A stretch of DNA of 64,000 nt from Hydrogenophaga sp. 2FB. GTDB taxonomy: Bacteria > Pseudomonadota > Gammaproteobacteria > Burkholderiales > Burkholderiaceae_C. Below, in pieces: positions 1-64,000 of the stretch. The notes beneath the pieces are model-generated. The model was not told the origin of the DNA. It saw only the letters and a program-made list of their open reading frames with translations, and ran no database searches. The stretch lies in NCBI RefSeq assembly GCF_005503365.1, contig NZ_SCML01000036.1, positions 1 through 64,000 on the forward strand. The letters run 5' to 3'. The position numbers and the translations under genes are program-made. The stretch's first letter is position 1. The number at the start of each line of letters is the position of its first letter.

Positions 1-10
1 CCTCTGGACG

Positions 11-784
11 GTGCGCGCACCGATCGCGCGGCGCACCTATTGGGTGCTCGCCCTCGTCGGCCTGTTCACCCCTTTGGTGCTCTGGGCGCTGCTCGCGGCC
101 TTTGGCGGGCTGGACCCGGTGTTTCTTCCCGCGCCGCTGCAGGTGCTCACCAAGACCTGGACCTGGGCGACCGAGACCGGCCTGTTCGATGACATGGGCA
201 TCAGCATCTACCGCGTGGTCACGGGCTTTTTGCTCTCGGCCATCATCGCGCTGCCGCTGGGCCTGTTCATCGGCTCGTACCGCGCGGTGCAGGCGCTGCT
301 GGAGCCGCTGACGGATTTCATCCGCTACATGCCGGCGGTGGCGTTCATTCCGCTGGTGATGTTGTGGGTGGGCATTGGCGAGGGTTCGAAGATCGCCATC
401 ATCTTCATCGGCACCTTCTTCCAGATGGTGTTGATGGTGGCGGAAGACGTCCGCCGCGTGCCGGCCGCGCAAGTGGAAGCCGCGCAGACCATGGGCGCGA
501 ACCGCTCGGAGCTGGTCGAGAAGGTGATCTTCCCCAGCGCCAAACCGGCCTTGCTCGACACCCTGCGCATCACCATGGGCTGGGCCTGGACCTACTTGGT
601 GGTGGCCGAGCTGGTGGCCGCGAATTCGGGCCTGGGCTACGCCATCCTGCGGGCGCAGCGCTTCCTGCAAACCGACACGATCTTCGCCGGCATCATCGTC
701 ATCGGCCTCATCGGCCTGGTGACGGACCAGCTGTTCCGCCTTGCGCACCGCCGTGCGTTCCCCTGGCTGTACCTCAAAGGCTGA
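11..784 (+). CDS. ABC transporter permease (NitT/TauT type) of the guanidine/urea operon, possibly cut at the left edge
   Basis: Inner-membrane permease of an ABC importer. Its 257 residues contain about six hydrophobic segments and the cytoplasmic EAA loop (EAAQTMGANRSELVEKV, about residues 156-172) that contacts the ATPase. The frame is open to the edge of the window, so the GTG at 11 is only the first usable start and the gene may begin upstream. It ends 4 bases before the ATPase gene and heads a run of same-strand genes for two DUF1989 proteins, a biotin-dependent carboxylase and allophanate hydrolase. The imported substrate is therefore inferred to be the nitrogen compound that those enzymes degrade. 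The periplasmic receptor is probably just upstream, outside the window. Confidence 0.88.
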   Translation: MRAPIARRTYWVLALVGLFTPLVLWALLAAFGGLDPVFLPAPLQVLTKTWTWATETGLFDDMGISIYRVVTGFLLSAIIALPLGLFIGSYRAVQALLEPLTDFIRYMPAVAFIPLVMLWVGIGEGSKIAIIFIGTFFQMVLMVAEDVRRVPAAQVEAAQTMGANRSELVEKVIFPSAKPALLDTLRITMGWAWTYLVVAELVAANSGLGYAILRAQRFLQTDTIFAGIIVIGLIGLVTDQLFRLAHRRAFPWLYLKG

Positions 785-788
785 ACCG

Positions 789-1655
789 ATGAGCACCAAC
801 CCCATCAGCCCGTCCGCGTCCACGCTCACGGTGCCCAAGATCGCCATTCGCGATGTGTTCAAACGCTTCGACGGCGCGCCGTTGAACGCCCTCGAAAACA
901 TCAACCTCGACATCTGCGCCAACGAATTCGTCACCTTCGTCGGCGCCTCGGGTTGTGGCAAGTCCACGCTCTTGCGCACCATCGGTGGGCTCGAAGTGCA
1001 AACCAGTGGCGACCTGTTGGTGGACGGCCACGCGGTGACCGGCCCGGGCATCGACCGCGCCATGGTGTTCCAGCACTACAGCCTGTACCCCTGGATGACG
1101 GTGTGCCAGAACATCAAGTTCTGCCGCCAGCTGCGCGCGCACACCGACGGCCGCACGTCTGCCGACGTGGAAGCCGCCGACGGCCGGGCCGACGCGCTCT
1201 TGCGCCTGATGGGCCTGGAGGCCATGGGCCACGCCTGGCCCAACCAGCTCTCGGGTGGCATGCAGCAGCGCGTGGCGATTGCGCGCGCATTGATGGGCCG
1301 GCCCGACATCGTGCTGATGGACGAACCCTTCGGTGCGCTGGACGCGCAAACGCGCGAGGTCATGCACGACCTGATCCGTTACGTGCACAAGCTGGAGAAG
1401 GCCACCATCGTGTTCGTGACGCACGACGTGGAAGAGGCGCTGTACCTGGGCAGCCGCGTGGTGTTGATGTCACCGCGCCCGGGCCGCATCGACACGATCT
1501 ACGACGTGCCCTTTGGCGACCAGCGCACGCAGGACCTGAAGCACGCGCCCGAATTCGTGCGCCTGAAGCGCGACATCCTGGACCGCATCCGCGAGACCTC
1601 CGGCATGAAAACCGACCTGGAACAACTGCAGCGCATGAGCGGCATGGCCGTCTGA
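789..1655 (+). CDS. ABC transporter ATP-binding protein of the guanidine/urea operon
   Basis: Nucleotide-binding subunit (288 residues) for the permease encoded just upstream. Visible motifs are Walker A GASGCGKS at about residues 51-58, the ABC signature LSGGMQQR at about 154-161, and Walker B IVLMDEPFGALD at about 174-185, followed by a switch histidine in VTHD. The ATG at 789 lies 4 bases after the permease stop and was preferred over an earlier in-frame start inside the permease gene, because the sequence from MSTNP onward matches usual NitT/TauT ATPases. The C-terminal extension after VLMSPRPGRI is typical of SsuB/TauB relatives. Confidence 0.93.
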   Translation: MSTNPISPSASTLTVPKIAIRDVFKRFDGAPLNALENINLDICANEFVTFVGASGCGKSTLLRTIGGLEVQTSGDLLVDGHAVTGPGIDRAMVFQHYSLYPWMTVCQNIKFCRQLRAHTDGRTSADVEAADGRADALLRLMGLEAMGHAWPNQLSGGMQQRVAIARALMGRPDIVLMDEPFGALDAQTREVMHDLIRYVHKLEKATIVFVTHDVEEALYLGSRVVLMSPRPGRIDTIYDVPFGDQRTQDLKHAPEFVRLKRDILDRIRETSGMKTDLEQLQRMSGMAV

Positions 1656-1675
1656 CATCTCTGGAGACACATCCC

Positions 1676-2488
1676 ATGAACACGACAACCGCCACGCCGA
1701 ACGCCCCACAAGCCGCGCCGGTGGACACACCCGCCCTCTGGCAATCCTTCCCCGCGCCCGCGCTGTCGGGCGTCGACACCACCCAGCTCATGTGGAGCGA
1801 GACCGTGCCCGGTGGCAGCCACTGGAGCTGGCGCATGCCACGCGGCAGCGCCCTGCGCTTCGTCGCGCTGGAAGCCGGGGCGAACGTGAGCCTGGTGCTC
1901 TACAGCGCACAGGAAAAACTCGAGCGCTACAACATGCCCGACTCGCTCAAGGCGCAGCACACCGCGCACTACACGCGCGGCCACGTGCTCATGAGCGACA
2001 TGGGCCGCAGCATGGCCAGTTTCACCGCCGACAGCCTGGGCTGGCACGACCCGTTGGGCGCGCTGCTCGACAACGAACTGATGCAGCAGAAGTACGGCGA
2101 GAAGCGCTACGCAGCGCACCGCAACGCCATGCACCGCTCGGGCAAGGACGGCCTCTTGATCGAGATCGGCAAGTACGGTCTCGGCAAGCGCGACCTGATC
2201 GCGCCGGTGAACCTGTTCAGCAAGGTGGGCGTGGATACACAAGGCCGCTTCGCCTTCGTGCCCGAGCACGCGAAGGCCGGTGACTTCGTCGAGCTGCGCT
2301 TCGACATGGACGTGATCGCCGCCATCAGCACCGCGCCGCACGGGCTCGACACCGCCAGCCACTACGCGCCGAAGAAAGTAGGCCTGCTCGCATGGCGCTG
2401 CGGCGCCGCGCCGGCCGACGACGTGTGCCGCGCCTTCCGCCCCGAGAACGCGCGCGCGCTGCACAACACCGACATGTTGTACCTGTGA
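1676..2488 (+). CDS. DUF1989 urea carboxylase-associated protein, larger subunit (likely carboxyguanidine deiminase component)
   Basis: One of two DUF1989 proteins that accompany 'urea' carboxylases. The family was first called urea amidolyase-associated protein; paired members were later shown in other bacteria to form carboxyguanidine deiminase (CgdAB), which turns carboxyguanidine into allophanate and ammonia. This protein has 270 residues, with the conserved stretches [21 protein letters not shown] (split here only by naming), [18 protein letters not shown] and [20 protein letters not shown]. The start at 1676 follows GGAGAC at a good distance. The next gene encodes a second, clearly related protein with the matching segment [18 protein letters not shown] cannot settle which of the two numbered subfamilies this one belongs to. 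Confidence 0.86.
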
Positions 2489-2502
2489 TGGAGACCCCCA
2501 CC

Positions 2503-3180
2503 ATGAACACGACCACCACCCCAGAAGCCACCGCCATCCGCATCCAGGAGAGCGCGCTCGACCCGGCCCAGGCCGTGATGAACCAGCGCCACCCGGCGGG
2601 CGAACCCATCCTGTTCGAAGTGAAGCGCGGCCAGACGCTGCGCATCGTGGACCTGGAGGGCAACCAGGCCGCCGACGTGTTGTTCTACAACCGGCACGAC
2701 CCGGCCGAGCACTACAGCGCCACCGCCACCATGCAACGCCAGGGCGGCATCTACCTCACCACGGGCTCCGTCATCCGCAGCAACGACGGCAACGCCATGC
2801 TCACCATCGTGGCCGACACCTGCGGGCGGCACGACACGCTGGGCGGTGCCTGCGCGGCCGAGAGCAACACCGTGCGCTACGCGCTGCAGAAGAAGTTCAT
2901 GCACAGCTGCCGCGACAACTACCTCATCGCCCTGCAGCACGCCGACGTGGGCCTGGGCAAACGCGACCTGGTGCCCAACATCAATTTCTTCATGAACGTA
3001 CCGGTGACGGCGGACGGCGCGCTGAGCTTTGAAGACGGCGTGTCCGGTCCGGGCAAGTACGTGGAGATGCACGCGGAGATGGATGTTTGGGTGCTGATCA
3101 GCAACTGCCCGCAACTCAACAACCCGTGCAACGCCTACAACCCCACACCCATCCAGCTTCTCCTCTGGAACGAACCATGA
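2503..3180 (+). CDS. DUF1989 urea carboxylase-associated protein, smaller subunit (likely carboxyguanidine deiminase component)
   Basis: Second DUF1989 protein of the pair (225 residues). Key segments are [20 protein letters not shown] near residue 45, the glycine-rich [36 protein letters not shown] and the C-terminal [18 protein letters not shown]. The cysteines and histidines in these segments are plausible catalytic or metal residues, but I cannot assign them. It starts 14 bases after its partner. Together with that partner and the carboxylase it should form a pathway that ends in allophanate, the substrate of the hydrolase encoded at 6912. Confidence 0.86.
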
Positions 3181-3275
3181 CCCCCCCTGCGCCGCTGCGC
3201 GGCTTCCCCCCAAGGGGGACCACGCCAGAGGCCCGGCGAAGCCGGTTCCTCGGCATGTGCTGGAGCGGCATCTGA
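3181..3275. repeat. GC-rich intergenic repeat inside the operon
   Basis: The 181-base gap between the second DUF1989 gene and the carboxylase is unusual for this tightly packed operon. It begins with CCCCCCTGCGCCGCTGCG, followed by a C6/G5 palindromic stretch (CCCCCC-AA-GGGGG) and then CCCGGCGAAGCCGG, which can form small stem-loops. I recognise this style of sequence as a dispersed intergenic repeat of Comamonadaceae genomes, but no second copy occurs in this window, so that identification rests on memory. It might lower transcription of the distal genes. Confidence 0.5.
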
Positions 3276-3361
3276 CACGCGCACGACTTTCGTATGGCCA
3301 GCAGGACGACCTGCCTGACCTCACAGCCTTCGCAGGACGGCCTGCCCCGGAGACCCAACCC

Positions 3362-6300
3362 ATGTTCAGCAAGGTTCTGATTGCCAACCGCGGCGCGATT
3401 GCCTGCCGCATCATCCGCACGCTGAAAACGCTGGGCGTTCGCAGCGTGGCCGTGTATTCCGAAGCCGACGCACAGGCCCGCCACGTGCGCGAAGCGGACG
3501 AGGCGTACCTGCTCGGCCCGGCACCGGCAGCCGAGAGTTACTTGCGCGGCGATCGCATCCTGCAGATCGCGAAGGACTGCGGCGCGCAGGCCATTCACCC
3601 CGGCTACGGCTTCCTCTCGGAAAACCCCGCGTTCGCCCAGACCTGTGAAGACGCCGGCATCGCCTTCATCGGCCCCGCACCGGCACACATGCGCGCCTTC
3701 GGCCTGAAGCACACCGCGCGGGATCTGGCGCAGGCGCACGGTGTTCCGCTGCTGCCGGGCACGGGCTTGTTGCTCGACGTGGCGCAGGCCACGGCAGAAG
3801 CTGCGCGCATGGGCTACCCAGTGATGCTCAAGAGCACGGCCGGTGGTGGCGGCATCGGCATGCGGCTGGTGTGGAACGACACCGAACTGCGCGATGCGTT
3901 CGACGCCGTCGGGCGGCTCGCGCAAGCCAACTTCAAGGACGCAGGTCTCTTCCTCGAGAAGTACGTGGAGCAGGCGCGGCACATCGAAGTGCAGGTGTTC
4001 GGCGATGGTGCGGGCGGTGTGATTGCCTTGGGCGAGCGCGATTGTTCCGTGCAACGGCGCAACCAGAAAGTGATCGAAGAAACCCCCGCGCCGGGCTTGA
4101 GCGATGCGCAGCGCCACGAGCTGCACGCCACCGCCGTGCGCCTGGCACAAGCCGTGAACTACCGCTCCGCCGGCACGGTGGAGTTCGTCTACGACGCGTC
4201 CACCGGCGCGTTCTACTTCCTCGAAGTGAACACGCGCCTGCAGGTCGAGCACGGCGTGACCGAGCAGGTGTGCGGTGTGGATCTGGTGGCCTGGATGCTG
4301 CAACTCGCGGCGGGTGACTTGCCACCTTTGCACACCCTGCAACCCACGCCACGCGGCGCGTCGATCCAGGTGCGCTTGTACGCGGAAGACCCGGCGAAAA
4401 ATTTCCAGCCCAGCGCGGGTTTGTTGACCGAGGTGGTGTTCCCCACCGACGCGCGCGTGGACAGCTGGGTGGAGCGCGGCACCGAGGTGCCCGCCTGGTA
4501 CGACCCGATGCTGGCCAAGCTGATCGTCACCGCCGACACGCGCGACGAGGCGTTGAAGAAGATGGAAGACGCGCTGGACGCGACGCGCCTGGCCGGCATC
4601 GAAACCAACCTGGGCTACCTGCGCCAGGTGGTGCGCGACGTGGTGTTCCGCGAGGGCCGACAGGTCACGCGTTTTCTCTCCACCTTCGCCTTCCAGCCGC
4701 GCACCATCGACGTGCTCGAACCCGGCGTGCAGACCAGCGTGCAGGACTGGCCCGGCCGCCAGGGCTACTGGGCGGTGGGCGTGCCACCGAGTGGCCCGAT
4801 GGACGCGCATGGGCACCGCTCGGCCAACCGGTTGGTGGGCAATCCGCCCGACGCGGCGGCACTGGAGATCACCCTGGCCGGACCCACGCTGCGCTTCAAT
4901 GTGGCCAGCGTGGTGGCGGTGACGGGCGCGCCCGCGAAGCTGACGCTGAACGGCCAGACGGTGCCGATGTGGCAAGCCATCGATGTACCGGCCGGCGCCA
5001 CGCTGGCCGTGGGCCGCTGCGAACACGGTGTGCGCCTCGCGCTGGCGGTGGCTGGCGGGCTCGACGTGCCGCTGTACCTCGGCAGTCGCAGCACCTTCAC
5101 GCTCGGCCAGTTTGGCGGGCACGCGGGGCGGCATTTGCGCACGGGCGATGTGCTGCACCTGGCCGACGCGGCCACGCAAACCGACAGCGATCCGGTGCTG
5201 ATCCCCGCGTACACCAACCACTGGGACATCGACGTGCTCTACGGCCCGCACGGCGCACCGGACTTCTTCACGCCCGACGACATTGCGATGTTCTTCGGCA
5301 CCGACTGGAAGGTGCACCACAACAGCAGCCGCACCGGCGTGCGCCTGATCGGCCCCAAGCCGCAGTGGGCGCGCACCGACGGTGGCGAAGCGGGCCTGCA
5401 CCCGTCGAACATCCACGACAACGCGTATGCCATCGGCGCGATCGACTTCACCGGCGACATGCCGGTGATCCTCGGCCCCGATGGCCCGAGCCTGGGCGGC
5501 TTCGTCTGCCCGGCCGTGGTGCTGCACGACGAGCTGTGGAAGCTGGGGCAACTGCGGCCCGGTGACACCGTGCGCTTTCACCGCCGTGCAGGCTCGCTGG
5601 CGAGCCCCCTCCTCGACGACCGTGCGGCCGAGGGCGAGCGACCGCGCCGCGTGGTGCGGCAGGCGGGCGACCGCTATGTGCTCATCGAATTCGGCCCGCT
5701 CACGCTGGACCTGGAGCTGCGCATGCGCGTGCAGGCACTGCTCGAAGGCTTGAAGCAACGGGCGCTGCAGGGCGTGATCGACCTCACCCCCGGCATCCGT
5801 TCGCTGCAGGTGCACTTCGACCCCGCGCAGTTGCCGCGCGACGAATTGCTGCGCGTGATCGGCGCGGTGGACGACGCGCTGCCGCCGGTGGATGAGATGG
5901 TCGTGCCGTCGCGCACGGTGGTGCTGCCGCTCTCGTGGGACGACCCGCAGACGAAACTGGCGATCGAAAAGTACATGCAGTCGGTGCGCCCGGACGCGCC
6001 CTGGTGCCCGAGCAACATCGAGTTCATCCGCCGCATCAACGGGCTGGATTCGATCGACGAGGTGTTCAACACGGTGTTCGACGCGCGCTACCTCGTGCTC
6101 GGCCTGGGCGATGTGTACCTGGGCGCGCCGGTGGCCACGCCGCTGGACCCGCGCCACCGGCTCGTCACCACCAAGTACAACCCCGCACGCACCTGGACGC
6201 CGGAAAACGCGGTGGGCATTGGCGGCGCGTACCTCTGCGTGTACGGCATGGAAGGCCCGGGCGGCTACCAGTTCGTCGGCCGCACGCTGCAGATGTGGAA

Positions 6301-6877
6301 CCGCTGGCGCCACGGCACGCCGGGCACGCCGTTCGAGCAACCCTGGCTGCTGCGCTTCTTCGACCAGATCCGATTCGAGCCCGTGAGCGAGGCCGAGCTG
6401 CTGGCCATTCGCGCCCGCTTCCCGCACGGCGGCTATGCGCTGCGCACCGAAGACGGCACGTTCAGCCTTAAAGATTACCGGCGCTTCCTGGCCGAGAACG
6501 GCGCCAGCATCGCGGACTTCAAATCCAGGCAGCAAGCCGCGTTCGAAGCCGAGCGCGAGCGCTGGGCCGCCGCGGGCCAGGTGGACTACGCGAGCGATGC
6601 GGACGTGTCGGCCGCCGGCGTGGAGGCCGAGATCGACCTGCCCGAAGGCGGCCGGGCGCTGGCCACCAGCGTGCCGGGCAACGTGTGGAAGGTTGCGGTG
6701 AGCGTGGGCCAGCAGGTGCAGGCCGGCGACGTGTTGCTGGTCATCGAGTCCATGAAGATGGAGTTCAACCTGCTCGCGCCCGCCAACGCCACGGTGCACA
6801 GCCTCATGTGCGCGCAAGGCGGCGCGGTGGCCGCCGGCCAGAACGTGCTGGTGCTGATCGACGAAACGGTGGCCTGA
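3362..6877 (+). CDS. Biotin-dependent urea/guanidine carboxylase
   Basis: ATP- and biotin-dependent carboxylase of 1171 residues. An N-terminal biotin carboxylase part (about 1-450) has the ATP-grasp glycine loop [11 protein letters not shown] near 157. A KipA-like carboxyltransferase half starts at about 451 ([18 protein letters not shown]), with [10 protein letters not shown] near 703, and a KipI-like half lies from about 770. A C-terminal biotinyl domain has the motif ESMKME, with the biotin lysine at about residue 1132. The start at 3362 follows GGAGAC; the frame opens earlier but only through the repeat. The family converts urea to allophanate, or in operons with two DUF1989 partners carboxylates guanidine. 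The context favours guanidine; the sequence alone does not prove it. Confidence 0.92.
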
Positions 6878-6911
6878 ACGGCCCCCAAAAATAGCCAAGG
6901 AGTTTCCTGTC

Positions 6912-8750
6912 ATGTCTTTGAGTCAACTGTCTTTCGATCTCGCCAGCCTGCAAGCCGCCTACCGCCAGGGCACCACCGTGCTCGATGTGATCACCGAAGC
7001 GCGGCGCCGCAGCCTGGCCGACACGCACCACGCGTACATCCACGTGCTGAGCGCGGCAGAGGTCGAACCCTTCATTGCCCGCCTGGAGGGCGTGGACCCG
7101 GCCAGCCTGCCGCTGTACGGCGTGCCCTTCGCCATCAAGGACAACATCGACCTCGCGCACATTCCCACCACCGCCGCCTGCCCGGCATTCGCCTTCACGC
7201 CGGACGACACGGCGTTCCTGGTGCGCCAGTTGCTCGCGGCCGGCGCGGTGCCGGTGGGCAAGACCAACCTCGACCAGTTCGCCACCGGCCTGAACGGCAC
7301 GCGCTCGCCGTATGGCGCGTGCCAGAACGCCCACAACCCGGCCTTCGTCTCGGGCGGTTCCAGCTCGGGTTCGGCCGTGGCGGTGGCGAAAGGGTATGTG
7401 GCATTTGCGCTCGGCACCGACACCGCCGGCTCGGGACGCGTGCCCGCGGCGTTCAACGGCCTGATCGGTCTCAAGCCCACGCTGGGTCTGCTCTCGGCCT
7501 CGGGTGTGCTGCCCGCCTGCCGCTCGGCGGAAACGCCGTCCATCTTCGCGTTGACGGCGGGCGACGCACAAACCGTGTTGGGCGCGGCGGCGGCGTTCGA
7601 CGAAGCCGATGCCTACAGCCGCCCGGCCCAGCCGCTGGGCGTGGACTTCTCGGGCGGGCCGTTCCGCTTCGGGGTGCCTCGTCCGCAAGACCTCGCGTTC
7701 TTCGGCAACGAGGCCGCCACGGCGCTCTTCGCGTCGGCCGTACAGCGGCTCGAATCGCTGGGTGGAACGGCCGTGGCATTCGATCTCACGCCGTTTCTTG
7801 AAGTGGCCAAGCTGCTGTACGAAGGCCCGTGGGTGGCCGAGCGCTACATCGCCATCCAGAGCTTCATCGACGCGCAGCCCGAGGCGGTGTTTCCACCGGT
7901 GCGCAGCATCATCGAAGGCGGCGGCCGCAAGAGCGCTGCCGAGGCCTTCGCCGCGGCCTACCGCCTCAAGGCCTTGCGCCGCGTGTGCGACCGCGTGTGG
8001 CGCGACGTGGACTGCATGCTCACGCCCACCGCCGGCACCATCTACCGCATCGACGAGATGCAGGCCGACCCGATCCGCCTCAACTCGAACCTGGGCTACT
8101 ACACCAACTTCGTGAACCTGCTGGACCACTGCGCGGTGGCCGTGCCGGCCGGCGTGCTGGCCAGCGGCGACGCCCAAGGCTTGCCCTGGGGTGTGACCCT
8201 CGGCGCGCCTGCGCACAAAGACATCGCGCTGTTGCGCCTGGCCGACCGCTTTCACCGCGCGCTCGGCGGCACGCTGGGCGCCACCGCCAGCGATGTGGCG
8301 TCCACCCCGCCATGCAACGGTCTGCCTTCAGGCGACCTGGGCACGGCCGGCACAGGCGCGGTGCGCGTGGCCGTCTGCGGAGCCCACCTCTCGGGCCTGC
8401 CCCTGAACCACCAGCTCACCTCGCGCGGCGCGCGCCTGCTGGCCAGCCCCCTGTCGGCCGCCGAGTACAAGCTGTACGCCCTCGCCGGTGGGCCGGTACA
8501 ACGCCCGGGCATGGTGCGCGCGGCCGAGGGCGGTGCCGCGGTTGCGCTGGAGGTGTGGGAAGTGCCCGCCGCGTTGTTCGGCAGCTTCGTGGCCGGCATT
8601 CCCGCGCCGCTGGGCATCGGCAAGGTGAAGCTGGCCGATGGCAGCGAAGTGCCCGGCTTCATCTGCGAAGGCCTGGGCATCGTCGGCGCGACCGATATCA
8701 CGCACTTCGGGGGCTGGAGGGCCTGGCTGGCGGCGGGTGCACCGCGCTGA
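6912..8750 (+). CDS. atzF: Allophanate hydrolase
   Basis: Amidase-signature enzyme of 612 residues that splits allophanate to ammonia and carbon dioxide, the last step of the operon's pathway. The catalytic triad is visible: lysine of IKDN at about 76, the cis-serine in SGGSSSGS at about 150-152, and the nucleophilic serine of TDTAGSGR at about 174. The amidase core runs to roughly residue 450. The remaining C-terminal domain, with VFG-like hydrophobic strands ending in FICEGLGI and DITHFGGW, is the AtzF-type extension found in full-length allophanate hydrolases. The gene starts 34 bases after the carboxylase, behind an AAGGAG ribosome-binding site. Confidence 0.94.
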   Translation: MSLSQLSFDLASLQAAYRQGTTVLDVITEARRRSLADTHHAYIHVLSAAEVEPFIARLEGVDPASLPLYGVPFAIKDNIDLAHIPTTAACPAFAFTPDDTAFLVRQLLAAGAVPVGKTNLDQFATGLNGTRSPYGACQNAHNPAFVSGGSSSGSAVAVAKGYVAFALGTDTAGSGRVPAAFNGLIGLKPTLGLLSASGVLPACRSAETPSIFALTAGDAQTVLGAAAAFDEADAYSRPAQPLGVDFSGGPFRFGVPRPQDLAFFGNEAATALFASAVQRLESLGGTAVAFDLTPFLEVAKLLYEGPWVAERYIAIQSFIDAQPEAVFPPVRSIIEGGGRKSAAEAFAAAYRLKALRRVCDRVWRDVDCMLTPTAGTIYRIDEMQADPIRLNSNLGYYTNFVNLLDHCAVAVPAGVLASGDAQGLPWGVTLGAPAHKDIALLRLADRFHRALGGTLGATASDVASTPPCNGLPSGDLGTAGTGAVRVAVCGAHLSGLPLNHQLTSRGARLLASPLSAAEYKLYALAGGPVQRPGMVRAAEGGAAVALEVWEVPAALFGSFVAGIPAPLGIGKVKLADGSEVPGFICEGLGIVGATDITHFGGWRAWLAAGAPR

Positions 8751-8879
8751 CGCGAAAGGGAGACACCGGGCCGTCAACGATGTAGCCGCGCAGCCAGCGC
8801 GGTGATCCGCCTGGGTCAGCCCGTCTCAGCAGCAATGCGAGGGAGCGGCGCTTCACAAAAGCATGCTGCAATGCAGCAC

Positions 8880-9968
8880 ATGACCGCATCCATCCCCCGC
8901 CGCGCCATCCGCCCCGGAAAACACCCGATCGACCTGGCCTTGCAGGGCGGCGGTTCCCACGGCGCCTTCACCTGGGGCGTGCTCGACCGCCTGCTCGAAG
9001 ACGAAACGCTGGAGATTACCGCCATCAGCGGCACCAGCGCCGGCGCGATGAACGCGGTGGCGCTGGCCGCCGGGCTCATGGACGGCGGCCGCGCGGGCGC
9101 GCAGCGCGTGCTGCGCCAGTTCTGGACACGCGTGGCCGAGCTCTCGCCCTTTCACAGCCTGCAGACCAGCCCGCTGGGCGCGATGCTGGAGCCCGTCAAC
9201 GAATGGATCGCGCCCTGGATGAAGCCCTGGACCGAGCCGCTCAAGCAGGCCGCCGACGCGCTGGGCCACCAGTTCTCTCCCTACCAGCTCAACCCGCTCA
9301 ACCTCAACCCGCTGCGCGACATCCTCTCGGAAACGGTGGACTTCGAGCGCGTGCGCCACTGCCACAAGACGCAGCTGTTCGTGGCCGCCACACACGTGCG
9401 CACCGGCGCGCTGCGCATCTTCGGCCAGCACGGCCTCACCGCGGACATGGTGCTGGCCTCGGCCTGCCTGCCCCTGCTGTTCCAGGCGGTGGAGATCGAC
9501 GGCGAGGCCTACTGGGACGGCGGCTACGCCGGCAACCCCTCGCTGCTGCCGCTGGTGCAGGACACCCCCGCCGACGACCTGCTGCTGGTGCAGATCAACC
9601 CGATGCTGCGCGACGTGGTGCCCACGCGCGCGAGCGACATCCTCGACCGCATCAACGAAGTCACCTTCAACGCCAGCCTGCTCAAGGAACTGCGCACGCT
9701 GGCGCTGATGAAGCAGATGGCCGGCGACACGCCACAAGCCGGTGGCCCCGCGCTGCTGCGGCGCGTGCAGCGCCTGCGCGTGCACCTCATCGACGGCGGC
9801 GCATCGCTCGCGCCCCTGGGCGCGGGCAGCAAGACCGAGACGCAGTGGTCGTTCCTGTCGCACCTGCACGCGCTGGGCCGGGGCGCGGCCGAGCAGTGGC
9901 TGCAGCGTCACCGAGGCGACATGGGTCGGCGCAGCAGTTTCGACCTGGCGCAGTTGCTCCCGGGCTGA
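8880..9968 (+). CDS. Patatin-like phospholipase
   Basis: Patatin-family lipid acyl hydrolase of about 362 residues. The oxyanion-hole loop GGGSHGAF lies near residue 20, the nucleophile elbow GTSAG near 50, and the catalytic aspartate in DGGYAGNP near 215, giving a Ser-Asp dyad. No signal peptide is evident, so it is probably cytoplasmic or peripheral. Possible starts are the ATGs at 8871 and 8880 and a GTG at 8802. None has a convincing ribosome-binding site; 8880 leaves 17 residues before the conserved LALQGGG, which is usual. It stands alone after the nitrogen operon and its substrate is unknown. Confidence 0.87.
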   Translation: MTASIPRRAIRPGKHPIDLALQGGGSHGAFTWGVLDRLLEDETLEITAISGTSAGAMNAVALAAGLMDGGRAGAQRVLRQFWTRVAELSPFHSLQTSPLGAMLEPVNEWIAPWMKPWTEPLKQAADALGHQFSPYQLNPLNLNPLRDILSETVDFERVRHCHKTQLFVAATHVRTGALRIFGQHGLTADMVLASACLPLLFQAVEIDGEAYWDGGYAGNPSLLPLVQDTPADDLLLVQINPMLRDVVPTRASDILDRINEVTFNASLLKELRTLALMKQMAGDTPQAGGPALLRRVQRLRVHLIDGGASLAPLGAGSKTETQWSFLSHLHALGRGAAEQWLQRHRGDMGRRSSFDLAQLLPG

Positions 9969-10081
9969 AGCGCATGCTATCAATACCGGGCAACGCCGGA
10001 TGGCAATACCGGTTGGAGTACGCTTCAGGTTCTCGCGGGCCCATGGCCCTTTTTCATTCCCCGTACTGGAGACAACATTCA

Positions 10082-11164
10082 ATGGATCGCCGTTCCCTCA
10101 TCAAACACGCCGGCATCGCGGGCGTTCTGACCGCGGGTGTCGCACCCGCCGTGCACGCCCAGGCTGCCATTCGCTGGCGCCTGGCCTCGAGCTTCCCGAA
10201 ATCGCTGCCCACCATCTTCGGTTCGGCCGAGAAGTTCTCGGAAACCGTGAAGGCCTTGTCCAGCGGCAAGTTCGAAATTTCGCTGCACGCGGCCGGCGAG
10301 ATCGTGCCGGCCTTCGGCGTGGTGGACTCGATTCAGGACAACTCCATCGAGATGGCGCAGACCGCGCCGTACTACTTCACCGGCAAGAGCCCGATCTTCG
10401 CCTTCGGCTGCGCCGTGCCCTTCGGCCTGACCGCGCGCCACATGGACGCCTGGATGGAACACGGCAACGGCCGCAAGTACATGGACGAGTTCTACGCCAA
10501 GTACAACATCGTCTCCATGAGCTCGGGCAACACCGGCACCCAGATGGGCGGCTGGTACCGCAAGGAGATCAAGTCGGTGGCCGACCTCAAGGGCCTGAAG
10601 ATGCGCCTGGGCGGCGGCCTGTTCGGTGACACCATGGCCAAGCTGGGCGTGGTCGCGCAGAACATGCCCGCTGGCGAGGTCTACCAGGCGCTCGAAAAGG
10701 GCCAGCTGGACGCCACCGAGTTCGTCGGCCCGTTCGACGACGAGAAGCTGGGCTTCCACAAGGTCGCGCCCTTCTACTACTACCCCGGCTGGTGGGAAGG
10801 CGGCGCCGAGCTGGAGTTCTTCATCAACAAGAAGGCCTTCGACGCGCTGTCGGCCGAGAACAAGGCGATCGTGCGCGCCGCGGGCGCCGTGGCCGCACGC
10901 GACATGACCGCCAAGTACGACGCCCAGAACCCGGCCGCGCTCAAGCGCCTGGTGGCCGCCGGCACCAAGCTCAAGCCGTTCTCGAAGGACGTGATGGATG
11001 CCGGCTTCAAGGCCGCCATGGCCGTGTTCGCCGAGCAGGAAGCCAAGTCGCCCGAATTCAAGAAGATCCACCAGGACATGCGCGCCTTCCAGCGCGACCA
11101 GATCCTGTGGAGCCGCTTCTCCGAATGGCGCTACGACAGCTTCATCACCACCGCCAAGGTCTGA
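10082..11164 (+). CDS. TRAP transporter solute-binding protein (DctP/TakP-like), orphan
   Basis: Periplasmic solute receptor of 360 residues. The N-terminus MDRRSLIKHAG followed by a hydrophobic stretch and a VHA cleavage site resembles a twin-arginine signal. The mature part has the TRAP features RWRLASSFPKS, MSSGNTGTQMGGWYRKEI and a lysine-rich helix, like 2-oxo-acid binding receptors such as TakP. The integral-membrane DctQ and DctM subunits are not next to it, so it must pair with permeases encoded elsewhere. A strong terminator follows directly, so it is probably a single-gene unit. The ligand is unknown. Confidence 0.88.
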   Translation: MDRRSLIKHAGIAGVLTAGVAPAVHAQAAIRWRLASSFPKSLPTIFGSAEKFSETVKALSSGKFEISLHAAGEIVPAFGVVDSIQDNSIEMAQTAPYYFTGKSPIFAFGCAVPFGLTARHMDAWMEHGNGRKYMDEFYAKYNIVSMSSGNTGTQMGGWYRKEIKSVADLKGLKMRLGGGLFGDTMAKLGVVAQNMPAGEVYQALEKGQLDATEFVGPFDDEKLGFHKVAPFYYYPGWWEGGAELEFFINKKAFDALSAENKAIVRAAGAVAARDMTAKYDAQNPAALKRLVAAGTKLKPFSKDVMDAGFKAAMAVFAEQEAKSPEFKKIHQDMRAFQRDQILWSRFSEWRYDSFITTAKV

Positions 11165-11185
11165 CCGACCCGGCGCTCTGACCGC

Positions 11186-11220
11186 AAGGCCCGCAACCCG
11201 CGTTGCGGGCCTTGTTGTTT
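11186..11220 (+). terminator. Rho-independent terminator after the TRAP receptor gene
   Basis: A perfect 12-base-pair stem, AAGGCCCGCAAC with GTTGCGGGCCTT around a CCGC loop, starts 22 bases after the stop codon and is followed by a T-rich run (GTTGTTT). Confidence 0.88.
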
Positions 11221-11323
11221 GGCGAGCCGGAAATCCCCTCGGAACGCACAGGCCAAGGCCCATCGTGTTGAATGCATGGGAAGCACCCCTGCCGCAACCC
11301 ACCGCCGCACCGGCCATCGCTCC

Positions 11324-11611
11324 ATGACACAGACCATCGAACACCAGGAAGCCGCCTCGCGCGGTGTCTTTCACATCCACCACGACGGCAAGCAGGTGGG
11401 CGAGATGACGTACAGCCGCACCAACCCGTCGCTGGTCGTGGTCGACCACACCTACGTGGACCCGAACCTGCGCGGCCATGGTCTCGCGCAGCAGCTGCAG
11501 GACGCCATGGTGGCCTGGGCGCGCGAGACGAACAACAAAGTGATTCCCGTCTGCTCGTACGTCAAACACCAGTTCGAGCGCAATCCCGCCATCCGCGACG
11601 TGCTGGCCTGA
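11324..11611 (+). CDS. Small GNAT-family N-acetyltransferase (COG2388 type), copy 1
   Basis: A 95-residue protein of the minimal GNAT group with the acetyl-CoA binding loop written as RGHGLAQQL (about 57-65), preceded by VVVDHTYVDPNL and followed by AMVAWARETNNKVIPVCSY. Members lack the N-terminal part of classical acetyltransferases, and their substrates are mostly unknown. The gene directly downstream encodes a closely related protein, so the pair arose by tandem duplication. The two genes are 21 bases apart and probably cotranscribed. Confidence 0.85.
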   Translation: MTQTIEHQEAASRGVFHIHHDGKQVGEMTYSRTNPSLVVVDHTYVDPNLRGHGLAQQLQDAMVAWARETNNKVIPVCSYVKHQFERNPAIRDVLA

Positions 11612-11632
11612 CCCACACCACACCCCAAGACC

Positions 11633-11926
11633 ATGACGACACCCCACACCATCGCACACCAGGAAGCCGACGCCAAGGGCGCCTTCTACATCCAGCAAGG
11701 CAGCGAGCGCATCGCGGAGATGACCTACAGCCGCACCAACGCCACGCTGATCGTGATCGACCACACCGAGGTGGACGAGCGCCTCAAAGGCCAGGGCGCC
11801 GGACGCCAGTTGCTCGACGCGCTCGTGGCCTGGGCGCGCGAGACGCACACCAAGGTGATCGCGCTGTGCCCGTTTGCCAAGGCCCAGTTCGACAAGGACC
11901 CGACCATCCGCGACGTGCTGCGGTAA
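11633..11926 (+). CDS. Small GNAT-family N-acetyltransferase (COG2388 type), copy 2
   Basis: A 97-residue paralogue of the preceding protein. Shared landmarks are EMTYSRTN, the acetyl-CoA loop (here KGQGAGRQL), VAWARET and the ending IRDVL. Differences are spread over the whole length rather than clustered, which suggests an old duplication kept under selection. Function beyond acyl transfer cannot be stated. Confidence 0.85.
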   Translation: MTTPHTIAHQEADAKGAFYIQQGSERIAEMTYSRTNATLIVIDHTEVDERLKGQGAGRQLLDALVAWARETHTKVIALCPFAKAQFDKDPTIRDVLR

Positions 11927-11989
11927 AGCCCACCGGCCATTTTATGGACCCTCCAGCGCGCGATTGCGCGCGTCGGTGGCCCGTAAAAA

Positions 11990-12679
11990 TCACCCCCCCA
12001 CCGGCGCCATCAGGCTGCGCAACAACTCGCTCAAACCATCCCACACGATCTGCACCCCCAGGCACAGCAGGATGAACGCCGACAGCCGCAGGAAGATGAT
12101 GGTGCCGGCTTCGCCCAGCGGCTTGAGCAGGCGCTGCGCATAACGGAACGCCAGGTACAGCAGGATGCCGATGGCGAACAGCGCGAGCACGCCGCCGCCC
12201 ATGCGGGCCAGCGAGAGTGCGAAACGCTGGTCGTTCAGGGTGACGCCCACGGTGATGGCCGCGGCGATGGAGCCCGGGCCGCAGCTGATCGGAAACGTGA
12301 GCGGGTAGAACGCCTGGCGGCGCGCGCGTTCGGGCGTGAAGGCCTCGGCCAGGGCGACGCGGCTGTCCTCGGACACATGGTCGGTGTTGAGCAGGCGCCA
12401 GGCGGAAGCGGCCACGATGAGCCCGCCGCCCACGCGCACGATCGGCAGCGAGATGCCGAAGAAGTCCAGCACATACGAGCCCACCAGCATGGAGCCCAGC
12501 ATCAGCGCAAACATGTTGCGCGCGATGCGCCGGGCCAGCGCCGCGCGGGTCGACGGTGACGCGCCTTCGGTGAGGCTGAGAAAGATCGGCGCGGTGGCCG
12601 CGGGGTTCAGGATCGGCAGGATGGCCGCGAAGGCGAAAAGAAAGCTCTTGCCGAAGGCGAGCGCGAGTTCAAGGGTCAT
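11990..12679 (-). CDS. MarC family integral membrane protein
   Basis: Inner-membrane protein of 229 residues with six predicted hydrophobic segments and the family hallmarks LPILNPAATAPIFLSLT near the N-terminus and PLTFPISCGPGSIAAA mid-protein. MarC proteins were once linked to multiple antibiotic resistance; the function is unsettled. Its start codon lies 3 bases after the stop of the BCCT transporter gene, so the two, with the MarR gene before them, form one leftward operon. Confidence 0.88.
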   Translation of the reverse strand: MTLELALAFGKSFLFAFAAILPILNPAATAPIFLSLTEGASPSTRAALARRIARNMFALMLGSMLVGSYVLDFFGISLPIVRVGGGLIVAASAWRLLNTDHVSEDSRVALAEAFTPERARRQAFYPLTFPISCGPGSIAAAITVGVTLNDQRFALSLARMGGGVLALFAIGILLYLAFRYAQRLLKPLGEAGTIIFLRLSAFILLCLGVQIVWDGLSELLRSLMAPVGG

Positions 12680-12682
12680 GGC

Positions 12683-14197
12683 TCATTTCAACACTTCGCG
12701 CATGCGCTTGCGCAGGGCACGCTCGCGCCGCTGCTCTTCGTGCCAGTCGTCGCGCACGCCGCGCCACAGCGCAATGGCCATGAGCACGATGACCGCGGTG
12801 AAGGGCAGCGCGAACACGATGGTCGCCGTCTGCACCGCCTTGAGCCCGCCGGCCAGCAGCAGGCTGATGGCGATGCCCGAGACCAGCAGGCCCCACGCGA
12901 TCTTGACCCGCGCGCCCGGGTTCTCCTGGCCGCCGGTGCTCATCATGCCCAGCACCAACGTGGCGGAGTCGCCCGAGGTGACGAAGAACAGCAGCACGAG
13001 CAGGGTCGCGATGCCCGACATGAGCGAGCCCATCGGCAGCGCATCGAACATGGCGAACAGCGCCGTGGCCACATCGGCGCGCACCGCATCGGCGATCGGC
13101 ACGTTCTTCATGATCTCCAGGTGCAGCGCGGTGCCACCGAACACCGAGAACCAGATGAACGCCGCCAGCGTGGGCGCCAGCACCGTGCCCAGGATGAACT
13201 CGCGAATGGTGCGGCCGCGCGAGACGCGCGCGATGAACAGGCCCACGAAGGGCGACCAGCTCACCCACCAGGCCCAGTAGAAGATGGTCCATCCGCCCAC
13301 CCAGGTGCTGTCCCGAAAGGGTGTCATGCGCAGGCTCATGCGCACCAGTTCGCTCACGTAGCTGCCCAGCGTGGAGGTGAAGGCGTCGATGATGACCACG
13401 GTCGGGCCCAGCACGAACACCGACAGGGCCAGCAGGGTGGCCAAGGTGAGGTTGATGTTGGACAGCCACTTGATGCCCTTGGCCACGCCGGTGACGGCCG
13501 AGGTCAGGAACAGCACCGTGGTCACAGCGATGATGCCGACCTGCGAGGCCTCGCTCACCGGCAAGCCCCACATCGCATTGAGGCCGCTGTTGATCTGCAG
13601 CGCACCCATGCCCAGCGAGGCTGCCACGCCGAAGGCGGTGGCGATGACCGCGAGCACGTTGACCAGAGGGCCGATGCGTTTGAGCGGCGCCCAGGGCAGC
13701 CCTTCCACCGCCGTGCTCACGAGCGCGGAGCCGCCCCGGCGGAACTGGAAGAAGGCAATCGCCAGCGCCACCATGCTGTAGACCGCCCAGGGGTGCAGGC
13801 CCCAATGGAAGAAGCTGTAGCGCATGGCCGCGTTGGCGGCCTCGGGCGTATTGGCCGCGATGCCGGGCGGCGGGTTGCCGTAGTGCGAGATCGGTTCGGC
13901 CACGCCCCAGAACACCAGGCCGATGCCCATGCCGGCGGCGAACAGCATGGCGAACCAGCTGGTCACCGTGAACTCGGGCTCCTCGTCCTCGGCGCCGAGC
14001 TTGAGATCGCCATAGCGGCTCAGAGCCATCACCAGCGCCATGATCACCAGGCCCAGCACCACCCAGAGGTAGAGCCAGCCGAAATCGCGCGTGATGCGGG
14101 TCAGCGCGGTGGCGAACAGGGCATCCAGGGAGTCGGGCGCGATCACACCCCACAGGACAACCAGCAGGATGAGGCCGGCCGAGGCGATGAGTTGCAT
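12683..14197 (-). CDS. BCCT family betaine/choline/carnitine transporter
   Basis: Sodium- or proton-coupled uptake system for quaternary amines, 504 residues with 12 membrane segments. The glycine-rich unwound helix reads AAGMGIGLVFWGVAEP, matching the GMGIG sodium-site motif of BetP-like carriers, and the tryptophan-rich substrate box appears as FYWAWWVSWSPFVGLFIARVS. Substrates such as betaine, choline or carnitine are likely but not distinguishable here. A MarR regulator is encoded 16 bases upstream in the same operon. A sulfatase and two Bug receptors lie on the other side of the divergent control region. Confidence 0.92.
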   Translation of the reverse strand: MQLIASAGLILLVVLWGVIAPDSLDALFATALTRITRDFGWLYLWVVLGLVIMALVMALSRYGDLKLGAEDEEPEFTVTSWFAMLFAAGMGIGLVFWGVAEPISHYGNPPPGIAANTPEAANAAMRYSFFHWGLHPWAVYSMVALAIAFFQFRRGGSALVSTAVEGLPWAPLKRIGPLVNVLAVIATAFGVAASLGMGALQINSGLNAMWGLPVSEASQVGIIAVTTVLFLTSAVTGVAKGIKWLSNINLTLATLLALSVFVLGPTVVIIDAFTSTLGSYVSELVRMSLRMTPFRDSTWVGGWTIFYWAWWVSWSPFVGLFIARVSRGRTIREFILGTVLAPTLAAFIWFSVFGGTALHLEIMKNVPIADAVRADVATALFAMFDALPMGSLMSGIATLLVLLFFVTSGDSATLVLGMMSTGGQENPGARVKIAWGLLVSGIAISLLLAGGLKAVQTATIVFALPFTAVIVLMAIALWRGVRDDWHEEQRRERALRKRMREVLK

Positions 14198-14212
14198 GAA
14201 GCGCTCCTGAGG

Positions 14213-14710
14213 TCAATCACCGCCGTCTTGCGGCGCGGGGGTCTCGGGCCGGGCCGCCACCATGCGGTCGGCCTGGGCTTGCAGTGCGTCCACCATGGCG
14301 TCGAGCTGCTGGCGCTGCGTGGCATCGAGGCCGGCCGCCAGCTCTCGGTTGATGGCCGCCACGCGCGGATAGATCGCGTTATACAGCCGCCGGCCTTCGT
14401 CGCTCAGGAAGACGTGCACCTCGCGCCGGTCGGACGGGCGCGGCTGGCGCACCACGAGCTTCTTGGTCGCCAGCGCGCCGAGGGTGCGCGAGGTGCGGGC
14501 GCGGTCGAGCATGGCGTGCTCGGCCAGTTGCGACGACATCGCGCCCTCGTGCTCGGCGAGGAAGGACAGGATGCGCCACTCGCGCCGCGTGATGCCGAAC
14601 TCGCTCTCGCACATGTGCACCACCAGGCGCGCGGACGTGATGTGGATGCGGTAGAGCCGGTAGAGCAGCAGATCGGCTTGTTGATGGGGGTCGGTGATTC
14701 GGTCGTTCAT
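14213..14710 (-). CDS. MarR family transcriptional regulator
   Basis: Winged-helix regulator of 165 residues. The HTH part includes ITRREWRILSFLAEHEGAM and the recognition region LDRARTSRTLGALATKKLV, followed by the wing RQPRPSDRREVHVFLS. The start at MNDRITD (14710) fits the family; longer frames upstream are non-homologous. It is the first gene of the operon with the BCCT and MarC genes and faces a Bug receptor gene, so it probably controls the 100-base divergent region, which contains ATTGATT twice, 13 bases apart, on the plus strand. Confidence 0.9.
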   Translation of the reverse strand: MNDRITDPHQQADLLLYRLYRIHITSARLVVHMCESEFGITRREWRILSFLAEHEGAMSSQLAEHAMLDRARTSRTLGALATKKLVVRQPRPSDRREVHVFLSDEGRRLYNAIYPRVAAINRELAAGLDATQRQQLDAMVDALQAQADRMVAARPETPAPQDGGD

Positions 14711-14810
14711 CAGGGAAAACACCCGCAACGATTGATTTCGGCAATTGATTGTCACTGCATAGCATGGTGGGCTGTGCCCGGAACACCGTGCCCCATCAGG
14801 AGACCGCCCT

Positions 14811-15776
14811 ATGACCACCCGCCGCCAGCTGCTGGCCCTCACCGCCGCGCTCGCCGCGTCCACCGCCCTGCCCGCCCGCGCCCAGGCGCCCGAAGGCCCG
14901 CTGCGCATCGTCGTGCCCTATGCGCCGGGCGGCTCGTCCGACCGAGTGGCGCGTCTGGTGGCCGACAAGCTCGGCCCCAAGCTGGGCCTGACGGTGGTGG
15001 TGGAGAACCGCACCGGTGGCGGTGGGCGCATCGCGGCCCAGCAGCTCAAGGCCACCCCGGCCAACCAGAGCGTGCTGCTGCTGGCCAACCCGGCGCTGAT
15101 GCTGGTCGCGCCGCTGGTGTTCAAGGACGCCGGCTACGACCCCGAGAAGGACTTTCAGCCCGTGTCCCAGGCGAGCAGCTACGAGTTCGCGGTGGCCGTG
15201 GGCGCGGGCGTGCCGGTGCGCGAACTCAACCACCTGCTGGCCTGGGTGCGCGCCAACCCCGAGCAGGCCAATTTCGGTGTACCGGCCACCGGCAGCCTGC
15301 CGCACTTCTTCGGCCTCATGGTGGGCCAGAAGGCCGGCGTGAAGGCGCAGGTGGTGGGCTACCGCGGCTCGGGCCCGCTGCTCAGCGACCTCATGGGCGG
15401 CCAGATCCCCGTGGCCTTCGACACCTTCGACGCCCTGCTGCCGCAACACGAGGCCGGCAAGATCCGCATCCTCGCGGTCTCCAGCGCGAAACGCTCGCCC
15501 TTCGCACCCGGCATTCCGACCTTCAAGGAAGCCGGGCTGGACCTCGGCGCCGACGGCTGGAACACCTTCTTCGCGCCGGCCAGCATGCCCGCCGCGCGCG
15601 TGGCGCAGATAGGCCAGGCGATCCGCGAGGTGATGCAGGAGCCCGAGACCGTGCGCCGCTTCAACGACGCGCGCCTGGGCCCGGTGGCCAGCACACCCGA
15701 GCAGACGCGCCGCATGCTCGCGGCCTACCGTGCGCAATGGGCCCCGGTGGTCCAGACATCGGGCTACCAGCCCTGA
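14811..15776 (+). CDS. Bug/TctC family periplasmic solute-binding protein
   Basis: Extracytoplasmic receptor of 321 residues. It has a signal peptide (MTTRRQLLALTAAL to LPARA), the family start LRIVVPYAPGGSSDRVAR and the phosphate/carboxylate-loop region VVVENRTGGGGRIAAQQ. Bug proteins bind small carboxylates or aromatic acids and usually feed TctAB permeases; none are encoded nearby. It is followed 35 bases later by a second Bug gene and then a sulfatase. The first gene after the divergent MarR region, it may be under that regulator. Confidence 0.9.
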   Translation: MTTRRQLLALTAALAASTALPARAQAPEGPLRIVVPYAPGGSSDRVARLVADKLGPKLGLTVVVENRTGGGGRIAAQQLKATPANQSVLLLANPALMLVAPLVFKDAGYDPEKDFQPVSQASSYEFAVAVGAGVPVRELNHLLAWVRANPEQANFGVPATGSLPHFFGLMVGQKAGVKAQVVGYRGSGPLLSDLMGGQIPVAFDTFDALLPQHEAGKIRILAVSSAKRSPFAPGIPTFKEAGLDLGADGWNTFFAPASMPAARVAQIGQAIREVMQEPETVRRFNDARLGPVASTPEQTRRMLAAYRAQWAPVVQTSGYQP

Positions 15777-15811
15777 GTCTTTTTCTTCTCCTTCCTTTCT
15801 TGCGACATCCC

Positions 15812-16777
15812 ATGAAGATCACAGCCCTTCGCCTCGCCCTGGCCCTGCTCGCCGCCACCGCCGCGCCCTTCGCCTCTGCGCAGGACGTTTACCCGAACAA
15901 GCCAGTGCGCCTCGTCAACAACTTCCCCGCCGGCGGCCCCTCGGACCTGCTCACGCGCTCGGTGGCCACGGTGCTGCAGGAGACGCTCAAGCAGCCCTTC
16001 GTGGTGGACAACAAGCCCGGCGTGGCCGGCAACATCGGCGCGACCGAGGTCGCGCGCGCCCCAGCCGACGGCTACACCGTGCTGTTCAGCATCGACACCA
16101 CGTTCACCGTCAACCCGCACCTCTACGCCACCATGCCGTTCAAGCGCACGGACCTCAAGCCGCTGGTGGTGATGGCGTCCTCGGGCCTGCTGGTGGGCGT
16201 GAACCCGGCCACCGGCATCAAGACCCTGGCCAGCATGGTCGAGGTGGGCAAGACCAAGGGGTTGAACTTCAGCTCGGCCGGCAGCGGCAGCCCGGGCCAC
16301 CTCGCGATCGAGGTCATCAAGGAAGCCACGCAAGCGAAGATCACGCAAGTGCCCTACCGCGGCAACATGCCGGCCGTCACGGCCGTGCTCTCGGGTGAGG
16401 TCGACGGCGGCGTGCTCGCCACGCCCGGCATGCTGCCGCACGTGCAGACCGGCAAGATCACTCCGCTGGCCGTCACCAGCCGCCAACGCTCCCGCCTGGC
16501 GCCCGAGCTGCCCACGGTGGCCGAAGCCGGCCTCAAGAGCCTGGAGCAGGAAGTGCTCTACGTCGTGATGGTGCCTGCCGCCACGCCCGACGCGGTGGCG
16601 CAGACGCTGCAGAAAGGCATCATCGAGGCGCTCAAGCGGCCCGACGTGCAGACGCGCATGCACAACCTGGACCTGTTCTTCGAAGGCCTCACCGGCGCGC
16701 AGGCGAGCCAGCGCATGGACGCGCTCTACAACCGCTACGGCCCGATCGTCAAAGCCACCGGCATGAAGGTGGAGTGA
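15812..16777 (+). CDS. Bug/TctC family periplasmic solute-binding protein
   Basis: Second Bug receptor of this series, 321 residues, with a signal peptide ending ...PFASA before QDVYPNKPVRLVNNFPAGG. The motif VVDNKPGVAGNIGATEVA is intact. It is only distantly similar to its neighbour, so the two should bind different ligands. The stop codon is 7 bases from the sulfatase start, which suggests cotranscription and a role in scavenging the sulfatase substrate or product. Confidence 0.9.
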   Translation: MKITALRLALALLAATAAPFASAQDVYPNKPVRLVNNFPAGGPSDLLTRSVATVLQETLKQPFVVDNKPGVAGNIGATEVARAPADGYTVLFSIDTTFTVNPHLYATMPFKRTDLKPLVVMASSGLLVGVNPATGIKTLASMVEVGKTKGLNFSSAGSGSPGHLAIEVIKEATQAKITQVPYRGNMPAVTAVLSGEVDGGVLATPGMLPHVQTGKITPLAVTSRQRSRLAPELPTVAEAGLKSLEQEVLYVVMVPAATPDAVAQTLQKGIIEALKRPDVQTRMHNLDLFFEGLTGAQASQRMDALYNRYGPIVKATGMKVE

Positions 16778-16784
16778 GCACGCC

Positions 16785-18122
16785 ATGGCACCTGCACAAC
16801 AACGCCCCAACATCATCTTCATCGTCTGCGACGACCTCGGCTACGCCGACCTCGGTTGTTACGGTGGGCGCGCGGCGGACTTCGGCCCGGTCTCGCCGCA
16901 CATCGACCGCCTGGCCGCGGGCGGCGTGAAGTTCACACAAGGCTATGCCAACTCGCCGGTGTGCTCGCCCACGCGCTTCGCGCTCATCACCATGCGCTAC
17001 CAGTACCGGCTGCGCGGCGCGATGGAAGAGCCGATCAACAGCCGCAGCAAGGGCAGCACCACGCTGGGCCTGCCGCCCGAGGTGCCCACGCTGCCGTCGC
17101 TGTTGAAGAAGGCCGGTTACCACACCGCGCTCATCGGCAAATGGCACCTGGGCTACCCGCCCACGTTCGGGCCGCGCCGCTCGGGCTACGACGAATTCTT
17201 CGGCATCATGGCCGGCGGCGTGGACTACTTCACCCACTGCTCGTCCAGCGGCGAGCACGACCTCTACATCGACGAGGACGAACACCACGAGGTGGGCTAC
17301 CTCACCGACGTGCTCTCGCAGCGCGCGGTGGACCACGTGCACCAGCGCGCGGCCGACGCCAAGGCCGGCAAGCCCTTTCTGCTCAGCCTGCACTACACCG
17401 CGCCGCACTGGCCCTGGGAAACGCGCGACGACGCGCACGTGGCGTCCGATGTGGCGAAGAACCTGTTCCACCTGCATGGCGGCGACGTGCAGACCTACCG
17501 CCGCATGATCCACCACATGGACGAAGGCATTGGCCACCTCATGGCCGCGCTGCGCGAAGAAGGATTGGAAGAGAACACGCTGATCGTCTTCACCAGCGAC
17601 AACGGCGGCGAGCGCTTCTCGGACAACTGGCCACTCGTGGGCGGCAAGATGGACCTCACCGAAGGCGGCATCCGCGTACCCTGGATCGCGCACTGGCCCG
17701 CGGCCATTCCCGCCGGGACGGTGAGCACCCAGCACTGCATGACCATGGACTGGTCGACCACCCTGCTCGACGCCGGCGGCGGCCAGGCCGACCCGGACTG
17801 GCCACTCGACGGCGTGAGCCTGCTCAAGGTGTTGCGCGACCCCGCTCAGCGCTTCGAACGCCCGCTGTACTGGCGCATGAACCACCGGGGCCAGCGCGCG
17901 CTGCGCGAGGGCGACTGGAAGTACCTGCAGGTGGACGGCCACGAGTACCTGTTCAACATCAGCAAGGACGAGCGCGAGCGTGCCAACCTCGCCGCGCGAG
18001 AGCCCGAACGCCTGGAGCGCATGCGCGCGCAGTGGGTGGCGTGGAACGCGAGCGTGCCGCCGATCCCGACCGATGCCACGGTAAGTCTGGGCTACGCCGC
18101 GAAGGACATGCCGCAGCGCTGA
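16785..18122 (+). CDS. Sulfatase (type I, formylglycine-dependent)
   Basis: Alkaline-phosphatase-fold sulfatase of 445 residues. The calcium site starts as NIIFIVCDDLGYADLG. The formylglycine motif is CSPTR at about residue 64, of cysteine type, so an FGE-type maturase is needed. The usual LTG that follows it is ITM here, a variation in the second part of the motif. Further active-site segments are GKWHLG, the HY..PHWPW region and FTSDNGG. No signal peptide is seen, so it is probably cytoplasmic. The next gene encodes a SulP sulfate carrier and overlaps or nearly abuts it. Confidence 0.9.
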   Translation: MAPAQQRPNIIFIVCDDLGYADLGCYGGRAADFGPVSPHIDRLAAGGVKFTQGYANSPVCSPTRFALITMRYQYRLRGAMEEPINSRSKGSTTLGLPPEVPTLPSLLKKAGYHTALIGKWHLGYPPTFGPRRSGYDEFFGIMAGGVDYFTHCSSSGEHDLYIDEDEHHEVGYLTDVLSQRAVDHVHQRAADAKAGKPFLLSLHYTAPHWPWETRDDAHVASDVAKNLFHLHGGDVQTYRRMIHHMDEGIGHLMAALREEGLEENTLIVFTSDNGGERFSDNWPLVGGKMDLTEGGIRVPWIAHWPAAIPAGTVSTQHCMTMDWSTTLLDAGGGQADPDWPLDGVSLLKVLRDPAQRFERPLYWRMNHRGQRALREGDWKYLQVDGHEYLFNISKDERERANLAAREPERLERMRAQWVAWNASVPPIPTDATVSLGYAAKDMPQR

Positions 18123-18151
18123 TGCCCGACCAACGCCAGTACGATCGGGGC

Positions 18152-19834
18152 ATGTCCCGTTTGCACCGACTCTTTCCCTTTCTCCGATGGCCGCGCCCCG
18201 ACGCGCCCCTGCTGCGCGGCGAAGCCATGGCCGGCCTCACGGTTGGCCTGATGGTCATCCCCCAAGGCGTGGCCTACGCCGCGCTGGCCGGCATGCCGCT
18301 GGTCACCGGCATCTACGCCTCGCTGCTGCCCGCGCTGATCGCCGTGTTGTTCAGCGCCTCGCCGCGCCTGTCGGTAGGCCCCACCGCACTCACCTGCCTG
18401 CTGGTGGGCGCCTCGCTCCACGGCCTGGCCGAGCCTGGCAGCGCGCAATGGATCGCGCTGGCCGTGTGGCTCGCGCTGCTCTCGGGCCTGCTGCAGATCG
18501 GGCTGGGTTTTGCGCGCTTCGGCTGGTTGCTCAACCTCGTCAACTCGCCGGTGCTGATGGCCTTCACGCAAGCCGCGGCGGTGCTCATCATCGCGTCGCA
18601 ACTGCCTTCGTTGCTCGGCCTGGGCGACTGGGACTCGCTGTTCACGCAGCCGCAAGTGCATTGGCCCGCGATGCTCTTCGGGCTGGTGAGCCTGGCGCTG
18701 CTGGTGCTGGCGCGGCGCTGGCGGCCGGGCTTTCCCACGGTGCTCACGGTGGTGGCGACGAGCGCCGCCATCAGCTACGCCGTGGGCTTCGAGGCGCGCG
18801 GCGGCGCGGTCATCGGCTCGCTGCCACAAGGTCTGCCCGCGCTCTACTGGCCCGGCTGGCCGGGTTGGGCCACGCTCGGCCAGCTGGTGGTGCCCACGCT
18901 GGTGATCACACTCGTGAGCTTTCTGGAAACCGCCTCCAGCGCCAAGGTGGACAACGGACAACGCGGCCAGCGCTGGGACCAGGACCAGGACCTGATCGGC
19001 CAGGGCCTGGCCAAACTGGCCTCGGGCCTGAGCGGCGCGTTCCCCACCAGTTCGTCGTTCTCGCGCTCGGCGCTCAACCTCTACGCGGGCGCGAAAACCG
19101 GCTGGGCGACCTTGTTCATGACGGCGGTGGTGCTGATCACCTTGCTGCTGTTCATTCCGCTGCTGCACCACGTGCCGCTGGCGGTGCTGGCCGCGATCGT
19201 GCTCGTGGCCGTGATCGGCCTGATCAAGCCGCGGTCCTTCACGCAACTGTGGAAACTCTCGCGCGTGGAAGCGGTGATCGCCGGCGTCACGTTTGCGGTC
19301 ACGGTGCTGGCCGCGCCGCGCCTGTACTGGGGCGTGCTGGCCGGCGTGCTCATGGCGCTGTCGCACTTCCTCTACCTGCGCCTGCACCCGCGCATCATCG
19401 AAGTCGGCCTGCACCCCGACGGCAGTTTGCGCGACCGCCACCTGTGGCAGCTGCCACCGCTGGCGCCCGGCCTGTATGCGCTGCGCATGGACGCCGCGCT
19501 CGACTTCGCCACGGCCAACGGCTTCGAGCGCGCCGTCGCGGAGCACATCGCCGCCCACCCCGACACGCGCCACGTGATGTGGATCGTGCACCCGATCAAC
19601 TGGATCGACGCCACCGGCGCGGAAGCCTTCGGCCGCGTGCGCGAGCAGTTGGACGACCAACGCATCGAGCTGCACCTGGTCGGCATCAAGCTGCCGGTGG
19701 AGCAACTGTTGCGCCGCGCCGGCCACCTCGACGAAGGCCCGCGCCTGCACCTGTACCGCACCGAAGCCGACGGTTTGCGCGCGGCCAATGCGTTGGCCGA
19801 AACGGTGCCCGCGCAGGACACCGCCCCGGCCTGA
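18152..19834 (+). CDS. SulP family sulfate/anion transporter with STAS domain
   Basis: Inner-membrane anion carrier of about 560 residues. The N-terminal signature GLTVGLMVIPQGVAYAALAG and the segment FPTSSSFSRSALN, both SulP landmarks, are present, followed by a cytoplasmic STAS domain from about residue 450 (IVHPINWIDATGAEAF). An alternative ATG at 18122 overlaps the sulfatase stop as ATGA and would add ten residues; the start at 18152 agrees better with the usual N-terminus. Pairing with a sulfatase suggests handling of released sulfate. Confidence 0.9.
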   Translation: MSRLHRLFPFLRWPRPDAPLLRGEAMAGLTVGLMVIPQGVAYAALAGMPLVTGIYASLLPALIAVLFSASPRLSVGPTALTCLLVGASLHGLAEPGSAQWIALAVWLALLSGLLQIGLGFARFGWLLNLVNSPVLMAFTQAAAVLIIASQLPSLLGLGDWDSLFTQPQVHWPAMLFGLVSLALLVLARRWRPGFPTVLTVVATSAAISYAVGFEARGGAVIGSLPQGLPALYWPGWPGWATLGQLVVPTLVITLVSFLETASSAKVDNGQRGQRWDQDQDLIGQGLAKLASGLSGAFPTSSSFSRSALNLYAGAKTGWATLFMTAVVLITLLLFIPLLHHVPLAVLAAIVLVAVIGLIKPRSFTQLWKLSRVEAVIAGVTFAVTVLAAPRLYWGVLAGVLMALSHFLYLRLHPRIIEVGLHPDGSLRDRHLWQLPPLAPGLYALRMDAALDFATANGFERAVAEHIAAHPDTRHVMWIVHPINWIDATGAEAFGRVREQLDDQRIELHLVGIKLPVEQLLRRAGHLDEGPRLHLYRTEADGLRAANALAETVPAQDTAPA

Positions 19835-19843
19835 GCCGCGGGC

Positions 19844-20371
19844 TTACTGCAGCTCGACCGTCTGCTTCACCAGCTCCTCGCGCGTGAGGCGCGGGAAGCC
19901 TTCGGCGTACATGTAGCTGTAGCCCTCGTTCTGCCACTTGGCGATGTCGATCACGGCAGCCGGCACCACGGTGACCACGTCGTAGAACTCGTCGGGCTTG
20001 TAGCCGCGCGAACGCGCCGCGTTGCTGCACACGCGGATCGTCACGCCCGCATCCTTCAGCGCCTTGAGCTCCTCGTACATGTCGGGGTAGGCGGCGCGGT
20101 TCAGGCGCGAGAACGCGTGAAGCTCGTTGCCGTGCGCCACGATCACGATGTGCGATTTCGCGGCGTCGCCGTATTCCTTGATTGCGCGCAGGTGGTTCTT
20201 GACGTAGCCGAACGCCGCCTTGCCTTCCAGCGGCTTGGCGAAGTTGAAGTCGTACAAGGCCTTCTGGGGCGCGTAACGCGCGCCGTCGAAAGACGAAGGG
20301 TCCTGGGGGCCGGCCCATGCGGCGGTACTCAGCACGGCGGCGAGCGCCAGCGAGACAAAACGGGTGTTGAT
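19844..20371 (-). CDS. Secreted DsrE-family protein, apparently starting at an AUC codon
   Basis: Protein of 175 residues with a signal peptide (xNTRFVSLALAAVLSTAAWA) and a DsrE/DsrF-like fold: HIVIVAHGNELHAFS and a single cysteine in GVTIRVCSNAARSRGY, a position used for sulfur handling in the family. No ATG, GTG or TTG gives a normal signal peptide. A GAGGAG ribosome-binding site lies 6 bases before an ATC codon at 20371, exactly where NTRFVSL needs its start. The only upstream alternative is a TTG at 20485 that would add 38 non-signal residues. Either AUC initiates or the start was mutated. Confidence 0.78.
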   Translation of the reverse strand: MNTRFVSLALAAVLSTAAWAGPQDPSSFDGARYAPQKALYDFNFAKPLEGKAAFGYVKNHLRAIKEYGDAAKSHIVIVAHGNELHAFSRLNRAAYPDMYEELKALKDAGVTIRVCSNAARSRGYKPDEFYDVVTVVPAAVIDIAKWQNEGYSYMYAEGFPRLTREELVKQTVELQ

Positions 20372-20505
20372 GGTGTTCTCCTCGGTTGTGGGGAAGCCGA
20401 GATTACTTTGAAAAATCCGGATATTCGCAACCGCTTCTTTTAACGCCCCAGAATCACCGGCCTGCGCCTCCTTTTCTTCCGCCAACCCTACCCACGAACC
20501 GCCCC

Positions 20506-20979
20506 ATGGAACTGCCTCGCCACCAACTCAGCATGACGGTGCTGATGACCCCCGACACCGCCAACTTCTCCGGCAAAGTGCACGGCGGCAGCGTGCTGAA
20601 ACTGCTCGACCAGGTCGCGTTCGCCTGCGCCAGCCGCTATGCCTCTTCGTACGTCGTCACGCTCAGCGTCGACCAGGTGATGTTCCGCCAACCCATCCAT
20701 GTGGGCGAACTGGTCACCTTCCTCGCCGCCGTCAACCACACCGGCACCTCATCGATGGAGATCGGCATCAAGGTGATTGCCGAGAACATCCGCACGCAGG
20801 TGCAACGCCACGTCAACAGCTGCTTCTTCACCATGGTGGCCGTGGGCGACGACGGCAAAACCCAGCCCGTACCGGCACTCGAACCCAGCACCCCCGACGA
20901 ACACCGCCGCCACGCCGCGGCCACGCTGCGCAAGACCATGCGCCAGGAGATGGAACAGCGCTACGCGGCGATTCGCTGA
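20506..20979 (+). CDS. Acyl-CoA thioesterase, hotdog fold (YciA/ACOT type)
   Basis: Cytoplasmic acyl-CoA hydrolase of 157 residues. The hotdog helix carries the conserved NFSGKVHGGSVLKLLDQVA near residue 22, with the catalytic-type aspartate, and a second strand region VDQVMFRQPIHVGELV. The C-terminus is a charged helix. It stands alone between the DsrE gene and the phthalate operon. Confidence 0.9.
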   Translation: MELPRHQLSMTVLMTPDTANFSGKVHGGSVLKLLDQVAFACASRYASSYVVTLSVDQVMFRQPIHVGELVTFLAAVNHTGTSSMEIGIKVIAENIRTQVQRHVNSCFFTMVAVGDDGKTQPVPALEPSTPDEHRRHAAATLRKTMRQEMEQRYAAIR

Positions 20980-21030
20980 AGACGCTGGCGCGGGCGTGCG
21001 GCCAGCCGAGCCGCGCGGAGCCATCGCCAC

Positions 21031-21059
21031 TTGTCATCCGTACGTGGCGGCAATATACT
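21031..21059 (+). promoter_or_regulatory. Sigma-70 promoter of the phthalate oxygenase operon
   Basis: A -35 box TTGTCA (21031-21036) and a -10 box TATACT (21054-21059) are separated by 17 bases, each one base from consensus. The expected transcript starts near 21066, about 65 bases before the oxygenase gene. The -10 box overlaps the palindromic operator at 21058. Confidence 0.72.
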
Positions 21060-21071
21060 TAGATCACTAAG
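21058..21071. promoter_or_regulatory. Palindromic operator CTTAG-N4-CTAAG, copy 1
   Basis: Inverted repeat CTTAG-ATCA-CTAAG covering the end of the -10 box and the expected start site. The same arms and spacing recur at 26214 in the other phthalate control region. The likely ligand protein is the MarR regulator encoded at 23441. Confidence 0.72.
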
Positions 21072-21130
21072 AATGTCGCCCGGTTGAGTCTTCACGCCTC
21101 AACCTTCGAACCACGCACGGAGTCGCCGCC

Positions 21131-22450
21131 ATGATCACACCCGAAGAAAACGAACTGCTGTGCCGCGTTGTCGGCGACGCGCCCATGGGGCAACTCATGC
21201 GGCGCCACTGGCTGCCGGTGTGCCTGATCGAAGAGGTCGCCGAGCCGGATGGCACGCCCGTCAAGGCCCGTGTGCTGGGCGAAGACCTGGTGGTATTCCG
21301 CGACACCGACGGCGCGGTGGGCGTGCTGGACGAGAAGTGCCCGCACCGCCGCGTGTCCCTGGTCTACGGTCGCAACGAGGAAGGCGGCCTGCGCTGTCTC
21401 TACCACGGCTGGAAGATGGACGTGGCGGGCACCGTGCTCGAGATGGTGTCGGAGCCCGCTGCGAGCGGCCTGGCCGAGAAGGTGAGGCACAAGGCCTATC
21501 CCGTCCAGGAATGGGGTGGGCTCGTGTGGGCGTGGTTCGGCGCGGCGGACGAGGTGCCGGCGTTCGTGCCACCCCCATGGGCACCGACGGCGGACACGCG
21601 CGTGTCCATCGCCAAGGTGGTACTGCCCTGCAACTGGGCACAGATTCTGGAAGGCGCGATCGACTCCGCGCACAGCTCCAGCCTGCACTCGTCCGACATG
21701 GTCCCCGCGCGTGTCGGGGGCGCGCAAGCCACCGACAAGACCTGGCTGCGGCCATCCACCGACAAGGCGCCGCGCATGCAGGTGCAGCGCGGTGGCTACG
21801 GATTCCGCTACGCCGCGATCCGCCGGCCGATCCAGAACGCGGCGACGCACGAGTACGTGCGCTCGACCGTGTTTCTCGCGCCCGTCTCGGTGTTGATTCC
21901 GCCGAACAACCTCTACAACGTGGCCAACGTGAACGTGCCGATGGACGACACCCACACGGTTTTCTACTTCCTCGCATGGGGCCACCCGGCCAGCACGCCC
22001 GAGACGGAGACCTGGCGCAAGTTCCTGCGGCAAACCGTGGGTGTGGACCTCGACGCGCACTACCGACCCTTGCGCAACGAAGACAACCGTTTCTGGCAGG
22101 ACCGCGAGGCGATGAAGGCCGGCAACTTCACCGGCATCACGGGCTTCCCCAACCAGGACGTGGCGATGTGGATCACCATGGGCCCGATCGCCGACCGCAC
22201 CCACGACCGCCTGGGCGCCAGCGACATGGCGGTGGTGGAGTTCCGCAAACAGATGCTGGAAGCCGTGCGCGAATTCCAGCGCGGCGAACCCGCGATCGGC
22301 ACGGGTGACAAGGCCATTCCCGCCTCGGTGTGCGCCTTCCAGGCCGTCATTCCCAAGACCATCGATTGGCGCGAATACGAAGCCACCTGCGTGTGGGGCG
22401 AGGACGCGAACCGCCCCGAGCTGGAACCGTCCTACTCCGTCAAAGCCTGA
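21131..22450 (+). CDS. pht3: Phthalate 4,5-dioxygenase, oxygenase component (Rieske non-haem iron)
   Basis: Alpha subunit of 439 residues that dihydroxylates phthalate to the cis-4,5-dihydrodiol. The Rieske cluster ligands appear as CPH (about 70-72) and CLYHGW (about 91-96). The mononuclear iron site reads DSAHSSSLHSSD, containing the D..H....H spacing, near residue 180. Length and N-terminus (MITPEENELLCRV) match phthalate 4,5-dioxygenases, which lack a beta subunit. The decarboxylase gene follows 8 bases downstream. The reductase and dehydrogenase are encoded on the opposite strand at 25166 and 23943, so the pathway is split over two facing operons under one operator type. Confidence 0.92.
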   Translation: MITPEENELLCRVVGDAPMGQLMRRHWLPVCLIEEVAEPDGTPVKARVLGEDLVVFRDTDGAVGVLDEKCPHRRVSLVYGRNEEGGLRCLYHGWKMDVAGTVLEMVSEPAASGLAEKVRHKAYPVQEWGGLVWAWFGAADEVPAFVPPPWAPTADTRVSIAKVVLPCNWAQILEGAIDSAHSSSLHSSDMVPARVGGAQATDKTWLRPSTDKAPRMQVQRGGYGFRYAAIRRPIQNAATHEYVRSTVFLAPVSVLIPPNNLYNVANVNVPMDDTHTVFYFLAWGHPASTPETETWRKFLRQTVGVDLDAHYRPLRNEDNRFWQDREAMKAGNFTGITGFPNQDVAMWITMGPIADRTHDRLGASDMAVVEFRKQMLEAVREFQRGEPAIGTGDKAIPASVCAFQAVIPKTIDWREYEATCVWGEDANRPELEPSYSVKA

Positions 22451-22458
22451 AAGCCCCC

Positions 22459-23448
22459 ATGTCAAAGCTTCAACTCTCCATCGCCATGGGCGACTACGAC
22501 CGCACGCGGGCCTTGCTGGATGGGCGCGTGCAGATCGACGGCGTCGACCCGGTCTACATGAACCTGTATCCCGAAGAGATGTTCTTTCGCGCGATGCGCA
22601 GCCAGGAGTTCGACATCTCCGAACTCTCGTTCTCCAGCTACGCGGTGAAGACGGCAAAAGGTGACTGCCCCTACATCGCGGTGCCGGTGTTCCTCTCGCG
22701 CGCGTTCCGGCACACCTCGATCTATGTGCGCAAGGACCGCATCCGGCGGCCCGAAGACCTCAAGGGAAAGCGCATCGGTTTGCCCGAGTACCAGCTCAGC
22801 GCCAACGTGTGGGCGCGCGCGCTGCTGCAGGACGACCATGGCGTTGCACCCGAAGACGTGACGTGGGTGCGCGGCGGCATTGAAACCGCGGGGCGGCCCG
22901 AGAAGATCGCCCTGAGCCTGCCCGCTGGCGTGAAGCTGGAGAGCGCGCCCGAGGGCGTGACCATTTCCGAACTGCTCGACCGCGGCGAGATCGACGGCTT
23001 CATGGCGCCGCGCCCGCCCAGCGCGAAGGCCCTGGCGAACCCGAACGTCGGCTGGCTGTTCGACGACCCCACGTCGGCCGCGAAAGACTACTTCCGGCGC
23101 ACCGGCATTTTTCCGATCATGCACGTGGTGGGCGTGCGCAAGACCTTGGCCGAGCGGCACCCCTGGTTGCCGGGCGCGGTGTTCAAGGCGTTTTCACACG
23201 CGAAGGACGCTGCCCTCGACGCGCTCTCCGACACCTCGGCCACGAAGGTCACCTTGCCCTTTGTCGAAGAGCAGCTCAAGGCCGCGCGCGAAACGATGGG
23301 CGAGGACTACTGGTCCTACGGCGTGGCGCGCAACCGCGCGACCATCGACACCTTCCTGCGCCACCACCATGCGCAGGGCCTGTCTGGCCGCGCCTTGTCG
23401 ACCGACGAGATCTTCCATCCCGCCACCTACGAAAGCTACGCTATTTGA
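22459..23448 (+). CDS. pht5: 4,5-dihydroxyphthalate decarboxylase
   Basis: Enzyme of 329 residues that should decarboxylate 4,5-dihydroxyphthalate to protocatechuate. It belongs to the group that resembles periplasmic binding proteins (YDRTRALLDGRVQIDGVD, EMFFRAMRSQEFDISELS, YVRKDRIRRPEDLKGKRIG) but has no signal peptide, which agrees with a cytoplasmic enzyme rather than a transport receptor. It lies 8 bases after the oxygenase gene. Its last 8 bases overlap the end of the convergent MarR gene. Protocatechuate ring cleavage genes are not in this window. Confidence 0.9.
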   Translation: MSKLQLSIAMGDYDRTRALLDGRVQIDGVDPVYMNLYPEEMFFRAMRSQEFDISELSFSSYAVKTAKGDCPYIAVPVFLSRAFRHTSIYVRKDRIRRPEDLKGKRIGLPEYQLSANVWARALLQDDHGVAPEDVTWVRGGIETAGRPEKIALSLPAGVKLESAPEGVTISELLDRGEIDGFMAPRPPSAKALANPNVGWLFDDPTSAAKDYFRRTGIFPIMHVVGVRKTLAERHPWLPGAVFKAFSHAKDAALDALSDTSATKVTLPFVEEQLKAARETMGEDYWSYGVARNRATIDTFLRHHHAQGLSGRALSTDEIFHPATYESYAI

Positions 23449-23950
23449 GAGTGGGGTCTGGTTCGCTGAGGCCCGCTTCTTCGTCGGCCAGGTTCTGGAT
23501 CATCTGCAACAGGCTCTTGCGCACGATGGCCACCGAGCGGTCCGGGATGCCGCGCACGCTGGCACGGTTGACATCTTCCGCCAGGGGCACCAGCACCTTT
23601 TCGAGCGCGCGCCCTTCTTTCGAGAGGAAGACGTGCACGTTCTTGCGGTTGCCCGCGAGTTGGCGCCGTTCGATCAGGCCCATGCTCTCCATCGCCTTCA
23701 CCGCGGTGAAGGTGGTGGGCTCCATGACGCCCGCCAGATCGCTGAGTTCGCGCTGCGTGATCCCGTCCTGAATCCAGAGGATGCGCAGGAACGTCCAGTG
23801 ACCGAAGGACACGCCGTGCGCGCTCAGCCGCACCTGCAGCGCGCGCATTTGCGCCCGCGCCACATCGCGCACGAGGTGCGCCAGTCGATCCTGCGGGACG
23901 GCCTCGCGCCAATGGCGCAGCAAGTGTTGTGTGGGGCGGGTATCAGGCAT
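23441..23950 (-). CDS. MarR family regulator of the phthalate genes
   Basis: Regulator of 169 residues. The winged helix spans about 50-125 with DGITQRELSDLAGVMEPTTF as the HTH and LAGNRKNVHVFLSKEGR as the wing. The start MPDTRPTQ at 23950 overlaps the end of the dihydrodiol dehydrogenase gene by 8 bases, so it is the last gene of the reductase-dehydrogenase operon and should be autoregulated. Both phthalate promoters carry the CTTAG-N4-CTAAG palindrome, an appropriate size for a MarR dimer. The effector is inferred to be phthalate or a pathway intermediate. Confidence 0.9.
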   Translation of the reverse strand: MPDTRPTQHLLRHWREAVPQDRLAHLVRDVARAQMRALQVRLSAHGVSFGHWTFLRILWIQDGITQRELSDLAGVMEPTTFTAVKAMESMGLIERRQLAGNRKNVHVFLSKEGRALEKVLVPLAEDVNRASVRGIPDRSVAIVRKSLLQMIQNLADEEAGLSEPDPTLK

Positions 23951-25169
23951 GGTGGTTGGAGGGTGGACGGTAGCCGACTTGGTGCATCGGCATGATATCC
24001 ACCGCCTGGCGACCCGATTCCAGAATCGCCAGGCACACCGCCAGCGTGGCCCGTGACCACGCACCGCCATGCAGCGGCTGCGCGCCATGGCGCGCCACGT
24101 TCCACACCTCGTCGATCACCTCGGCGCGCGGCACCTGGGGGATGTCGGCTTCGACGAAACGCCTGCCGTTCGCGTCCACGACCTCGACGCCGCGCGGCGT
24201 CAGGCGCAGGTCTCCGCGCTCGCAGCTCACGAGCACCGGGCCGAAGTGCTGGCACGCATCCGGCACGCGCGGTGGCGGCGGTACAAAAAGGCGGCCACCA
24301 AAGTTGCGCTCCGCCTTCAACGCGGCCTCCTGTGCTTCGTCGGGCACCGACGCCAGGCGTGCGCGCGTCTGGTGGTGCGCGTCGGGGTCTTTCGCTTGGC
24401 CCATCTCGCCCACGCCGTCCATGAGCGCGTCGGTGTCGTACCAGCCGTAGCCGTTGTAGGTGACGCTGGCGAAGGCGCCGTTCGCGAAGTTGAGCAAAGC
24501 ACTGAACGCACCCTCGGTGGGTCGGGACGGGTCCCATGCGCCCGTGCTCGCGCGCACCTGGGTCGTCAGGCCACCGGCAAGCAGGCGCACGATGTCGATC
24601 TGGTGCGCGGCCTGGCTGAACACGACGCCGCCACCGCGTGCCGTGTCCAGTTCTTCCGGGCGGCGAGGCCGGTAGAGGAAGTCGGTGTACTGCATGGCAT
24701 GCACTAGGCGGACCTGGCCGAAGGCGCCCGAGTCGATCAGTTGGCGCGCGAGCAGCACCGGGGCGTTGAAGCTGTGGCTGTGCCCGATGATCAGCGGCAC
24801 ATTCGCGCGCTCGCAGGCTTCCATCATCCGCGTGCAATCGTCGAGCGTGATGGCCATGGGTTTTTCCACCAGAACGCCCTTGCCGTGCCGCGCCGCCAAG
24901 GCCACGTGTTCCGCGTGCATCTGGTGCGGCGTGGCGACGTAGACCCACTCCACGTCGGGGTCCGCGCACAGCGCGTCGGGCGAGCTGTGCGAGGCACCAC
25001 CGAACGTCTGCACGAACTGCGACCGGGCCGAAGCCCGGGGGTCGAACGCCGCCACCAGTTGAACGCGCGGGTCGTTCAGGAACGTGGGCAGCATCAGCGT
25101 GAACGCGCGGCCCATGCCCAGCACCCCCAGACGAAGGGGCACGAGTGTGCTGGTGTCGGCTGCGCTCAC
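23943..25169 (-). CDS. pht4: Phthalate 4,5-dihydrodiol dehydrogenase (Gfo/Idh/MocA family)
   Basis: NAD-dependent dehydrogenase of 408 residues that rearomatises the cis-dihydrodiol to 4,5-dihydroxyphthalate. The Rossmann start LRLGVLGMGRAF lies near residue 13, the EKP motif in GVLVEKPMAITLDDC near 100, and the conserved GGGVVFSQAAHQIDI near 180 holds the catalytic-type histidine. The chosen GTG at 25169 overlaps the TGA of the reductase gene (GTGA), a typical coupled start; longer frames run through the reductase gene in the wrong frame. It is the middle gene of the leftward operon. Confidence 0.91.
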   Translation of the reverse strand: MSAADTSTLVPLRLGVLGMGRAFTLMLPTFLNDPRVQLVAAFDPRASARSQFVQTFGGASHSSPDALCADPDVEWVYVATPHQMHAEHVALAARHGKGVLVEKPMAITLDDCTRMMEACERANVPLIIGHSHSFNAPVLLARQLIDSGAFGQVRLVHAMQYTDFLYRPRRPEELDTARGGGVVFSQAAHQIDIVRLLAGGLTTQVRASTGAWDPSRPTEGAFSALLNFANGAFASVTYNGYGWYDTDALMDGVGEMGQAKDPDAHHQTRARLASVPDEAQEAALKAERNFGGRLFVPPPPRVPDACQHFGPVLVSCERGDLRLTPRGVEVVDANGRRFVEADIPQVPRAEVIDEVWNVARHGAQPLHGGAWSRATLAVCLAILESGRQAVDIMPMHQVGYRPPSNHHA

Positions 25170-26134
25170 AGGTCGAGCACCAGGCAAGGCGATTTCGCGC
25201 GCGACACGCACACCATGATGTGGTCGCCCTTCTCTTCGTCGAGCAACACCAGGTCTCGGTGATCGGCCTCGCCGTTCAGCAAGCGCGTCTTGCAAGAGCC
25301 ACAGGTGCCGCTCTCGCAAGAACTCGCCACATGCACGCCTTCGGCCCGCAGCGTGTCGAGGATGGACTTGCCCACCGGCACCACGAAGGTCCGTCCATCC
25401 TTCTGCAGTTGCACCGAGAAGGGCCGATCGTCCGCGTGCGGCTTCGTGTCGCCGCCGAAGCTCTCGAAATGCACCGTGCGGCTCGGCCAATGACCTGTCA
25501 TGTCCTTGATCGCCTCCATCAGCGGCTTGGGGCCGCAGCAGTACACATGGCGGCCCGCGACGGCGCCTGGCCTCTCCAGCACCGGCCACAGGTCAAACGC
25601 GTTGGCGATATCGCCGTGGTCGTGGTGCACGACCACGCTCGGCGCGAAATCGCTGTCGAGCAGTTCCTGCCGGAACGCGGTACCTTCCGGGTCCCGGGTC
25701 AGGTAGTAGAGCTTGAAGGGCCGGTCGCCCATCGACGACAGCTGGCGCGCCATCGCCATCATTGGCGTGATGCCGATGCCCCCGGCGATCAATACGAAGC
25801 TGCGCGCCTTGTCGTCCAGCTCGAACAGGTTCTCGGGCATGCCCACCTCGACCGTCTGCCCGACCCGCACCGTGTCCACCAGGCTGACGGAGCCCCCACG
25901 GCCGTCGCGCTCGCGCTTGACGGCAATGACGTAGCGCTGGCGCTCGTCCGGATGGTTGCTCAGCGAGTACTGGCGCGTGACCCCCAGCGGTGTCTTGATG
26001 CGGATGTGCGCACCCGCCGTGAAGGGCGGCAACTCGTTGCCGGCGGGATCGGCCAGTTCGAAGCACTGGATGTCGCGTGCGGCAGGCTCGGCACGCACCA
26101 CGACGAGCTTCATCAACATGGGATCGGGTGTCAT
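25166..26134 (-). CDS. pht2: Phthalate 4,5-dioxygenase reductase
   Basis: Electron-transfer partner of the oxygenase, 322 residues in the phthalate dioxygenase reductase order. An N-terminal flavin-binding barrel has RQYSLSNHPDE near 60. A pyridine-nucleotide domain has GGIGITPMMAMARQL near 120 and YCCGPKPLMEAI near 210. A C-terminal plant-type ferredoxin has its ligands in CESGTCGSC and the downstream IMVC. The start MTPDPML at 26134 is preceded by GGAAG; an upstream ATG at 26191 lacks one. It is the first gene of the operon, about 70 bases from a strong minus-strand promoter. Confidence 0.92.
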   Translation of the reverse strand: MTPDPMLMKLVVVRAEPAARDIQCFELADPAGNELPPFTAGAHIRIKTPLGVTRQYSLSNHPDERQRYVIAVKRERDGRGGSVSLVDTVRVGQTVEVGMPENLFELDDKARSFVLIAGGIGITPMMAMARQLSSMGDRPFKLYYLTRDPEGTAFRQELLDSDFAPSVVVHHDHGDIANAFDLWPVLERPGAVAGRHVYCCGPKPLMEAIKDMTGHWPSRTVHFESFGGDTKPHADDRPFSVQLQKDGRTFVVPVGKSILDTLRAEGVHVASSCESGTCGSCKTRLLNGEADHRDLVLLDEEKGDHIMVCVSRAKSPCLVLDL

Positions 26135-26177
26135 GCATCTTCCTTGTTCGTGTCCGGTGGGTGGAGGGTTTTCAACG

Positions 26178-26206
26178 TTGACAAGCCCCATCCGGTTTGC
26201 AAGAAT
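26178..26206 (+). promoter_or_regulatory. Candidate promoter of the phthalate-linked Bug receptor gene
   Basis: A perfect -35 box TTGACA (26178-26183), 17 bases, then AAGAAT (26201-26206) as a weaker -10 box. The expected start near 26213 directly abuts the operator at 26214-26227. Confidence 0.55.
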
Positions 26207-26208
26207 GA

Positions 26209-26237
26209 ATTATCTTAGTTGTCTAAGTAAATGACAA
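26209..26237 (-). promoter_or_regulatory. Sigma-70 promoter of the reductase-dehydrogenase-marR operon
   Basis: Read on the minus strand: -35 TTGTCA (26237-26232), a 17-base spacer, and -10 GATAAT (26214-26209). The spacer is almost filled by the CTTAG-N4-CTAAG palindrome, so a bound repressor would block polymerase directly. The -35 box is identical to that of the oxygenase promoter at 21031. Confidence 0.75.
26214..26227. promoter_or_regulatory. Palindromic operator CTTAG-N4-CTAAG, copy 2
   Basis: Inverted repeat CTTAG-TTGT-CTAAG in the divergent region. It lies between the -35 and -10 boxes of the leftward promoter and at the expected start of the rightward one, so one site could control both directions. 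Confidence 0.74.
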
Positions 26238-26280
26238 GATCGGTGTTGAACAGCGGCACCGCCCACTACCGGAGACCCAC

Positions 26281-27252
26281 ATGCACCGCAGAACACTCGC
26301 CACCGCCGCACTCGCCTTGTGCCTCACGCCGCTGGCGTCGTGGGCACAGCAGGCCTACCCCTCCAAGCCGGTGAAATTCATCGTGCCGTATGCCGCGGGT
26401 GGGCTGCCGGACACGGTAGCGCGCGTGGTTGCCAAACACCTGGGCGAACGGCTCGGGCAGTCGGTGGTGGTGGACAACCGTCCGGGTGGCAACGGCGTGG
26501 TGGCGTACCAGACGCTGCTGCAAAGCACGCCCGGCGACGGACACGCGTTCATCGTGTCGGACGGCTCCATGCTGTCCATCACACCCCAGGTCAACAAGGC
26601 GGCCACCTACCAGGCGGGCAAGGACATCCTGCCGGTGTCGCTGATCGCGCGCTCGCCGCTGTTCGTGGTGGCGCACCCGAAAACGGGTGTGCACACCTTC
26701 GCCGAGTTCCTGACGCTGGTGAAAAGCAAACCCGATGAATTCACCTATGGGTCCTCCGGCATCGGCAGCACACACCACCTGACGATGGAGGCGCTGAAGG
26801 TCGCGCAGAACCTCACCCTTCGCCACGTGCCCTACCGAGGGTCGGGCCAATCCACGCCGGCCCTGGTGGGCGGGCAGGTGGACTTCTCCGTCGCGGCGCT
26901 GCCCTCGGTAATGGGCTTCATCAAAAGCAACCAGGTGCGGCTGTTGGCCAGCAACGCCCCCGCGCGCTCACCCCAGGCGCCAGACATTCCCGCGATTGCG
27001 GAAACGGTGCCCGGGTTCGACTTCTCGGTGGTCGTGGGTGTGCTCGCCGCCGCGGGCACGCCGCAGGCAGCGATCGACCGCATCAGCAAGGAAATTGCCG
27101 AAGTGGTGAAAGCGCCGGAAGTGGTGAAGACCTTTGAAGGCGCGGTGATCGAGCCGGTGGGCGCGGGCCCGGAAGCGTACGGCAAGGTGATCGCTCGGGA
27201 AAACGAGTTGATGGCCAAAGCCGGAAAAGCCGCCAGCCTGAAGTCCGACTGA
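26281..27252 (+). CDS. Bug/TctC family receptor, probably for phthalate
   Basis: Periplasmic solute-binding protein of 323 residues with a signal peptide ending ...LASWA before QQAYPSKPVKFIVPYAAGG. The binding-loop segment VVVDNRPGGNGVVAYQ is intact. It shares its control region and operator with the phthalate reductase operon, so the inferred ligand is phthalate or a related aromatic diacid. No TctA or TctB permease genes are adjacent. Confidence 0.9.
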   Translation: MHRRTLATAALALCLTPLASWAQQAYPSKPVKFIVPYAAGGLPDTVARVVAKHLGERLGQSVVVDNRPGGNGVVAYQTLLQSTPGDGHAFIVSDGSMLSITPQVNKAATYQAGKDILPVSLIARSPLFVVAHPKTGVHTFAEFLTLVKSKPDEFTYGSSGIGSTHHLTMEALKVAQNLTLRHVPYRGSGQSTPALVGGQVDFSVAALPSVMGFIKSNQVRLLASNAPARSPQAPDIPAIAETVPGFDFSVVVGVLAAAGTPQAAIDRISKEIAEVVKAPEVVKTFEGAVIEPVGAGPEAYGKVIARENELMAKAGKAASLKSD

Positions 27253-27291
27253 GCCCCGGCAGCCGTGCGGTTGGGTGTATCTTCTGAAGGT

Positions 27292-27783
27292 ATGAACACC
27301 CGCACTGCCGAGGGCTATTCGGCCACTGACAACCCGCTCGCCTGGAGCGACGCATTCCTGCTGGGCTACGGCCCCATGGACGACACCCACCGCGAGTTCG
27401 TCGCCGTGGTCTCGGCCCTGATCAACGCCAGCGGGGAACAGGTCGCAACGTGCTTCGCTGACGTCGAAAAACACCTTCGCGACCACTTCAACGCAGAAGA
27501 CCGCTGGATGGTCGAGACCGATTTTCCACCGCGCGATTGCCACATCGACGAGCACGCCGCCGTCTTGAAGTCGCTCGACGAGGTGAAACAACGCCTGACC
27601 GTGGGCGACCACGCCACGGTGCGCGATTTCGCTCTGGAACTGGCCAAGTGGTTCCCCGGCCACGCCGACTACCTCGACTCGGCCCTCTCGCACTGGATGA
27701 GCAAGCTGCGCACGGGCGGCAAGCCCATCGTGCTGCGGCGCACGCTGTCGTTCGACGGGTCGGTGATCCCTGAATCGAAGTGA
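27292..27783 (+). CDS. Bacteriohemerythrin
   Basis: Oxygen-binding di-iron protein of 163 residues, probably cytoplasmic. The iron ligands are visible as the histidine of DDTHREF (about 30), HLRDHFNAED (about 64-73), HIDEH (about 84-88) and WFPGHADYLD (about 120-129). The start at 27292 follows GAAGG; an upstream GTG at 27265 would add nine residues. Single-domain members serve in oxygen storage, sensing or delivery. No neighbouring gene indicates which applies here. Confidence 0.9.
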   Translation: MNTRTAEGYSATDNPLAWSDAFLLGYGPMDDTHREFVAVVSALINASGEQVATCFADVEKHLRDHFNAEDRWMVETDFPPRDCHIDEHAAVLKSLDEVKQRLTVGDHATVRDFALELAKWFPGHADYLDSALSHWMSKLRTGGKPIVLRRTLSFDGSVIPESK

Positions 27784-27800
27784 GGTGATCCGCGGGTGAC

Positions 27801-28103
27801 TCAGTCGCCGGGTGGCGTGAAGTGCGCCACCACCGCCTCGCCCCATTCCCACGGGCCGGTAAAGGTGAGCGTCACCGTGGTCCATTCGCCGTCGGTTTGC
27901 ACCTGCTCATCCGCGTCCCACGCGCCACCCTCATCGAGCGGGCCGCGCGGGCCGGGGGCATGGGCTTCGGCCCACGCCATCACCGCGCGCACCTCGGCCA
28001 GCACGGCGGGCACTTGCGCGGCGCGCACGCTGGCCATGGCATCCCAGGTACCGGTGCCTTCGCCGTCGTCGCTGGGGTCGAAGAGAAGGTATTGAAGATG
28101 CAT
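27801..28103 (-). CDS. Hypothetical protein, small acidic
   Basis: A 100-residue protein, rich in aspartate, glutamate and tryptophan, with no signal peptide or membrane segment. Segments such as MHLQYLLFDPSDDGEGTGTWD and EWTTVTLTFTGPWEWGEAVVAHF give alternating beta-strand character. I do not recognise the family. It is accepted as a gene because its codon use fits the neighbours, it fills the gap between the hemerythrin and malate synthase genes, and its ends do not overlap them. Confidence 0.72.
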   Translation of the reverse strand: MHLQYLLFDPSDDGEGTGTWDAMASVRAAQVPAVLAEVRAVMAWAEAHAPGPRGPLDEGGAWDADEQVQTDGEWTTVTLTFTGPWEWGEAVVAHFTPPGD

Positions 28104-28129
28104 GTGCAGGCGAAGAGAGTCAATGGAAA

Positions 28130-28147
28130 CGGCGCCCGAAGGCGCCG
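28130..28147 (-). terminator. Possible terminator after malate synthase G
   Basis: Read on the minus strand this is CGGCGCC-TTCG-GGCGCCG, a 7-base-pair GC stem closed by a stable UUCG loop, followed by GTTTCC. It lies about 80 bases after the glcB stop. The T-tract is short, so the call is moderate. Confidence 0.45.
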
Positions 28148-28187
28148 CGTTGATGTGGGGTTGGCTCGGCCAGAGCCCTCACCCCGG

Positions 28188-28211
28188 CCCTCTCCCGCCT
28201 GCGGGAGAGGG
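28188..28211. repeat. Palindromic intergenic repeat CCCTCTCCCGC-CT-GCGGGAGAGGG
   Basis: A perfect 11-base-pair inverted repeat with a 2-base loop, preceded by GAGCCCTCACCCCGG. Sequences of this kind are dispersed in many proteobacterial genomes. It lies directly after glcB and could protect the 3' end of its transcript. Confidence 0.6.
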
Positions 28212-28225
28212 AGTCACAGCCGGGA

Positions 28226-30439
28226 TCAGACTGCGGCTTTCACCTTCAAACGCCACGCATGCAGCAGCGGCTCGGTATAGCCACTCGGCTGTTCCATGCC
28301 CTTGAACACCAGGTCCTGCGCAGCCATGTAGGCCTTGCTGGTCTTGAAGTTGCCGGCCATCTTCTTGTAGAGCGGGTCGCCGGCGTTCTGGCCGTCGACC
28401 ACGGCGGCCATGCGCTCGAAGGTCTTGGTGACTTGCGCGGCGGTCACGACACCGTGGTGCAGCCAGTTGGCGATGTGCTGGCTGGAGATGCGCAGCGTGG
28501 CGCGGTCTTCCATCAGGCCGACGTTGTGGATGTCGGGCACCTTGGAGCAGCCCACGCCCTGGTCGACCCAACGCACCACGTAGCCCAGGATGCCTTGCAC
28601 GTTGTTGTCGAGCTCCTGCTGTTTCTCGGCGGCGCTCCAGTTCGGGTTGCTGCTCACGGGAATGGTCAGCAGACCGGTGAGCAGGTTGTCGCGCTCGGCG
28701 TTGGCGTCGATCTTTTCCATCTCCTTCTGCACGTCGGACACCAGCACCTGGTGGTAGTGCAGCGCGTGCAGCGTGGCGCCGGTCGGGCTGGGCACCCAGG
28801 CGGTGTTGGCGCCGGCCTTGGGGTGACCGATTTTCTGCTTCATCATCTCGGCCATCAGGTCGGGCATGGCCCACATGCCCTTGCCGATCTGCGCCTTGCC
28901 GCGCAGGCCGCAGTTCAGGCCCACGATGACGTTGTTCTTCTCGTAGCTCTGGATCCAGGCGCTGGCCTTCATGTCGCCCTTGCGCACCATCGGGCCGGCG
29001 AGCATGGCGGTGTGCATCTCGTCGCCGGTGCGGTCCAGGAAGCCGGTGTTGATGAAGGCCACGCGGCTCGCGGCAGCAGCGATGCAGGCCTTGAGGTTGA
29101 CGGACGTGCGGCGCTCTTCGTCCATGATGCCGAGCTTGACCGTGCTGTCCTTCAGGCCCAGCACCTGTTCCACACGGCCGAACAGCTCGGCGGCAAACGC
29201 GACTTCACGCGGGCCGTGCATCTTGGGTTTGACGATGTAGACCGAGCCCTTGCGCGAGTTGCGGATGGCGTCTTTCTTCGTGCGCTTCAGGTCGTGCAGG
29301 GCGATGGTGGTGGTGACCATCGCGTCCATGATGCCTTCGGGAATTTCCTTGCCGTCCGCGCCCCAGAGGATGGCGGGGTTGGTCATCAGGTGGCCCACGT
29401 TGCGCACGAACATGAGCGAGCGGCCGTGCAGGCGCACACCATTCTTCTTGCCGTTGGGCGATGTGTATTCGCGGTCGGCGTTGAGGCCGCGCGTGAAGGT
29501 CTTGTCGCCCTTGGTGACGGACTCCGTCAACGTGGTCTGCAGAATGCCGAGCCAGTTGCGGTACGCCAGCACCTTGTCTTCGGCGTCCACCGCGGCCACG
29601 GAGTCTTCCAGGTCGAGGATGGTCGAGAGCGCGGCTTCCACCACGAGGTCGCTCACACCGGCCGCGTCGGTCTGACCGATGGGTGTGTTGCGGTTGACCT
29701 GGATCTCCAGGTGCAGGCCGTTGTGGGCGAGCAGCACGGCGCTGGGGTTCTTGGCCTCGCCCTGGTAGCCCGCGAACTGCGACTTGTGCTCCAGCTTGCT
29801 GGTGCCGCCATCGGCCAGCGTGACGACGAGGTCGCCGTCCTTGTTCACCTTGTAGCCGCGCGAGCCCACGTGCGAGCCCTTCTTCAACGGCGCGGTGCGG
29901 TCGAGCACGTAGCGCGCGTATTCGATGACCTTCGCGCCGCGCTTGGGGTTGTAGCCGCCCTTGGGGCCGGCCTTGCCGCAGCCGTTGTCTTCAGAGATCA
30001 CGTCGGTGCCGTAGAGCGCGTCGTACAGCGAGCCCCAGCGCGCGTTGGCGGCGTTGAGCGCGTAGCGCGCGTTCAGGATCGGCACCACGAGCTGCGGGCC
30101 GGCCTGCACGGCCAGTTCGTCGTCCACGTTCTTGGTGGTGGCCTTCACGCTCTTGGGCTGTGGCACCAGGTAGCCGATGGTCTCCAGGAACTTGCGGTAG
30201 CCCGCCATGTCGCGGATCGGACCGGGGTTGGCGGCGTGCCAGGTGTCCAGCTCGGTCTGCAGGCGGTCGCGCTCGGCCAGCAGGGCGGCGTTCTTGGGCG
30301 CGAGGTCCGTGACGATGGCGTCGAAGCCTTTCCAGAAATCCGCTTCGCTCACACCGGTGCCAGGCAGCACCTGCTGGTTGATGAAATCGAACAGTTCGGT
30401 GGCGACTTGAAGGCCGTGGACAGAGGTGCGTGAGGTCAT
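28226..30439 (-). CDS. glcB: Malate synthase G
   Basis: Cytoplasmic enzyme of 737 residues that condenses glyoxylate with acetyl-CoA to malate. Recognisable segments are [20 protein letters not shown], the magnesium-site region [36 protein letters not shown] and the C-terminal NWLHHGVV. The length is as expected for the G isoform (about 720-740). No isocitrate lyase gene is in the window, and glycolate oxidation genes are absent, so it is a solitary gene here. An inverted repeat 75-96 bases upstream may be its operator. Confidence 0.96.
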
Positions 30440-30513
30440 GAAAGGCTCCGTGAGGGATTACGCGCGCGCGCGTTTGTGTGAAGACGAACTGTATTCCACA
30501 CTTGAGGCGACAT

Positions 30514-30535
30514 TAAATCGATTTTTTGCGATTTA
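30514..30535. promoter_or_regulatory. Inverted repeat TAAATCG-N8-CGATTTA upstream of glcB
   Basis: Seven-base perfect arms around ATTTTTTG in an AT-rich patch, placed between the divergent glcB and membrane-protein genes. It may bind a dimeric regulator; no regulator gene is adjacent. The 268-base region also holds an alternating CG run at 30461-30472 and nothing else that I can identify. Confidence 0.4.
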
Positions 30536-30707
30536 TCTGTGACCTTAATGTAGGCAATGGGCGTGGCGCCTCCACCGCCGTTTCGCGGCCCCATCCCGTC
30601 GTTTCACGCCCACCAGCGGCAGCCTGTCGCATGGGCGTGGTGCGCGGGGGCCTGCCCTTGCACAGTCGGGTGCATCGCCCATCGGCACTTCTGTTCAAAC
30701 CACCACC

Positions 30708-31193
30708 ATGCTGTCCCAAATTCCACCCTGGGTTTTCGGTGTCCTGCTGTTGCTCGTCTTCCTCGGGTACCGGCAATCCCGCGACCGGCTGGTCACGCCG
30801 CTCACCATGGGGGCCATCGCGCTGGCCATGCTCGGCTTGTCGCTGGTCGGCGTGGTGAGCGCGTTCGGGCTGAAGATGGCGCCGCTGTTGTCCTGGGCCG
30901 TGGGTGTCACCGTTGTCGCGGGCTGGGGTCGTTCGGTATTGGGTCCCCGGGAAATGCAGGCGATGCCTGGTGCCATCCGGGTGCCCGGCAGTTGGGTGCC
31001 GGCGGGTCTCATGCTGGGCATCTTCATGGCCAAGTTCTTCCTCGGCTTTGCCACGGGCATCGGTTTGCCCATCGTTCGGCAACCCGGGTTCATGCTCGCC
31101 GCCAGCGGGGTGTTCGGCGCGTTCAGCGGCGCATTTGCCGCGAGAGCCCTGGTGGTCTACCGGTTTGCACGGGACAGCAGATCCGCCCGCTGA
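30708..31193 (+). CDS. Hypothetical integral membrane protein
   Basis: A 161-residue protein with about five hydrophobic segments and short loops, starting MLSQIPPWVFGVLLLLVFLG with the following motif YRQSRDRLV. It resembles small uncharacterised inner-membrane proteins found across beta-proteobacteria, but no function is known to me. It is transcribed away from glcB, and its last 37 bases overlap the end of hipA tail to tail. Confidence 0.78.
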   Translation: MLSQIPPWVFGVLLLLVFLGYRQSRDRLVTPLTMGAIALAMLGLSLVGVVSAFGLKMAPLLSWAVGVTVVAGWGRSVLGPREMQAMPGAIRVPGSWVPAGLMLGIFMAKFFLGFATGIGLPIVRQPGFMLAASGVFGAFSGAFAARALVVYRFARDSRSAR

Positions 31194-32416
31194 TCCCGCA
31201 GGAACGCGCGGTCGATCTGGGCCGCCAGCGACTCGATGTCGGCCTTGCCCACGCCCGTGTGCGCGAAGTGCGTCTTCCAGGCCGCCACGGTCTCGCAGAC
31301 GCGCTTCACCTGGGCAATCGCTTCGTCTTTCTTGAGCCCGAACTGCGCGCATTCCGAGAGCGCGTTGTCCAGCGTCGAGTCCGCTGCAGCGGTTCCGACC
31401 CGCATCTGCTGGTAACCGAGCGCCTGGCCGGAAGGGAGCACATCAAAGGCCGGGGCAAGGTCGTAGGCGCCGCTGTCGTCCATCAGCAGCACATGGTTTT
31501 TCTCGTGGTCGTCGGTGTTGTCGATCAGGATGTTGAAGACCATCCGGCGGAACAGCTCGTGCATCTGCGCCTGGTGCCGCCGGCCGGTAGTGACGCCGCG
31601 CCGGCGCAGCCACTGGGCCAACTCGGGATAGCCCGGCTTCTCGCCTGCGGCCTTGAACGCCACGTTGGCCGAGATCGCGTGCTGGCGCATGCCACCTTCG
31701 CGATCGAAGCGCCGGATGGCGACCGCATGCCCCCGGGGCAACGGGATCGGTCGCGTGGGTGCCACGCGGATGCCGGCCTTCTCGGCCAAGGTCATCGCGG
31801 CGTGCTCCACCAATGGTGTGTCGATGGACTCGCCCGGTTCGTTGAATTTCAGGATCCACGGGTGGCCGTCGATGCTCAGCAGCGACTTGGGGCGCGCGCC
31901 GCCCAGCGTGCCGCCCGGCGAGATCAGCCGCCGTTTCTGCTCGTCCACAGGCTCGCCCGCCAGCACCTGCCGCACCAGGCGGTCCATCTCGTCCACGTCG
32001 GCGAGCTGCGGGAGTGGCCCCGTGGCCCGCGCCAAGTACGCCTCGGCCGACACCGAGACACCCAAGGCTCCGAAGCGCTCGTCGCCGGCATAGAAAAGAA
32101 AGTCCAGCACCGACAAACGGGGCGGCTTGTCCAGAAAGCGAATGACACGCTCACCCCAGCGGTCCGGTCGCGCGTCGTCCACCGCGCCCACGGCCGTTTC
32201 CTTGCCGGCGGGAAAGAACTCTGTGTCCATCAACGGCAGGTCTTCGCTGAGCGGAAAGCCGGAGGCGAGCCACGACGACGCGTAGACCAACGACACGCCT
32301 TTCAGCGCGCGTGCCATGCGCAACTCGCCGACGAGGCGCGGTGCAGCGGGGTCGGCGAGCCACCAGAGGTAGAGCGTGTCGGTGGGCTCGTACGCCTGAA
32401 GATCGAACGCGATCAT
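31157..32416 (-). CDS. hipA: HipA family serine/threonine kinase toxin
   Basis: Toxin of 419 residues with the HipA fold. An N-terminal couple-HipA domain (FFPAGKETAVGAVDDARPDRWG) is followed by the glycine loop GGTLGGARPKSLL near 170 and the kinase catalytic loop NILIDNTDDHEKNHVLL near 310, which carries the catalytic aspartate and asparagine. The segment YDLAPAFDVLPS holds the metal-binding DFD-like aspartate. HipA kinases phosphorylate a translation-related target (GltX in E. coli). Its start overlaps the hipB stop by 4 bases, the usual antitoxin-first order. Confidence 0.92.
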   Translation of the reverse strand: MIAFDLQAYEPTDTLYLWWLADPAAPRLVGELRMARALKGVSLVYASSWLASGFPLSEDLPLMDTEFFPAGKETAVGAVDDARPDRWGERVIRFLDKPPRLSVLDFLFYAGDERFGALGVSVSAEAYLARATGPLPQLADVDEMDRLVRQVLAGEPVDEQKRRLISPGGTLGGARPKSLLSIDGHPWILKFNEPGESIDTPLVEHAAMTLAEKAGIRVAPTRPIPLPRGHAVAIRRFDREGGMRQHAISANVAFKAAGEKPGYPELAQWLRRRGVTTGRRHQAQMHELFRRMVFNILIDNTDDHEKNHVLLMDDSGAYDLAPAFDVLPSGQALGYQQMRVGTAAADSTLDNALSECAQFGLKKDEAIAQVKRVCETVAAWKTHFAHTGVGKADIESLAAQIDRAFLRDQRADLLSRANR

Positions 32417-32781
32417 GCATCGCCTCCTTCATCGCGCGGGGGCGTGCCATACAGCGAAGGCCGCTTGCGCACCGAGCGCGCCCTGGCCACCCGCACCGCA
32501 TCTTCCAGTGCGCCGTGGTCGTGTTCGGGTGCGGCGAATTCGGCCATGGCCTGCGACCGGCCGATCAACCAGAGCGCGGTGGCGTACACCCCCATGGAGA
32601 CGCTGGGGTCCCCTTTTTCCATGCGCGTGAGCGTGGGCTCGGAAACACCCATGCGCTGGGCCCAGTCCTTCAACGACTCGCGGCGGCGCTTGCGCGCAAT
32701 GGCCAGGTTCTCGCCCAGCTGGCGCAGATGCGCGAGCACGGAAGGCGGCATGGCGTCGATGGCGGCGGAGCGCTTTGGCAT
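32413..32781 (-). CDS. hipB: HipB-like antitoxin, HTH DNA-binding protein
   Basis: Antitoxin of 122 residues with an Xre-type helix-turn-helix (LGENLAIARKRRRESLKDWA, then MGVSEPTLTRMEKGDPSVS, about 20-65) and a charged C-terminal tail that likely contacts HipA. It precedes hipA with a 4-base overlap. The AT-rich upstream segment contains a perfect 12-base palindrome at 32813, a candidate autoregulatory operator. Confidence 0.9.
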   Translation of the reverse strand: MPKRSAAIDAMPPSVLAHLRQLGENLAIARKRRRESLKDWAQRMGVSEPTLTRMEKGDPSVSMGVYATALWLIGRSQAMAEFAAPEHDHGALEDAVRVARARSVRKRPSLYGTPPRDEGGDA

Positions 32782-32812
32782 GCATTCATATTATCATTAA
32801 CGTTGAAAATAC

Positions 32813-32824
32813 AACATATATGTT
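32813..32824. promoter_or_regulatory. Palindrome AACATATATGTT upstream of hipBA
   Basis: A perfect 12-base palindrome 32 bases before hipB in a strongly AT-rich 50-base patch, with GTTG-AAAATA-CAAC overlapping it. Candidate HipB operator; it may also serve the IclR gene end, which lies immediately beyond. Confidence 0.5.
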
Positions 32825-32833
32825 ATTTCAAGG

Positions 32834-33580
32834 TCACCCCACCCGCCCACTCAACTGCCGCGCCGCGGCCAGCACCTTCCCCACATGCCGCTCATCAAAC
32901 CGGTGCGCGGGCATCGTGAGCGTCACCGAGGCGGCTATCGACCCGTCCGCATGAAACACGGGCGCCGAGATGCCGGCCACTTCCGCGAGGCGGTCGCCCA
33001 CCGACGTCATGAACCCGTCGGCGCGGATGCGCGCGTGAACGCGCTTGTCGGCCGGCGAGGGCTTGCGGCTGTCGTCGCCCGCGCCGAAGGCCGAGAGCAC
33101 GCGCCCGCCCGTGCCTTTGTGCAGCGGCAGCACATCGCCCGCGCGGATGTGGTCGCGCACCGGGTGGGGTGAGTCCACGCGGTAGAGGCACAGGCGCGTC
33201 TGGTTCGGTGCCTGGCCCTGGCGCACGTGGTAGGCCGCGCTTTCGCCGGTGGCTGCGACCAGTTGGCGCAGCACGGGCATGACGACGCGGTCCAGCGAGA
33301 ACGTGGCCGCGTAGATGCCGTGCAGCCGGGCCACCTCGCCGCCCAGGGCATAACGCCCGTCGTCCAGCCGCTGCAACAAACGCGCGTGCTCCAGCGACGC
33401 GAGCAAACGCAGCGCGGTGCTCTTGTGGAGTTGCGTGCGCTCGGCCAGCTCGGCCAGCGTGAGCGCGGCGTCGTCCGCACGGAACGCGCCGAGCAGCGAG
33501 AGTGCGCGGTCCACCGCGGCGGTGCCGCCCGTGGCGGCGTTGGCGTCGGCAACAGAAGGGGTCTGGGCTTTGCGGGGCAT
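32834..33580 (-). CDS. IclR family transcriptional regulator
   Basis: Regulator of 248 residues. A winged helix (LTLAELAERTQLHKSTALRL, about 40-60) is followed by the effector domain, with YHVRQGQAPNQTRLCLYRVD and the AGISAPVFHADGSIAASVTL region typical of IclR. It is divergent from the HMG-CoA lyase/CoA-transferase pair, and the 87-base intergenic region holds two inverted repeats, so it probably controls that pair and itself. Confidence 0.9.
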   Translation of the reverse strand: MPRKAQTPSVADANAATGGTAAVDRALSLLGAFRADDAALTLAELAERTQLHKSTALRLLASLEHARLLQRLDDGRYALGGEVARLHGIYAATFSLDRVVMPVLRQLVAATGESAAYHVRQGQAPNQTRLCLYRVDSPHPVRDHIRAGDVLPLHKGTGGRVLSAFGAGDDSRKPSPADKRVHARIRADGFMTSVGDRLAEVAGISAPVFHADGSIAASVTLTMPAHRFDERHVGKVLAAARQLSGRVG

Positions 33581-33607
33581 GGGTTGACAGGCTGGGGTCG
33601 ATCTGCG

Positions 33608-33627
33608 ATTCTTTCAATAGAAAGAAT
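33608..33627. promoter_or_regulatory. Operator-like inverted repeat ATTCTTTC-N4-GAAAGAAT
   Basis: Perfect 8-base arms around AATA, located 28 bases before the IclR gene and 41 before the lyase gene. Strongest candidate for the IclR binding site. Confidence 0.65.
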
Positions 33628-33628
33628 A

Positions 33629-33644
33629 TCGTTCTAACTAACGA
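33629..33644. promoter_or_regulatory. Second inverted repeat TCGTT-N6-AACGA
   Basis: Five-base arms around CTAACT, one base after the first repeat. IclR proteins often bind two adjacent sites, so this may be the second half of a double operator. Confidence 0.45.
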
Positions 33645-33667
33645 AACGCAAGAAAAACCACTTTTCC

Positions 33668-34591
33668 ATGCACAACGTCCCCGAAGTCCTCATCAGCGAA
33701 GTCGGCCCGCGCGACGGCCTGCAGTCCGTCAAGGCGACCATGCCCACGGCGGACAAACTGCGGTGGATCGATGCGCTCGTGGCGGCTGGCCTGCGCGAGA
33801 TCGAGGTAGGCTCGTTCGTGCCGCCCAGGCTGCTGCCTCAGATGGCCGATGCGCCAGCGGTGGTGCAGCACGCGTTGCGACACGCCGGCCTCACGGTGAT
33901 GGCGCTGGTGCCCAACCGGCGCGGGGCCGAGGCCGCATTGGCTGCGGGCGTGCACAAGATCACCCTGCCGGTGTCGGCCAGCGAGGCGCATTCGCTGGCC
34001 AACGTGCGCAAGACGCCGGCGCAGATGGTGGACGAACTGCGCGAGGTGCACGCGCTGCGGCGCGACGCCGTGCCCGGCGTGGCGATGGAAGTCGGTTTGT
34101 CCACCGCGTTCGGCTGCACGCTGCAGGGCCTGGTCGACGAGGACGATGTGATCCGCCTCGCCGTGGCCTGTGCGAACGTGGGCGTGGACGAGGTGGGCCT
34201 GTCCGACACCACCGGCATGGCCAACCCGGCACAGGTGCGCCGCCTGTTCACGCGGCTGCGCGCCGAGTTGGGCGCGAAAGCTGGAGCGGCCCACATGCAC
34301 AACACACGCGGCCTGGGCCTGGCCAACTGCCTGGCGGCGTACGACGTGGGTGTGCGCACCTTCGACGCCTCGCTCGGTGGCCTGGGCGGTTGCCCTTACG
34401 CGCCGGGCGCCTCGGGCAACGTGGTCACCGAAGACCTGGTGTTCATGTTCGAGGCCATGGGCGTGCGCACCGGCATCGACATTCCCAAACTCATCGCCGC
34501 GCGCGAACCGCTCAAAGCAGGTCTGCCCGGCGAACCGGTGTACGGCATGACGCCCGAAGCCGGCCTGCCCAAAGGCTGGCACGCTGCCTGA
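33668..34591 (+). CDS. mvaB: Hydroxymethylglutaryl-CoA lyase
   Basis: Enzyme of 307 residues that cleaves HMG-CoA (or a close relative) to acetoacetate and acetyl-CoA. The DRE-TIM start EVGPRDGLQ is at about residue 11, the metal histidines are in HMHNTRGLGLAN near 214, and the catalytic cysteine lies in the family signature SLGGLGGCPYAPGASGN near 238. A CoA-transferase gene follows 17 bases downstream, so a free acid can be activated and then cleaved. The regulator is the divergent IclR protein. Confidence 0.92.
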   Translation: MHNVPEVLISEVGPRDGLQSVKATMPTADKLRWIDALVAAGLREIEVGSFVPPRLLPQMADAPAVVQHALRHAGLTVMALVPNRRGAEAALAAGVHKITLPVSASEAHSLANVRKTPAQMVDELREVHALRRDAVPGVAMEVGLSTAFGCTLQGLVDEDDVIRLAVACANVGVDEVGLSDTTGMANPAQVRRLFTRLRAELGAKAGAAHMHNTRGLGLANCLAAYDVGVRTFDASLGGLGGCPYAPGASGNVVTEDLVFMFEAMGVRTGIDIPKLIAAREPLKAGLPGEPVYGMTPEAGLPKGWHAA

Positions 34592-34608
34592 TCTTTCCTG
34601 TGTTCACC

Positions 34609-35823
34609 ATGCAAGACACCACCGCCACCGCCCCCCGCCCACTGCCGTACGAAGGCATCCGCGTCGTCGAATTCACCCACATGGTCATGGGCCCCACCTG
34701 CGGCATGGTGCTGGCCGACCTGGGCGCGGAGGTCATCAAGGTCGAGCCGCCCGCGGGCGACAACACGCGCCGCCTGCTCGGTTCGGGCGCGGGCTTCTAC
34801 CCCATGTTCAACCGCAACAAGAAAAGCCTGGTGCTCGATGTGCAGTCACCTGAAGGCACGGAAGCGGTGCTCAAGCTCATTGCCACGGCCGACGTGGTGA
34901 GCGAGAACTTCAAGCCCGCCACGATGAAGAAACTCGGGCTGGACTACGCGAGCCTGAAGAAGCTCAACCCGCGCCTGATCTACGTCAGCCACAAAGGTTT
35001 TCTGCCCGGCCCGTACGACCACCGAACCGCCCTGGACGAGGTGGTGCAGATGATGGGCGGCCTGGCCTACATGACCGGGCGCCCCGGCGACCCGCTGCGC
35101 GCGGGCTCGTCGGTGAACGACATCATGGGCGGCCTGTTCGGCGCGATCGGCGTCATGGCCGCGCTCAGCGCGCGCGAGAAAACCGGTGAAGGCTGCGAGG
35201 TACAGAGCTCGCTGTTCGAGAACAACGTGTTCCTCGTCGCGCAGCACATGATGCAGTTCGCCGTCACCGGCAAGGCCGCCGCGCCCATGCCGGACCGCAT
35301 CTCGTCCTGGGGCATCTACGACGTGTTCCGCGTGAAGGACGACGAACAGATCTTCCTGGCGGTGGTGAGCGACACGCAATGGGCGATCTTCTGCGACGCC
35401 TTTGGCTACGAGGACCTCAAGGCCGATGCACGCCTGCAGGGCAACAACAACCGCGTGCGCAACCGCGACTGGCTCATCCCCTTGCTGCGCGAGCGCCTGG
35501 CGCTGCAGAGCGCCGCCGATCTGGGCGCGCTGTTCGAGCGCCACGGCCTGCCGTTCGCGCCCATCACCAAACCCCACGAGTTGCTGGACGACCCCCACTT
35601 GCTCGCCACGGGTGGCCTGGCGCCCATCACCTTGACCGACGGCGCCAGCGCCGGCCAGACCGCGAACACCGTGCTGCTGCCGCTGGCGATCGACGGCGAG
35701 CGCCTGGGCGTGCGTTGCAGTCCGCCCCGGCTGGGCGAGCACAGCGCCGATCTGTTGGCCGAACTGGGCTACACCGCACAAGACGCGGCCCGCCTGAGCG
35801 CCACGGTCGAAAAGGCCGCCTGA
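34609..35823 (+). CDS. Class III CoA-transferase (CaiB/BaiF family)
   Basis: CoA-transferase of 404 residues. The fold starts GIRVVEFTHMVMGPTCGMVL; the catalytic aspartate is expected in NRNKKSLVLDVQSPEG to VVSENFKP; and further family segments are SSVNDIMGGLFGAIGV and HGLPFAPITKPHEL. The pairing with HMG-CoA lyase suggests that it moves CoA from succinyl-CoA or similar to 3-hydroxy-3-methylglutarate or a related branched acid. That substrate is inferred from context only. The ATG at 34609 was chosen over longer frames that run back through the lyase gene. Confidence 0.9.
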   Translation: MQDTTATAPRPLPYEGIRVVEFTHMVMGPTCGMVLADLGAEVIKVEPPAGDNTRRLLGSGAGFYPMFNRNKKSLVLDVQSPEGTEAVLKLIATADVVSENFKPATMKKLGLDYASLKKLNPRLIYVSHKGFLPGPYDHRTALDEVVQMMGGLAYMTGRPGDPLRAGSSVNDIMGGLFGAIGVMAALSAREKTGEGCEVQSSLFENNVFLVAQHMMQFAVTGKAAAPMPDRISSWGIYDVFRVKDDEQIFLAVVSDTQWAIFCDAFGYEDLKADARLQGNNNRVRNRDWLIPLLRERLALQSAADLGALFERHGLPFAPITKPHELLDDPHLLATGGLAPITLTDGASAGQTANTVLLPLAIDGERLGVRCSPPRLGEHSADLLAELGYTAQDAARLSATVEKAA

Positions 35824-35887
35824 AAGTCATCAATTGAACACAAATTCGCGTTGATTATTCACACCACGTGGGGTAATCTGCCTCTCC

Positions 35888-36817
35888 GTGGACAAACTCA
35901 AACAACTGGAAACCTTCGTGGCAGTGGCCACGCGCGGCAGTCTCACCAACGCCGCCAAAGCCGAGGGCGTGGCCCCGGCCATCATCGGTCGCCGGCTCGA
36001 CGCGCTCGAGGCCCGGCTGGGTGTCAAGCTCATGGTGCGCACCACGCGGCGCATCACCCTCACGCACGAGGGCAGCGCTTTTCTCGAAGACTGCCAGCGC
36101 CTGCTGGTCGACATCGCCAACTCGGAAGCCAGCGTGAGCGCGGGTGGCGTGAAAGCGAGTGGGCACTTACGCATCACCGCGCCGGCCGGTTTTGGCCGCC
36201 GCCACGTCGCGCCGCTGGTGCCGCGCTTTCGCGAACTGCATCCCGAGGTGACCGTGTCGCTCAACCTGAGCGACCGCGTGGTCGACGTGGCCGGTGAGGG
36301 CTACGACTGCGCCGTGCGCGTGGGCGACCTGCCCGACTCGTCGCTGGTGAGCGTGCGCCTGGCCGACAACCGCCGCCTGTGCGTGGCCACGCCGCGCTAT
36401 CTGCAGTTGCATGGCCGGCCACAGACCCCCGCCGACCTTGCGCGTTTCGATTGCCTGGTGCTCTCCAGCGACGCGTCGCAAACGCGCGGCTGGGCGTTCG
36501 TGGTGCCGGCGGCAGCCGGCGGCGCCAGCGAGCCCGAGATCGTGCACATGCGCCCCAGCGGCCCGCTGGACTGCACCGACGGCCAGGTGTTGCGCGAGTG
36601 GTGCCTGGCCGGCTACGGCATTGCCTGGCGCAGCACCTGGGAGGTGGAGGCCGACATCGCGGCCGGGCGGCTGGAGAGCGTGCTCGACGACTTCGCCGCG
36701 CCGCCCAACGGCATCTTCGCGCTGTTCCCGCAGCGCAAACACCTGGCGCTGCGCGTGCGCTTGTGGATCGACTTCCTCAAGCACGAGTACGTGCGGCCGG
36801 ATTTCTGGAAAACCTGA
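35888..36817 (+). CDS. LysR family transcriptional regulator
   Basis: Regulator of 309 residues: a winged helix at 1-60 (LTNAAKAEGVAPAIIGRRLD) and a CrgA/AaeR-like effector domain (GHLRITAPAGFGRRHVAPLV). The start is a GTG with no clear ribosome-binding site. A possible promoter (TTGATT at 35851, TAATCT at 35874) would place the transcript start within a few bases of it. The next gene encodes an FMN reductase 25 bases downstream on the same strand, perhaps a target. Confidence 0.9.
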   Translation: MDKLKQLETFVAVATRGSLTNAAKAEGVAPAIIGRRLDALEARLGVKLMVRTTRRITLTHEGSAFLEDCQRLLVDIANSEASVSAGGVKASGHLRITAPAGFGRRHVAPLVPRFRELHPEVTVSLNLSDRVVDVAGEGYDCAVRVGDLPDSSLVSVRLADNRRLCVATPRYLQLHGRPQTPADLARFDCLVLSSDASQTRGWAFVVPAAAGGASEPEIVHMRPSGPLDCTDGQVLREWCLAGYGIAWRSTWEVEADIAAGRLESVLDDFAAPPNGIFALFPQRKHLALRVRLWIDFLKHEYVRPDFWKT

Positions 36818-36842
36818 ACCTCTTTTTGAAACGCGACCCACC

Positions 36843-37406
36843 ATGACCAAGATCCTCGGCATCTCCGGCAGCCTGCGCGCGCAGTCCTACAACACCGCGC
36901 TGCTGCGCGCGGCCGTGTCCCTGGCGAGCGACGGCGCACAGATCGAGCCCGTCACCTTGCACGGCATTCCGCTCTACGACGGCGACGTGGAGCAGAGCGA
37001 AGGCACGCCGGCCGCGGTGCGCGCGCTGAAAGAAAAGATCCTCGCCAACGACGGGCTGCTGCTGGTCACGCCCGAATACAACAACGGCGTGCCCGGTGTG
37101 TTCAAGAACGCGATCGACTGGCTCTCGCGGCCCACGCCCGGCCTGCCCGACGTGTTCCGCGACCGCCCGGTGGCCGTCATCGGCGCATCGCCGGGCAACT
37201 TCGGCACCATCATGTCGCAGACCCACTGGCTGCAGGTGCTGCGCACGCTGGGCACGCGCCAGTGGCACGGCGGGCGCCTGATGGTGTCGCGCGCGGGCTC
37301 GGTGTTCGGCGCCGACGGTGCGCTGCAGGACGACAAGGTCAAGGCCCAGCTGGGCGAGTTCGTGCAGGGCTTCGCGGCCAGCATCGCGGCCGCAAAAACC
37401 GCCTGA
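36843..37406 (+). CDS. NADPH-dependent FMN reductase family protein
   Basis: Flavodoxin-like reductase of 187 residues. The FMN phosphate loop GISGSLRAQSYNTALL is at about 6-21 and the second flavin loop TPEYNNGVPGVFKNAIDWLSRP region near 78. Such enzymes reduce FMN, quinones or azo dyes. It follows the LysR gene closely and converges on the SRPBCC gene with a 2-base gap. Confidence 0.9.
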   Translation: MTKILGISGSLRAQSYNTALLRAAVSLASDGAQIEPVTLHGIPLYDGDVEQSEGTPAAVRALKEKILANDGLLLVTPEYNNGVPGVFKNAIDWLSRPTPGLPDVFRDRPVAVIGASPGNFGTIMSQTHWLQVLRTLGTRQWHGGRLMVSRAGSVFGADGALQDDKVKAQLGEFVQGFAASIAAAKTA

Positions 37407-37408
37407 AC

Positions 37409-37876
37409 TCAGGCCCCGTCGGGAATGTCCGGCTCGACCAGGTGGGCCAGTTGCACCAGCGACTCCTGCCAGCCGAGGTAGCACATCTCGGCCGGGATCA
37501 CGGCCGGAATGCCCTCCTGCACGACACTGAGTTCGGTGCCGCAGATCACGGCTTTCAATTGCACGTCCACCCGCATCTCGCCGGGCAGGTTGGGGTCGTC
37601 GAACTTGTCGGTGTAGCGCACGCGCTCACCCGGCACCAGCTCGAGGTACTCGCCGCCAAACGAATGCGCATGGCCGGTCGAGAAGTTCTTGAACGACATC
37701 TTGAAGGTGCCGCCAACCCTGGCCTCCAGGTGGTGCACCTGGCAGAGGAAACCATAGGGCGGCAGCCAGCGGGCGAGGGCGTCAGCATCCAGAAAAGCGC
37801 GGTACACCTTTTCCGGGGGCGCGCGCAGCACGCGGTGCAGTCGGACGGTGTTGGACGTGGTGGCAGTGGCGGACAT
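37409..37876 (-). CDS. SRPBCC (AHSA1-type) domain protein
   Basis: Protein of 155 residues with the START-like helix-grip fold: VRLHRVLRAPPEKVYRAFLD at the start, then DALARWLPPYGF and GTFKMSFKNFSTGHAHSFGG, ending LGWQESLVQLAHLVE. Members bind hydrophobic ligands or act as stress-related co-chaperone-like proteins; the ligand is unknown. The start at 37876 has AAAGGAG upstream; longer frames are not homologous. Confidence 0.87.
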   Translation of the reverse strand: MSATATTSNTVRLHRVLRAPPEKVYRAFLDADALARWLPPYGFLCQVHHLEARVGGTFKMSFKNFSTGHAHSFGGEYLELVPGERVRYTDKFDDPNLPGEMRVDVQLKAVICGTELSVVQEGIPAVIPAEMCYLGWQESLVQLAHLVEPDIPDGA

Positions 37877-37956
37877 GGCAAGACTCCTTTCGGTGGAACG
37901 ATCATCGGACCGGATGGCCCGTTCATGGGTCATCCTCATTCCTACGACGCACGAGC

Positions 37957-38637
37957 CTAGGCGTTTTCGACCAGCGCCGGCCGAAAAACCGGCACCCGAC
38001 GCAACGACAACCAACCGAACACGGCGCCGACCACCGCGCCGGCCAGCACATCCAGAAACACATGCTGACGTATCGCCATGGTGGACCAGACGATCACCAC
38101 GCAATACACCACGCTCAGCACCTGCATCGCCGTGGGCGCGCGCACCTGCAGAAAGATGTAGCGCAGCCACATCAGCGAATACACCGCCGAGCCCACGTGC
38201 AAGGACGGGCAGGCGTTGCCCGAGGCGTCGATGCCTTTGAGGAACTGCAGTTCCGGGTGTTGCGCCCAGTCGATGTCCGGCACCGGCACCTGGGTCGGAA
38301 ACACCCAGAACAGGGCCAGGCAAAAGAGGCACATCGCGGCCGTCCAGAGCCCGTAGCGGATCAGTTCGCGCAGGCTGGGCATCAATGCCGACGGCAACGA
38401 CACGTAAAACCAGAGCGACACATAGGCCGGGAAGCCCAGCGCGGTGAACGGCACCCAGTCGTCGACCGCGAGCGTGGGCATGGGCAGCGGCTCGGTCAGG
38501 GGGTGGTGCAGGACCCAGAAGTAGCCCTTGAAGAACAGCACCATGAAGGCCGTGGTGCCGAGCGCCTTGATGTACCAGAGCGTGACGAACCGGGACAGAA
38601 GTTGGCCGTACCAGGTGCGGGCGGAAGGGGGGGTCAT
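37957..38637 (-). CDS. PAP2 superfamily membrane phosphatase
   Basis: Integral membrane protein of 226 residues with about six hydrophobic segments. The phosphatase motifs are CPSLHVGSAVY (second motif, histidine of the PSxH type) and AIRQHVFLDVLAG (third motif with the catalytic histidine and aspartate). The active site should face the periplasm. Substrates could be lipid phosphates. It lies just before the pigment cluster on the opposite strand; a link is possible but not shown. Confidence 0.85.
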   Translation of the reverse strand: MTPPSARTWYGQLLSRFVTLWYIKALGTTAFMVLFFKGYFWVLHHPLTEPLPMPTLAVDDWVPFTALGFPAYVSLWFYVSLPSALMPSLRELIRYGLWTAAMCLFCLALFWVFPTQVPVPDIDWAQHPELQFLKGIDASGNACPSLHVGSAVYSLMWLRYIFLQVRAPTAMQVLSVVYCVVIVWSTMAIRQHVFLDVLAGAVVGAVFGWLSLRRVPVFRPALVENA

Positions 38638-38715
38638 GCGGTTGGATGTAACGTCTGTCGGGGAAAACCCGACCGGCGGAAGCTACTGTACGACACGCGC
38701 GCCGCTGCCCTTGCC

Positions 38716-38737
38716 GCGCCAGGGGCCTTTGTATAAT
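38716..38737 (+). promoter_or_regulatory. Promoter of the forward arm of the pigment cluster
   Basis: A perfect TATAAT at 38732-38737 is preceded by CTTGCC/TTGCCG (38710-38716) at 15-16 bases. The transcript would start near 38744 and have a leader of about 150 bases. Confidence 0.6.
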
Positions 38738-38763
38738 TCACCACCCTGCGAAAAGCGAGGCGG

Positions 38764-38786
38764 CGTGCGGCCTCCAAGGCCGCATG
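38764..38786 (+). other. Leader stem-loop before the first acyl carrier protein gene
   Basis: TGCGGCCT-CCA-AGGCCGCA forms an 8-base-pair stem with a 3-base loop (38766-38784), extendable by outer pairs. A GGAGGAG sequence at 38809-38815 follows, but no ordinary start codon lies at the right distance from it. Confidence 0.45.
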
Positions 38787-38895
38787 CAGCACAGAGAGCA
38801 TTCGCTTCGGAGGAGTTCCCCCGTTTCATTTACTTGCGCAATCCATGGCTTGCGTGCAGGCCGCGCCATGCCAGTCTCACCCTTGGGCGTTTCTC

Positions 38896-39135
38896 ATGAA
38901 CTCTTCCGACATGATCCGCACGTTTCTCACCGACCGCCTGGGCGTGGAACCCGATCAGGTGCGACCTGAGTCGTTGTTGGCCGATCTCGGCGTGGATTCG
39001 TTGATGCTGGCCGAGCTGATGTTCGAGGCCGAAGACCGCATGGGGATCGACATTCCCTCCGACGTGACGCCTCCCAAAACCATCGCCGACATGCAGGCCG
39101 TGATCGACTCGCTGACGGCCCTGAAGACCACCTGA
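38896..39135 (+). CDS. Acyl carrier protein 1 of the aryl polyene cluster
   Basis: Carrier protein of 79 residues with the phosphopantetheine serine at about residue 35 in LGVDSLMLAEL. It should carry the growing polyene or the hydroxybenzoyl starter. The ATG at 38896 gives the normal ACP length; a start at 38845 would add 17 residues rich in cysteine and proline. It opens the forward arm; the ketosynthase gene follows 3 bases later. Confidence 0.88.
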   Translation: MNSSDMIRTFLTDRLGVEPDQVRPESLLADLGVDSLMLAELMFEAEDRMGIDIPSDVTPPKTIADMQAVIDSLTALKTT

Positions 39136-39138
39136 ACC

Positions 39139-40410
39139 ATGCACCGCGCCCACCGTGTCGCGATCACCGGCCTCGGGGTGATCAGCCCCTACGGCGGCGA
39201 TGACACCCACTTCTTCGAACGCTTGCTGGCCGGCGAATCGGCCGTGCGCCATCTGCAGACCGACGATCCACCGCGCCCGCTGTCGATACCGGCCGGCATC
39301 TGTCCGGACTTTGATCCCGAAGCCATTCTCGGCAAGCCCCTGGCGCTGATGATGGAGCGCTTCGCCCAGCTCGGCACGGCCGCGGCTTTCCTGGCCTGGG
39401 AACAGGCGGGCCTGCCGCGCCTGGCCGCCGAGGGCGACACCTCGCGCGAGCACTGGGGCTGCATCTGGGGCACGGCACTGGGTGGTGTGGCGGCGCACGA
39501 GCGCGGCAGCCGCGAGATGTGGCTCAAGGGCCGCGAGCGCGTGTCGCCGCTGTCGGTGGTTCAAGGCATGAACAACGCGGTCAACGCGCACATCTCGATC
39601 CAGCTCGGCATGGGCGGCGTGAGCACCAGCCACACCGCCGCCTGTGCGTCGTCGGGCATCGCGATTGGCGAAGCGTTCCGGCGCGTGCGCAGCGGCGAGG
39701 CCGCGGTGATGATCACCGGCGGCTCCGACGTGTGCCAGTCCTACGGCGTGGTGCGCGCTTGGGAAGCCATGCGCGTCATGGCCCCGGGTGACGCGCAGAC
39801 CGCGCCGTCGGCCTGCCGGCCGTTTTCCGCCGACCGCGCCGGCCTGGTGCTGGGCGAAGGCGGCGCGGCGCTGGTGCTCGAAGCCTGGGACCACGCGGTG
39901 GCGCGCGGCGCGCGCATCCACGGCGAACTCATCGGCTTCGGCACGAGTTGCGACCACACCCATCTCGTCCGCCCGCAACGCACGGGCCAGGTGCGCGCCC
40001 TGCGCGCGGCGCTGGCCGATGCGCAGCTCGGCCCCGACGACGTCCACTACGTCAACGCCCATGGCACCGCCACGGCCGAGGGTGATCCGGTGGAGATTGC
40101 CGCCCTGTGCGAGGTCTTTGGCGAGCACGCGCGGCAGCTGCCGGTGAGCGCCACCAAGTCCATGCACGGCCACCTGCTGGGGGCCAGCGGCGCGGTCGAA
40201 GCGGTGATCACCGCCCTGGCCCTGCGCGAGCAGGCCATTCCGCCCACCGCCCACTTGTCCGGGCGCATTGACCCGGCCTGCGAAGGCGTGGACCATGTCC
40301 TGCAAGGCCGCCGTGGCGTGCCGCTGCGGACGGCCTTGTCGAACTCCTTTGCCTTCGGTGGCAGCAACGCCGTGCTGGCGTTCCGCGCACCACCTGGTTT
40401 TTCTTCTTGA
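39139..40410 (+). CDS. Beta-ketoacyl-ACP synthase (ketosynthase 1)
   Basis: Condensing enzyme of 423 residues with a full catalytic set: cysteine at about 169 in HTAACASSG, histidine at about 308 in NAHGTAT, and lysine 339/histidine 343 in KSMHGH. The C-terminus SFAFGGSNAVLAF is standard for FabF-type enzymes. It should extend the polyene chain with malonyl units. It is located between the two carrier protein genes. Confidence 0.92.
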   Translation: MHRAHRVAITGLGVISPYGGDDTHFFERLLAGESAVRHLQTDDPPRPLSIPAGICPDFDPEAILGKPLALMMERFAQLGTAAAFLAWEQAGLPRLAAEGDTSREHWGCIWGTALGGVAAHERGSREMWLKGRERVSPLSVVQGMNNAVNAHISIQLGMGGVSTSHTAACASSGIAIGEAFRRVRSGEAAVMITGGSDVCQSYGVVRAWEAMRVMAPGDAQTAPSACRPFSADRAGLVLGEGGAALVLEAWDHAVARGARIHGELIGFGTSCDHTHLVRPQRTGQVRALRAALADAQLGPDDVHYVNAHGTATAEGDPVEIAALCEVFGEHARQLPVSATKSMHGHLLGASGAVEAVITALALREQAIPPTAHLSGRIDPACEGVDHVLQGRRGVPLRTALSNSFAFGGSNAVLAFRAPPGFSS

Positions 40411-40419
40411 ACGGATGCC

Positions 40420-40704
40420 ATGACTTCTCCCGCTTCTCCCGCCGACATCGACGCCCTCGTTCCCGAGGTGATCGCGCTGATCATCGAAGCCCTCAACATG
40501 GAACTCGAAGCCAGCGAGGTCGACCCCGATGGCCCGCTGTACGGCGATGGCATGGGTCTGGACTCCATCGACATGCTCGAGATCTCGCTCGTGATCTCCA
40601 AGCGCTACGGCTTCCAGATGCGCTCGGACAACGAAGACAACGAAAAAATCTTCGCGTCGCCACGCGCCCTCACCGCCTACATCGCCAGCCAGCGCACGAC
40701 CTGA
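40420..40704 (+). CDS. Acyl carrier protein 2 of the aryl polyene cluster
   Basis: Carrier protein of 94 residues with the modified serine at about residue 49 in MGLDSIDMLEI. The second carrier is typical of aryl polyene clusters, where one ACP may load the aryl starter and the other carry extension. No phosphopantetheinyl transferase is encoded in the window, so activation must come from elsewhere. Confidence 0.88.
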   Translation: MTSPASPADIDALVPEVIALIIEALNMELEASEVDPDGPLYGDGMGLDSIDMLEISLVISKRYGFQMRSDNEDNEKIFASPRALTAYIASQRTT

Positions 40705-40715
40705 GAAGGTCTGAG

Positions 40716-41381
40716 ATGACGGAGTCCTCGGTGCTGCGCAACCTCGGCGTGCTGCTCCTGATGGTGGCATGGGTCGTCGCGGCGCACGTGGGCAGCAGTG
40801 GCTGGGGCAACGCCAGCTTCAACGCGGCGGTGGCGGTGCTGCCGATCGTGGCGGCGCTGGCCATGGCCTTGTGGCGCGTGCCGCAATGGATGTTGCGCGC
40901 GGGCGGTGTGCTGGCCTTGTGCGCGCTGCTGGCCTGGTTGTGGCCGCGCCTGCGCCACAACGTGCCGCTGATGTACTACCTGCAGCACCTGGGCATTCAC
41001 ATCGCGCTGGGGGTGTTCTTCGGCAAGTCGCTGTTCGGCCCGGGGGAAGCGGTCATTACCCGCATGGCGCGGCGCATCTTTCCGCCGCCACTGTCCGAGC
41101 GCAATGTGCGCTACACGCGCGGCGCCACGCTGGCCTGGACGTTGTTCTTCTTTGGCAATGCACTGGTCTCCACCGGGCTGTTCATCTGGGCCTCGCCCGA
41201 GGTCTGGTCGATACACGCCAACCTGCTGACCGGCCCGCTCGTGGGCCTGATGTTTCTCGCCGAATACCTGATGCGATTCTGGCTGTTGCCACCGGACGAG
41301 CGCCCGGGCATCTCGGCGGTCATCAAGGCCTATCGGCGCGAGTCGGCGCAGCGCAACGGCACGAAGGCGTCGAAGCCATGA
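40716..41381 (+). CDS. COG4648-type integral membrane protein
   Basis: Membrane protein of 221 residues with about six hydrophobic segments (VLLLMVAWVVAAHVG, VLALCALLAWLWP, GATLAWTLFFFGNALVS, GPLVGLMFLAEYLM). Proteins of this type recur in aryl polyene clusters and are uncharacterised; a scaffold or transport role in the inner membrane is a guess. The stop overlaps the start of the adenylation-enzyme gene as ATGA. Confidence 0.82.
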   Translation: MTESSVLRNLGVLLLMVAWVVAAHVGSSGWGNASFNAAVAVLPIVAALAMALWRVPQWMLRAGGVLALCALLAWLWPRLRHNVPLMYYLQHLGIHIALGVFFGKSLFGPGEAVITRMARRIFPPPLSERNVRYTRGATLAWTLFFFGNALVSTGLFIWASPEVWSIHANLLTGPLVGLMFLAEYLMRFWLLPPDERPGISAVIKAYRRESAQRNGTKASKP

Positions 41382-42727
41382 GCACGTCCGCCCTGTTCAG
41401 CCACCACGCGCTGGACGACGTGTTCGCCTGGCGCGCGCAAGGCCCGGTCACCGTGCGCGCCTTCCTGAGCGACGCGCACGCGCTCGCGGCCGTGCTGCCC
41501 GCGGGCGACTGGCTGCTCAACATGTGCGAAGACCGCTACCACTTCGCGGTCGGTTTTGCCGCCGGTCTGCTGGCGGGCAAGGTCAGCCTGCAGCCCTCGT
41601 CGCAGTCGCCGGAGACCCTGCAACACCTGGCGCTCGACCACCCCGGCGTGGCCTGGCTCGGCGACCGCCCCGACACCGTGCCCGGCATGCCCGGCCTGGT
41701 GTTCCCCGACCTCGGTGCGCTGGAGCGCCCGGCCCAGGTCGAGATGCCGCAGGTGGACGGGCAGCGCCTGGTGGCGATCCTGTTCACCTCCGGCTCCACC
41801 GGCGCGCCGCAGCCGCACCGCAAGACCTGGGGCAAGGTGGTGCTCAACGGGCTGGCGGAATCCGAGGCACTGGGTCTGCTGAAGCAGCCGCAGGCCATCG
41901 TGGGCACGGTGCCGGCGCAACACAGCTACGGTTTCGAGTCCACCTTTCTCGTGGCGCTGCACGGTGGCTGCAGCTTCTTTGCCGGCAAACCGTTCTACCC
42001 GCAAGACATCGTCACCGCACTGCAAGCCGTGCCGCGCCCGCGCATGCTGGTGACCACGCCCTACCACCTCTCGGCGCTGCTGGCCTCGGAACTCCAGGTG
42101 CCGCCGGTGGACCTGATTCTCTCGGCCACCGCGCCGCTCAGCCCCGAGCTTGCGCGCCGCGCCGAAGCGCACTGCGGCGCGCCGGTGCATGAGATCTATG
42201 GCTCCACCGAATCGTCCGCCCTGGCCTGCCGCCGCACGCTCGACGGCGCGGCCTGGACCATCATGGGGCAGGCGCGGCTCGAACAGGAAGGCGACACCAC
42301 CTACGCCAGCGGCGGCCATGTGGAAGGCCGCGTGCCGCTGGCCGACATCATCGAATGCCGGGACGACGGCCGCTTCGTGCTGCACGGCCGCCACGCCGAC
42401 CTCGTCAACATCGCCGGCAAACGCACCTCGCTGGCCTACCTCAACCACCAGATCGGCGCCGTGCCCGGCGTGGTCGATGCCGCGTTCTTCCTGCCCGACG
42501 AGGCCGACGCCCACGACGGCGTGGTGCGCCTCACCGCCTTCGTGGTGGCCCCCACGCTGGACGCCCGCACGCTCATGGCCCAGTTGCGCCAGCGGCTGGA
42601 CGCGGTGTTCCTGCCGCGCCCGCTGGTGCTGCTGGAAGCACTGCCGCGCAACGACACCGGCAAGCTGCCGCGCACCGCGCTGCAGGCGCTCTATGCCGAC
42701 AAGGTGAAGCCGCATGGACACGGCTGA
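41378..42727 (+). CDS. AMP-binding acyl-ACP/CoA ligase (aryl starter adenylation)
   Basis: ANL-family adenylating enzyme of 449 residues. The ATP loop is LFTSGSTGAPQPHRKTW near 135, with IYGSTES near 270 and DLVNIAGKRTSLAYLN near 345, and the C-terminal lysine in RNDTGKLPRTAL near 430. It is short compared with fatty acyl-CoA ligases, as are XanA2-like enzymes that activate hydroxybenzoate and load a carrier protein. The aryl substrate would come from the chorismatase encoded at 60349. Confidence 0.88.
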   Translation: MSTSALFSHHALDDVFAWRAQGPVTVRAFLSDAHALAAVLPAGDWLLNMCEDRYHFAVGFAAGLLAGKVSLQPSSQSPETLQHLALDHPGVAWLGDRPDTVPGMPGLVFPDLGALERPAQVEMPQVDGQRLVAILFTSGSTGAPQPHRKTWGKVVLNGLAESEALGLLKQPQAIVGTVPAQHSYGFESTFLVALHGGCSFFAGKPFYPQDIVTALQAVPRPRMLVTTPYHLSALLASELQVPPVDLILSATAPLSPELARRAEAHCGAPVHEIYGSTESSALACRRTLDGAAWTIMGQARLEQEGDTTYASGGHVEGRVPLADIIECRDDGRFVLHGRHADLVNIAGKRTSLAYLNHQIGAVPGVVDAAFFLPDEADAHDGVVRLTAFVVAPTLDARTLMAQLRQRLDAVFLPRPLVLLEALPRNDTGKLPRTALQALYADKVKPHGHG

Positions 42728-43025
42728 ATTCACCTGGACCGTGCCGGCCGACCACCCGGCCTTTGCCGGCCACTTCCCGTCGCGCCCCATCGTGCCCGGC
42801 GTGGTGCTGCTCGACCAGGCCCTCCTGTTCGCGGTGCAGATGCGCGGTGTATCCCACGCCGCGGGCTGGCAGATCGCGCAGGCCAAGTTCTTCGTGCCGG
42901 TCGGGCCGTCGCAGGTATTGCGCTTCGCGCTCAAGACCACGCCGCGCGGCGCGATCGCTTTTGCCGTGACCTGTGAAGGCCGGGAGGTGGCTGCGGGCAA
43001 CTTCGTGCCACCATCGGCCGCATGA
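42714..43025 (+). CDS. Hotdog-fold 3-hydroxyacyl-ACP dehydratase-like protein (ApeI type)
   Basis: A 103-residue protein related to FabA/FabZ. The motif HPAFAGHFPSRPIVPGVVLLDQAL (shown here as a family landmark near residue 14-37) holds the active-site histidine and the P-x-VPGV turn. It should dehydrate the 3-hydroxyacyl intermediate to build the conjugated chain. It overlaps the ligase gene by 14 bases and the acyltransferase gene by 4. Confidence 0.84.
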   Translation: MDTAEFTWTVPADHPAFAGHFPSRPIVPGVVLLDQALLFAVQMRGVSHAAGWQIAQAKFFVPVGPSQVLRFALKTTPRGAIAFAVTCEGREVAAGNFVPPSAA

Positions 43026-43927
43026 GCAACCCGGCACCACCCGACTGGATGCGCCAGGAAGAACGCAGCCACCTCGGTGTGCTGCGCTTCATGGTCTGGG
43101 TCTCGCTGCGCCTGGGGCGCACGGTGGGCCGGGTGTTGCTGCGCTTCATCGCGCTGTACTACGTGGTGTTCTCGCCCAAGGCGCGCCGCACGGGGGCCGT
43201 CTACCTGGAACGCGCGCTCGGGCGCAAGCCCACCTGGCTCGACGCCTACCGCCACGTGATGAGTTTTTCCAGCACGGTGCACGACCGTGTCTATCTGCTC
43301 AACGACCGCTTCGACCTGTTCGACATCCAGTTCGTCGGTGACGAGCAGGTGCATGCCGCGCTCGAACGGCAACGCGGCGCCTTTCTGCTGGGCGCACACC
43401 TGGGCAGCTTCGAGGTGCTGCGCGCCATGGCGCACCAGCACGCCCACGCGCCGGTGGCGATGTTGATGTACGAGGAGAATGCGCGCAAGATCAACGCCAT
43501 CCTGCACGCCATCAACCCGAAGGCGCACCAGGATGTGGTGCCGCTGGGCCGCCCCGACTCCATGCTCAAGGCGCGCGACCGGCTGGACGCCGGACACCTC
43601 GTGGGCTTGCTGGCCGACCGATCGCTTGCCAACGACAGCACGGCAGAATGCCTGTTCCTCGGTAAGCCCGCGCGTTTCCCGATCGGCCCCTGGCGCATGG
43701 CGGCGATGTTGCGCCGCCCGGTGTTCTTCATGGCCGGCCTGTACCTCGGCGGCAACCGCTACCGGCTGCACTTCGAGCTGCTGGCCGATTTCTCCACCGT
43801 CGAACGCGGCGAGCGCGACGCGGCGATCGCCCAGGCCATGCAGGTCTACGCCGACCGCCTTGGCGCGTACTGTCGCCAGGCGCCTTTCAACTGGTTCAAC
43901 TTCTTCGACTTCTGGCAACGCACATGA
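43022..43927 (+). CDS. LpxL/HtrB-like acyltransferase
   Basis: Membrane-associated acyltransferase of 301 residues with one N-terminal hydrophobic helix. The family HxxxxE-type site is in GAHLGSFEVLRAMA near 122, followed by LADRSLANDSTAECLFLGKPARF-type sequence around 200-225. In aryl polyene clusters this enzyme is thought to transfer the polyene acyl group to a lipid head for outer-membrane anchoring. It is translationally coupled to both neighbours by 4-base overlaps. Confidence 0.87.
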   Translation: MSNPAPPDWMRQEERSHLGVLRFMVWVSLRLGRTVGRVLLRFIALYYVVFSPKARRTGAVYLERALGRKPTWLDAYRHVMSFSSTVHDRVYLLNDRFDLFDIQFVGDEQVHAALERQRGAFLLGAHLGSFEVLRAMAHQHAHAPVAMLMYEENARKINAILHAINPKAHQDVVPLGRPDSMLKARDRLDAGHLVGLLADRSLANDSTAECLFLGKPARFPIGPWRMAAMLRRPVFFMAGLYLGGNRYRLHFELLADFSTVERGERDAAIAQAMQVYADRLGAYCRQAPFNWFNFFDFWQRT

Positions 43928-44493
43928 TCCGACGACTCCTCACGGGCCTCGTGCTCTGCGCTTTCACCGCCATGGCACACGCGGCGTTCGACGTTGACCA
44001 GCTCATGGCCGAGCTGGCGCGCAACCCCGGCGGCAACGCCAGGTTCGTGGAGAAGCGTTACCTCGCGCTGCTCGACAAGCCGGTGGTCGCCTCCGGCGAG
44101 ATGAGCTACAGGGCGCCTGACTGGCTGGAGAAGCGCACCCTCAAGCCCCGGCCCGAAACCGTGGTGCTCAACAAGAACACGCTGAGCCTGGAGCGCGACC
44201 GCCGCACGATGACCATCCAGCTGAACCAGCGGCCCGAAGTGGCGGCGTTCGTGGACAGCATCCGCAGCACGCTCTCGGGCGACCGCGCCTCGCTGGAGCG
44301 CAACTACAAGCTCGCCTTGACCGGCAACGTCGACGCCTGGACGCTCACCCTGGTGCCCAGCGAGCCGAAGATCCTGGAACTGCTCAAGCGCATCACGGTG
44401 GGCGGCGCGCGCGAACAGGTGCTGACGATCGAATACCTGCAAGCCGATGGCGACCGCACCGAAATGATCATCACGCCGGTGAAGAACCCATGA
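43924..44493 (+). CDS. LolA-like periplasmic lipid carrier
   Basis: Secreted protein of 189 residues with a signal peptide (MIRRLLTGLVLCAFTAMAHA) and the LolA-type beta pattern GNARFVEKRYLALLDKPVVASG and SEPKILELLKRITVGG. It probably ferries the lipid-linked polyene across the periplasm. The next gene encodes an MMPL exporter, its expected donor in the inner membrane. A 4-base overlap couples the two genes. Confidence 0.86.
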   Translation: MIRRLLTGLVLCAFTAMAHAAFDVDQLMAELARNPGGNARFVEKRYLALLDKPVVASGEMSYRAPDWLEKRTLKPRPETVVLNKNTLSLERDRRTMTIQLNQRPEVAAFVDSIRSTLSGDRASLERNYKLALTGNVDAWTLTLVPSEPKILELLKRITVGGAREQVLTIEYLQADGDRTEMIITPVKNP

Positions 44494-46829
44494 GCCGCGG
44501 TTTCTGGCGCGCCCTGCTGATCTGGCTGGCGGCGATGGGCTGCGGCGTCGTGCTGCTCCTGAACACGCGCTTCTCGGCCGACATCTCTTTTTTCCTGCCC
44601 TCCAAACCCACGGCCGAGCAGCAGGTGATGGTCGACCAGCTGCGCGAAGGCGCGGTGTCGCGCCTGCTGATGGTGGCCATTTCGGGCGGCAGCGCCGAGC
44701 AACGCGCCGACGCGTCCCGCGCGCTGCGCGCGGCGCTGGCGAAAGACACGTCGCTGGAAACGGTGCAGAACGGCGAGGCCGAGGCCCTGGACACCGTGCG
44801 TGACTTCATGCTGAAGCACCGCTACCAGCTCAGCAGCGCGGTCACGCCCGAACGTTTCAGCGTGGAAGGCCTGCGCAACGCGGTCAACAACAGCGTGGAC
44901 ATGCTCAGCTCGTCGGCGGGGCTGTTGTTCAAACCCTATCTGGCGCGCGACCCCACGGGCGAGTTGATCGAACTCGTGTCCGGCCTCAACGCCGGCGTGC
45001 AACCCAACGAGCGCGAAGGCGTCTGGGCCTCGCGCGATGGCGAGCGCGCCATGCTGATCGTGCAGACCCACGCACTCGGCTCCGACACCGACGGCCAGGC
45101 CGCCGCCGTCGACCTGATCCGCGCGACCTTCGACAAGGTCGCCGCGCAGGACGGCATGAGCGGCCTGACGATGCAGATGTCCGGCCCCGGCCTGTTCGCG
45201 GTGCGCGCGCGCGCCACGATCCAGGAAGAAGTGGCGCGCCTGTCGCTCATGAGCACGGTGATCCTCGCGGTGATGCTCGGCTTCGTGTACCGCCGCGCGC
45301 GCCTGATGTTGCTCACGCTGGTGCCGGTGCTCAGCGGCACGCTCGCGGCCATCGTCACCGTGGGCCTGGTGCATGGCACGGTGTTCGGCATCACGGTGGG
45401 CTTTGGCGCGGCGCTCATTGGCGAGGCGGTGGACTACGCCATTTATTACTTCGTGCAGTCCGGGCGGCAGGGCGCGACGTCGTGGCGCGAGCAGTACTGG
45501 CCGACCATTCGCCTGGGCGTGCTCACCTCGGTGCTGGGTTTTGGCGCGCTGCTGTTCTCGGGCTTTCCGGGTCTGGCGCAGCTGGGCCTGTACGCCATCA
45601 GCGGCGTGCTCGCGGCCGCGCTGGTCACGCGTTACCTGCTGCCCGATCTCGCGGGCCCCGGCGTGCACCTGGACGACGGCGCGCGCCAGGGCCGTGTGCT
45701 GCGTCCGCTGGTGGCGCATGCCCACACCTTGCGCTGGCCCTTGCTCGCGATCGTGCTGGTCGCCGGCATCTACCTCGCGCAGCACCGCCACGAACTGTGG
45801 CAACCCGACCTCTCCGCGCTGTCCACCGTGACGCAGGAAGAAGGCGAACTCGACGCCCACCTGCGCGCCGACCTCGGCGCACCCGACGCGCGCTACATGG
45901 CCGTCATCACCGCGCCCGACCGCGAGAGCGCATTGCAAGCAGCCGAACGCGCCGGCACCCAGCTGCGCGGGCTGGTGGACCAAGGACTCATCGGCGGCTA
46001 CGACACGCCCGCGCGCTTCCTGCCCAGCGAAGCCACGCAGGCCGCGCGGCGCGCCAGCCTGCCCACGCCCGACGAACTCGGGGAGCGCCTGCGCGTCGCA
46101 CTGGTGGATGCGCCGCTGTCGGCCGACCGGCTGCAACCCTTCCTGGACGACGTGAAGGCCGCGCGCAATGCGCCCAACCTCACGCGCGCCGACCTGGACG
46201 GCACAGGCCTGGGCCTCGCGGTCGACGCCCTGCTGCTGCAACGCCCCACCGGCTGGAGCGTGCTGTTGCCGCTGCGCCCACCGGCCAGTTCCGAGGGCGC
46301 CGACATCCCCGTGGACGCCGTGCGCACTGCGCTGGCCGGCACCGGCGCCTTGTTCATCGACCTCAAGGGCGAGTTCGACACGCTGTACGGCGAGTACATC
46401 GACGAGGCCATCGTGCTCTCGCTCGCGGGCTTCCTCGCCATCGTCGTGGTGCTGGCCTTCGTGTTGCGCAGCCCGGCGCGGCTGCTCGGTGTGATGCTGC
46501 CGCTGGTGATGGCGGTGATGGTGGTCGTCGCGGGCCTGCACGCCGCCGGCGTTCGCCTGCACCTGTTGCACCTGGTGGGCCTGCTGCTCACCGTGGCCGT
46601 GGGTTCGAACTACACGCTGTTCTTCGACCGTCTCGCGCTCGGCGAAGCGCTGGACGACGAGACCTTGCTGTCGATCGGCGTGGCGAGTTTCACCACCGCG
46701 GTCGGCTTCGGCGTGCTGGCCTGGTCGTCGGTGCCGGTGCTGCACGCGATCGGCGTTACGGTGGGTCCGGGCGCGGTGCTCGCGCTGATCATGGCGGCGG
46801 CTTTTGCCGTGCGAAAGCGCGCCGCATGA
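44490..46829 (+). CDS. MMPL/RND family lipid exporter
   Basis: Inner-membrane transporter of 779 residues in two homologous halves, each with a first helix, a large periplasmic loop and five further helices (about 12 in all). Segments include FGAALIGEAVDYAIYYFVQS in the first half and LLTVAVGSNYTLFFDRLAL in the second; both positions usually hold proton-relay residues. It resembles exporters that accompany aryl polyene and flexirubin clusters and should move the finished lipid-linked pigment outward to the LolA-like carrier. Confidence 0.92.
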   Translation: MSRGFWRALLIWLAAMGCGVVLLLNTRFSADISFFLPSKPTAEQQVMVDQLREGAVSRLLMVAISGGSAEQRADASRALRAALAKDTSLETVQNGEAEALDTVRDFMLKHRYQLSSAVTPERFSVEGLRNAVNNSVDMLSSSAGLLFKPYLARDPTGELIELVSGLNAGVQPNEREGVWASRDGERAMLIVQTHALGSDTDGQAAAVDLIRATFDKVAAQDGMSGLTMQMSGPGLFAVRARATIQEEVARLSLMSTVILAVMLGFVYRRARLMLLTLVPVLSGTLAAIVTVGLVHGTVFGITVGFGAALIGEAVDYAIYYFVQSGRQGATSWREQYWPTIRLGVLTSVLGFGALLFSGFPGLAQLGLYAISGVLAAALVTRYLLPDLAGPGVHLDDGARQGRVLRPLVAHAHTLRWPLLAIVLVAGIYLAQHRHELWQPDLSALSTVTQEEGELDAHLRADLGAPDARYMAVITAPDRESALQAAERAGTQLRGLVDQGLIGGYDTPARFLPSEATQAARRASLPTPDELGERLRVALVDAPLSADRLQPFLDDVKAARNAPNLTRADLDGTGLGLAVDALLLQRPTGWSVLLPLRPPASSEGADIPVDAVRTALAGTGALFIDLKGEFDTLYGEYIDEAIVLSLAGFLAIVVVLAFVLRSPARLLGVMLPLVMAVMVVVAGLHAAGVRLHLLHLVGLLLTVAVGSNYTLFFDRLALGEALDDETLLSIGVASFTTAVGFGVLAWSSVPVLHAIGVTVGPGAVLALIMAAAFAVRKRAA

Positions 46830-47470
46830 ACACCCCGCTGCGCACCGTCGGCACGCCAGGCGATGCAAAGCACCTGGTGGTGATGCTGCCGGGCATGGCC
46901 ATGCGCGCCGAAGAAATGTTTGAAGCCGGGTTTGCCGATGCCGTGGCGCGCCGCGCGCTGCCCTTGGACCTGCTGGCCGTGGATGTGAGTGGCATCGGGC
47001 TGGAGTCGTCCGACACCTGGCATGCGTTGCAAGACGGCCTTCTGACGCCGGAGCGCGCGCGCCGCAAGAGCGTCTGGCTCGGCGGCATTTCGCTCGGCGG
47101 CCTGGTGGCCATGGCGCACGTGGCCGAGCGGCCCGACGTGGTCGACGGGCTGTGCCTGCTCGCGCCCTACCCGGGCAGCCGGCCCAGCGTCAACGTGATG
47201 GACCGCGCCGGTGGCCCCGACCGCTGGCAACCCAGCGAAGAAGACCTGCGCGACCCCGAGTTGCGTGTGTGGCGGTGGCTGCAACGCCCACCGCCCGAGT
47301 TGCCGGTGTTCATCGGGCACGGCCGTGAAGACCGGTTCGCCGACCGCATCCAGCGCGTGGCGGATCGTTTTCCTGCCGCCGCGCGCCACACCGTCGCGGG
47401 CGGCCACGACTGGTCGGCCTGGCTGCCCTTGTGGGAACATTTTCTGGACACCGGTTACTTCGTGGATTGA
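46826..47470 (+). CDS. Alpha/beta hydrolase
   Basis: Hydrolase of 214 residues. The nucleophile elbow is GISLGG near residue 85, an aspartate lies in GHGREDRFAD near 168, and the histidine in AGGHDWSAW near 195. It starts on the MMPL stop as ATGA. Within the cluster it may act as a thioesterase or esterase that releases or edits acyl intermediates; the substrate is not known. Confidence 0.86.
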   Translation: MNTPLRTVGTPGDAKHLVVMLPGMAMRAEEMFEAGFADAVARRALPLDLLAVDVSGIGLESSDTWHALQDGLLTPERARRKSVWLGGISLGGLVAMAHVAERPDVVDGLCLLAPYPGSRPSVNVMDRAGGPDRWQPSEEDLRDPELRVWRWLQRPPPELPVFIGHGREDRFADRIQRVADRFPAAARHTVAGGHDWSAWLPLWEHFLDTGYFVD

Positions 47471-47471
47471 C

Positions 47472-48278
47472 ATGGTGAACACGCGCTGGAAACCCGCTCC
47501 CCTGCTGCACGCATCGGCCGTGGTGCACACCACGGCCGTGCTCGGCACGCTCGCGGTGCCCGCTGCATGGCCGTGGGCGGTGGGCGCGCTGGTGGCCAAC
47601 CACGCACTGCTCGCAGGTGCGGGCCTGTGGCCGAGTTCGCACCTGCTCGGGCCCAACCTCACACGCCTGCCGCCCGACGCGGCACAGCGGCGCGAGATCG
47701 CGCTCACCATCGACGACGGCCCCGACCCAGAAGCGACCCCGCGCGTGCTCGACCTGCTCGACGCCGCAAACGTGAAAGCCAGTTTCTTCTGCATCGGCCG
47801 CATTGCCGAGCAGCACCCGGTCCTGTGCCGCGAGATCGTGCAACGCGGCCACCGCGTGGAGAACCACGGCTATGCCCACAGCAATGCGTTCTCGCTGTTC
47901 GGCCCGGGCGCGATGCGGCGCGACATCGCGCGCGCGCAGGCCACGCTGTCCGACATCACCGGCCAGGCCCCGCGTTTCTTCCGCGCCACCGCCGGCCTGC
48001 GCAACCCGTTTCTCGATCCGGTGCTGCACGGCCTGGGCCTGCAACTGGCCACCTGGACGCGCCGCGCCTACGACACCCGCACCGGCGACCCCGAGCGCGT
48101 GTACCAGCGCCTGGCCCAACACCTGGGCGCGGGCGACATCGTGTTGATGCACGACGGCCATGGCGCCCGCACCCCGGCCGGTGAGCCCGTGATCCTTGCC
48201 GTGCTGCCGCGCCTGCTGCAGACGATCGCCGAACGCCAACTCCATCCCGTCACGCTGACACCCACCCTGCCCACATGA
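47472..48278 (+). CDS. Polysaccharide deacetylase family protein
   Basis: NodB-type carbohydrate esterase of 268 residues with an N-terminal membrane-spanning part (about 1-55). The metal motif begins ALTIDDGPDP near 75, FFCIGRIAEQHP near 100 and the second motif ENHGYAHSN near 130, giving Asp-His-His; the last motif is VLMHDGHG near 225. It may modify a sugar attached to the pigment lipid, possibly in concert with the glycosyltransferase of the reverse arm. Confidence 0.86.
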   Translation: MVNTRWKPAPLLHASAVVHTTAVLGTLAVPAAWPWAVGALVANHALLAGAGLWPSSHLLGPNLTRLPPDAAQRREIALTIDDGPDPEATPRVLDLLDAANVKASFFCIGRIAEQHPVLCREIVQRGHRVENHGYAHSNAFSLFGPGAMRRDIARAQATLSDITGQAPRFFRATAGLRNPFLDPVLHGLGLQLATWTRRAYDTRTGDPERVYQRLAQHLGAGDIVLMHDGHGARTPAGEPVILAVLPRLLQTIAERQLHPVTLTPTLPT

Positions 48279-48997
48279 GCCGTCCATTTGTCCGAACGCT
48301 GGTCGACGAAGCCAGCCAGACCTTCCGCCCGAGCGGCCCCTTCGCGTACCACTACGCGCGCGGCAAGCTCGGCTACGACACCATCTTTCACGAGATGTTG
48401 CGCCGGGGTCTGCTGCCCGAAGGCGGCCGTTACCTGGACCTCGGTTGCGGCCAGGGCAGCCTGTTCGCCTGGCTGCTCGCGGCGCGCCGCGTGTACGAAC
48501 GGGGCCCATGGCCTGAAGGCTGGGCACCGCCACCGGTGCCGCAGCAACTGCGCGGCGTGGAACTGATGCAGAAAGATGTGGAGCGTGCCGCCCTCGCCTT
48601 CGGACCGCAGCACCCGGTGGTGCGCGTGGAACGGGGCGACATGAACGCGGTCGATTTCGGCCGACCCGACGCGATCGTGATCCTGGACGCGCTGCACTAC
48701 TTCAGCCACGAGCAGCAGCGCGAGGTGCTCTCCCGCATCCGCCAGGCGCTGCCGCCCGGTGGCGTGTTCCTCACGCGCATCGGCGACGCCAGCGCGGGCC
48801 TCCCACACCGCATCTGCAACGGCGTGGACCGCCTCGTCACCTACTCGCGCGGCCACCGCCTGCCGCGCCTGTACTGCCGCAGTCTGCAGGACTGGGCGGC
48901 CGAACTGCAGCGCCTGGGTTTCGTCGTGGAAACCGAGCCCATGAGCGGTCGCAAGCCCTTTGCCAACGTGATGCTCGTCTGCCGGGTACCGCACTGA
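48275..48997 (+). CDS. Class I SAM-dependent methyltransferase
   Basis: Methyltransferase of 240 residues with the SAM loop YLDLGCGQGSLFAWLL near residue 53 and the acidic second motif around VERGDMNAVDF near 120, then VILDALHYF. In xanthomonadin-type pathways an O-methylation of the aryl head group is known, and this is the best candidate for it. It overlaps the deacetylase gene by 4 bases. Confidence 0.87.
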   Translation: MSRPFVRTLVDEASQTFRPSGPFAYHYARGKLGYDTIFHEMLRRGLLPEGGRYLDLGCGQGSLFAWLLAARRVYERGPWPEGWAPPPVPQQLRGVELMQKDVERAALAFGPQHPVVRVERGDMNAVDFGRPDAIVILDALHYFSHEQQREVLSRIRQALPPGGVFLTRIGDASAGLPHRICNGVDRLVTYSRGHRLPRLYCRSLQDWAAELQRLGFVVETEPMSGRKPFANVMLVCRVPH

Positions 48998-49002
48998 ACG
49001 GC

Positions 49003-49033
49003 CGCGACCGGTCTGAGACAATGCGCGGTCGCG
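49003..49033 (+). other. Stem-loop between methyltransferase and ketosynthase 2 genes
   Basis: CGCGACCG and CGGTCGCG form 8-base arms around a 15-base loop, followed by TTTTCC. It lies in the only sizeable gap (52 bases) of the forward arm and could attenuate or process the transcript. Confidence 0.45.
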
Positions 49034-49049
49034 TTTTCCGAGCCCCACT

Positions 49050-50240
49050 TTGAAGCCTTTGTCATTAACCGCCACCACCGCCACCACCTGCCTGGGTGTG
49101 GGCCTGGCCGCCCACCGCGCGGCCTTGCACGACAACCGCAGCGGCCTGCAGCCCTGCACGTTCGAAACGGTGGACCTGCCGACCTGGGTGGGCGAGGTGC
49201 CCGGTGTGGACGACCACCCCCTGCCCGCCGCGCTGGCGCGCTACGAATGCCGCAACAACCGCCTGGCCCTGCTCGGGCTGCACGCCGACGGTTTTGAAGA
49301 CCGGGTGCGCGCCGCCATCGCACGCCACGGCGCGGGGCGCGTGGGTGTCTTCATGGGCACCAGCACCTCCGGCATCCTGCAGACCGAACTCGCGTACCGC
49401 GAGCGCGACCCGGTCACCGGCGCGCTGCCCGCCGCGTTCGATTACGCGGCCACGCACAACCCGTATTCGGTGAGCGAGCTGCTGCGCGAACACCTCGGCA
49501 TCACCGGCATGGCCGTCACCATTTCCACCGCGTGTTCGTCCAGCGCCAAGGTGTTCGCCGCCGCCGCGCGGCAACTGGAGCTGGGCACAATCGACGCGGC
49601 GCTGGTCGGGGGTGTCGACTCGCTGTGCCTGACCACGCTGTACGGTTTCGCCTCGCTGGAACTCACCTCGCGCGAGCCCTGCCGCCCCTGCGATGTGGAC
49701 CGCGACGGCATCTCGATTGGCGAAGGCGCGGCCTATGCCTTGCTGGAGCGCGGCGACGCGGCCGAACCGGGCGCCGTGTGGTTGCTGGGCACCGGCGAGT
49801 CGAGCGACGCGTACCACATGTCCGCACCGCACCCCGAAGGCCTGGGCGCGCAACGGGCGATGCAGGCCGCGCTGCGCAGCGCCTCGCTGGACGCGGGCGC
49901 GATCGACTACATCAACCTGCACGGCACGGCCACGCCGGCCAACGACAGCGCCGAAGGCAAGGCCGTGGCCGCGCTGTTCGGCCCGCGCGTGCCCTGCTCG
50001 TCCACCAAAGGCGCGACCGGCCACACCCTGGGCGCGGCCGGCGCGGTGGAAGCGGTGCTGTGCGCGATCGCGCTGGTCGATGGCTTCGTGCCCGGCAGCC
50101 CCGGCACACGCACACTCGATCCGGCCATCCCGATCAACGTCCCGTTGCAAGGCGCGCCGGCACCCTTGCGCCACGCGCTCACCAACTCGTTTGGCTTCGG
50201 TGGCAGCAATTGCAGCCTGGTGCTGGGGGTGCGCGCATGA
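49050..50240 (+). CDS. Beta-ketoacyl-ACP synthase (ketosynthase 2)
   Basis: Condensing enzyme of 396 residues with the complete triad: cysteine at about 162 in STACSSSAK, histidine at about 291 in NLHGTAT and histidine at about 325 in KGATGHTLG. The C-terminus FGFGGSNCSLVLG is normal. The only in-frame start near the conserved N-terminus is a TTG, without a clear ribosome-binding site, so expression may be low or the start misread. It is followed by a chain-length-factor-like protein, suggesting a heterodimer. Confidence 0.9.
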   Translation: MKPLSLTATTATTCLGVGLAAHRAALHDNRSGLQPCTFETVDLPTWVGEVPGVDDHPLPAALARYECRNNRLALLGLHADGFEDRVRAAIARHGAGRVGVFMGTSTSGILQTELAYRERDPVTGALPAAFDYAATHNPYSVSELLREHLGITGMAVTISTACSSSAKVFAAAARQLELGTIDAALVGGVDSLCLTTLYGFASLELTSREPCRPCDVDRDGISIGEGAAYALLERGDAAEPGAVWLLGTGESSDAYHMSAPHPEGLGAQRAMQAALRSASLDAGAIDYINLHGTATPANDSAEGKAVAALFGPRVPCSSTKGATGHTLGAAGAVEAVLCAIALVDGFVPGSPGTRTLDPAIPINVPLQGAPAPLRHALTNSFGFGGSNCSLVLGVRA

Positions 50241-51106
50241 GCGCCGCACCGGGCCGTTCCCAAGCAAGCTCGCACCGCAGCCCGCAGGGCGAAGGTAGTC
50301 CAGTGAACGCTCCCGCCCCCTTGACCGCCTGGATCACCGGTGTGGGCTTCATTGCCCCCGGCCTGCCCGACTGGCCCAGCGCACGCGCCGTGCTGCGCGG
50401 CGAGCAGCCCTGGGTGTCCGCGCCCTCGGTGCTGCCGGCCCCGGCGATCCTGCCGCCGGCCGAGCGCCGCCGCGCCAGCCGCGTCATCAAGCTCGCGCTC
50501 GGGATTGGCCTGGAAGCCGCGGCGGGTGCCGATGTGTCGACCCTGGCCACCGTGTTCAGCGCTTCCGGCTCCGACGGCCACAACTGCCACGCGCTGTGCG
50601 AGCAACTGGCCACCGACGACCGCCACGTCTCGCCCACGCGCTTTCACAACTCGGTGCACAACGCGCCCGCGGGCTACTGGGGCATTGCCACGAAGTCGAT
50701 GGCGCCCTGCCAGGTGCTCTGCGCTTTTGATGGCAGCTTCGGCGCGGGCCTGCTCGACACGCTGGCGCAGGTCGCGCTCGACCAGCAGGCCACGCTGCTG
50801 ATGGCCTACGACAGCGAGTACCCCGAACCGCTGTTCGCCAAGCGCCCCGTGCCCGACTGCGCCGGCGTGGCGCTGCGCCTGGAACCGCAAGCGTCCGAAC
50901 ACGCACTGGCGCGCATCACCGCGTGGACCACCGAGGCGCCCGCGCCAACCTGGAACCACGCCACGCTCGAACCGCTGCGCGCGTCCATCCCGGCCCTGCG
51001 CGCCCTGCCCCTGCTCGAACAACTCGCGCAAGGCCACAGCGGCGAAGTCTGCCTGGACTACCTGCCCGGCCTGCAACTCGCGGTGCGGCTGGACGTGTTG
51101 ACCTGA
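50237..51106 (+). CDS. Beta-ketoacyl synthase-like chain length factor
   Basis: A 289-residue, N-terminal ketosynthase-like protein without the usual C-x-S active site; instead HNSVHNAPAGYWGIATKS and LCAFDGSFGAGLLDTL are seen, as in the chain-length-factor partners of aryl polyene ketosynthases. Two starts are possible. The ATG at 50237 overlaps the ketosynthase 2 stop. A GTG at 50303 follows GAAGGTAG and begins MNAPAPLTAWITGVGF, where homology starts. The 66 bases between look like a GC-rich dispersed repeat. Confidence 0.82.
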   Translation: MSAAPGRSQASSHRSPQGEGSPVNAPAPLTAWITGVGFIAPGLPDWPSARAVLRGEQPWVSAPSVLPAPAILPPAERRRASRVIKLALGIGLEAAAGADVSTLATVFSASGSDGHNCHALCEQLATDDRHVSPTRFHNSVHNAPAGYWGIATKSMAPCQVLCAFDGSFGAGLLDTLAQVALDQQATLLMAYDSEYPEPLFAKRPVPDCAGVALRLEPQASEHALARITAWTTEAPAPTWNHATLEPLRASIPALRALPLLEQLAQGHSGEVCLDYLPGLQLAVRLDVLT

Positions 51107-51537
51107 TGGACAAGGCCTGGATCGCCGCGCGCATTCCCCACCAGGGCGACATGTGCCTGCTCGACGCGGTGGACGACTGGTCTGCCGACCACATCGTGTG
51201 CCGCGCCACCAGCCACGCCGACCCGAAGAACCCGCTGCGCGCGGCAGGGCGCCTGGGTGCCGCCAACGGCATTGAGTACGCGGCGCAGGCCATGGCGGTG
51301 CACGGCGCGCTGGTGGCCGACGCGAACACCGCGCCGCGCCAGGGTTACCTCACCAGCGTGCGCAGCGTCACCCTGCACGCCGACCGCCTCGATGATCTCG
51401 ATGGCCCGCTGGGCGTGCGCGCCGAGCGCCTCTCGGGCGATGCGAACAACGTGCTCTACCGCTTCACCGTCCACCACGGCGACCGCTGCCTGCTCGAAGG
51501 CCGTGCTTCCGTTGTGCTGGACGCGCAAGCACTCTGA
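51106..51537 (+). CDS. Hotdog-fold dehydratase-like protein 2 (ApeP type)
   Basis: A 143-residue hotdog protein. The start ARIPHQGDMCLLDAVDDWSAD holds the active-site histidine in PHQGDM, and AAGRLGAANGIEYAAQAMAV forms the central helix. It belongs to the second dehydratase type of aryl polyene clusters, thought to act with the ApeI-like partner (42714) as a heterodimer. The start codon overlaps the preceding stop by one base. Confidence 0.85.
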   Translation: MDKAWIAARIPHQGDMCLLDAVDDWSADHIVCRATSHADPKNPLRAAGRLGAANGIEYAAQAMAVHGALVADANTAPRQGYLTSVRSVTLHADRLDDLDGPLGVRAERLSGDANNVLYRFTVHHGDRCLLEGRASVVLDAQAL

Positions 51538-51554
51538 ACAAGGAAGGAACTGCG

Positions 51555-52274
51555 ATGAAACGAGCCCTCGTCACCGGCGGCAGCGGCGGCATCGGCGCGG
51601 CGATCTGCCAGCGCCTGGCCGCCGATGGCCACCACGTCATCGTGCACGCGCACCGCGCGCTGGACAAAGCCGAAGCCACCGCGCAAGCCATTCGCGACAG
51701 CGGCGGCAGCGCCGAAGCCGTGGCCTTTGACGTGACCGACCGCGACGCCTGCGCCACCGCGCTGGCCACGATCGTCGAAGCCGGCGCGGTGCAGATCCTG
51801 GTGAACAACGCCGGCATCCATGACGACGCGGTATTCCCCGGCATGAGCGGCGAGCAGTGGGACCGCGTGCTGGACGTGTCGCTCAACGGCTTCTACAACG
51901 TGACGCAGCCGCTCACCATGCCGATGATCCGCACGCGCTGGGGCCGCATCGTCACCATCACCTCCATCGCCGGCGTTATGGGCAACCGGGGCCAGGTGAA
52001 CTACGCGGCCGCCAAGGGCGCGCTGCACGCGGCGAGCAAGTCGCTCGCGCTGGAGCTGGCCACACGCGGCGTCACCGTGAACGCGGTGGCGCCCGGCATC
52101 ATCGAAACCGACATGAGCGCGGGCGCGTTCGATGCCGAGGCGATCAAGCGCCTGGTGCCGATGCAGCGCGCGGGCCGCGCCAACGAAGTGGCGGAACTGG
52201 TGGCGTTTCTGGCATCGGACAAAGCCGCTTACGTGAGCGGACAGGTGATCTCGATCAATGGGGCGATGGCTTGA
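51555..52274 (+). CDS. fabG: 3-oxoacyl-ACP reductase (FabG type) of the aryl polyene cluster
   Basis: Short-chain dehydrogenase of 239 residues. The NADPH loop is VTGGSGGIGAAI at 7-18, NNAG lies near 85, the catalytic serine in TSIAGV near 138, and the tyrosine/lysine in NYAAAKG near 151-155. It reduces the beta-keto group between condensation and dehydration. A GGAAGG site precedes the start. It is the last gene of the forward arm; a hairpin repeat follows. Confidence 0.92.
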   Translation: MKRALVTGGSGGIGAAICQRLAADGHHVIVHAHRALDKAEATAQAIRDSGGSAEAVAFDVTDRDACATALATIVEAGAVQILVNNAGIHDDAVFPGMSGEQWDRVLDVSLNGFYNVTQPLTMPMIRTRWGRIVTITSIAGVMGNRGQVNYAAAKGALHAASKSLALELATRGVTVNAVAPGIIETDMSAGAFDAEAIKRLVPMQRAGRANEVAELVAFLASDKAAYVSGQVISINGAMA

Positions 52275-52295
52275 GGGTTTGAAATCGCGGGGTTG

Positions 52296-52320
52296 CTCCT
52301 TCCCCCAGCGGGGGAGGGAG
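52296..52320. repeat. Hairpin repeat at the end of the forward arm
   Basis: CTCCTTCCCCC-AGC-GGGGGAGGGAG gives an 11-pair stem with one wobble and a 3-base loop, between fabG and the converging DapA-like gene. It resembles short dispersed repeats of Comamonadaceae. It could act as a bidirectional transcript end, though no T-run follows. Confidence 0.55.
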
Positions 52321-52348
52321 TGCAGAGGCGCGCTGACCCGAAGACCGG

Positions 52349-53266
52349 TTACACGGAAGCACCCCAGCCGCGCACCAGTTCTTTCAATGTCGACGACGCC
52401 TCCGGCGTCAACGGCCAGGCCGAGGGCGGCCGGGTTGCACCGCAGTCCAGCCCCATGAACGCCAGCGCCGCCTTGACGACGGTGACGTTGGTGCCGTTGT
52501 TCTCCTGCGCGCGCAGGGTCTCGAACGGCAGGACCGATTCGATCAGCACTTGTGCACCCGCGTAGTCACCCTTGTCCAGCGCGGCGTGGATTTCCATCGA
52601 GCGCTCGGGCAGCACATTGATCAGTCCCGACGTGAACCCACGCGCGCCGGCCGCGTACAACGCAGGCGCCCAGTTCTCCGCCAGGCCGTTCACCCAGGCC
52701 AGCCCGCGGTCTCGCGTGCGGCGGATGGCTTCGGACAGCAGCAGCGGCGTGGGCGACGCCCACTTCACGCCCACCACTTCGGGGATGGCGCACAGCGCTT
52801 CGATGGCCGCCAGGCCAATGTTCTCGTTGCGCAAATACAGCACCACGGGCAGGCCGTTGCCGGCCTCGGCCACGCGTTGCACATAGGCCACCACGCCGCG
52901 CGGGGACACGAACGGGTCGGGCGGCTGGTGCACCATGAGCGCGTCGGCGCCCGCGCGGTACGAGGCCGCGGCCAGGTCGCAGGCTTCTTCGATGCCGCGC
53001 CCCACACCGCCCAGCAGCGGCACGCGCCCTGCAATGTGTTCGGCGCTTGCCGCCACCATGGCCTCGGCTTCGCTGGCGCGCAGCGCGTAGTACTCGCTGG
53101 TGTTGCCGTTGGCCACCAGCACGTGCACCCCCGCCTGGATGGCGCGGTCCACGATGGGTTTTTGCAGGTCGGGGGCAATGCGGTTCTGCGCGTCGAAGGG
53201 CGTGACGAGAATGCCCGAGATGCCATCGAGTGCGGAGCGCACCGCGGCGCGGTCAAAAGTCGGCAT
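52349..53266 (-). CDS. DapA-like aldolase/dehydratase of an acid-sugar pathway
   Basis: Member of the dihydrodipicolinate synthase family, 305 residues. The barrel begins GISGILVTPFD, the GNTSEYY segment lies near 55, the proton-relay tyrosine in LPVVLYLRNEN near 143, and the Schiff-base lysine in VVGVKWASP near 167. Clustering with an enolase-superfamily dehydratase, a Bug receptor and a GntR regulator argues for a 2-keto-3-deoxy sugar acid aldolase or dehydratase rather than lysine synthesis. It is the last gene of the leftward operon. Confidence 0.88.
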   Translation of the reverse strand: MPTFDRAAVRSALDGISGILVTPFDAQNRIAPDLQKPIVDRAIQAGVHVLVANGNTSEYYALRASEAEAMVAASAEHIAGRVPLLGGVGRGIEEACDLAAASYRAGADALMVHQPPDPFVSPRGVVAYVQRVAEAGNGLPVVLYLRNENIGLAAIEALCAIPEVVGVKWASPTPLLLSEAIRRTRDRGLAWVNGLAENWAPALYAAGARGFTSGLINVLPERSMEIHAALDKGDYAGAQVLIESVLPFETLRAQENNGTNVTVVKAALAFMGLDCGATRPPSAWPLTPEASSTLKELVRGWGASV

Positions 53267-53300
53267 GAAATGTTCCTGAGTCGATGGAGAAGTAAAGGGC

Positions 53301-54503
53301 TTAAACGTGCTCGGTGCGGCGAACGATCGCGGTCGGATCGTTGCGCACGGCGGGGCTGAGTGCGGTGCCCAGGCCCGGCTCGGTGGGCCGCGCCAGAAAG
53401 CCCCGGTCCAGCACCGGCAGCTCGGTCACCAGGTCGCGGTAGAAGGTGGCCATGAAGGCGCGCACGACTTCCTGGAAGATGGCGTTGGGCGAGGCCAGCG
53501 CCAGGTGCAGCGATGCCCAGAGGACCACGGGCCCGGTGCAGTCGTGCGGCGCGATGGGCTTCTGGTACGCATCGGCCAGGGTCGCGATCTTGCGCGCCTC
53601 GGTGATGCCGCCGCACCACGACAGGTCGGGCATCACGATGTCCACCGCGTCGGCGGCCAACAGGTCGCGGAACGCGCCTTGCGCCGCCAGCGTCTCGCTG
53701 CCGCACACCGGAATGCCCGAGAGCCGGCGGTAGTCGGCCAGCGCGCCGGGGCTGTCCATCTTGATCGGGTCTTCGGCCCAGAACGGCCGGTACTGCCGCA
53801 GCTCGCGCGCGATCGCCAGCGCCGAGGTGAGGTTCCACATGGAGTGCAGCTCGCACATGATCTCGATGCGGTCGCCCACGGCCAGCCGGATCTTCTCGAA
53901 CACTTCGAGCCCCTGGCGCATCGAGGCGCCGCTCACGTACTGGCCATCGGTCTGCGCGGCGGCGCCGTCGAAGGGCCAGATCTTCATGGCGCCGAAGCCT
54001 TCGTCCAGCAGGCTCTGCGCGAGTTCGGCCGGGTTCTCGATGAAGGCGATCTGGTCGTCGTAGCGGCCGCGCACCTGCGATTGGCCGGGCTCGATCAGGC
54101 GGCGCTGGAGGCTCTTGCTGTTGTAGTCCACGCCCGCGCAGGTGTTGTAGACCCGCATGCGTTCGTGGCAGGCGCCGCCCAGCAACTGGTAGATCGGCTG
54201 GTCGGTAACCTTGCCGAAGATGTCCCACAGCGCGATGTCGAGTGCCGATGCGGCGCGCGTTTCCACACCGCTGCCATTGAAGCCGAGGTAACCGCGAAAC
54301 AGCGTCTTGTGCAGGCGCTCGATGTCCAGCGGGTTCCGGCCCAGCACCAGTGGCGCGGCCATGGTGTGCAGATAGGTTTCGACCGCCGCCGCCCCGCGGA
54401 AGGTTTCACCCAGGCCGATGAGGCCGGCGTCGGTTTCGACCTCGACCCACACGAGGTTGGGCTGGTGAGGCAGGCGGAAGGTCTGGATCGCGGTGATCTT
54501 CAT
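53301..54503 (-). CDS. Mandelate racemase/muconate lactonizing enzyme family sugar-acid dehydratase
   Basis: Enolase-superfamily enzyme of 400 residues. The N-terminal cap is MKITAIQTFRLPHQPNLVWV; the KxW-type catalytic segment is GFGAMKIWPFD near 165. Metal ligands lie in MCELHSMWN, WAEDPIKMD and GSETLAAQ (about 215-270), and a catalytic histidine in PIAPHDCTGPVVLWAS near 325. These features fit acid-sugar dehydratases; the exact sugar cannot be told. The start at 54503 was preferred to longer frames that enter the receptor gene. Confidence 0.89.
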   Translation of the reverse strand: MKITAIQTFRLPHQPNLVWVEVETDAGLIGLGETFRGAAAVETYLHTMAAPLVLGRNPLDIERLHKTLFRGYLGFNGSGVETRAASALDIALWDIFGKVTDQPIYQLLGGACHERMRVYNTCAGVDYNSKSLQRRLIEPGQSQVRGRYDDQIAFIENPAELAQSLLDEGFGAMKIWPFDGAAAQTDGQYVSGASMRQGLEVFEKIRLAVGDRIEIMCELHSMWNLTSALAIARELRQYRPFWAEDPIKMDSPGALADYRRLSGIPVCGSETLAAQGAFRDLLAADAVDIVMPDLSWCGGITEARKIATLADAYQKPIAPHDCTGPVVLWASLHLALASPNAIFQEVVRAFMATFYRDLVTELPVLDRGFLARPTEPGLGTALSPAVRNDPTAIVRRTEHV

Positions 54504-54537
54504 GGGGTCTTCGATGCGATGAAAGAAAGAGGTCGGC

Positions 54538-55503
54538 TCACTCGGCGGTGATCTTCTGGGCGCGGATGAGATCGGCCCACTTGTCGTGCTCCTGGCGCAT
54601 GTGCTGGCCGAAGGACGCGGCACTGCCGCCGCCGGCACTGATGCCCGCTTCCTGCAGCGTCTTGCGCACGGTCGGGTCTTGCAGCGCGCGGTTGAACGCG
54701 GCATTGAGGCGCTCGACCACGGCGGATGGCGTGCCGGCCGGCGCGCCGATGGCGTACCAGGGCTCGATGATGAAACCCTTGTAGCCCAGCTCTTCCATGG
54801 TGGGCACCTCGGGCAGGTTGGCCGAGCGGGTCTTGCCGGTGACGGCCAGCGCCTTCACGCGGTTGCTCTTGATGAAGGGCAGGATGGAGGGCTCGTTGTC
54901 GAAGAACACCTGCACCTGCCCGCCGAGCAAGTCGGTGATGGCCGGGCCCGAGCCCTTGTAAGGCACGTGCAGCAGCGGAACGCCCGAGACCTTCTTGAGC
55001 ATCTCGCCGCCCAGGTGGTTGGACGCGCCGACACCGGAGGACGCATAGCTCAACTGGCCGGCGCGCGCCTTGGCCAGCAGGTCGGGCAAGGTGCTGATAC
55101 CGGTCTGTGGGCCGACCGTGAGCACGTTGATGGAGTAGCCGAGCAAGGCGACCGGCGCCACGTCCTTGAACAGGTCGTAGCCGGGGTTGGCGTACAGGCT
55201 GGCGTTCACCGCGCAGTTGCCGATGCTGCAGAGAAAGATGGTGTAGCCATCGGCCGGCGCTTTCACCGCCGCCACGGTGCCGATGTTGCCCGTGGCACCC
55301 GGGCGGTTGTCCACCACGATGGACTGGCCGAGGTCTTTCGCCGCGGCATTCGCAAACAGCCGCGACACCATGTCGCCCGTGCCGCCCGGGGGCACCGGCA
55401 CGATCATGCGGATGGGCTTGTTGGGAAAGTCCTGCGCGCCGGCGGGCGTGAGGCCCAACGTGGCGGCAAGGGAAAGGGCCAATGTGATCCAGCTTCTGCG
55501 CAT
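54538..55503 (-). CDS. Bug/TctC family receptor of the acid-sugar cassette
   Basis: Periplasmic solute-binding protein of 321 residues with a signal peptide (MRRSWITLALSLAATLGLTPAGA) and the conserved KPIRMIVPVPPGGTGDMVSR and VVDNRPGATGNIGTVAA. It is first in the leftward operon, 46 bases from the GntR operator, so the ligand is probably the sugar acid degraded by the two following enzymes. Permease genes are absent. Confidence 0.9.
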   Translation of the reverse strand: MRRSWITLALSLAATLGLTPAGAQDFPNKPIRMIVPVPPGGTGDMVSRLFANAAAKDLGQSIVVDNRPGATGNIGTVAAVKAPADGYTIFLCSIGNCAVNASLYANPGYDLFKDVAPVALLGYSINVLTVGPQTGISTLPDLLAKARAGQLSYASSGVGASNHLGGEMLKKVSGVPLLHVPYKGSGPAITDLLGGQVQVFFDNEPSILPFIKSNRVKALAVTGKTRSANLPEVPTMEELGYKGFIIEPWYAIGAPAGTPSAVVERLNAAFNRALQDPTVRKTLQEAGISAGGGSAASFGQHMRQEHDKWADLIRAQKITAE

Positions 55504-55548
55504 GGTTTGTCTCCAGGTGTGTTGTCGTCTACCGCGTGGCATTCATCC

Positions 55549-55563
55549 AATCATACGATGATT
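55549..55563. promoter_or_regulatory. GntR-type operator AATCAT-ACG-ATGATT
   Basis: A perfect 15-base inverted repeat with 6-base arms in the divergent region between the receptor and regulator genes. The size and form fit FadR-subfamily GntR operators. Confidence 0.68.
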
Positions 55564-55616
55564 AAATGACGGAAGTCCAGCGGGCGTACCCGGCACGCGT
55601 GGTTATGCTCGGCGGC

Positions 55617-56318
55617 ATGGCTCCTCCGCGTCTTCGAAATTTCCATCATCAACTGGTCGATGCCGTTGGGCGCGACATCGTGAGCGGCGCCTATCCGGAA
55701 GGCGCGCAGATGCCGACCGAGCCCCAGTTGGCCGAGGCCTATGGCGCGAGCCGCATGGTCGTGCGCGAGGCCATGAAGAGCCTGGCGGCCAAGGGCATGG
55801 TGTCGATCCGTCCGCGCACGGGCACGCACGTGCTGCCGCGTGCGCAATGGCACCTGTTCGACCCAGCGGTGCTCAGTTGGCACGGCGAGGCCGACTTCGA
55901 CACCAGTCTGCTCGCCGACTTGCTGGAGTTGCGCCTGGCCATCGAGCCGCTGGCGGCCCGGCTGGCCGCCGCGCGCGCCAGCGAAGCGGATGTGGCCGAA
56001 TTGCACAGCGCCTACAACGCCATGGCGGGGGCGGGCCGGCGCACCGACTACATCGAGGCCGACCTGCGCTTCCACGGCGCGGTGGTGCGGGCGTGCGGCA
56101 ACGTGTTCATCCAGCAACTGGAAACGGCGCTGTCAGCGGTCTGGAAGACCAGCTTCCAGGCCTCCAGCAGCGCCACCGGCGCGCCCGACAGTGCGGCCTT
56201 GAAACTGCATCAGAAGCTGCTCGTCGCGATCGAGCGGCACGACGCCGCTGGCGCCGAAAAAGCCGTGCACGGCCTGATCGCTCGGGCCACCACGCGCATC
56301 GAAGGCCGAGCGACGTAA
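55617..56318 (+). CDS. FadR-subfamily GntR transcriptional regulator
   Basis: Regulator of 233 residues. A winged helix (PTEPQLAEAYGASRMVVREA, about 35-54) is followed by an all-helical FCD effector domain with LLELRLAIEPLAARLAA near 105 and the metal-site histidine of LRFHGAVVRACGN near 155. FadR relatives with this domain often sense sugar acids. The start at 55617 (MAPPRLRNF) is preferred; an ATG at 55566 would add 17 residues directly beside the operator. It should control the leftward cassette and itself. Confidence 0.89.
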   Translation: MAPPRLRNFHHQLVDAVGRDIVSGAYPEGAQMPTEPQLAEAYGASRMVVREAMKSLAAKGMVSIRPRTGTHVLPRAQWHLFDPAVLSWHGEADFDTSLLADLLELRLAIEPLAARLAAARASEADVAELHSAYNAMAGAGRRTDYIEADLRFHGAVVRACGNVFIQQLETALSAVWKTSFQASSSATGAPDSAALKLHQKLLVAIERHDAAGAEKAVHGLIARATTRIEGRAT

Positions 56319-56362
56319 CACCTTGTGGCAGGTGGCCGCTGACACGGTGGTAAGGTCATTCG

Positions 56363-57511
56363 ATGCATCACCCTGTGAACCCCCGACGCGTGTCGGTCCC
56401 GTGCAACGCGACGCTGCTGCTGTGCGCCCTCGCCGCGGCCACCCCTGTGCTGGCGCAACCGGCCGCGACCTCCACGCTGGAACAATGCGCCGCCATTGGC
56501 GCCGCGACGGACCGCCTGAACTGTTACGACGCGCTGACCGGGCGCGCACCGGCGCCTGCAACCCCTGTGGCACAGCAGCCGTTCGCGGGTGAAGGCGCCA
56601 CGACGGCCACGTCCCCGCCTTCGCAGCTCACGCAATCCGGAGGCCATCTGCCGCCGGACAGCACGTTCGCATCGGCATCGGCTTCCTCCAGCAGCCTGAC
56701 CTCGAAGTTCTGGGAACTCGACCCCGCCGACAAGCGCGGCGTGTTCAACTTCGTGGGCTACCAGCCGAGCTACGTGCTGCCACTGCATGTCACTTCGCGG
56801 ATCAACCGCGCCCCGCAGTCGCCGACGCAGGCGGCTGTGGCGCAGCCGGACAACCGGCGCGAGGAAGCGAAGTTCCAGCTTTCGCTGCGCACCAAGGTGC
56901 TGCAAAACGTCGGCCTGCCCGGCGGCGACCTGTGGGCGGCCTTCACGGTGCAGGCGATGTGGCAGGTCTACACCCACGCCGACTCGCGCCCGTTTCGCAA
57001 CACCGACTACCAGCCCGAGCTGGTCTATGTGGTGCCGACGGCGCAACGGTTTCGCGCGTTGCCCTTCGGTTGGCAATGGCGCTACACCCAGTTGGGCGTG
57101 GCGCACCAGTCCAACGGACAGTCCGATCCTCTGTCGCGCAGCTGGAACCGCACCTACGTCGGCGCCGGCTTCGAGCGCGGCAACTGGACCTTCAGCACAA
57201 GGATCAACCACCGCCTGAGCGAGCGCCCCGAGAACAACAACAACCCCGATCTCGTGGACTACCGGGGCCGCGCGGAATTCAACCTCGGTTGGGCGAGCGG
57301 ACTGCAGACCGTTTCGCTGCACCACCGCACCAGCCTGCGCGGCGGCAACACAGGGAGCAGCCAGCTCGCATGGACCTACCCGGTGTCGCGCGATCAACCC
57401 AACGGGCTGCGCTGGTATGTGCAGCTGTTCAGCGGTTATGGCGAGACGCTGTCGGACTACAACTTCCGCCAGACCAGTGTGGGCGCGGGGGTGAGCTTCC
57501 TGCAGTTCTGA
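56363..57511 (+). CDS. pldA: Outer membrane phospholipase A
   Basis: Secreted outer-membrane enzyme of 382 residues with a signal peptide ending ...ATPVLA near 32. The mature N-terminus contains CAAIGAATDRLNCYDAL, a two-cysteine motif also seen in other envelope proteins. A proline/serine-rich linker precedes the 12-strand barrel. Active-site residues line up with E. coli PldA: histidine at about 248 and serine at about 250 in GVAHQSNG, and asparagine at about 262 in SRSWNRTY. The C-terminus ends in an aromatic residue, as outer-membrane proteins do. It lies between the acid-sugar cassette and the reverse pigment arm; a role for it in the pigment is not shown. Confidence 0.91.
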   Translation: MHHPVNPRRVSVPCNATLLLCALAAATPVLAQPAATSTLEQCAAIGAATDRLNCYDALTGRAPAPATPVAQQPFAGEGATTATSPPSQLTQSGGHLPPDSTFASASASSSSLTSKFWELDPADKRGVFNFVGYQPSYVLPLHVTSRINRAPQSPTQAAVAQPDNRREEAKFQLSLRTKVLQNVGLPGGDLWAAFTVQAMWQVYTHADSRPFRNTDYQPELVYVVPTAQRFRALPFGWQWRYTQLGVAHQSNGQSDPLSRSWNRTYVGAGFERGNWTFSTRINHRLSERPENNNNPDLVDYRGRAEFNLGWASGLQTVSLHHRTSLRGGNTGSSQLAWTYPVSRDQPNGLRWYVQLFSGYGETLSDYNFRQTSVGAGVSFLQF

Positions 57512-57539
57512 GCCGCCGACCAGGCGGCCGCACACGGCG

Positions 57540-58772
57540 CTAAGCCGGCTTCGCGAGCACGCCCGCGTCCTTCGCCTCCACGGCAGACATCCTGTGCCCG
57601 GCCCGCCGCAACTTCGGCTCCACGATCGGTACCGTCAGCATCGTGCTGGCCACCGCCATCAGCAGCAGCGCGGTGAAGGTGTCGTTGGTGATCAGGTGTT
57701 TGTCGAGCAGGACGTTGACGAAGATGATCATGATCAGCGCCTTGGTCTGCAACAACCAACCGATGATGGAAGCTTCGCCCGGGCCCCACTTCAGCACCCG
57801 GCCCGCCACGTGCACGCCCAGCAGCTTGCCGCCGATCGACGCCACCAGCAGCACCGCCGCGATGCCGAACACGGCCATGCCGCCCACGTCCCAATTCGTG
57901 CGCAGGCCGGTGGAGATGAAGTACACCGGCATGATCACCAGCAGCACGTTGTGGCGCAGCTGGTCGAGCTTCTTCTGATCGAACCAATCGGCGTCCATGA
58001 CCACGCCCGCGAGGAACGCGCCCACCATGTAGTGCAGGCCGGCCCAGTCGGCACCGAAGGCGCAGACCGCGAGCCAGATCAGGCTGACGGCCCAGCGGTC
58101 GTTGGCGGGCAGGCGGCGCATCAGGTGGCGGAAGGCCCAGCTCAGGACCACGAAGGCCACCAGGAAAGCGCCCTGTCGGCCCACGCGCGTCCAGTCCATC
58201 AGGATCAACGCGAGCACGCCCCAGATGGCGATGTCGTCCAGGCTGGCGTAGCGCAGGATGCGCTGGCCCAGCGGGTGGCGCAGCACCTCCAGCTTTTCCA
58301 TCAGCAGGATCAGGATCGGCAACGCGGTGACGGCACAGGCCATGCCCACGCCCGCGACGAATTGCCACGGCCGTGCGGCCTCGCCGATCCAGCCCGGCAT
58401 GTCGAGCATGAACAGCGCCGCGGCGCTGCCCAACAGCAGGGGCGCGCCCAGCGCGAGCCCCGCCGTGATGCCGCTCTCGCGCCGGTGCTTCCACGCCTGC
58501 TTCAGATCGAGCTCGGTGCCCGCGATCATCACGAACAGCATCACGGCCCACCACGCAATGCCGTTGAGCGACTGGATCACCGCGGGGTTGAAGACGAACT
58601 GGTGGAACTCGGGGTAGGCCTTGCCGAGCACGCCCGGCCCGAGCAGGATGCCGGTGATGATCTGCACCACCACCAGCGGCGCCCAATAGTCGGTGCGCCC
58701 CAGGCGCCAGATGAGCCAGGGCACGGTGAAGATGATCGCCATGGCGATCAGGAAGATTTCGGTCGTGTTCAT
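57540..58772 (-). CDS. Kef-type cation:proton antiporter
   Basis: Membrane transporter of the CPA2 type, 410 residues with about 12 hydrophobic segments. Landmarks are ITGILLGPGVLGK near 35, FVMIAGTELDLKQAW near 80 and YASLDDIAIWGVLALI near 175 with the paired acidic residues of the ion site. There is no C-terminal TrkA domain. It is the last gene of the reverse arm, coupled to the glycosyltransferase gene by a 4-base overlap. Its reason for being in a pigment operon is unclear; ion balance for export is a guess. Confidence 0.88.
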   Translation of the reverse strand: MNTTEIFLIAMAIIFTVPWLIWRLGRTDYWAPLVVVQIITGILLGPGVLGKAYPEFHQFVFNPAVIQSLNGIAWWAVMLFVMIAGTELDLKQAWKHRRESGITAGLALGAPLLLGSAAALFMLDMPGWIGEAARPWQFVAGVGMACAVTALPILILLMEKLEVLRHPLGQRILRYASLDDIAIWGVLALILMDWTRVGRQGAFLVAFVVLSWAFRHLMRRLPANDRWAVSLIWLAVCAFGADWAGLHYMVGAFLAGVVMDADWFDQKKLDQLRHNVLLVIMPVYFISTGLRTNWDVGGMAVFGIAAVLLVASIGGKLLGVHVAGRVLKWGPGEASIIGWLLQTKALIMIIFVNVLLDKHLITNDTFTALLLMAVASTMLTVPIVEPKLRRAGHRMSAVEAKDAGVLAKPA

Positions 58773-59542
58773 GTCTTGTTGTCGCTCCCTTGAAGTCGAC
58801 GCCACAACAGCAGCGGCAGTCGCATGACGAAACCCGTGAACAAGCGCGTGTGCATGCCGCTCAGCAGCAGGTTGTCGCGCACGTATTTGAAATGCGAGAC
58901 ACCGCCTTCCTGCGGCGTGAAGTAGCGCACCGGCGCGTCGATGTTGATCGGGCGCACGCCCGCCCAGCACAGGCGCACCACGGCTTCGGGATCGAAGTCG
59001 AAGCGGCGCATGAAGCTGGTGCTCTGCATCACGCGCACCAGCGGCGCGATCGGGTAGACGCGAAAACCGTAGAGCGAATCGCCGATGCCGAAGCTCAGCG
59101 TTTCCAGGTTCGCCCAGCCGTTGGAGAGCTTGCGTCCCATCACCCGCACCCAGGGTGCCTCCGCCCCGAACACCGGCTTGCCCAGCACCATGGCGTCGGG
59201 CGCGGCCAACGAGGCGGCCATGAAGGTGGGGATCAGCGTCTCGGGGTGCTGGCCGTCGGAGTCCATGGCGAGCGCGTGCGTGAAGCCGGCCTGCGCCGCG
59301 AGCGTGATGCCGTGCAGCACCGCCGCGCCCTTGCCCTGGTTCCGCGGCAACACGATCACGCGCAGGCCCGGGTCGCGCCGGGCCTCCTCGTTGAGCCAGT
59401 CGGCCGAACCGTCGGTGCTGCCATCCACCACGACCCACACCGGTGTCCATTGCGTGCGCGCGGCGCGCACCGTGTCCAGCACCTTGCGGCCTGGGTTGTA
59501 GCTGGGAATGAGGACCAGGTGCGAGGTGCTGGATGCGGGCAT
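58769..59542 (-). CDS. Family 2 glycosyltransferase
   Basis: GT-A fold glycosyltransferase of 257 residues: LVLIPSYNPGRKVLDTVRAA near the start, VVVDGSTDGS near 38, NQGKGAAVLHG near 68 and the metal-binding ALAMDSDGQHPETL near 92. The family uses nucleotide or dolichol-type sugars. Within the reverse arm it may glycosylate the pigment's lipid or aryl head. It lies 3 bases after the acyltransferase gene. Confidence 0.9.
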   Translation of the reverse strand: MPASSTSHLVLIPSYNPGRKVLDTVRAARTQWTPVWVVVDGSTDGSADWLNEEARRDPGLRVIVLPRNQGKGAAVLHGITLAAQAGFTHALAMDSDGQHPETLIPTFMAASLAAPDAMVLGKPVFGAEAPWVRVMGRKLSNGWANLETLSFGIGDSLYGFRVYPIAPLVRVMQSTSFMRRFDFDPEAVVRLCWAGVRPINIDAPVRYFTPQEGGVSHFKYVRDNLLLSGMHTRLFTGFVMRLPLLLWRRLQGSDNKT

Positions 59543-59545
59543 GTG

Positions 59546-60343
59546 TCAGGCGGCGGCGGTCGAGGCGGTCGGTGTAGCGGAAGGGGCGAGCTCGGCGCGG
59601 AAATAGGCTTCCAGCTCGGCGGTGAAGGCGCGCGCATCGTGGGGCACGTCGAAGCGTTTGCCCAAACGGATGCGGCAGGTCAAGGGCAGACGGGGCTTGC
59701 GCCACAGCGGCCAACCCTTGCCCAGGTAGGGGCTGGAGAATTCGACGATCAGGGTCTGCACCGGCACACGGGCGCGGGTGGCGATCAGCGCGGTCGAACG
59801 CGACAAGGGGTTGAGCGGGTTCGCGGGGTAGCCCAGGGTGCGCGTGCCCTCGGGGAAGATCACCACCTGCGCGCCCTGCTCCAGTTCGCGGCGGCAACTG
59901 AGCACGGCGCTGAGCAGGTGGTCGTTGCGCACATACCGCGCCATGCGCGCGCCCGCGCCGAACAAGGGGTTGTCCATGATGTCGGCCTTCATGAAGCAGA
60001 CCGCATTGGGCAGGCGCGAAGTGATCAGCACGGCGTCGAGCAGCGAGGGGTGGTTGGCCGCGATCACCATCGGCCCCTGGTCGCGCAGCTGGTCGATGGC
60101 GGCGAGGTCGAAACGGCACGCGCACAGCGTGCGCAAGATGCCAACGTAGAGGCCGAAGCCGCGCATGATGGCCTGGCGGCCGAGCCAGCGCCCAGCGCGG
60201 TGCGGCAGCACCGGGTGCAGCGCAATCGCCAGGGGTGTCCAGCTCAGGCACACGAGCGCCAGCGAGCTCAGGCCCACGACCATGGCGATGTGCTCGTACA
60301 CGCTCCACAGCGGCGAGGTGGAGTGGGGCTGCGTGTGGTTCAT
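59546..60343 (-). CDS. PlsC-type 1-acyl-glycerol-3-phosphate acyltransferase homologue
   Basis: Membrane-associated acyltransferase of 265 residues with two N-terminal hydrophobic helices. The active-site motif is ANHPSLLDAV (H-x4-D) near 95 and the second motif VIFPEGTRTLG near 162. It differs in family from the LpxL-like enzyme of the forward arm, so the cluster encodes two acyltransferases. A GTG at 60352 overlapping the upstream stop is an alternative start. Confidence 0.88.
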   Translation of the reverse strand: MNHTQPHSTSPLWSVYEHIAMVVGLSSLALVCLSWTPLAIALHPVLPHRAGRWLGRQAIMRGFGLYVGILRTLCACRFDLAAIDQLRDQGPMVIAANHPSLLDAVLITSRLPNAVCFMKADIMDNPLFGAGARMARYVRNDHLLSAVLSCRRELEQGAQVVIFPEGTRTLGYPANPLNPLSRSTALIATRARVPVQTLIVEFSSPYLGKGWPLWRKPRLPLTCRIRLGKRFDVPHDARAFTAELEAYFRAELAPSATPTASTAAA

Positions 60344-60348
60344 GGCAC

Positions 60349-61347
60349 TCACAGCGCGTGCACCGCCTGTGACTCGATCTCGACCAGCAGATCGGCGCGG
60401 CACACGTCGGCCTGCACGAACACCACGGCCTGATCGCCCAGCAGCGGCTGGAGCGCGCGTTGCACCGTGTCGCTGTCGCCGGCGTGGCGCACATAGACGC
60501 GGTGGCTCAGCCCACGCAGCGAGAACGGCTGCGCCGAGCGCGCGCGGCGGTTGGCTTCCCGCACCACGCTTTCCAGGTTGCGCACGGTCTCCAGGCACTG
60601 CGCCGCCACGTCGTTGTTGTGCAGGGTTTCGTGGCCGACGATGCTGGCCGTGCCGGAGATGAACAGCGCTTCCTGCCCCGGCGGGTACACCAGCGCGGCG
60701 CGCGAGAACGTGGGCGCGCGCGGACCGTACTGCGGCGGGTAGGCCCAGGCGCTCACCTGGCGCGGGTTCTCCACCGTCACCACGGGCGACGCGCCGGCCA
60801 TGAAGGCCACCGAGAGCGGGCCTTCGCGCACGCCGAGCGCGCACGCCGCCGGCACCTGGCCGCCGGTTTCCTGGCGCGCCTGCACGAAGGCGTCGTAACG
60901 GCCCTGGTTGAACTGGCGGTAGCGCTCCAGGCCGTGGCTGTCTTCGTTGATGCGCGCGATGTAGTTCCAGACGCGCCAGAGGTGCGGGAGCTGCTGTTCG
61001 CGCAGCAGGCAAAAGAGGCGTTCGTACAGCACCCGGCTGGTCGCTTGCAGCGGGGGCACGCCGGGCTGTGCCGGGTCCTCGGTTTCATCCAGTTCGATGA
61101 CGCCGTAAAGCACCTGTTCATTGCGGCACCACTGGATACCGTGGTCCCTGCCTTGCTGCAGCGCGCCGTCGGTGGACCAGCATTCGCGCAGCGAGGTCTC
61201 GCTGGACGACAGCAAGGGCGCCAGCAGGTGTTGCTGCGGCCAGGCGACAGCGTGGGTGCCGGGCGCGGTGCCCACGAGCACCCCACCCAGTTCTTTTCCG
61301 TTGGCGCGGCCGTCGGCCGTGCGCCAGATCTCGTATTGCAAAGTCAC
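60349..61347 (-). CDS. FkbO/Hyg5/XanB2-type chorismatase (hydroxybenzoate starter synthesis)
   Basis: Enzyme of 332 residues related to chorismatases, which hydrolyse chorismate to pyruvate and a hydroxybenzoate or dihydroxy acid. The diagnostic segment is FISGTASIVGHETLHNNDVAAQ (read as two blocks near 245-266), with NYIARINEDSHGLERYRQFN near 130. In Xanthomonas, XanB2 makes 3-hydroxybenzoate, the starter of xanthomonadin. Which isomer forms here cannot be read by eye. The GTG start overlaps the stop of the halogenase gene as GTGA. Confidence 0.87.
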   Translation of the reverse strand: MTLQYEIWRTADGRANGKELGGVLVGTAPGTHAVAWPQQHLLAPLLSSSETSLRECWSTDGALQQGRDHGIQWCRNEQVLYGVIELDETEDPAQPGVPPLQATSRVLYERLFCLLREQQLPHLWRVWNYIARINEDSHGLERYRQFNQGRYDAFVQARQETGGQVPAACALGVREGPLSVAFMAGASPVVTVENPRQVSAWAYPPQYGPRAPTFSRAALVYPPGQEALFISGTASIVGHETLHNNDVAAQCLETVRNLESVVREANRRARSAQPFSLRGLSHRVYVRHAGDSDTVQRALQPLLGDQAVVFVQADVCRADLLVEIESQAVHAL

Positions 61348-62681
61348 GTGGGATGGGCTTGTACGGCCTCGTCGGTCGGTCGGATGTTGCGGCGGCGGTT
61401 GCGCCAGGCGTTGAACGCGCGCCGCGGCTGGGTGATGTTGGCGATGAAGTACAGGGTCTTGAAGATGAACATCGAACGCCCGATCGGCGCGTTGCCATAC
61501 ACGTCACCCGCCAGCGTGGAGAGCAGCGCTTCCTTCACACGGAAGATGTTGCGCGGCCCCATGAAGAAGTCTCGCATGATGGGGTTGGTCACGCGGTAGA
61601 TGAACCACGAGAAGGCTTTGGGGCCATGGCGGCTCTGGCGGTCAAAACGCTTGAGCGCGGCGCGCGCCTGAGAGGGGTTGCGCAAGCAGGTGTCGATGGT
61701 TTCCGCGCCGAGCTCGCCGCCGATCATGGCCAGCCAGACGCCCGAGGAAAAGACCGGATCGATGAAGGTATAGGCGTCGCCCACCATCAGGTAGTTCTCG
61801 CCATGGTTGCGCTGCGCGGAATAGGAGAAGTTGCCGGTGGCTTCCACCGGGCTCACCAGGGACGCGTCTTTCAGGCGCTCGGCCAGGCCCGCGCAACTCG
61901 CGATGTTGTCCATCAGGAACTGCTGCACGCTGCGCCCCTGGCGCGTTTTCATGTGGTACGGCCAGGTCACCATGCCCACGCTGGTGGCGCCGCCCGTGAG
62001 CGGGATGAACCAGAACCAGCCGTGGTCGAACCAGAAGATGGTGATGTTGCCCTCGGCCATGCCCTCGTTGCGCCGCGCGTTGGCAAAGTGGCCGTACACC
62101 GCCGCGCTGTTGTGGCTGGGGTTGCGCTCCTTGATCTTGAAACGGGAGGCAAGAAATGTGTCACGCCCGGAAGCGTCGACGAGAAACTTCGCGTCCCACA
62201 CCACCTCGCGGCCGTCGTCGTGCCGGGCCTGCACGCGCACCGAGCGGTCGGGCAGGAATTCCACCGAGCGCGCCTGGCAGCCTTCGTGCACCTCGGCACC
62301 TTGGCGCTGGGCGTTGCGCACCAGGATTTCGTCGAACTCGGCGCGCCGCACCTGGTACGCGTACGGCATGGACTTGTCCCACGCGTCGGCGAACTCGAAA
62401 GACTGCGTGTGCGCGTGGTGCGGCGAGACAAACTCGGCGCCCGGCTTGTATTGCCCGATGGCGCGCACCTCGTCGGCCACGCCCAGGCGTTCCAGCAAGG
62501 GCAGGTTGGCCGGCAGCAGCGATTCGCCGATGTGAAAGCGCGGGTGGTGCTCCTTCTCCAGCACCACGACATGGTGGCCCTTTTGGGCCAGCAAGGGCGA
62601 AATGGTGGAACCGGCGGGGCCCGCGCCGATCACGAGCACGTCGCAGCTGCGGTGTTCGATTCCCTGTGGATTCTGGTTCAT
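61344..62681 (-). CDS. Flavin-dependent halogenase-like oxidoreductase
   Basis: FAD enzyme of 445 residues. The dinucleotide loop is VIGAGPAGST near 17, followed by HIGESLLPANLPLLERLG near 50. Two halogenase signatures are present: GWFWFIP (GWxWxIP) near 221 and FIDPVFSSG (FxxPxxSxG) near 306. These separate halogenases from plain monooxygenases, so halogenation of the aryl head is a reasonable inference, matching brominated xanthomonadins. It is the first gene of the reverse arm, preceded by a candidate promoter. It could also be a non-halogenating relative. Confidence 0.86.
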   Translation of the reverse strand: MNQNPQGIEHRSCDVLVIGAGPAGSTISPLLAQKGHHVVVLEKEHHPRFHIGESLLPANLPLLERLGVADEVRAIGQYKPGAEFVSPHHAHTQSFEFADAWDKSMPYAYQVRRAEFDEILVRNAQRQGAEVHEGCQARSVEFLPDRSVRVQARHDDGREVVWDAKFLVDASGRDTFLASRFKIKERNPSHNSAAVYGHFANARRNEGMAEGNITIFWFDHGWFWFIPLTGGATSVGMVTWPYHMKTRQGRSVQQFLMDNIASCAGLAERLKDASLVSPVEATGNFSYSAQRNHGENYLMVGDAYTFIDPVFSSGVWLAMIGGELGAETIDTCLRNPSQARAALKRFDRQSRHGPKAFSWFIYRVTNPIMRDFFMGPRNIFRVKEALLSTLAGDVYGNAPIGRSMFIFKTLYFIANITQPRRAFNAWRNRRRNIRPTDEAVQAHPT

Positions 62682-62742
62682 GTGGAGATCCCTTGAAGAC
62701 CCTGGAGTGTGCCTGCTGCGCGGTGCCATGGATGTGGGAAAA

Positions 62743-62772
62743 ATTGTACCGAGCGTACGCCGAAGGTTGTAA
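62743..62772 (-). promoter_or_regulatory. Candidate promoter of the reverse arm
   Basis: On the minus strand TTACAA (62772-62767), 18 bases, then TACAAT (62748-62743). The -10 box is one base from consensus, the -35 box weaker. The start would be near 62736, 55 bases before the halogenase gene. The rest of the 231-base divergent gap is AT-rich near 62820-62870 and contains ACAATTGT at 62824. Confidence 0.5.
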
Positions 62773-62912
62773 CCGAATGGGGGCGTGCGGGGCCCATGGT
62801 TGGGCGATGTCGAAGGGGCATCAACAATTGTCCATGCGCAATTTTGATTCGACAAAGACAATAATCGAAGACATCCGTTACCCCCCAAAACCAGCCCTCG
62901 GAGACCCGCGCC

Positions 62913-63341
62913 ATGACCGACGAACACACACGCATTCGCCTTGAGGCCACGAACTGGACCGTGCGCACGCTGAAGGGTTTCATCGAACAGGCCGGGCCCT
63001 TGTGGACGCGCCGTGAAGACGGTGGTTGGGCGTACGGCCTGCTGTGCGACGCCACGCACCTCAACCCCGCCGCGCGCATGCACGGCGGCGCGCTGGTGAC
63101 CCTGCTGGACCACGCCATCAGCACGGTGGCCTGGGAGGCCTGCGAGCGCGCGCCCTGCGTCACCTTGCAGCTCGACACGCAGTTTCTCGGCGCGGTGCGC
63201 GAAGGCGAGTTCGCCGAGGCCCGGGCGGGTGTGTCGCACAAGACCGGCGGCCTGGTCTTCATGCGCGGTGCCGTGACCGTCGACGGCCAACCCGTGCTGA
63301 TGGCACAGGCCATTCTCAAAGTCCTGCCCACCACGCGCTGA
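62913..63341 (+). CDS. PaaI family thioesterase
   Basis: Hotdog thioesterase of 142 residues. The conserved HLNPAARMHGGALVTLLDHA near 49 carries the Asn/His/Gly motif and the aspartate of the central helix; the last strands read GGLVFMRGAVTVDGQPV. Members hydrolyse aromatic or aliphatic acyl-CoA. The start has GGAGAC upstream. It faces away from the halogenase gene and precedes an acyl-CoA synthetase, so both may belong to a separate acyl-CoA pathway. Confidence 0.9.
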   Translation: MTDEHTRIRLEATNWTVRTLKGFIEQAGPLWTRREDGGWAYGLLCDATHLNPAARMHGGALVTLLDHAISTVAWEACERAPCVTLQLDTQFLGAVREGEFAEARAGVSHKTGGLVFMRGAVTVDGQPVLMAQAILKVLPTTR

Positions 63342-63390
63342 ACGGCGGCACACCGCGCGCCTCTTCGGCGTTTTTTTTCGTCCATTTTTT

Positions 63391-63428
63391 GTTTGTCTAT
63401 GTACAAATCAATGTGCCTATTGACAAAC
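63391..63428. promoter_or_regulatory. Inverted repeat GTTTGTC-N24-GACAAAC upstream of the synthetase
   Basis: Seven-base arms at 63391-63397 and 63422-63428 enclose TTTGT-N6-ACAAA as a nested repeat. TTGACA at 63420 could be a -35 box. This AT-rich patch differs from its surroundings and looks like a regulated promoter; the regulator is not in view. Confidence 0.4.
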
Positions 63429-63479
63429 ATGGTGGTTTGCTCCGAAACTGCACCCAGACCCAACCGACGAGCGAGACCC

Positions 63480-64000
63480 ATGAAACAACTGACCGACTTC
63501 ACCAGCTACGCCGACGCGCAGGCGAACTTTTCGCCCGAGCGACTCTGGGATCTTTTTGAAGGGGACCGGGCGTTCTTCAACATCGCCCACGAGTGCATCG
63601 ACCGGCATGCGGCGTCGGGGCGGGACGCGGTCATCGTGGTGCACGCCGACGGCGACGACGAGGTGCTGGGCTTCGCGGATCTGGCGGCGGATTCGTCGCG
63701 CTTCGCGCACTACCTGGAACAGCGCGGCGTGCAGCCCGGCGACCGCGTGGCGATCATGCTGGACCCGTCGCGCGCCTTCTACACCGCCATGTTCGGCGTC
63801 ATCAAGCGCGGTGCCATCGCGGTGCCCATGTTCACGCTGTTCGGCCCCGACGGCATCCGCCTGCGCGTCAACGATTGCCAGCCCAGGCTGTTGATCACCA
63901 ACGCGCAGAAGGCCGATGTGGCGAAGTCCATCGACGGCACCGAGGCCGTGGTGGTCGACGCGGATTTCCAGCACGCCCTCCAGGCTTTCCCGGCCACCTA
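63480..64000 (+). CDS. AMP-dependent acyl-CoA synthetase, N-terminal part, cut by the window edge
   Basis: The first 173 residues of an ANL-superfamily ligase are present: FFNIAHECIDRHAASGRDAV near 32, a GVQPGDRVAIMLDPS segment near 85 and GVIKRGAIAVPMFTLFGPDG near 107, all standard for acyl- or aryl-CoA synthetases. The ATP loop and catalytic lysine lie beyond the edge, so the substrate cannot be judged. It follows the PaaI thioesterase gene by 138 bases, with an operator-like repeat between. Confidence 0.86.
   Translation, partial: MKQLTDFTSYADAQANFSPERLWDLFEGDRAFFNIAHECIDRHAASGRDAVIVVHADGDDEVLGFADLAADSSRFAHYLEQRGVQPGDRVAIMLDPSRAFYTAMFGVIKRGAIAVPMFTLFGPDGIRLRVNDCQPRLLITNAQKADVAKSIDGTEAVVVDADFQHALQAFPAT

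Follow-up and report, generated by a model that had tools for sequence, protein, structure and literature searches.

We describe a 445-residue FAD-dependent halogenase-type enzyme, FDH1, which sits in an aryl polyene (xanthomonadin/arcuflavin-type), yellow-pigment cluster beside a chorismatase in a Hydrogenophaga-type bacterium, and which is one of a clade associated with aryl polyene clusters. On balance we favour FDH1 as a flavin-dependent halogenase that tailors the aryl polyene pigment, delivering the halogen through K79 to an ACP-bound ring, with bromide the likelier halide and activity probably conditional on halide. A halogenase gene beside a chorismatase has already been annotated in print, of which FDH1 is a further case; what is new here is the absence of the in-cluster FDH1 from two Hydrogenophaga genomes that both carry a second copy, FDH2. 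Positions are those of the window, the whole 64,000-nucleotide stretch of DNA analysed.

The FDH1 operon and pigment cluster

The FDH1 reading frame runs along the minus strand from an ATG starting at 62681 to a TGA at 61344-61346, and its stop overlaps the chorismatase start by 4 bp (junction GTGA). Three further genes follow the chorismatase, separated by gaps of 5 bp and 3 bp and then by a 4-bp overlap, forming a tight five-gene operon; the other half of the cluster lies on the plus strand.

61344..62681, minus strand: FDH1, FAD-dependent halogenase-type enzyme, 445 aa, ArcA/XanB1-like by position
60349..61347, minus strand: chorismatase (FkbO/Hyg5/XanB2-like; PF21168, E=1e-37), start overlapping the FDH1 stop
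59546..60343, minus strand: lysophospholipid-type acyltransferase of the FDH1 operon (PF01553; spacing)
58769..59542, minus strand: glycosyltransferase family 2 of the FDH1 operon (PF00535; spacing)
57540..58772, minus strand: Na+/H+ antiporter-like protein of the FDH1 operon, in an arcG-like position (PF00999 on 57540-58763; ATGA overlap)
49050..52274, plus strand: aryl polyene ketosynthase, chain-length-factor-like protein, dehydratase and ketoreductase
48275..48997, plus strand: SAM methyltransferase of the cluster (PF13489)
38845..48278, plus strand: rest of the aryl polyene half-cluster (ORFs)

Because of the 4-bp overlap and the tight spacing, the cotranscription of FDH1 with the chorismatase proposed in the initial annotation is well supported; a scan for a sigma-70 promoter and terminator upstream of FDH1 (62600-62980) found none, which says nothing either way. 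The partner likewise proposed is a chorismatase by Pfam PF21168, although it scores 234 bits against NCBIfam TIGR04444, under the 325-bit cut-off, and the cluster around it is a genuine aryl polyene cluster. The first two proteins of 49050..52274 are ketoacyl synthase Pfam matches, while the dehydratase and ketoreductase are named from sequence and arc order; these genes co-occur with FDH1 across loci. The segment 38845..48278 encodes ACPs, a first ketosynthase, an AMP-ligase, a dehydratase-like protein and an LpxL-type acyltransferase, and further holds a LolA-like protein, an MMPL exporter and a polysaccharide deacetylase, the AMP-binding and MMPL proteins being named by Pfam and the others by sequence inspection and published arc order.

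Motifs and predicted fold

Both halogenase signatures that had been read in the FAD enzyme at 61344-62681 are indeed there, GWFWFIP matching GWxWxIP and FIDPVFSSG matching FxxPxxSxG, and the N-terminal GxGxxG takes the form GAGPAG.

62610..62627, minus strand: GAGPAG, FAD-binding Rossmann motif, residues 19-24 of FDH1 (sequence and Pfam FAD_binding_3, 1.3e-20)
62445..62447, minus strand: K79 codon of FDH1, the catalytic-lysine position of flavin-dependent halogenases (alignment)
62001..62021, minus strand: GWFWFIP motif, residues 221-227 of FDH1 (sequence)
61740..61766, minus strand: FIDPVFSSG motif, residues 306-314 of FDH1 (sequence)

FDH1 matches the Pfam family Trp_halogenase (PF04820, E=2.3e-30), and at E<=1e-3 it hits 40 sequences in the PDB, halogenases first; together with the fold results these rule out a chance match of the motifs. 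Among the best 25 of 59 NCBIfam families no model passed its cut-off, and the score against the CmlS equivalog NF033113 was 201.8 of the 900 bits needed.

The AlphaFold2 model of FDH1 (pLDDT 91.5, pTM 0.90) is predicted to share the fold of solved halogenases by both Foldseek and VIA-align. In VIA-align the best solved matches are FasV (Z 47.9), 3nix (47.2), Bmp2 (45.8) and PltA (45.2), followed by ChlB4 (45.1), Mpy16 (44.9), CndH (42.3), RadH (41.5) and CmlS (37.6), and the first hydroxylase (Z 35.7) comes behind ten entries made up of halogenases and 3nix. PltM and CtcP are absent from the 50 VIA-align rows, in which hydroxylases are present, whereas Foldseek places both above the hydroxylases. 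By sequence and fold FDH1 is thus nearer to halogenases than to enzymes of the p-hydroxybenzoate hydroxylase type, as hydroxylases rank lower and the halogenase lysine and motifs are present.

FDH1 resembles PltA, Mpy16, ChlB4, Bmp2, CndH, FasV, CmlS and RadH in fold, FAD site, motifs and lysine, the last two compared residue by residue in FasV, CndH, Mpy16, PltA, ChlB4 and CmlS only, and is 25-35% identical to solved flavin halogenases. In Mpy16, PltA and ChlB4 the first glycine is missing and the motif reads WxWxIP, while FDH1 has the full GWxWxIP. The solved enzymes act on pyrroles, tyrosyl units and polyketides, in the case of PltA, Mpy16 and Bmp2 bound to carrier proteins, and to our knowledge none of these eight comes from an aryl polyene cluster.

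Conservation of the catalytic lysine

A lysine is required for halogenation in flavin-dependent halogenases. The initial annotation held that its absence would argue against the assignment; instead K79 falls opposite the lysine found in CndH (chain position 76), PltA, Mpy16, ChlB4, FasV and CmlS, so that on alignment FDH1 appears to have the catalytic residue, and it is invariant among the aligned homologues. One alignment, with nine weak rows and L001 left out, has K79 in 83/83 rows; another, of 134 rows, has it in 81/81, 37/37 and 16/16, where the 37 are group B (38 rows less the stop-interrupted L101; L085 is absent) and the 16 are group C, taken from 18 weak class-level matches at 30-38% identity. 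W222, W224 and P227 are invariant in both alignments, as are F306, P309 and G314 in the 134 rows, with S312 kept in 133. The FDH1 family is widespread and none of the rows examined lacks the catalytic lysine, whereas L003, a distant FAD protein encoded in this genome too, has a gap at this position and neither motif.

Group C relatives keep the lysine in every case and the motifs with one exception, and 11 of the 16 lie in aryl polyene-like clusters. The crystallised 3nix, a Cytophaga hutchinsonii flavoprotein of unknown function from structural genomics, is about equal in fold to the solved halogenases closest to FDH1, is 28% identical to it, and has the same lysine and motifs save that the first G of GWxWxIP is replaced; it resembles the group C relatives from other aryl polyene-like clusters. 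Since lysine and motifs are kept in these proteins, they are no proof of halogenation.

Association with aryl polyene genes

The close loci are the best 80 of 204 from one contig scan, and by title include neither Xanthomonas nor BH72. In 77 of these best 80, aryl polyene genes (the chorismatase counted among them) lie beside the FDH1 homologue, as they do in 20/20 class-level loci at 44-64% identity; in 30 of the same best 80 of 204, no chorismatase was found nearby. Thirteen class-level genomes lack an adjoining chorismatase, five having it elsewhere and eight having none; polyene genes were present in all eight of the thirteen that were inspected, and a ninth (L153) gave a weak match only. 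Where four operon genes were found, FDH1 was more conserved than the chorismatase at 43/43 loci (mean 70.0% against 52.4%). L156, a relative on a Variovorax plasmid (52%), has no polyene genes within 9 kb; of 65 plasmid records with a match, five were examined. Genome-by-genome scoring covered the best four candidates per genome, and the association tests ignore kinship. The tree, a quick one with long branches, no clean outgroup root and 28 of the 80 close loci, was relied on solely for the polyene-linked set.

Comparison with known pigment clusters

Knowledge of brominated xanthomonadins goes back to the 1970s, and the initial annotation drew on them in suggesting a halogenated head group. 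According to PMC3691225, Xanthomonas pigments carry 0-2 Br, with halogenase genes annotated in their clusters; it also describes a Lysobacter cluster without a halogenase gene, whose pigment showed no Br isotope pattern. In the portion of PMC3838355 available, XanB1 ('putative reductase/halogenase') is listed directly before XanB2 in the Xanthomonas xanthomonadin cluster, which also has a separate 'H = halogenase'. FDH1 likewise has a XanB2-type chorismatase as its neighbour within an aryl polyene cluster, its putative orthology to XanB1 being by position alone.

In Azoarcus BH72 the arcuflavin cluster has arcA (azo3921, 'halogenase') beside the XanB2-type chorismatase gene arcB, after which come genes for an acyltransferase, a glycosyltransferase and an Na+/H+ antiporter, and both polyene cluster halves are present; unlike here, genes for an outer-membrane protein and an additional reductase are interposed and the arc genes fall into two unlinked loci (PMC3949708, available part). 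The likeness to BH72 ArcA is one of gene order; FDH1 is 64% identical to the homologue from Azoarcus sp. L1K30 (L074). Arcuflavin from BH72, for which LB with 0.5% NaCl is given as the medium, is C41H52O4, halogen-free and with no extra oxygen, and the same available text describes no arcA mutant (PMC3949708). A gene placed like FDH1 thus belongs to a cluster whose product is free of halogen, and the xanthomonadin analogy, though reasonable, cuts both ways: the halogenase-type enzyme with its motifs, K79 and cluster stands, while the halogenated head group is weakened by the same gene pair in BH72. In the parts of the literature covered, no assayed halogenase of an aryl polyene cluster was found.

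Putative function

As a pigment halogenase, FDH1 would take FADH2 from a separate flavin reductase and, with O2 and halide, form HOX in the FAD pocket. HOX would then travel to K79, which would deliver X+ to an electron-rich 3-hydroxyphenyl ring, presumably chorismate-derived through the neighbouring chorismatase. The substrate is most likely the aryl starter or the aryl polyene on the pigment ACP, and the reaction, more likely a bromination, probably depends on the halide supply.

It is possible, if unlikely, that FDH1 instead serves the aryl polyene pathway as a halogenase-fold FAD monooxygenase, oxidase or dehydrogenase, its lysine and motifs kept for some other reason. Halogen-free arcuflavin (PMC3949708, available part) is consistent with this, as are the same residues in 3nix and in group C, whose activities are not known, and the hydroxylases that rank next below the halogenases by fold. 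The invariance of K79 in every aligned row, set against the gap in L003, argues for halogenation, and net hydroxylation is equally unseen in arcuflavin because that pigment has no extra oxygen.

We think it improbable that FDH1 is a true halogenase of a non-pigment substrate such as free 3- or 4-hydroxybenzoate, a dialkylresorcinol or a diffusible signal. The products of the adjoining chorismatase, 3-HBA and 4-HBA, do serve beyond pigment in Xanthomonas, in coenzyme Q8 and in a signal role; the close loci with no chorismatase found nearby point the same way. In the class-level genomes inspected, FDH1 relatives nevertheless remain linked to polyene genes when the chorismatase lies at a distance or is missing.

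Cryptic halogenation, in which the halogen is put on and later removed or displaced so that the final pigment is halogen-free, would reconcile the invariant K79 with arcuflavin, but Lysobacter makes its pigment without a halogenase gene in the cluster (PMC3691225, available part) and we hold this very unlikely. Equally slight is the chance that aryl polyene clusters broadly keep a complete halogenase whose transient halogen steers chain or ring chemistry, with FDH2 and its methyltransferase as a second form.

The second copy, FDH2

In two Hydrogenophaga genomes the pigment cluster is present but the in-cluster FDH1 is missing: in G003 most of the gene has gone through an in-frame internal deletion, and in G432 it is absent from the cluster. 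That FDH1 is an idle gene or one in decay, as these two genomes might suggest, we find scarcely credible in view of its strong conservation, above that of the chorismatase at all 43 loci, of the lack of stops inside any cis-type match in the search of the genus, and of the presence of FDH2 in both FDH1-less genomes. Non-pathogenic Hydrogenophaga, these natural FDH1-less genomes included, now offers a direct way to test which of FDH1 and FDH2 halogenates, and on what substrate. FDH2 is 52-53% identical, located elsewhere and tail-to-tail with a methyltransferase gene, and the pair occurs in G003, G432 and seven other genomes, the source genome among the seven.

A halogenase-type gene in the pigment operon

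The initial annotation had described an FAD enzyme with both halogenase motifs, cotranscribed with the chorismatase gene of a pigment operon, and inspection of the region bears out the gene, its motifs and its place in an aryl polyene pigment cluster.

window:61344-62681, minus strand: FDH1, the in-cluster halogenase-type enzyme, 445 residues, ATG start
window:38845-52274, plus strand: opposite half of the pigment cluster, some genes named by sequence inspection

In the translated frame GWFWFIP occupies residues 221–227 and FIDPVFSSG residues 306–314, with a Pfam Trp_halogenase match of 2.3e-30. Forty PDB sequences match FDH1 at E<=1e-3 (phmmer), headed by FasV (8zop), CndH (3e1t), Mpy16 (5buk), PltA (5dbj) and ChlB4 (7fco). 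The FDH1 stop and the chorismatase start share GTGA, the acyltransferase gene lies 5 bp past the chorismatase gene and the glycosyltransferase gene 3 bp past the acyltransferase gene, and the antiporter gene overlaps that of the glycosyltransferase by ATGA; judged by this spacing, the five genes would form one operon. The opposite half encodes ketosynthases, a chain-length-factor-like protein, a ketoreductase, dehydratases, an AMP-ligase, LolA, an MMPL exporter, a deacetylase and a methyltransferase, in an order resembling the published arc (arcuflavin) cluster of Azoarcus BH72. Among the best 80 of 204 loci compared, the nearest named relatives of FDH1 are from Hydrogenophaga, at 88% identity and below. 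The two halves are separated by an unrelated block (window 52349-56318; DHDPS-like, enolase-superfamily, TctC receptor and GntR regulator genes), for which comparison with eleven related loci, not all spanning the site, returned a DNA match of only 100 bp, in L004.

Catalytic lysine and predicted fold

Absence of the catalytic lysine had been named beforehand as grounds for rejecting a halogenase. K79 of FDH1 is present and aligns with the lysines of CndH, PltA, Mpy16, ChlB4, FasV and CmlS, that of CndH lying at chain position 76, which is also its published number. The position is lysine in all 83 rows of a first alignment, made up of the best 80 of 204 loci, the query and two entries for the paralogue in our own genome. 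It does not vary in A1, an alignment of 49 rows, and in a wider alignment it is lysine in 81/81 close rows, 37/37 rows of roughly 44–63% identity and 16/16 rows of 30–38% identity; a control, the distant FAD protein L003 of the same genome, has a gap there and neither halogenase motif. The lysine shows that the chemistry is in principle intact, but it is no proof that halogenation happens, because it is equally invariant in the 30–38% group and present in 3nix, a crystallised Cytophaga hutchinsonii flavoprotein of unknown function.

An AlphaFold2 model of FDH1 built from A1 has a mean pLDDT of 91.5 and pTM of 0.90. Foldseek ranks FasV, PltA, 3nix, CndH, Mpy16, ChlB4, RadH, CmlS, Bmp2, CtcP and PltM, in that order, before the p-hydroxybenzoate hydroxylase PraI. 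VIA-align gives Z scores of 47.9 (FasV), 47.2 (3nix), 45.8 (Bmp2), 45.2 (PltA), 42.3 (CndH) and 37.6 (CmlS), the first hydroxylase following at 35.7; CtcP and PltM are missing from its best 50 rows, where hydroxylases are present. By the sequence and predicted-fold criteria applied, save the CmlS equivalog cut-off, which it does not reach, FDH1 would be classed as a flavin-dependent halogenase.

Genomic company of FDH1 relatives

At 77 of the best 80 of 204 loci the available DNA contains one or more further aryl polyene genes, counting the chorismatase, beside the FDH1 relative; the exceptions (L011, L035, L054) are all contigs under 6 kb. All 20 class-level loci examined at 44–64% identity have other polyene genes, L120 only a chorismatase and a weak ketosynthase match. 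At 30–38% identity, 11/16 loci have at least three polyene genes and 5/16 none or one. Three of four plasmid relatives examined (50–62% identity) lie in polyene clusters; for the fourth, Variovorax L156, no polyene genes were seen within 9 kb. A quick tree groups the polyene-linked sequences, the FDH2 copies (a second halogenase-type enzyme, below) and L156 into one set of 66 rows (SH-aLRT 99), separate from the characterised halogenases.

The chorismatase was found at 50 of these best 80 loci. Of the 370 class-level genomes, ours and 32 others contain a relative of at least 44% identity; in those 32 the chorismatase lies no more than 3 kb away in 18, no more than 7 kb away in one and elsewhere in five, and is absent in eight; it thus occurs in 24/32 such genomes versus 42/337 others, counts that ignore kinship. 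FDH1 identity exceeds chorismatase identity at 43/43 loci (means 70.0% versus 52.4%; acyltransferase 58.4%, glycosyltransferase 73.9%). The 30 of 80 loci where no chorismatase was found nearby include L009, L016, L023, L042 and L064: in some (L009, L016; Polaromonas) the acyltransferase starts within about 150 bp of the in-cluster enzyme, and in others (L023, L042 and similar loci) the two are about 0.9 kb apart. Several Hydrogenophaga genomes carry the chorismatase elsewhere, away from the in-cluster enzyme.

Is the pigment halogenated?

The annotation of a halogenase gene next to the chorismatase gene in aryl polyene clusters has already been published: BH72 has arcA (halogenase) beside arcB, a XanB2-type chorismatase (PMC3949708), and in the xanthomonadin cluster one gene is labelled 'H = halogenase' and XanB1 'putative reductase/halogenase' (PMC3838355). 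The initial annotation's proposal of a halogenated head group draws support from Xanthomonas, whose pigments, as it had stated, are brominated, carrying 0–2 Br according to the portions cited of PMC3691225; there the clusters of two Xanthomonas species contain a halogenase gene, whereas, in the drawing of the compared clusters, which shows halogenase genes, those of Lysobacter enzymogenes and Xylella have none, and no Br isotope pattern was seen for the Lysobacter pigment. Against it stands arcuflavin, halogen-free despite arcA–arcB: the cited sections of PMC3949708 give the pigment as C41H52O4 and its polyene as non-brominated, name LB with 0.5% NaCl as the medium, mention no bromide supplement, and report colourless arcK and arcT mutants but no arcA mutant. 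By our own arithmetic that formula corresponds to a methoxyphenyl polyene plus dialkylresorcinol with no room for halogen or extra oxygen, and therefore argues equally against net hydroxylation. We lean modestly towards FDH1 serving the aryl polyene as a tailoring enzyme that halogenates, probably with a preference for bromide; passing from such an enzyme to a halogenated pigment is inferential, and arcuflavin weakens this step. The halogenase assignment, so far made by annotation, becomes testable in Hydrogenophaga, a harmless genus.

A second copy and natural losses

G000:C35:44407-45681: FDH2 of our own genome, 53% identical to FDH1
L084:9399-11490 (own genome, G000:C35): FDH2 with its methyltransferase

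The genes for FDH2 and a UbiE-type methyltransferase (PF01209) are arranged tail-to-tail, and no polyene genes were found within 9 kb of FDH2. Eight other Hydrogenophaga genomes carry FDH2 (L134, L135, L167, L170–L174; 52–53% identical to FDH1), the same methyltransferase adjoining it tail-to-tail in 9/9; the stretches around the nine copies hold no polyene core genes, only some weak reductase or methyltransferase matches. Relatives of this methyltransferase (41–56%) occur at 49 others of the loci compared, and none in the window at that threshold. Also beside FDH2, genes at L084:4931-8959 match the PADLOC models RT_II-A and NDT_II-A of a type II-A retron and PDC-S25 of a SIR2-like protein; apart from L002, which is the same place, none of the other loci compared yielded the RT gene.

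Across 67 Hydrogenophaga genomes, our own included, the in-cluster enzyme occurs in 40 (in one split over two contigs), the chorismatase in 40 and FDH2 in nine, all nine with the chorismatase. Either or both halogenase-type enzymes are present in 38/40 genomes with the chorismatase versus 4/27 without; the two exceptions, G008 and G433, are 82% and 62% complete, and in the stretches examined around their chorismatases no other cluster genes were seen. Genome G003 keeps its pigment cluster from deacetylase to chorismatase, but an in-frame internal deletion has cut its in-cluster enzyme down to roughly 27 residues from the start and 50 from the end.

L159:10650-10856: remnant of the G003 in-cluster halogenase gene

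G432 has the pigment cluster and no halogenase-type enzyme before the chorismatase, where a phasin-like gene (by eye) stands instead. Both genomes with the cluster and without an intact in-cluster enzyme carry FDH2, which suggests that FDH2 can stand in for it; such cases are few, at two, and in G003 an assembly error is possible.

A third halogenase-type enzyme

L042:6266-7909: third halogenase-type enzyme, PF04820
L023, L024, L025, L028, L030, L032, L035, L037, L043: the same enzyme at other loci

This protein of about 545 residues is encoded just upstream of the in-cluster gene at ten of the loci compared, eight of them titled Hydrogenophaga. All ten sequences contain WxWxIP and FxxPxxSxG, and nine an RKFG lysine; the remaining one is truncated at its N-terminal end. 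In the two sequences compared this lysine aligns with K79 of FDH1.
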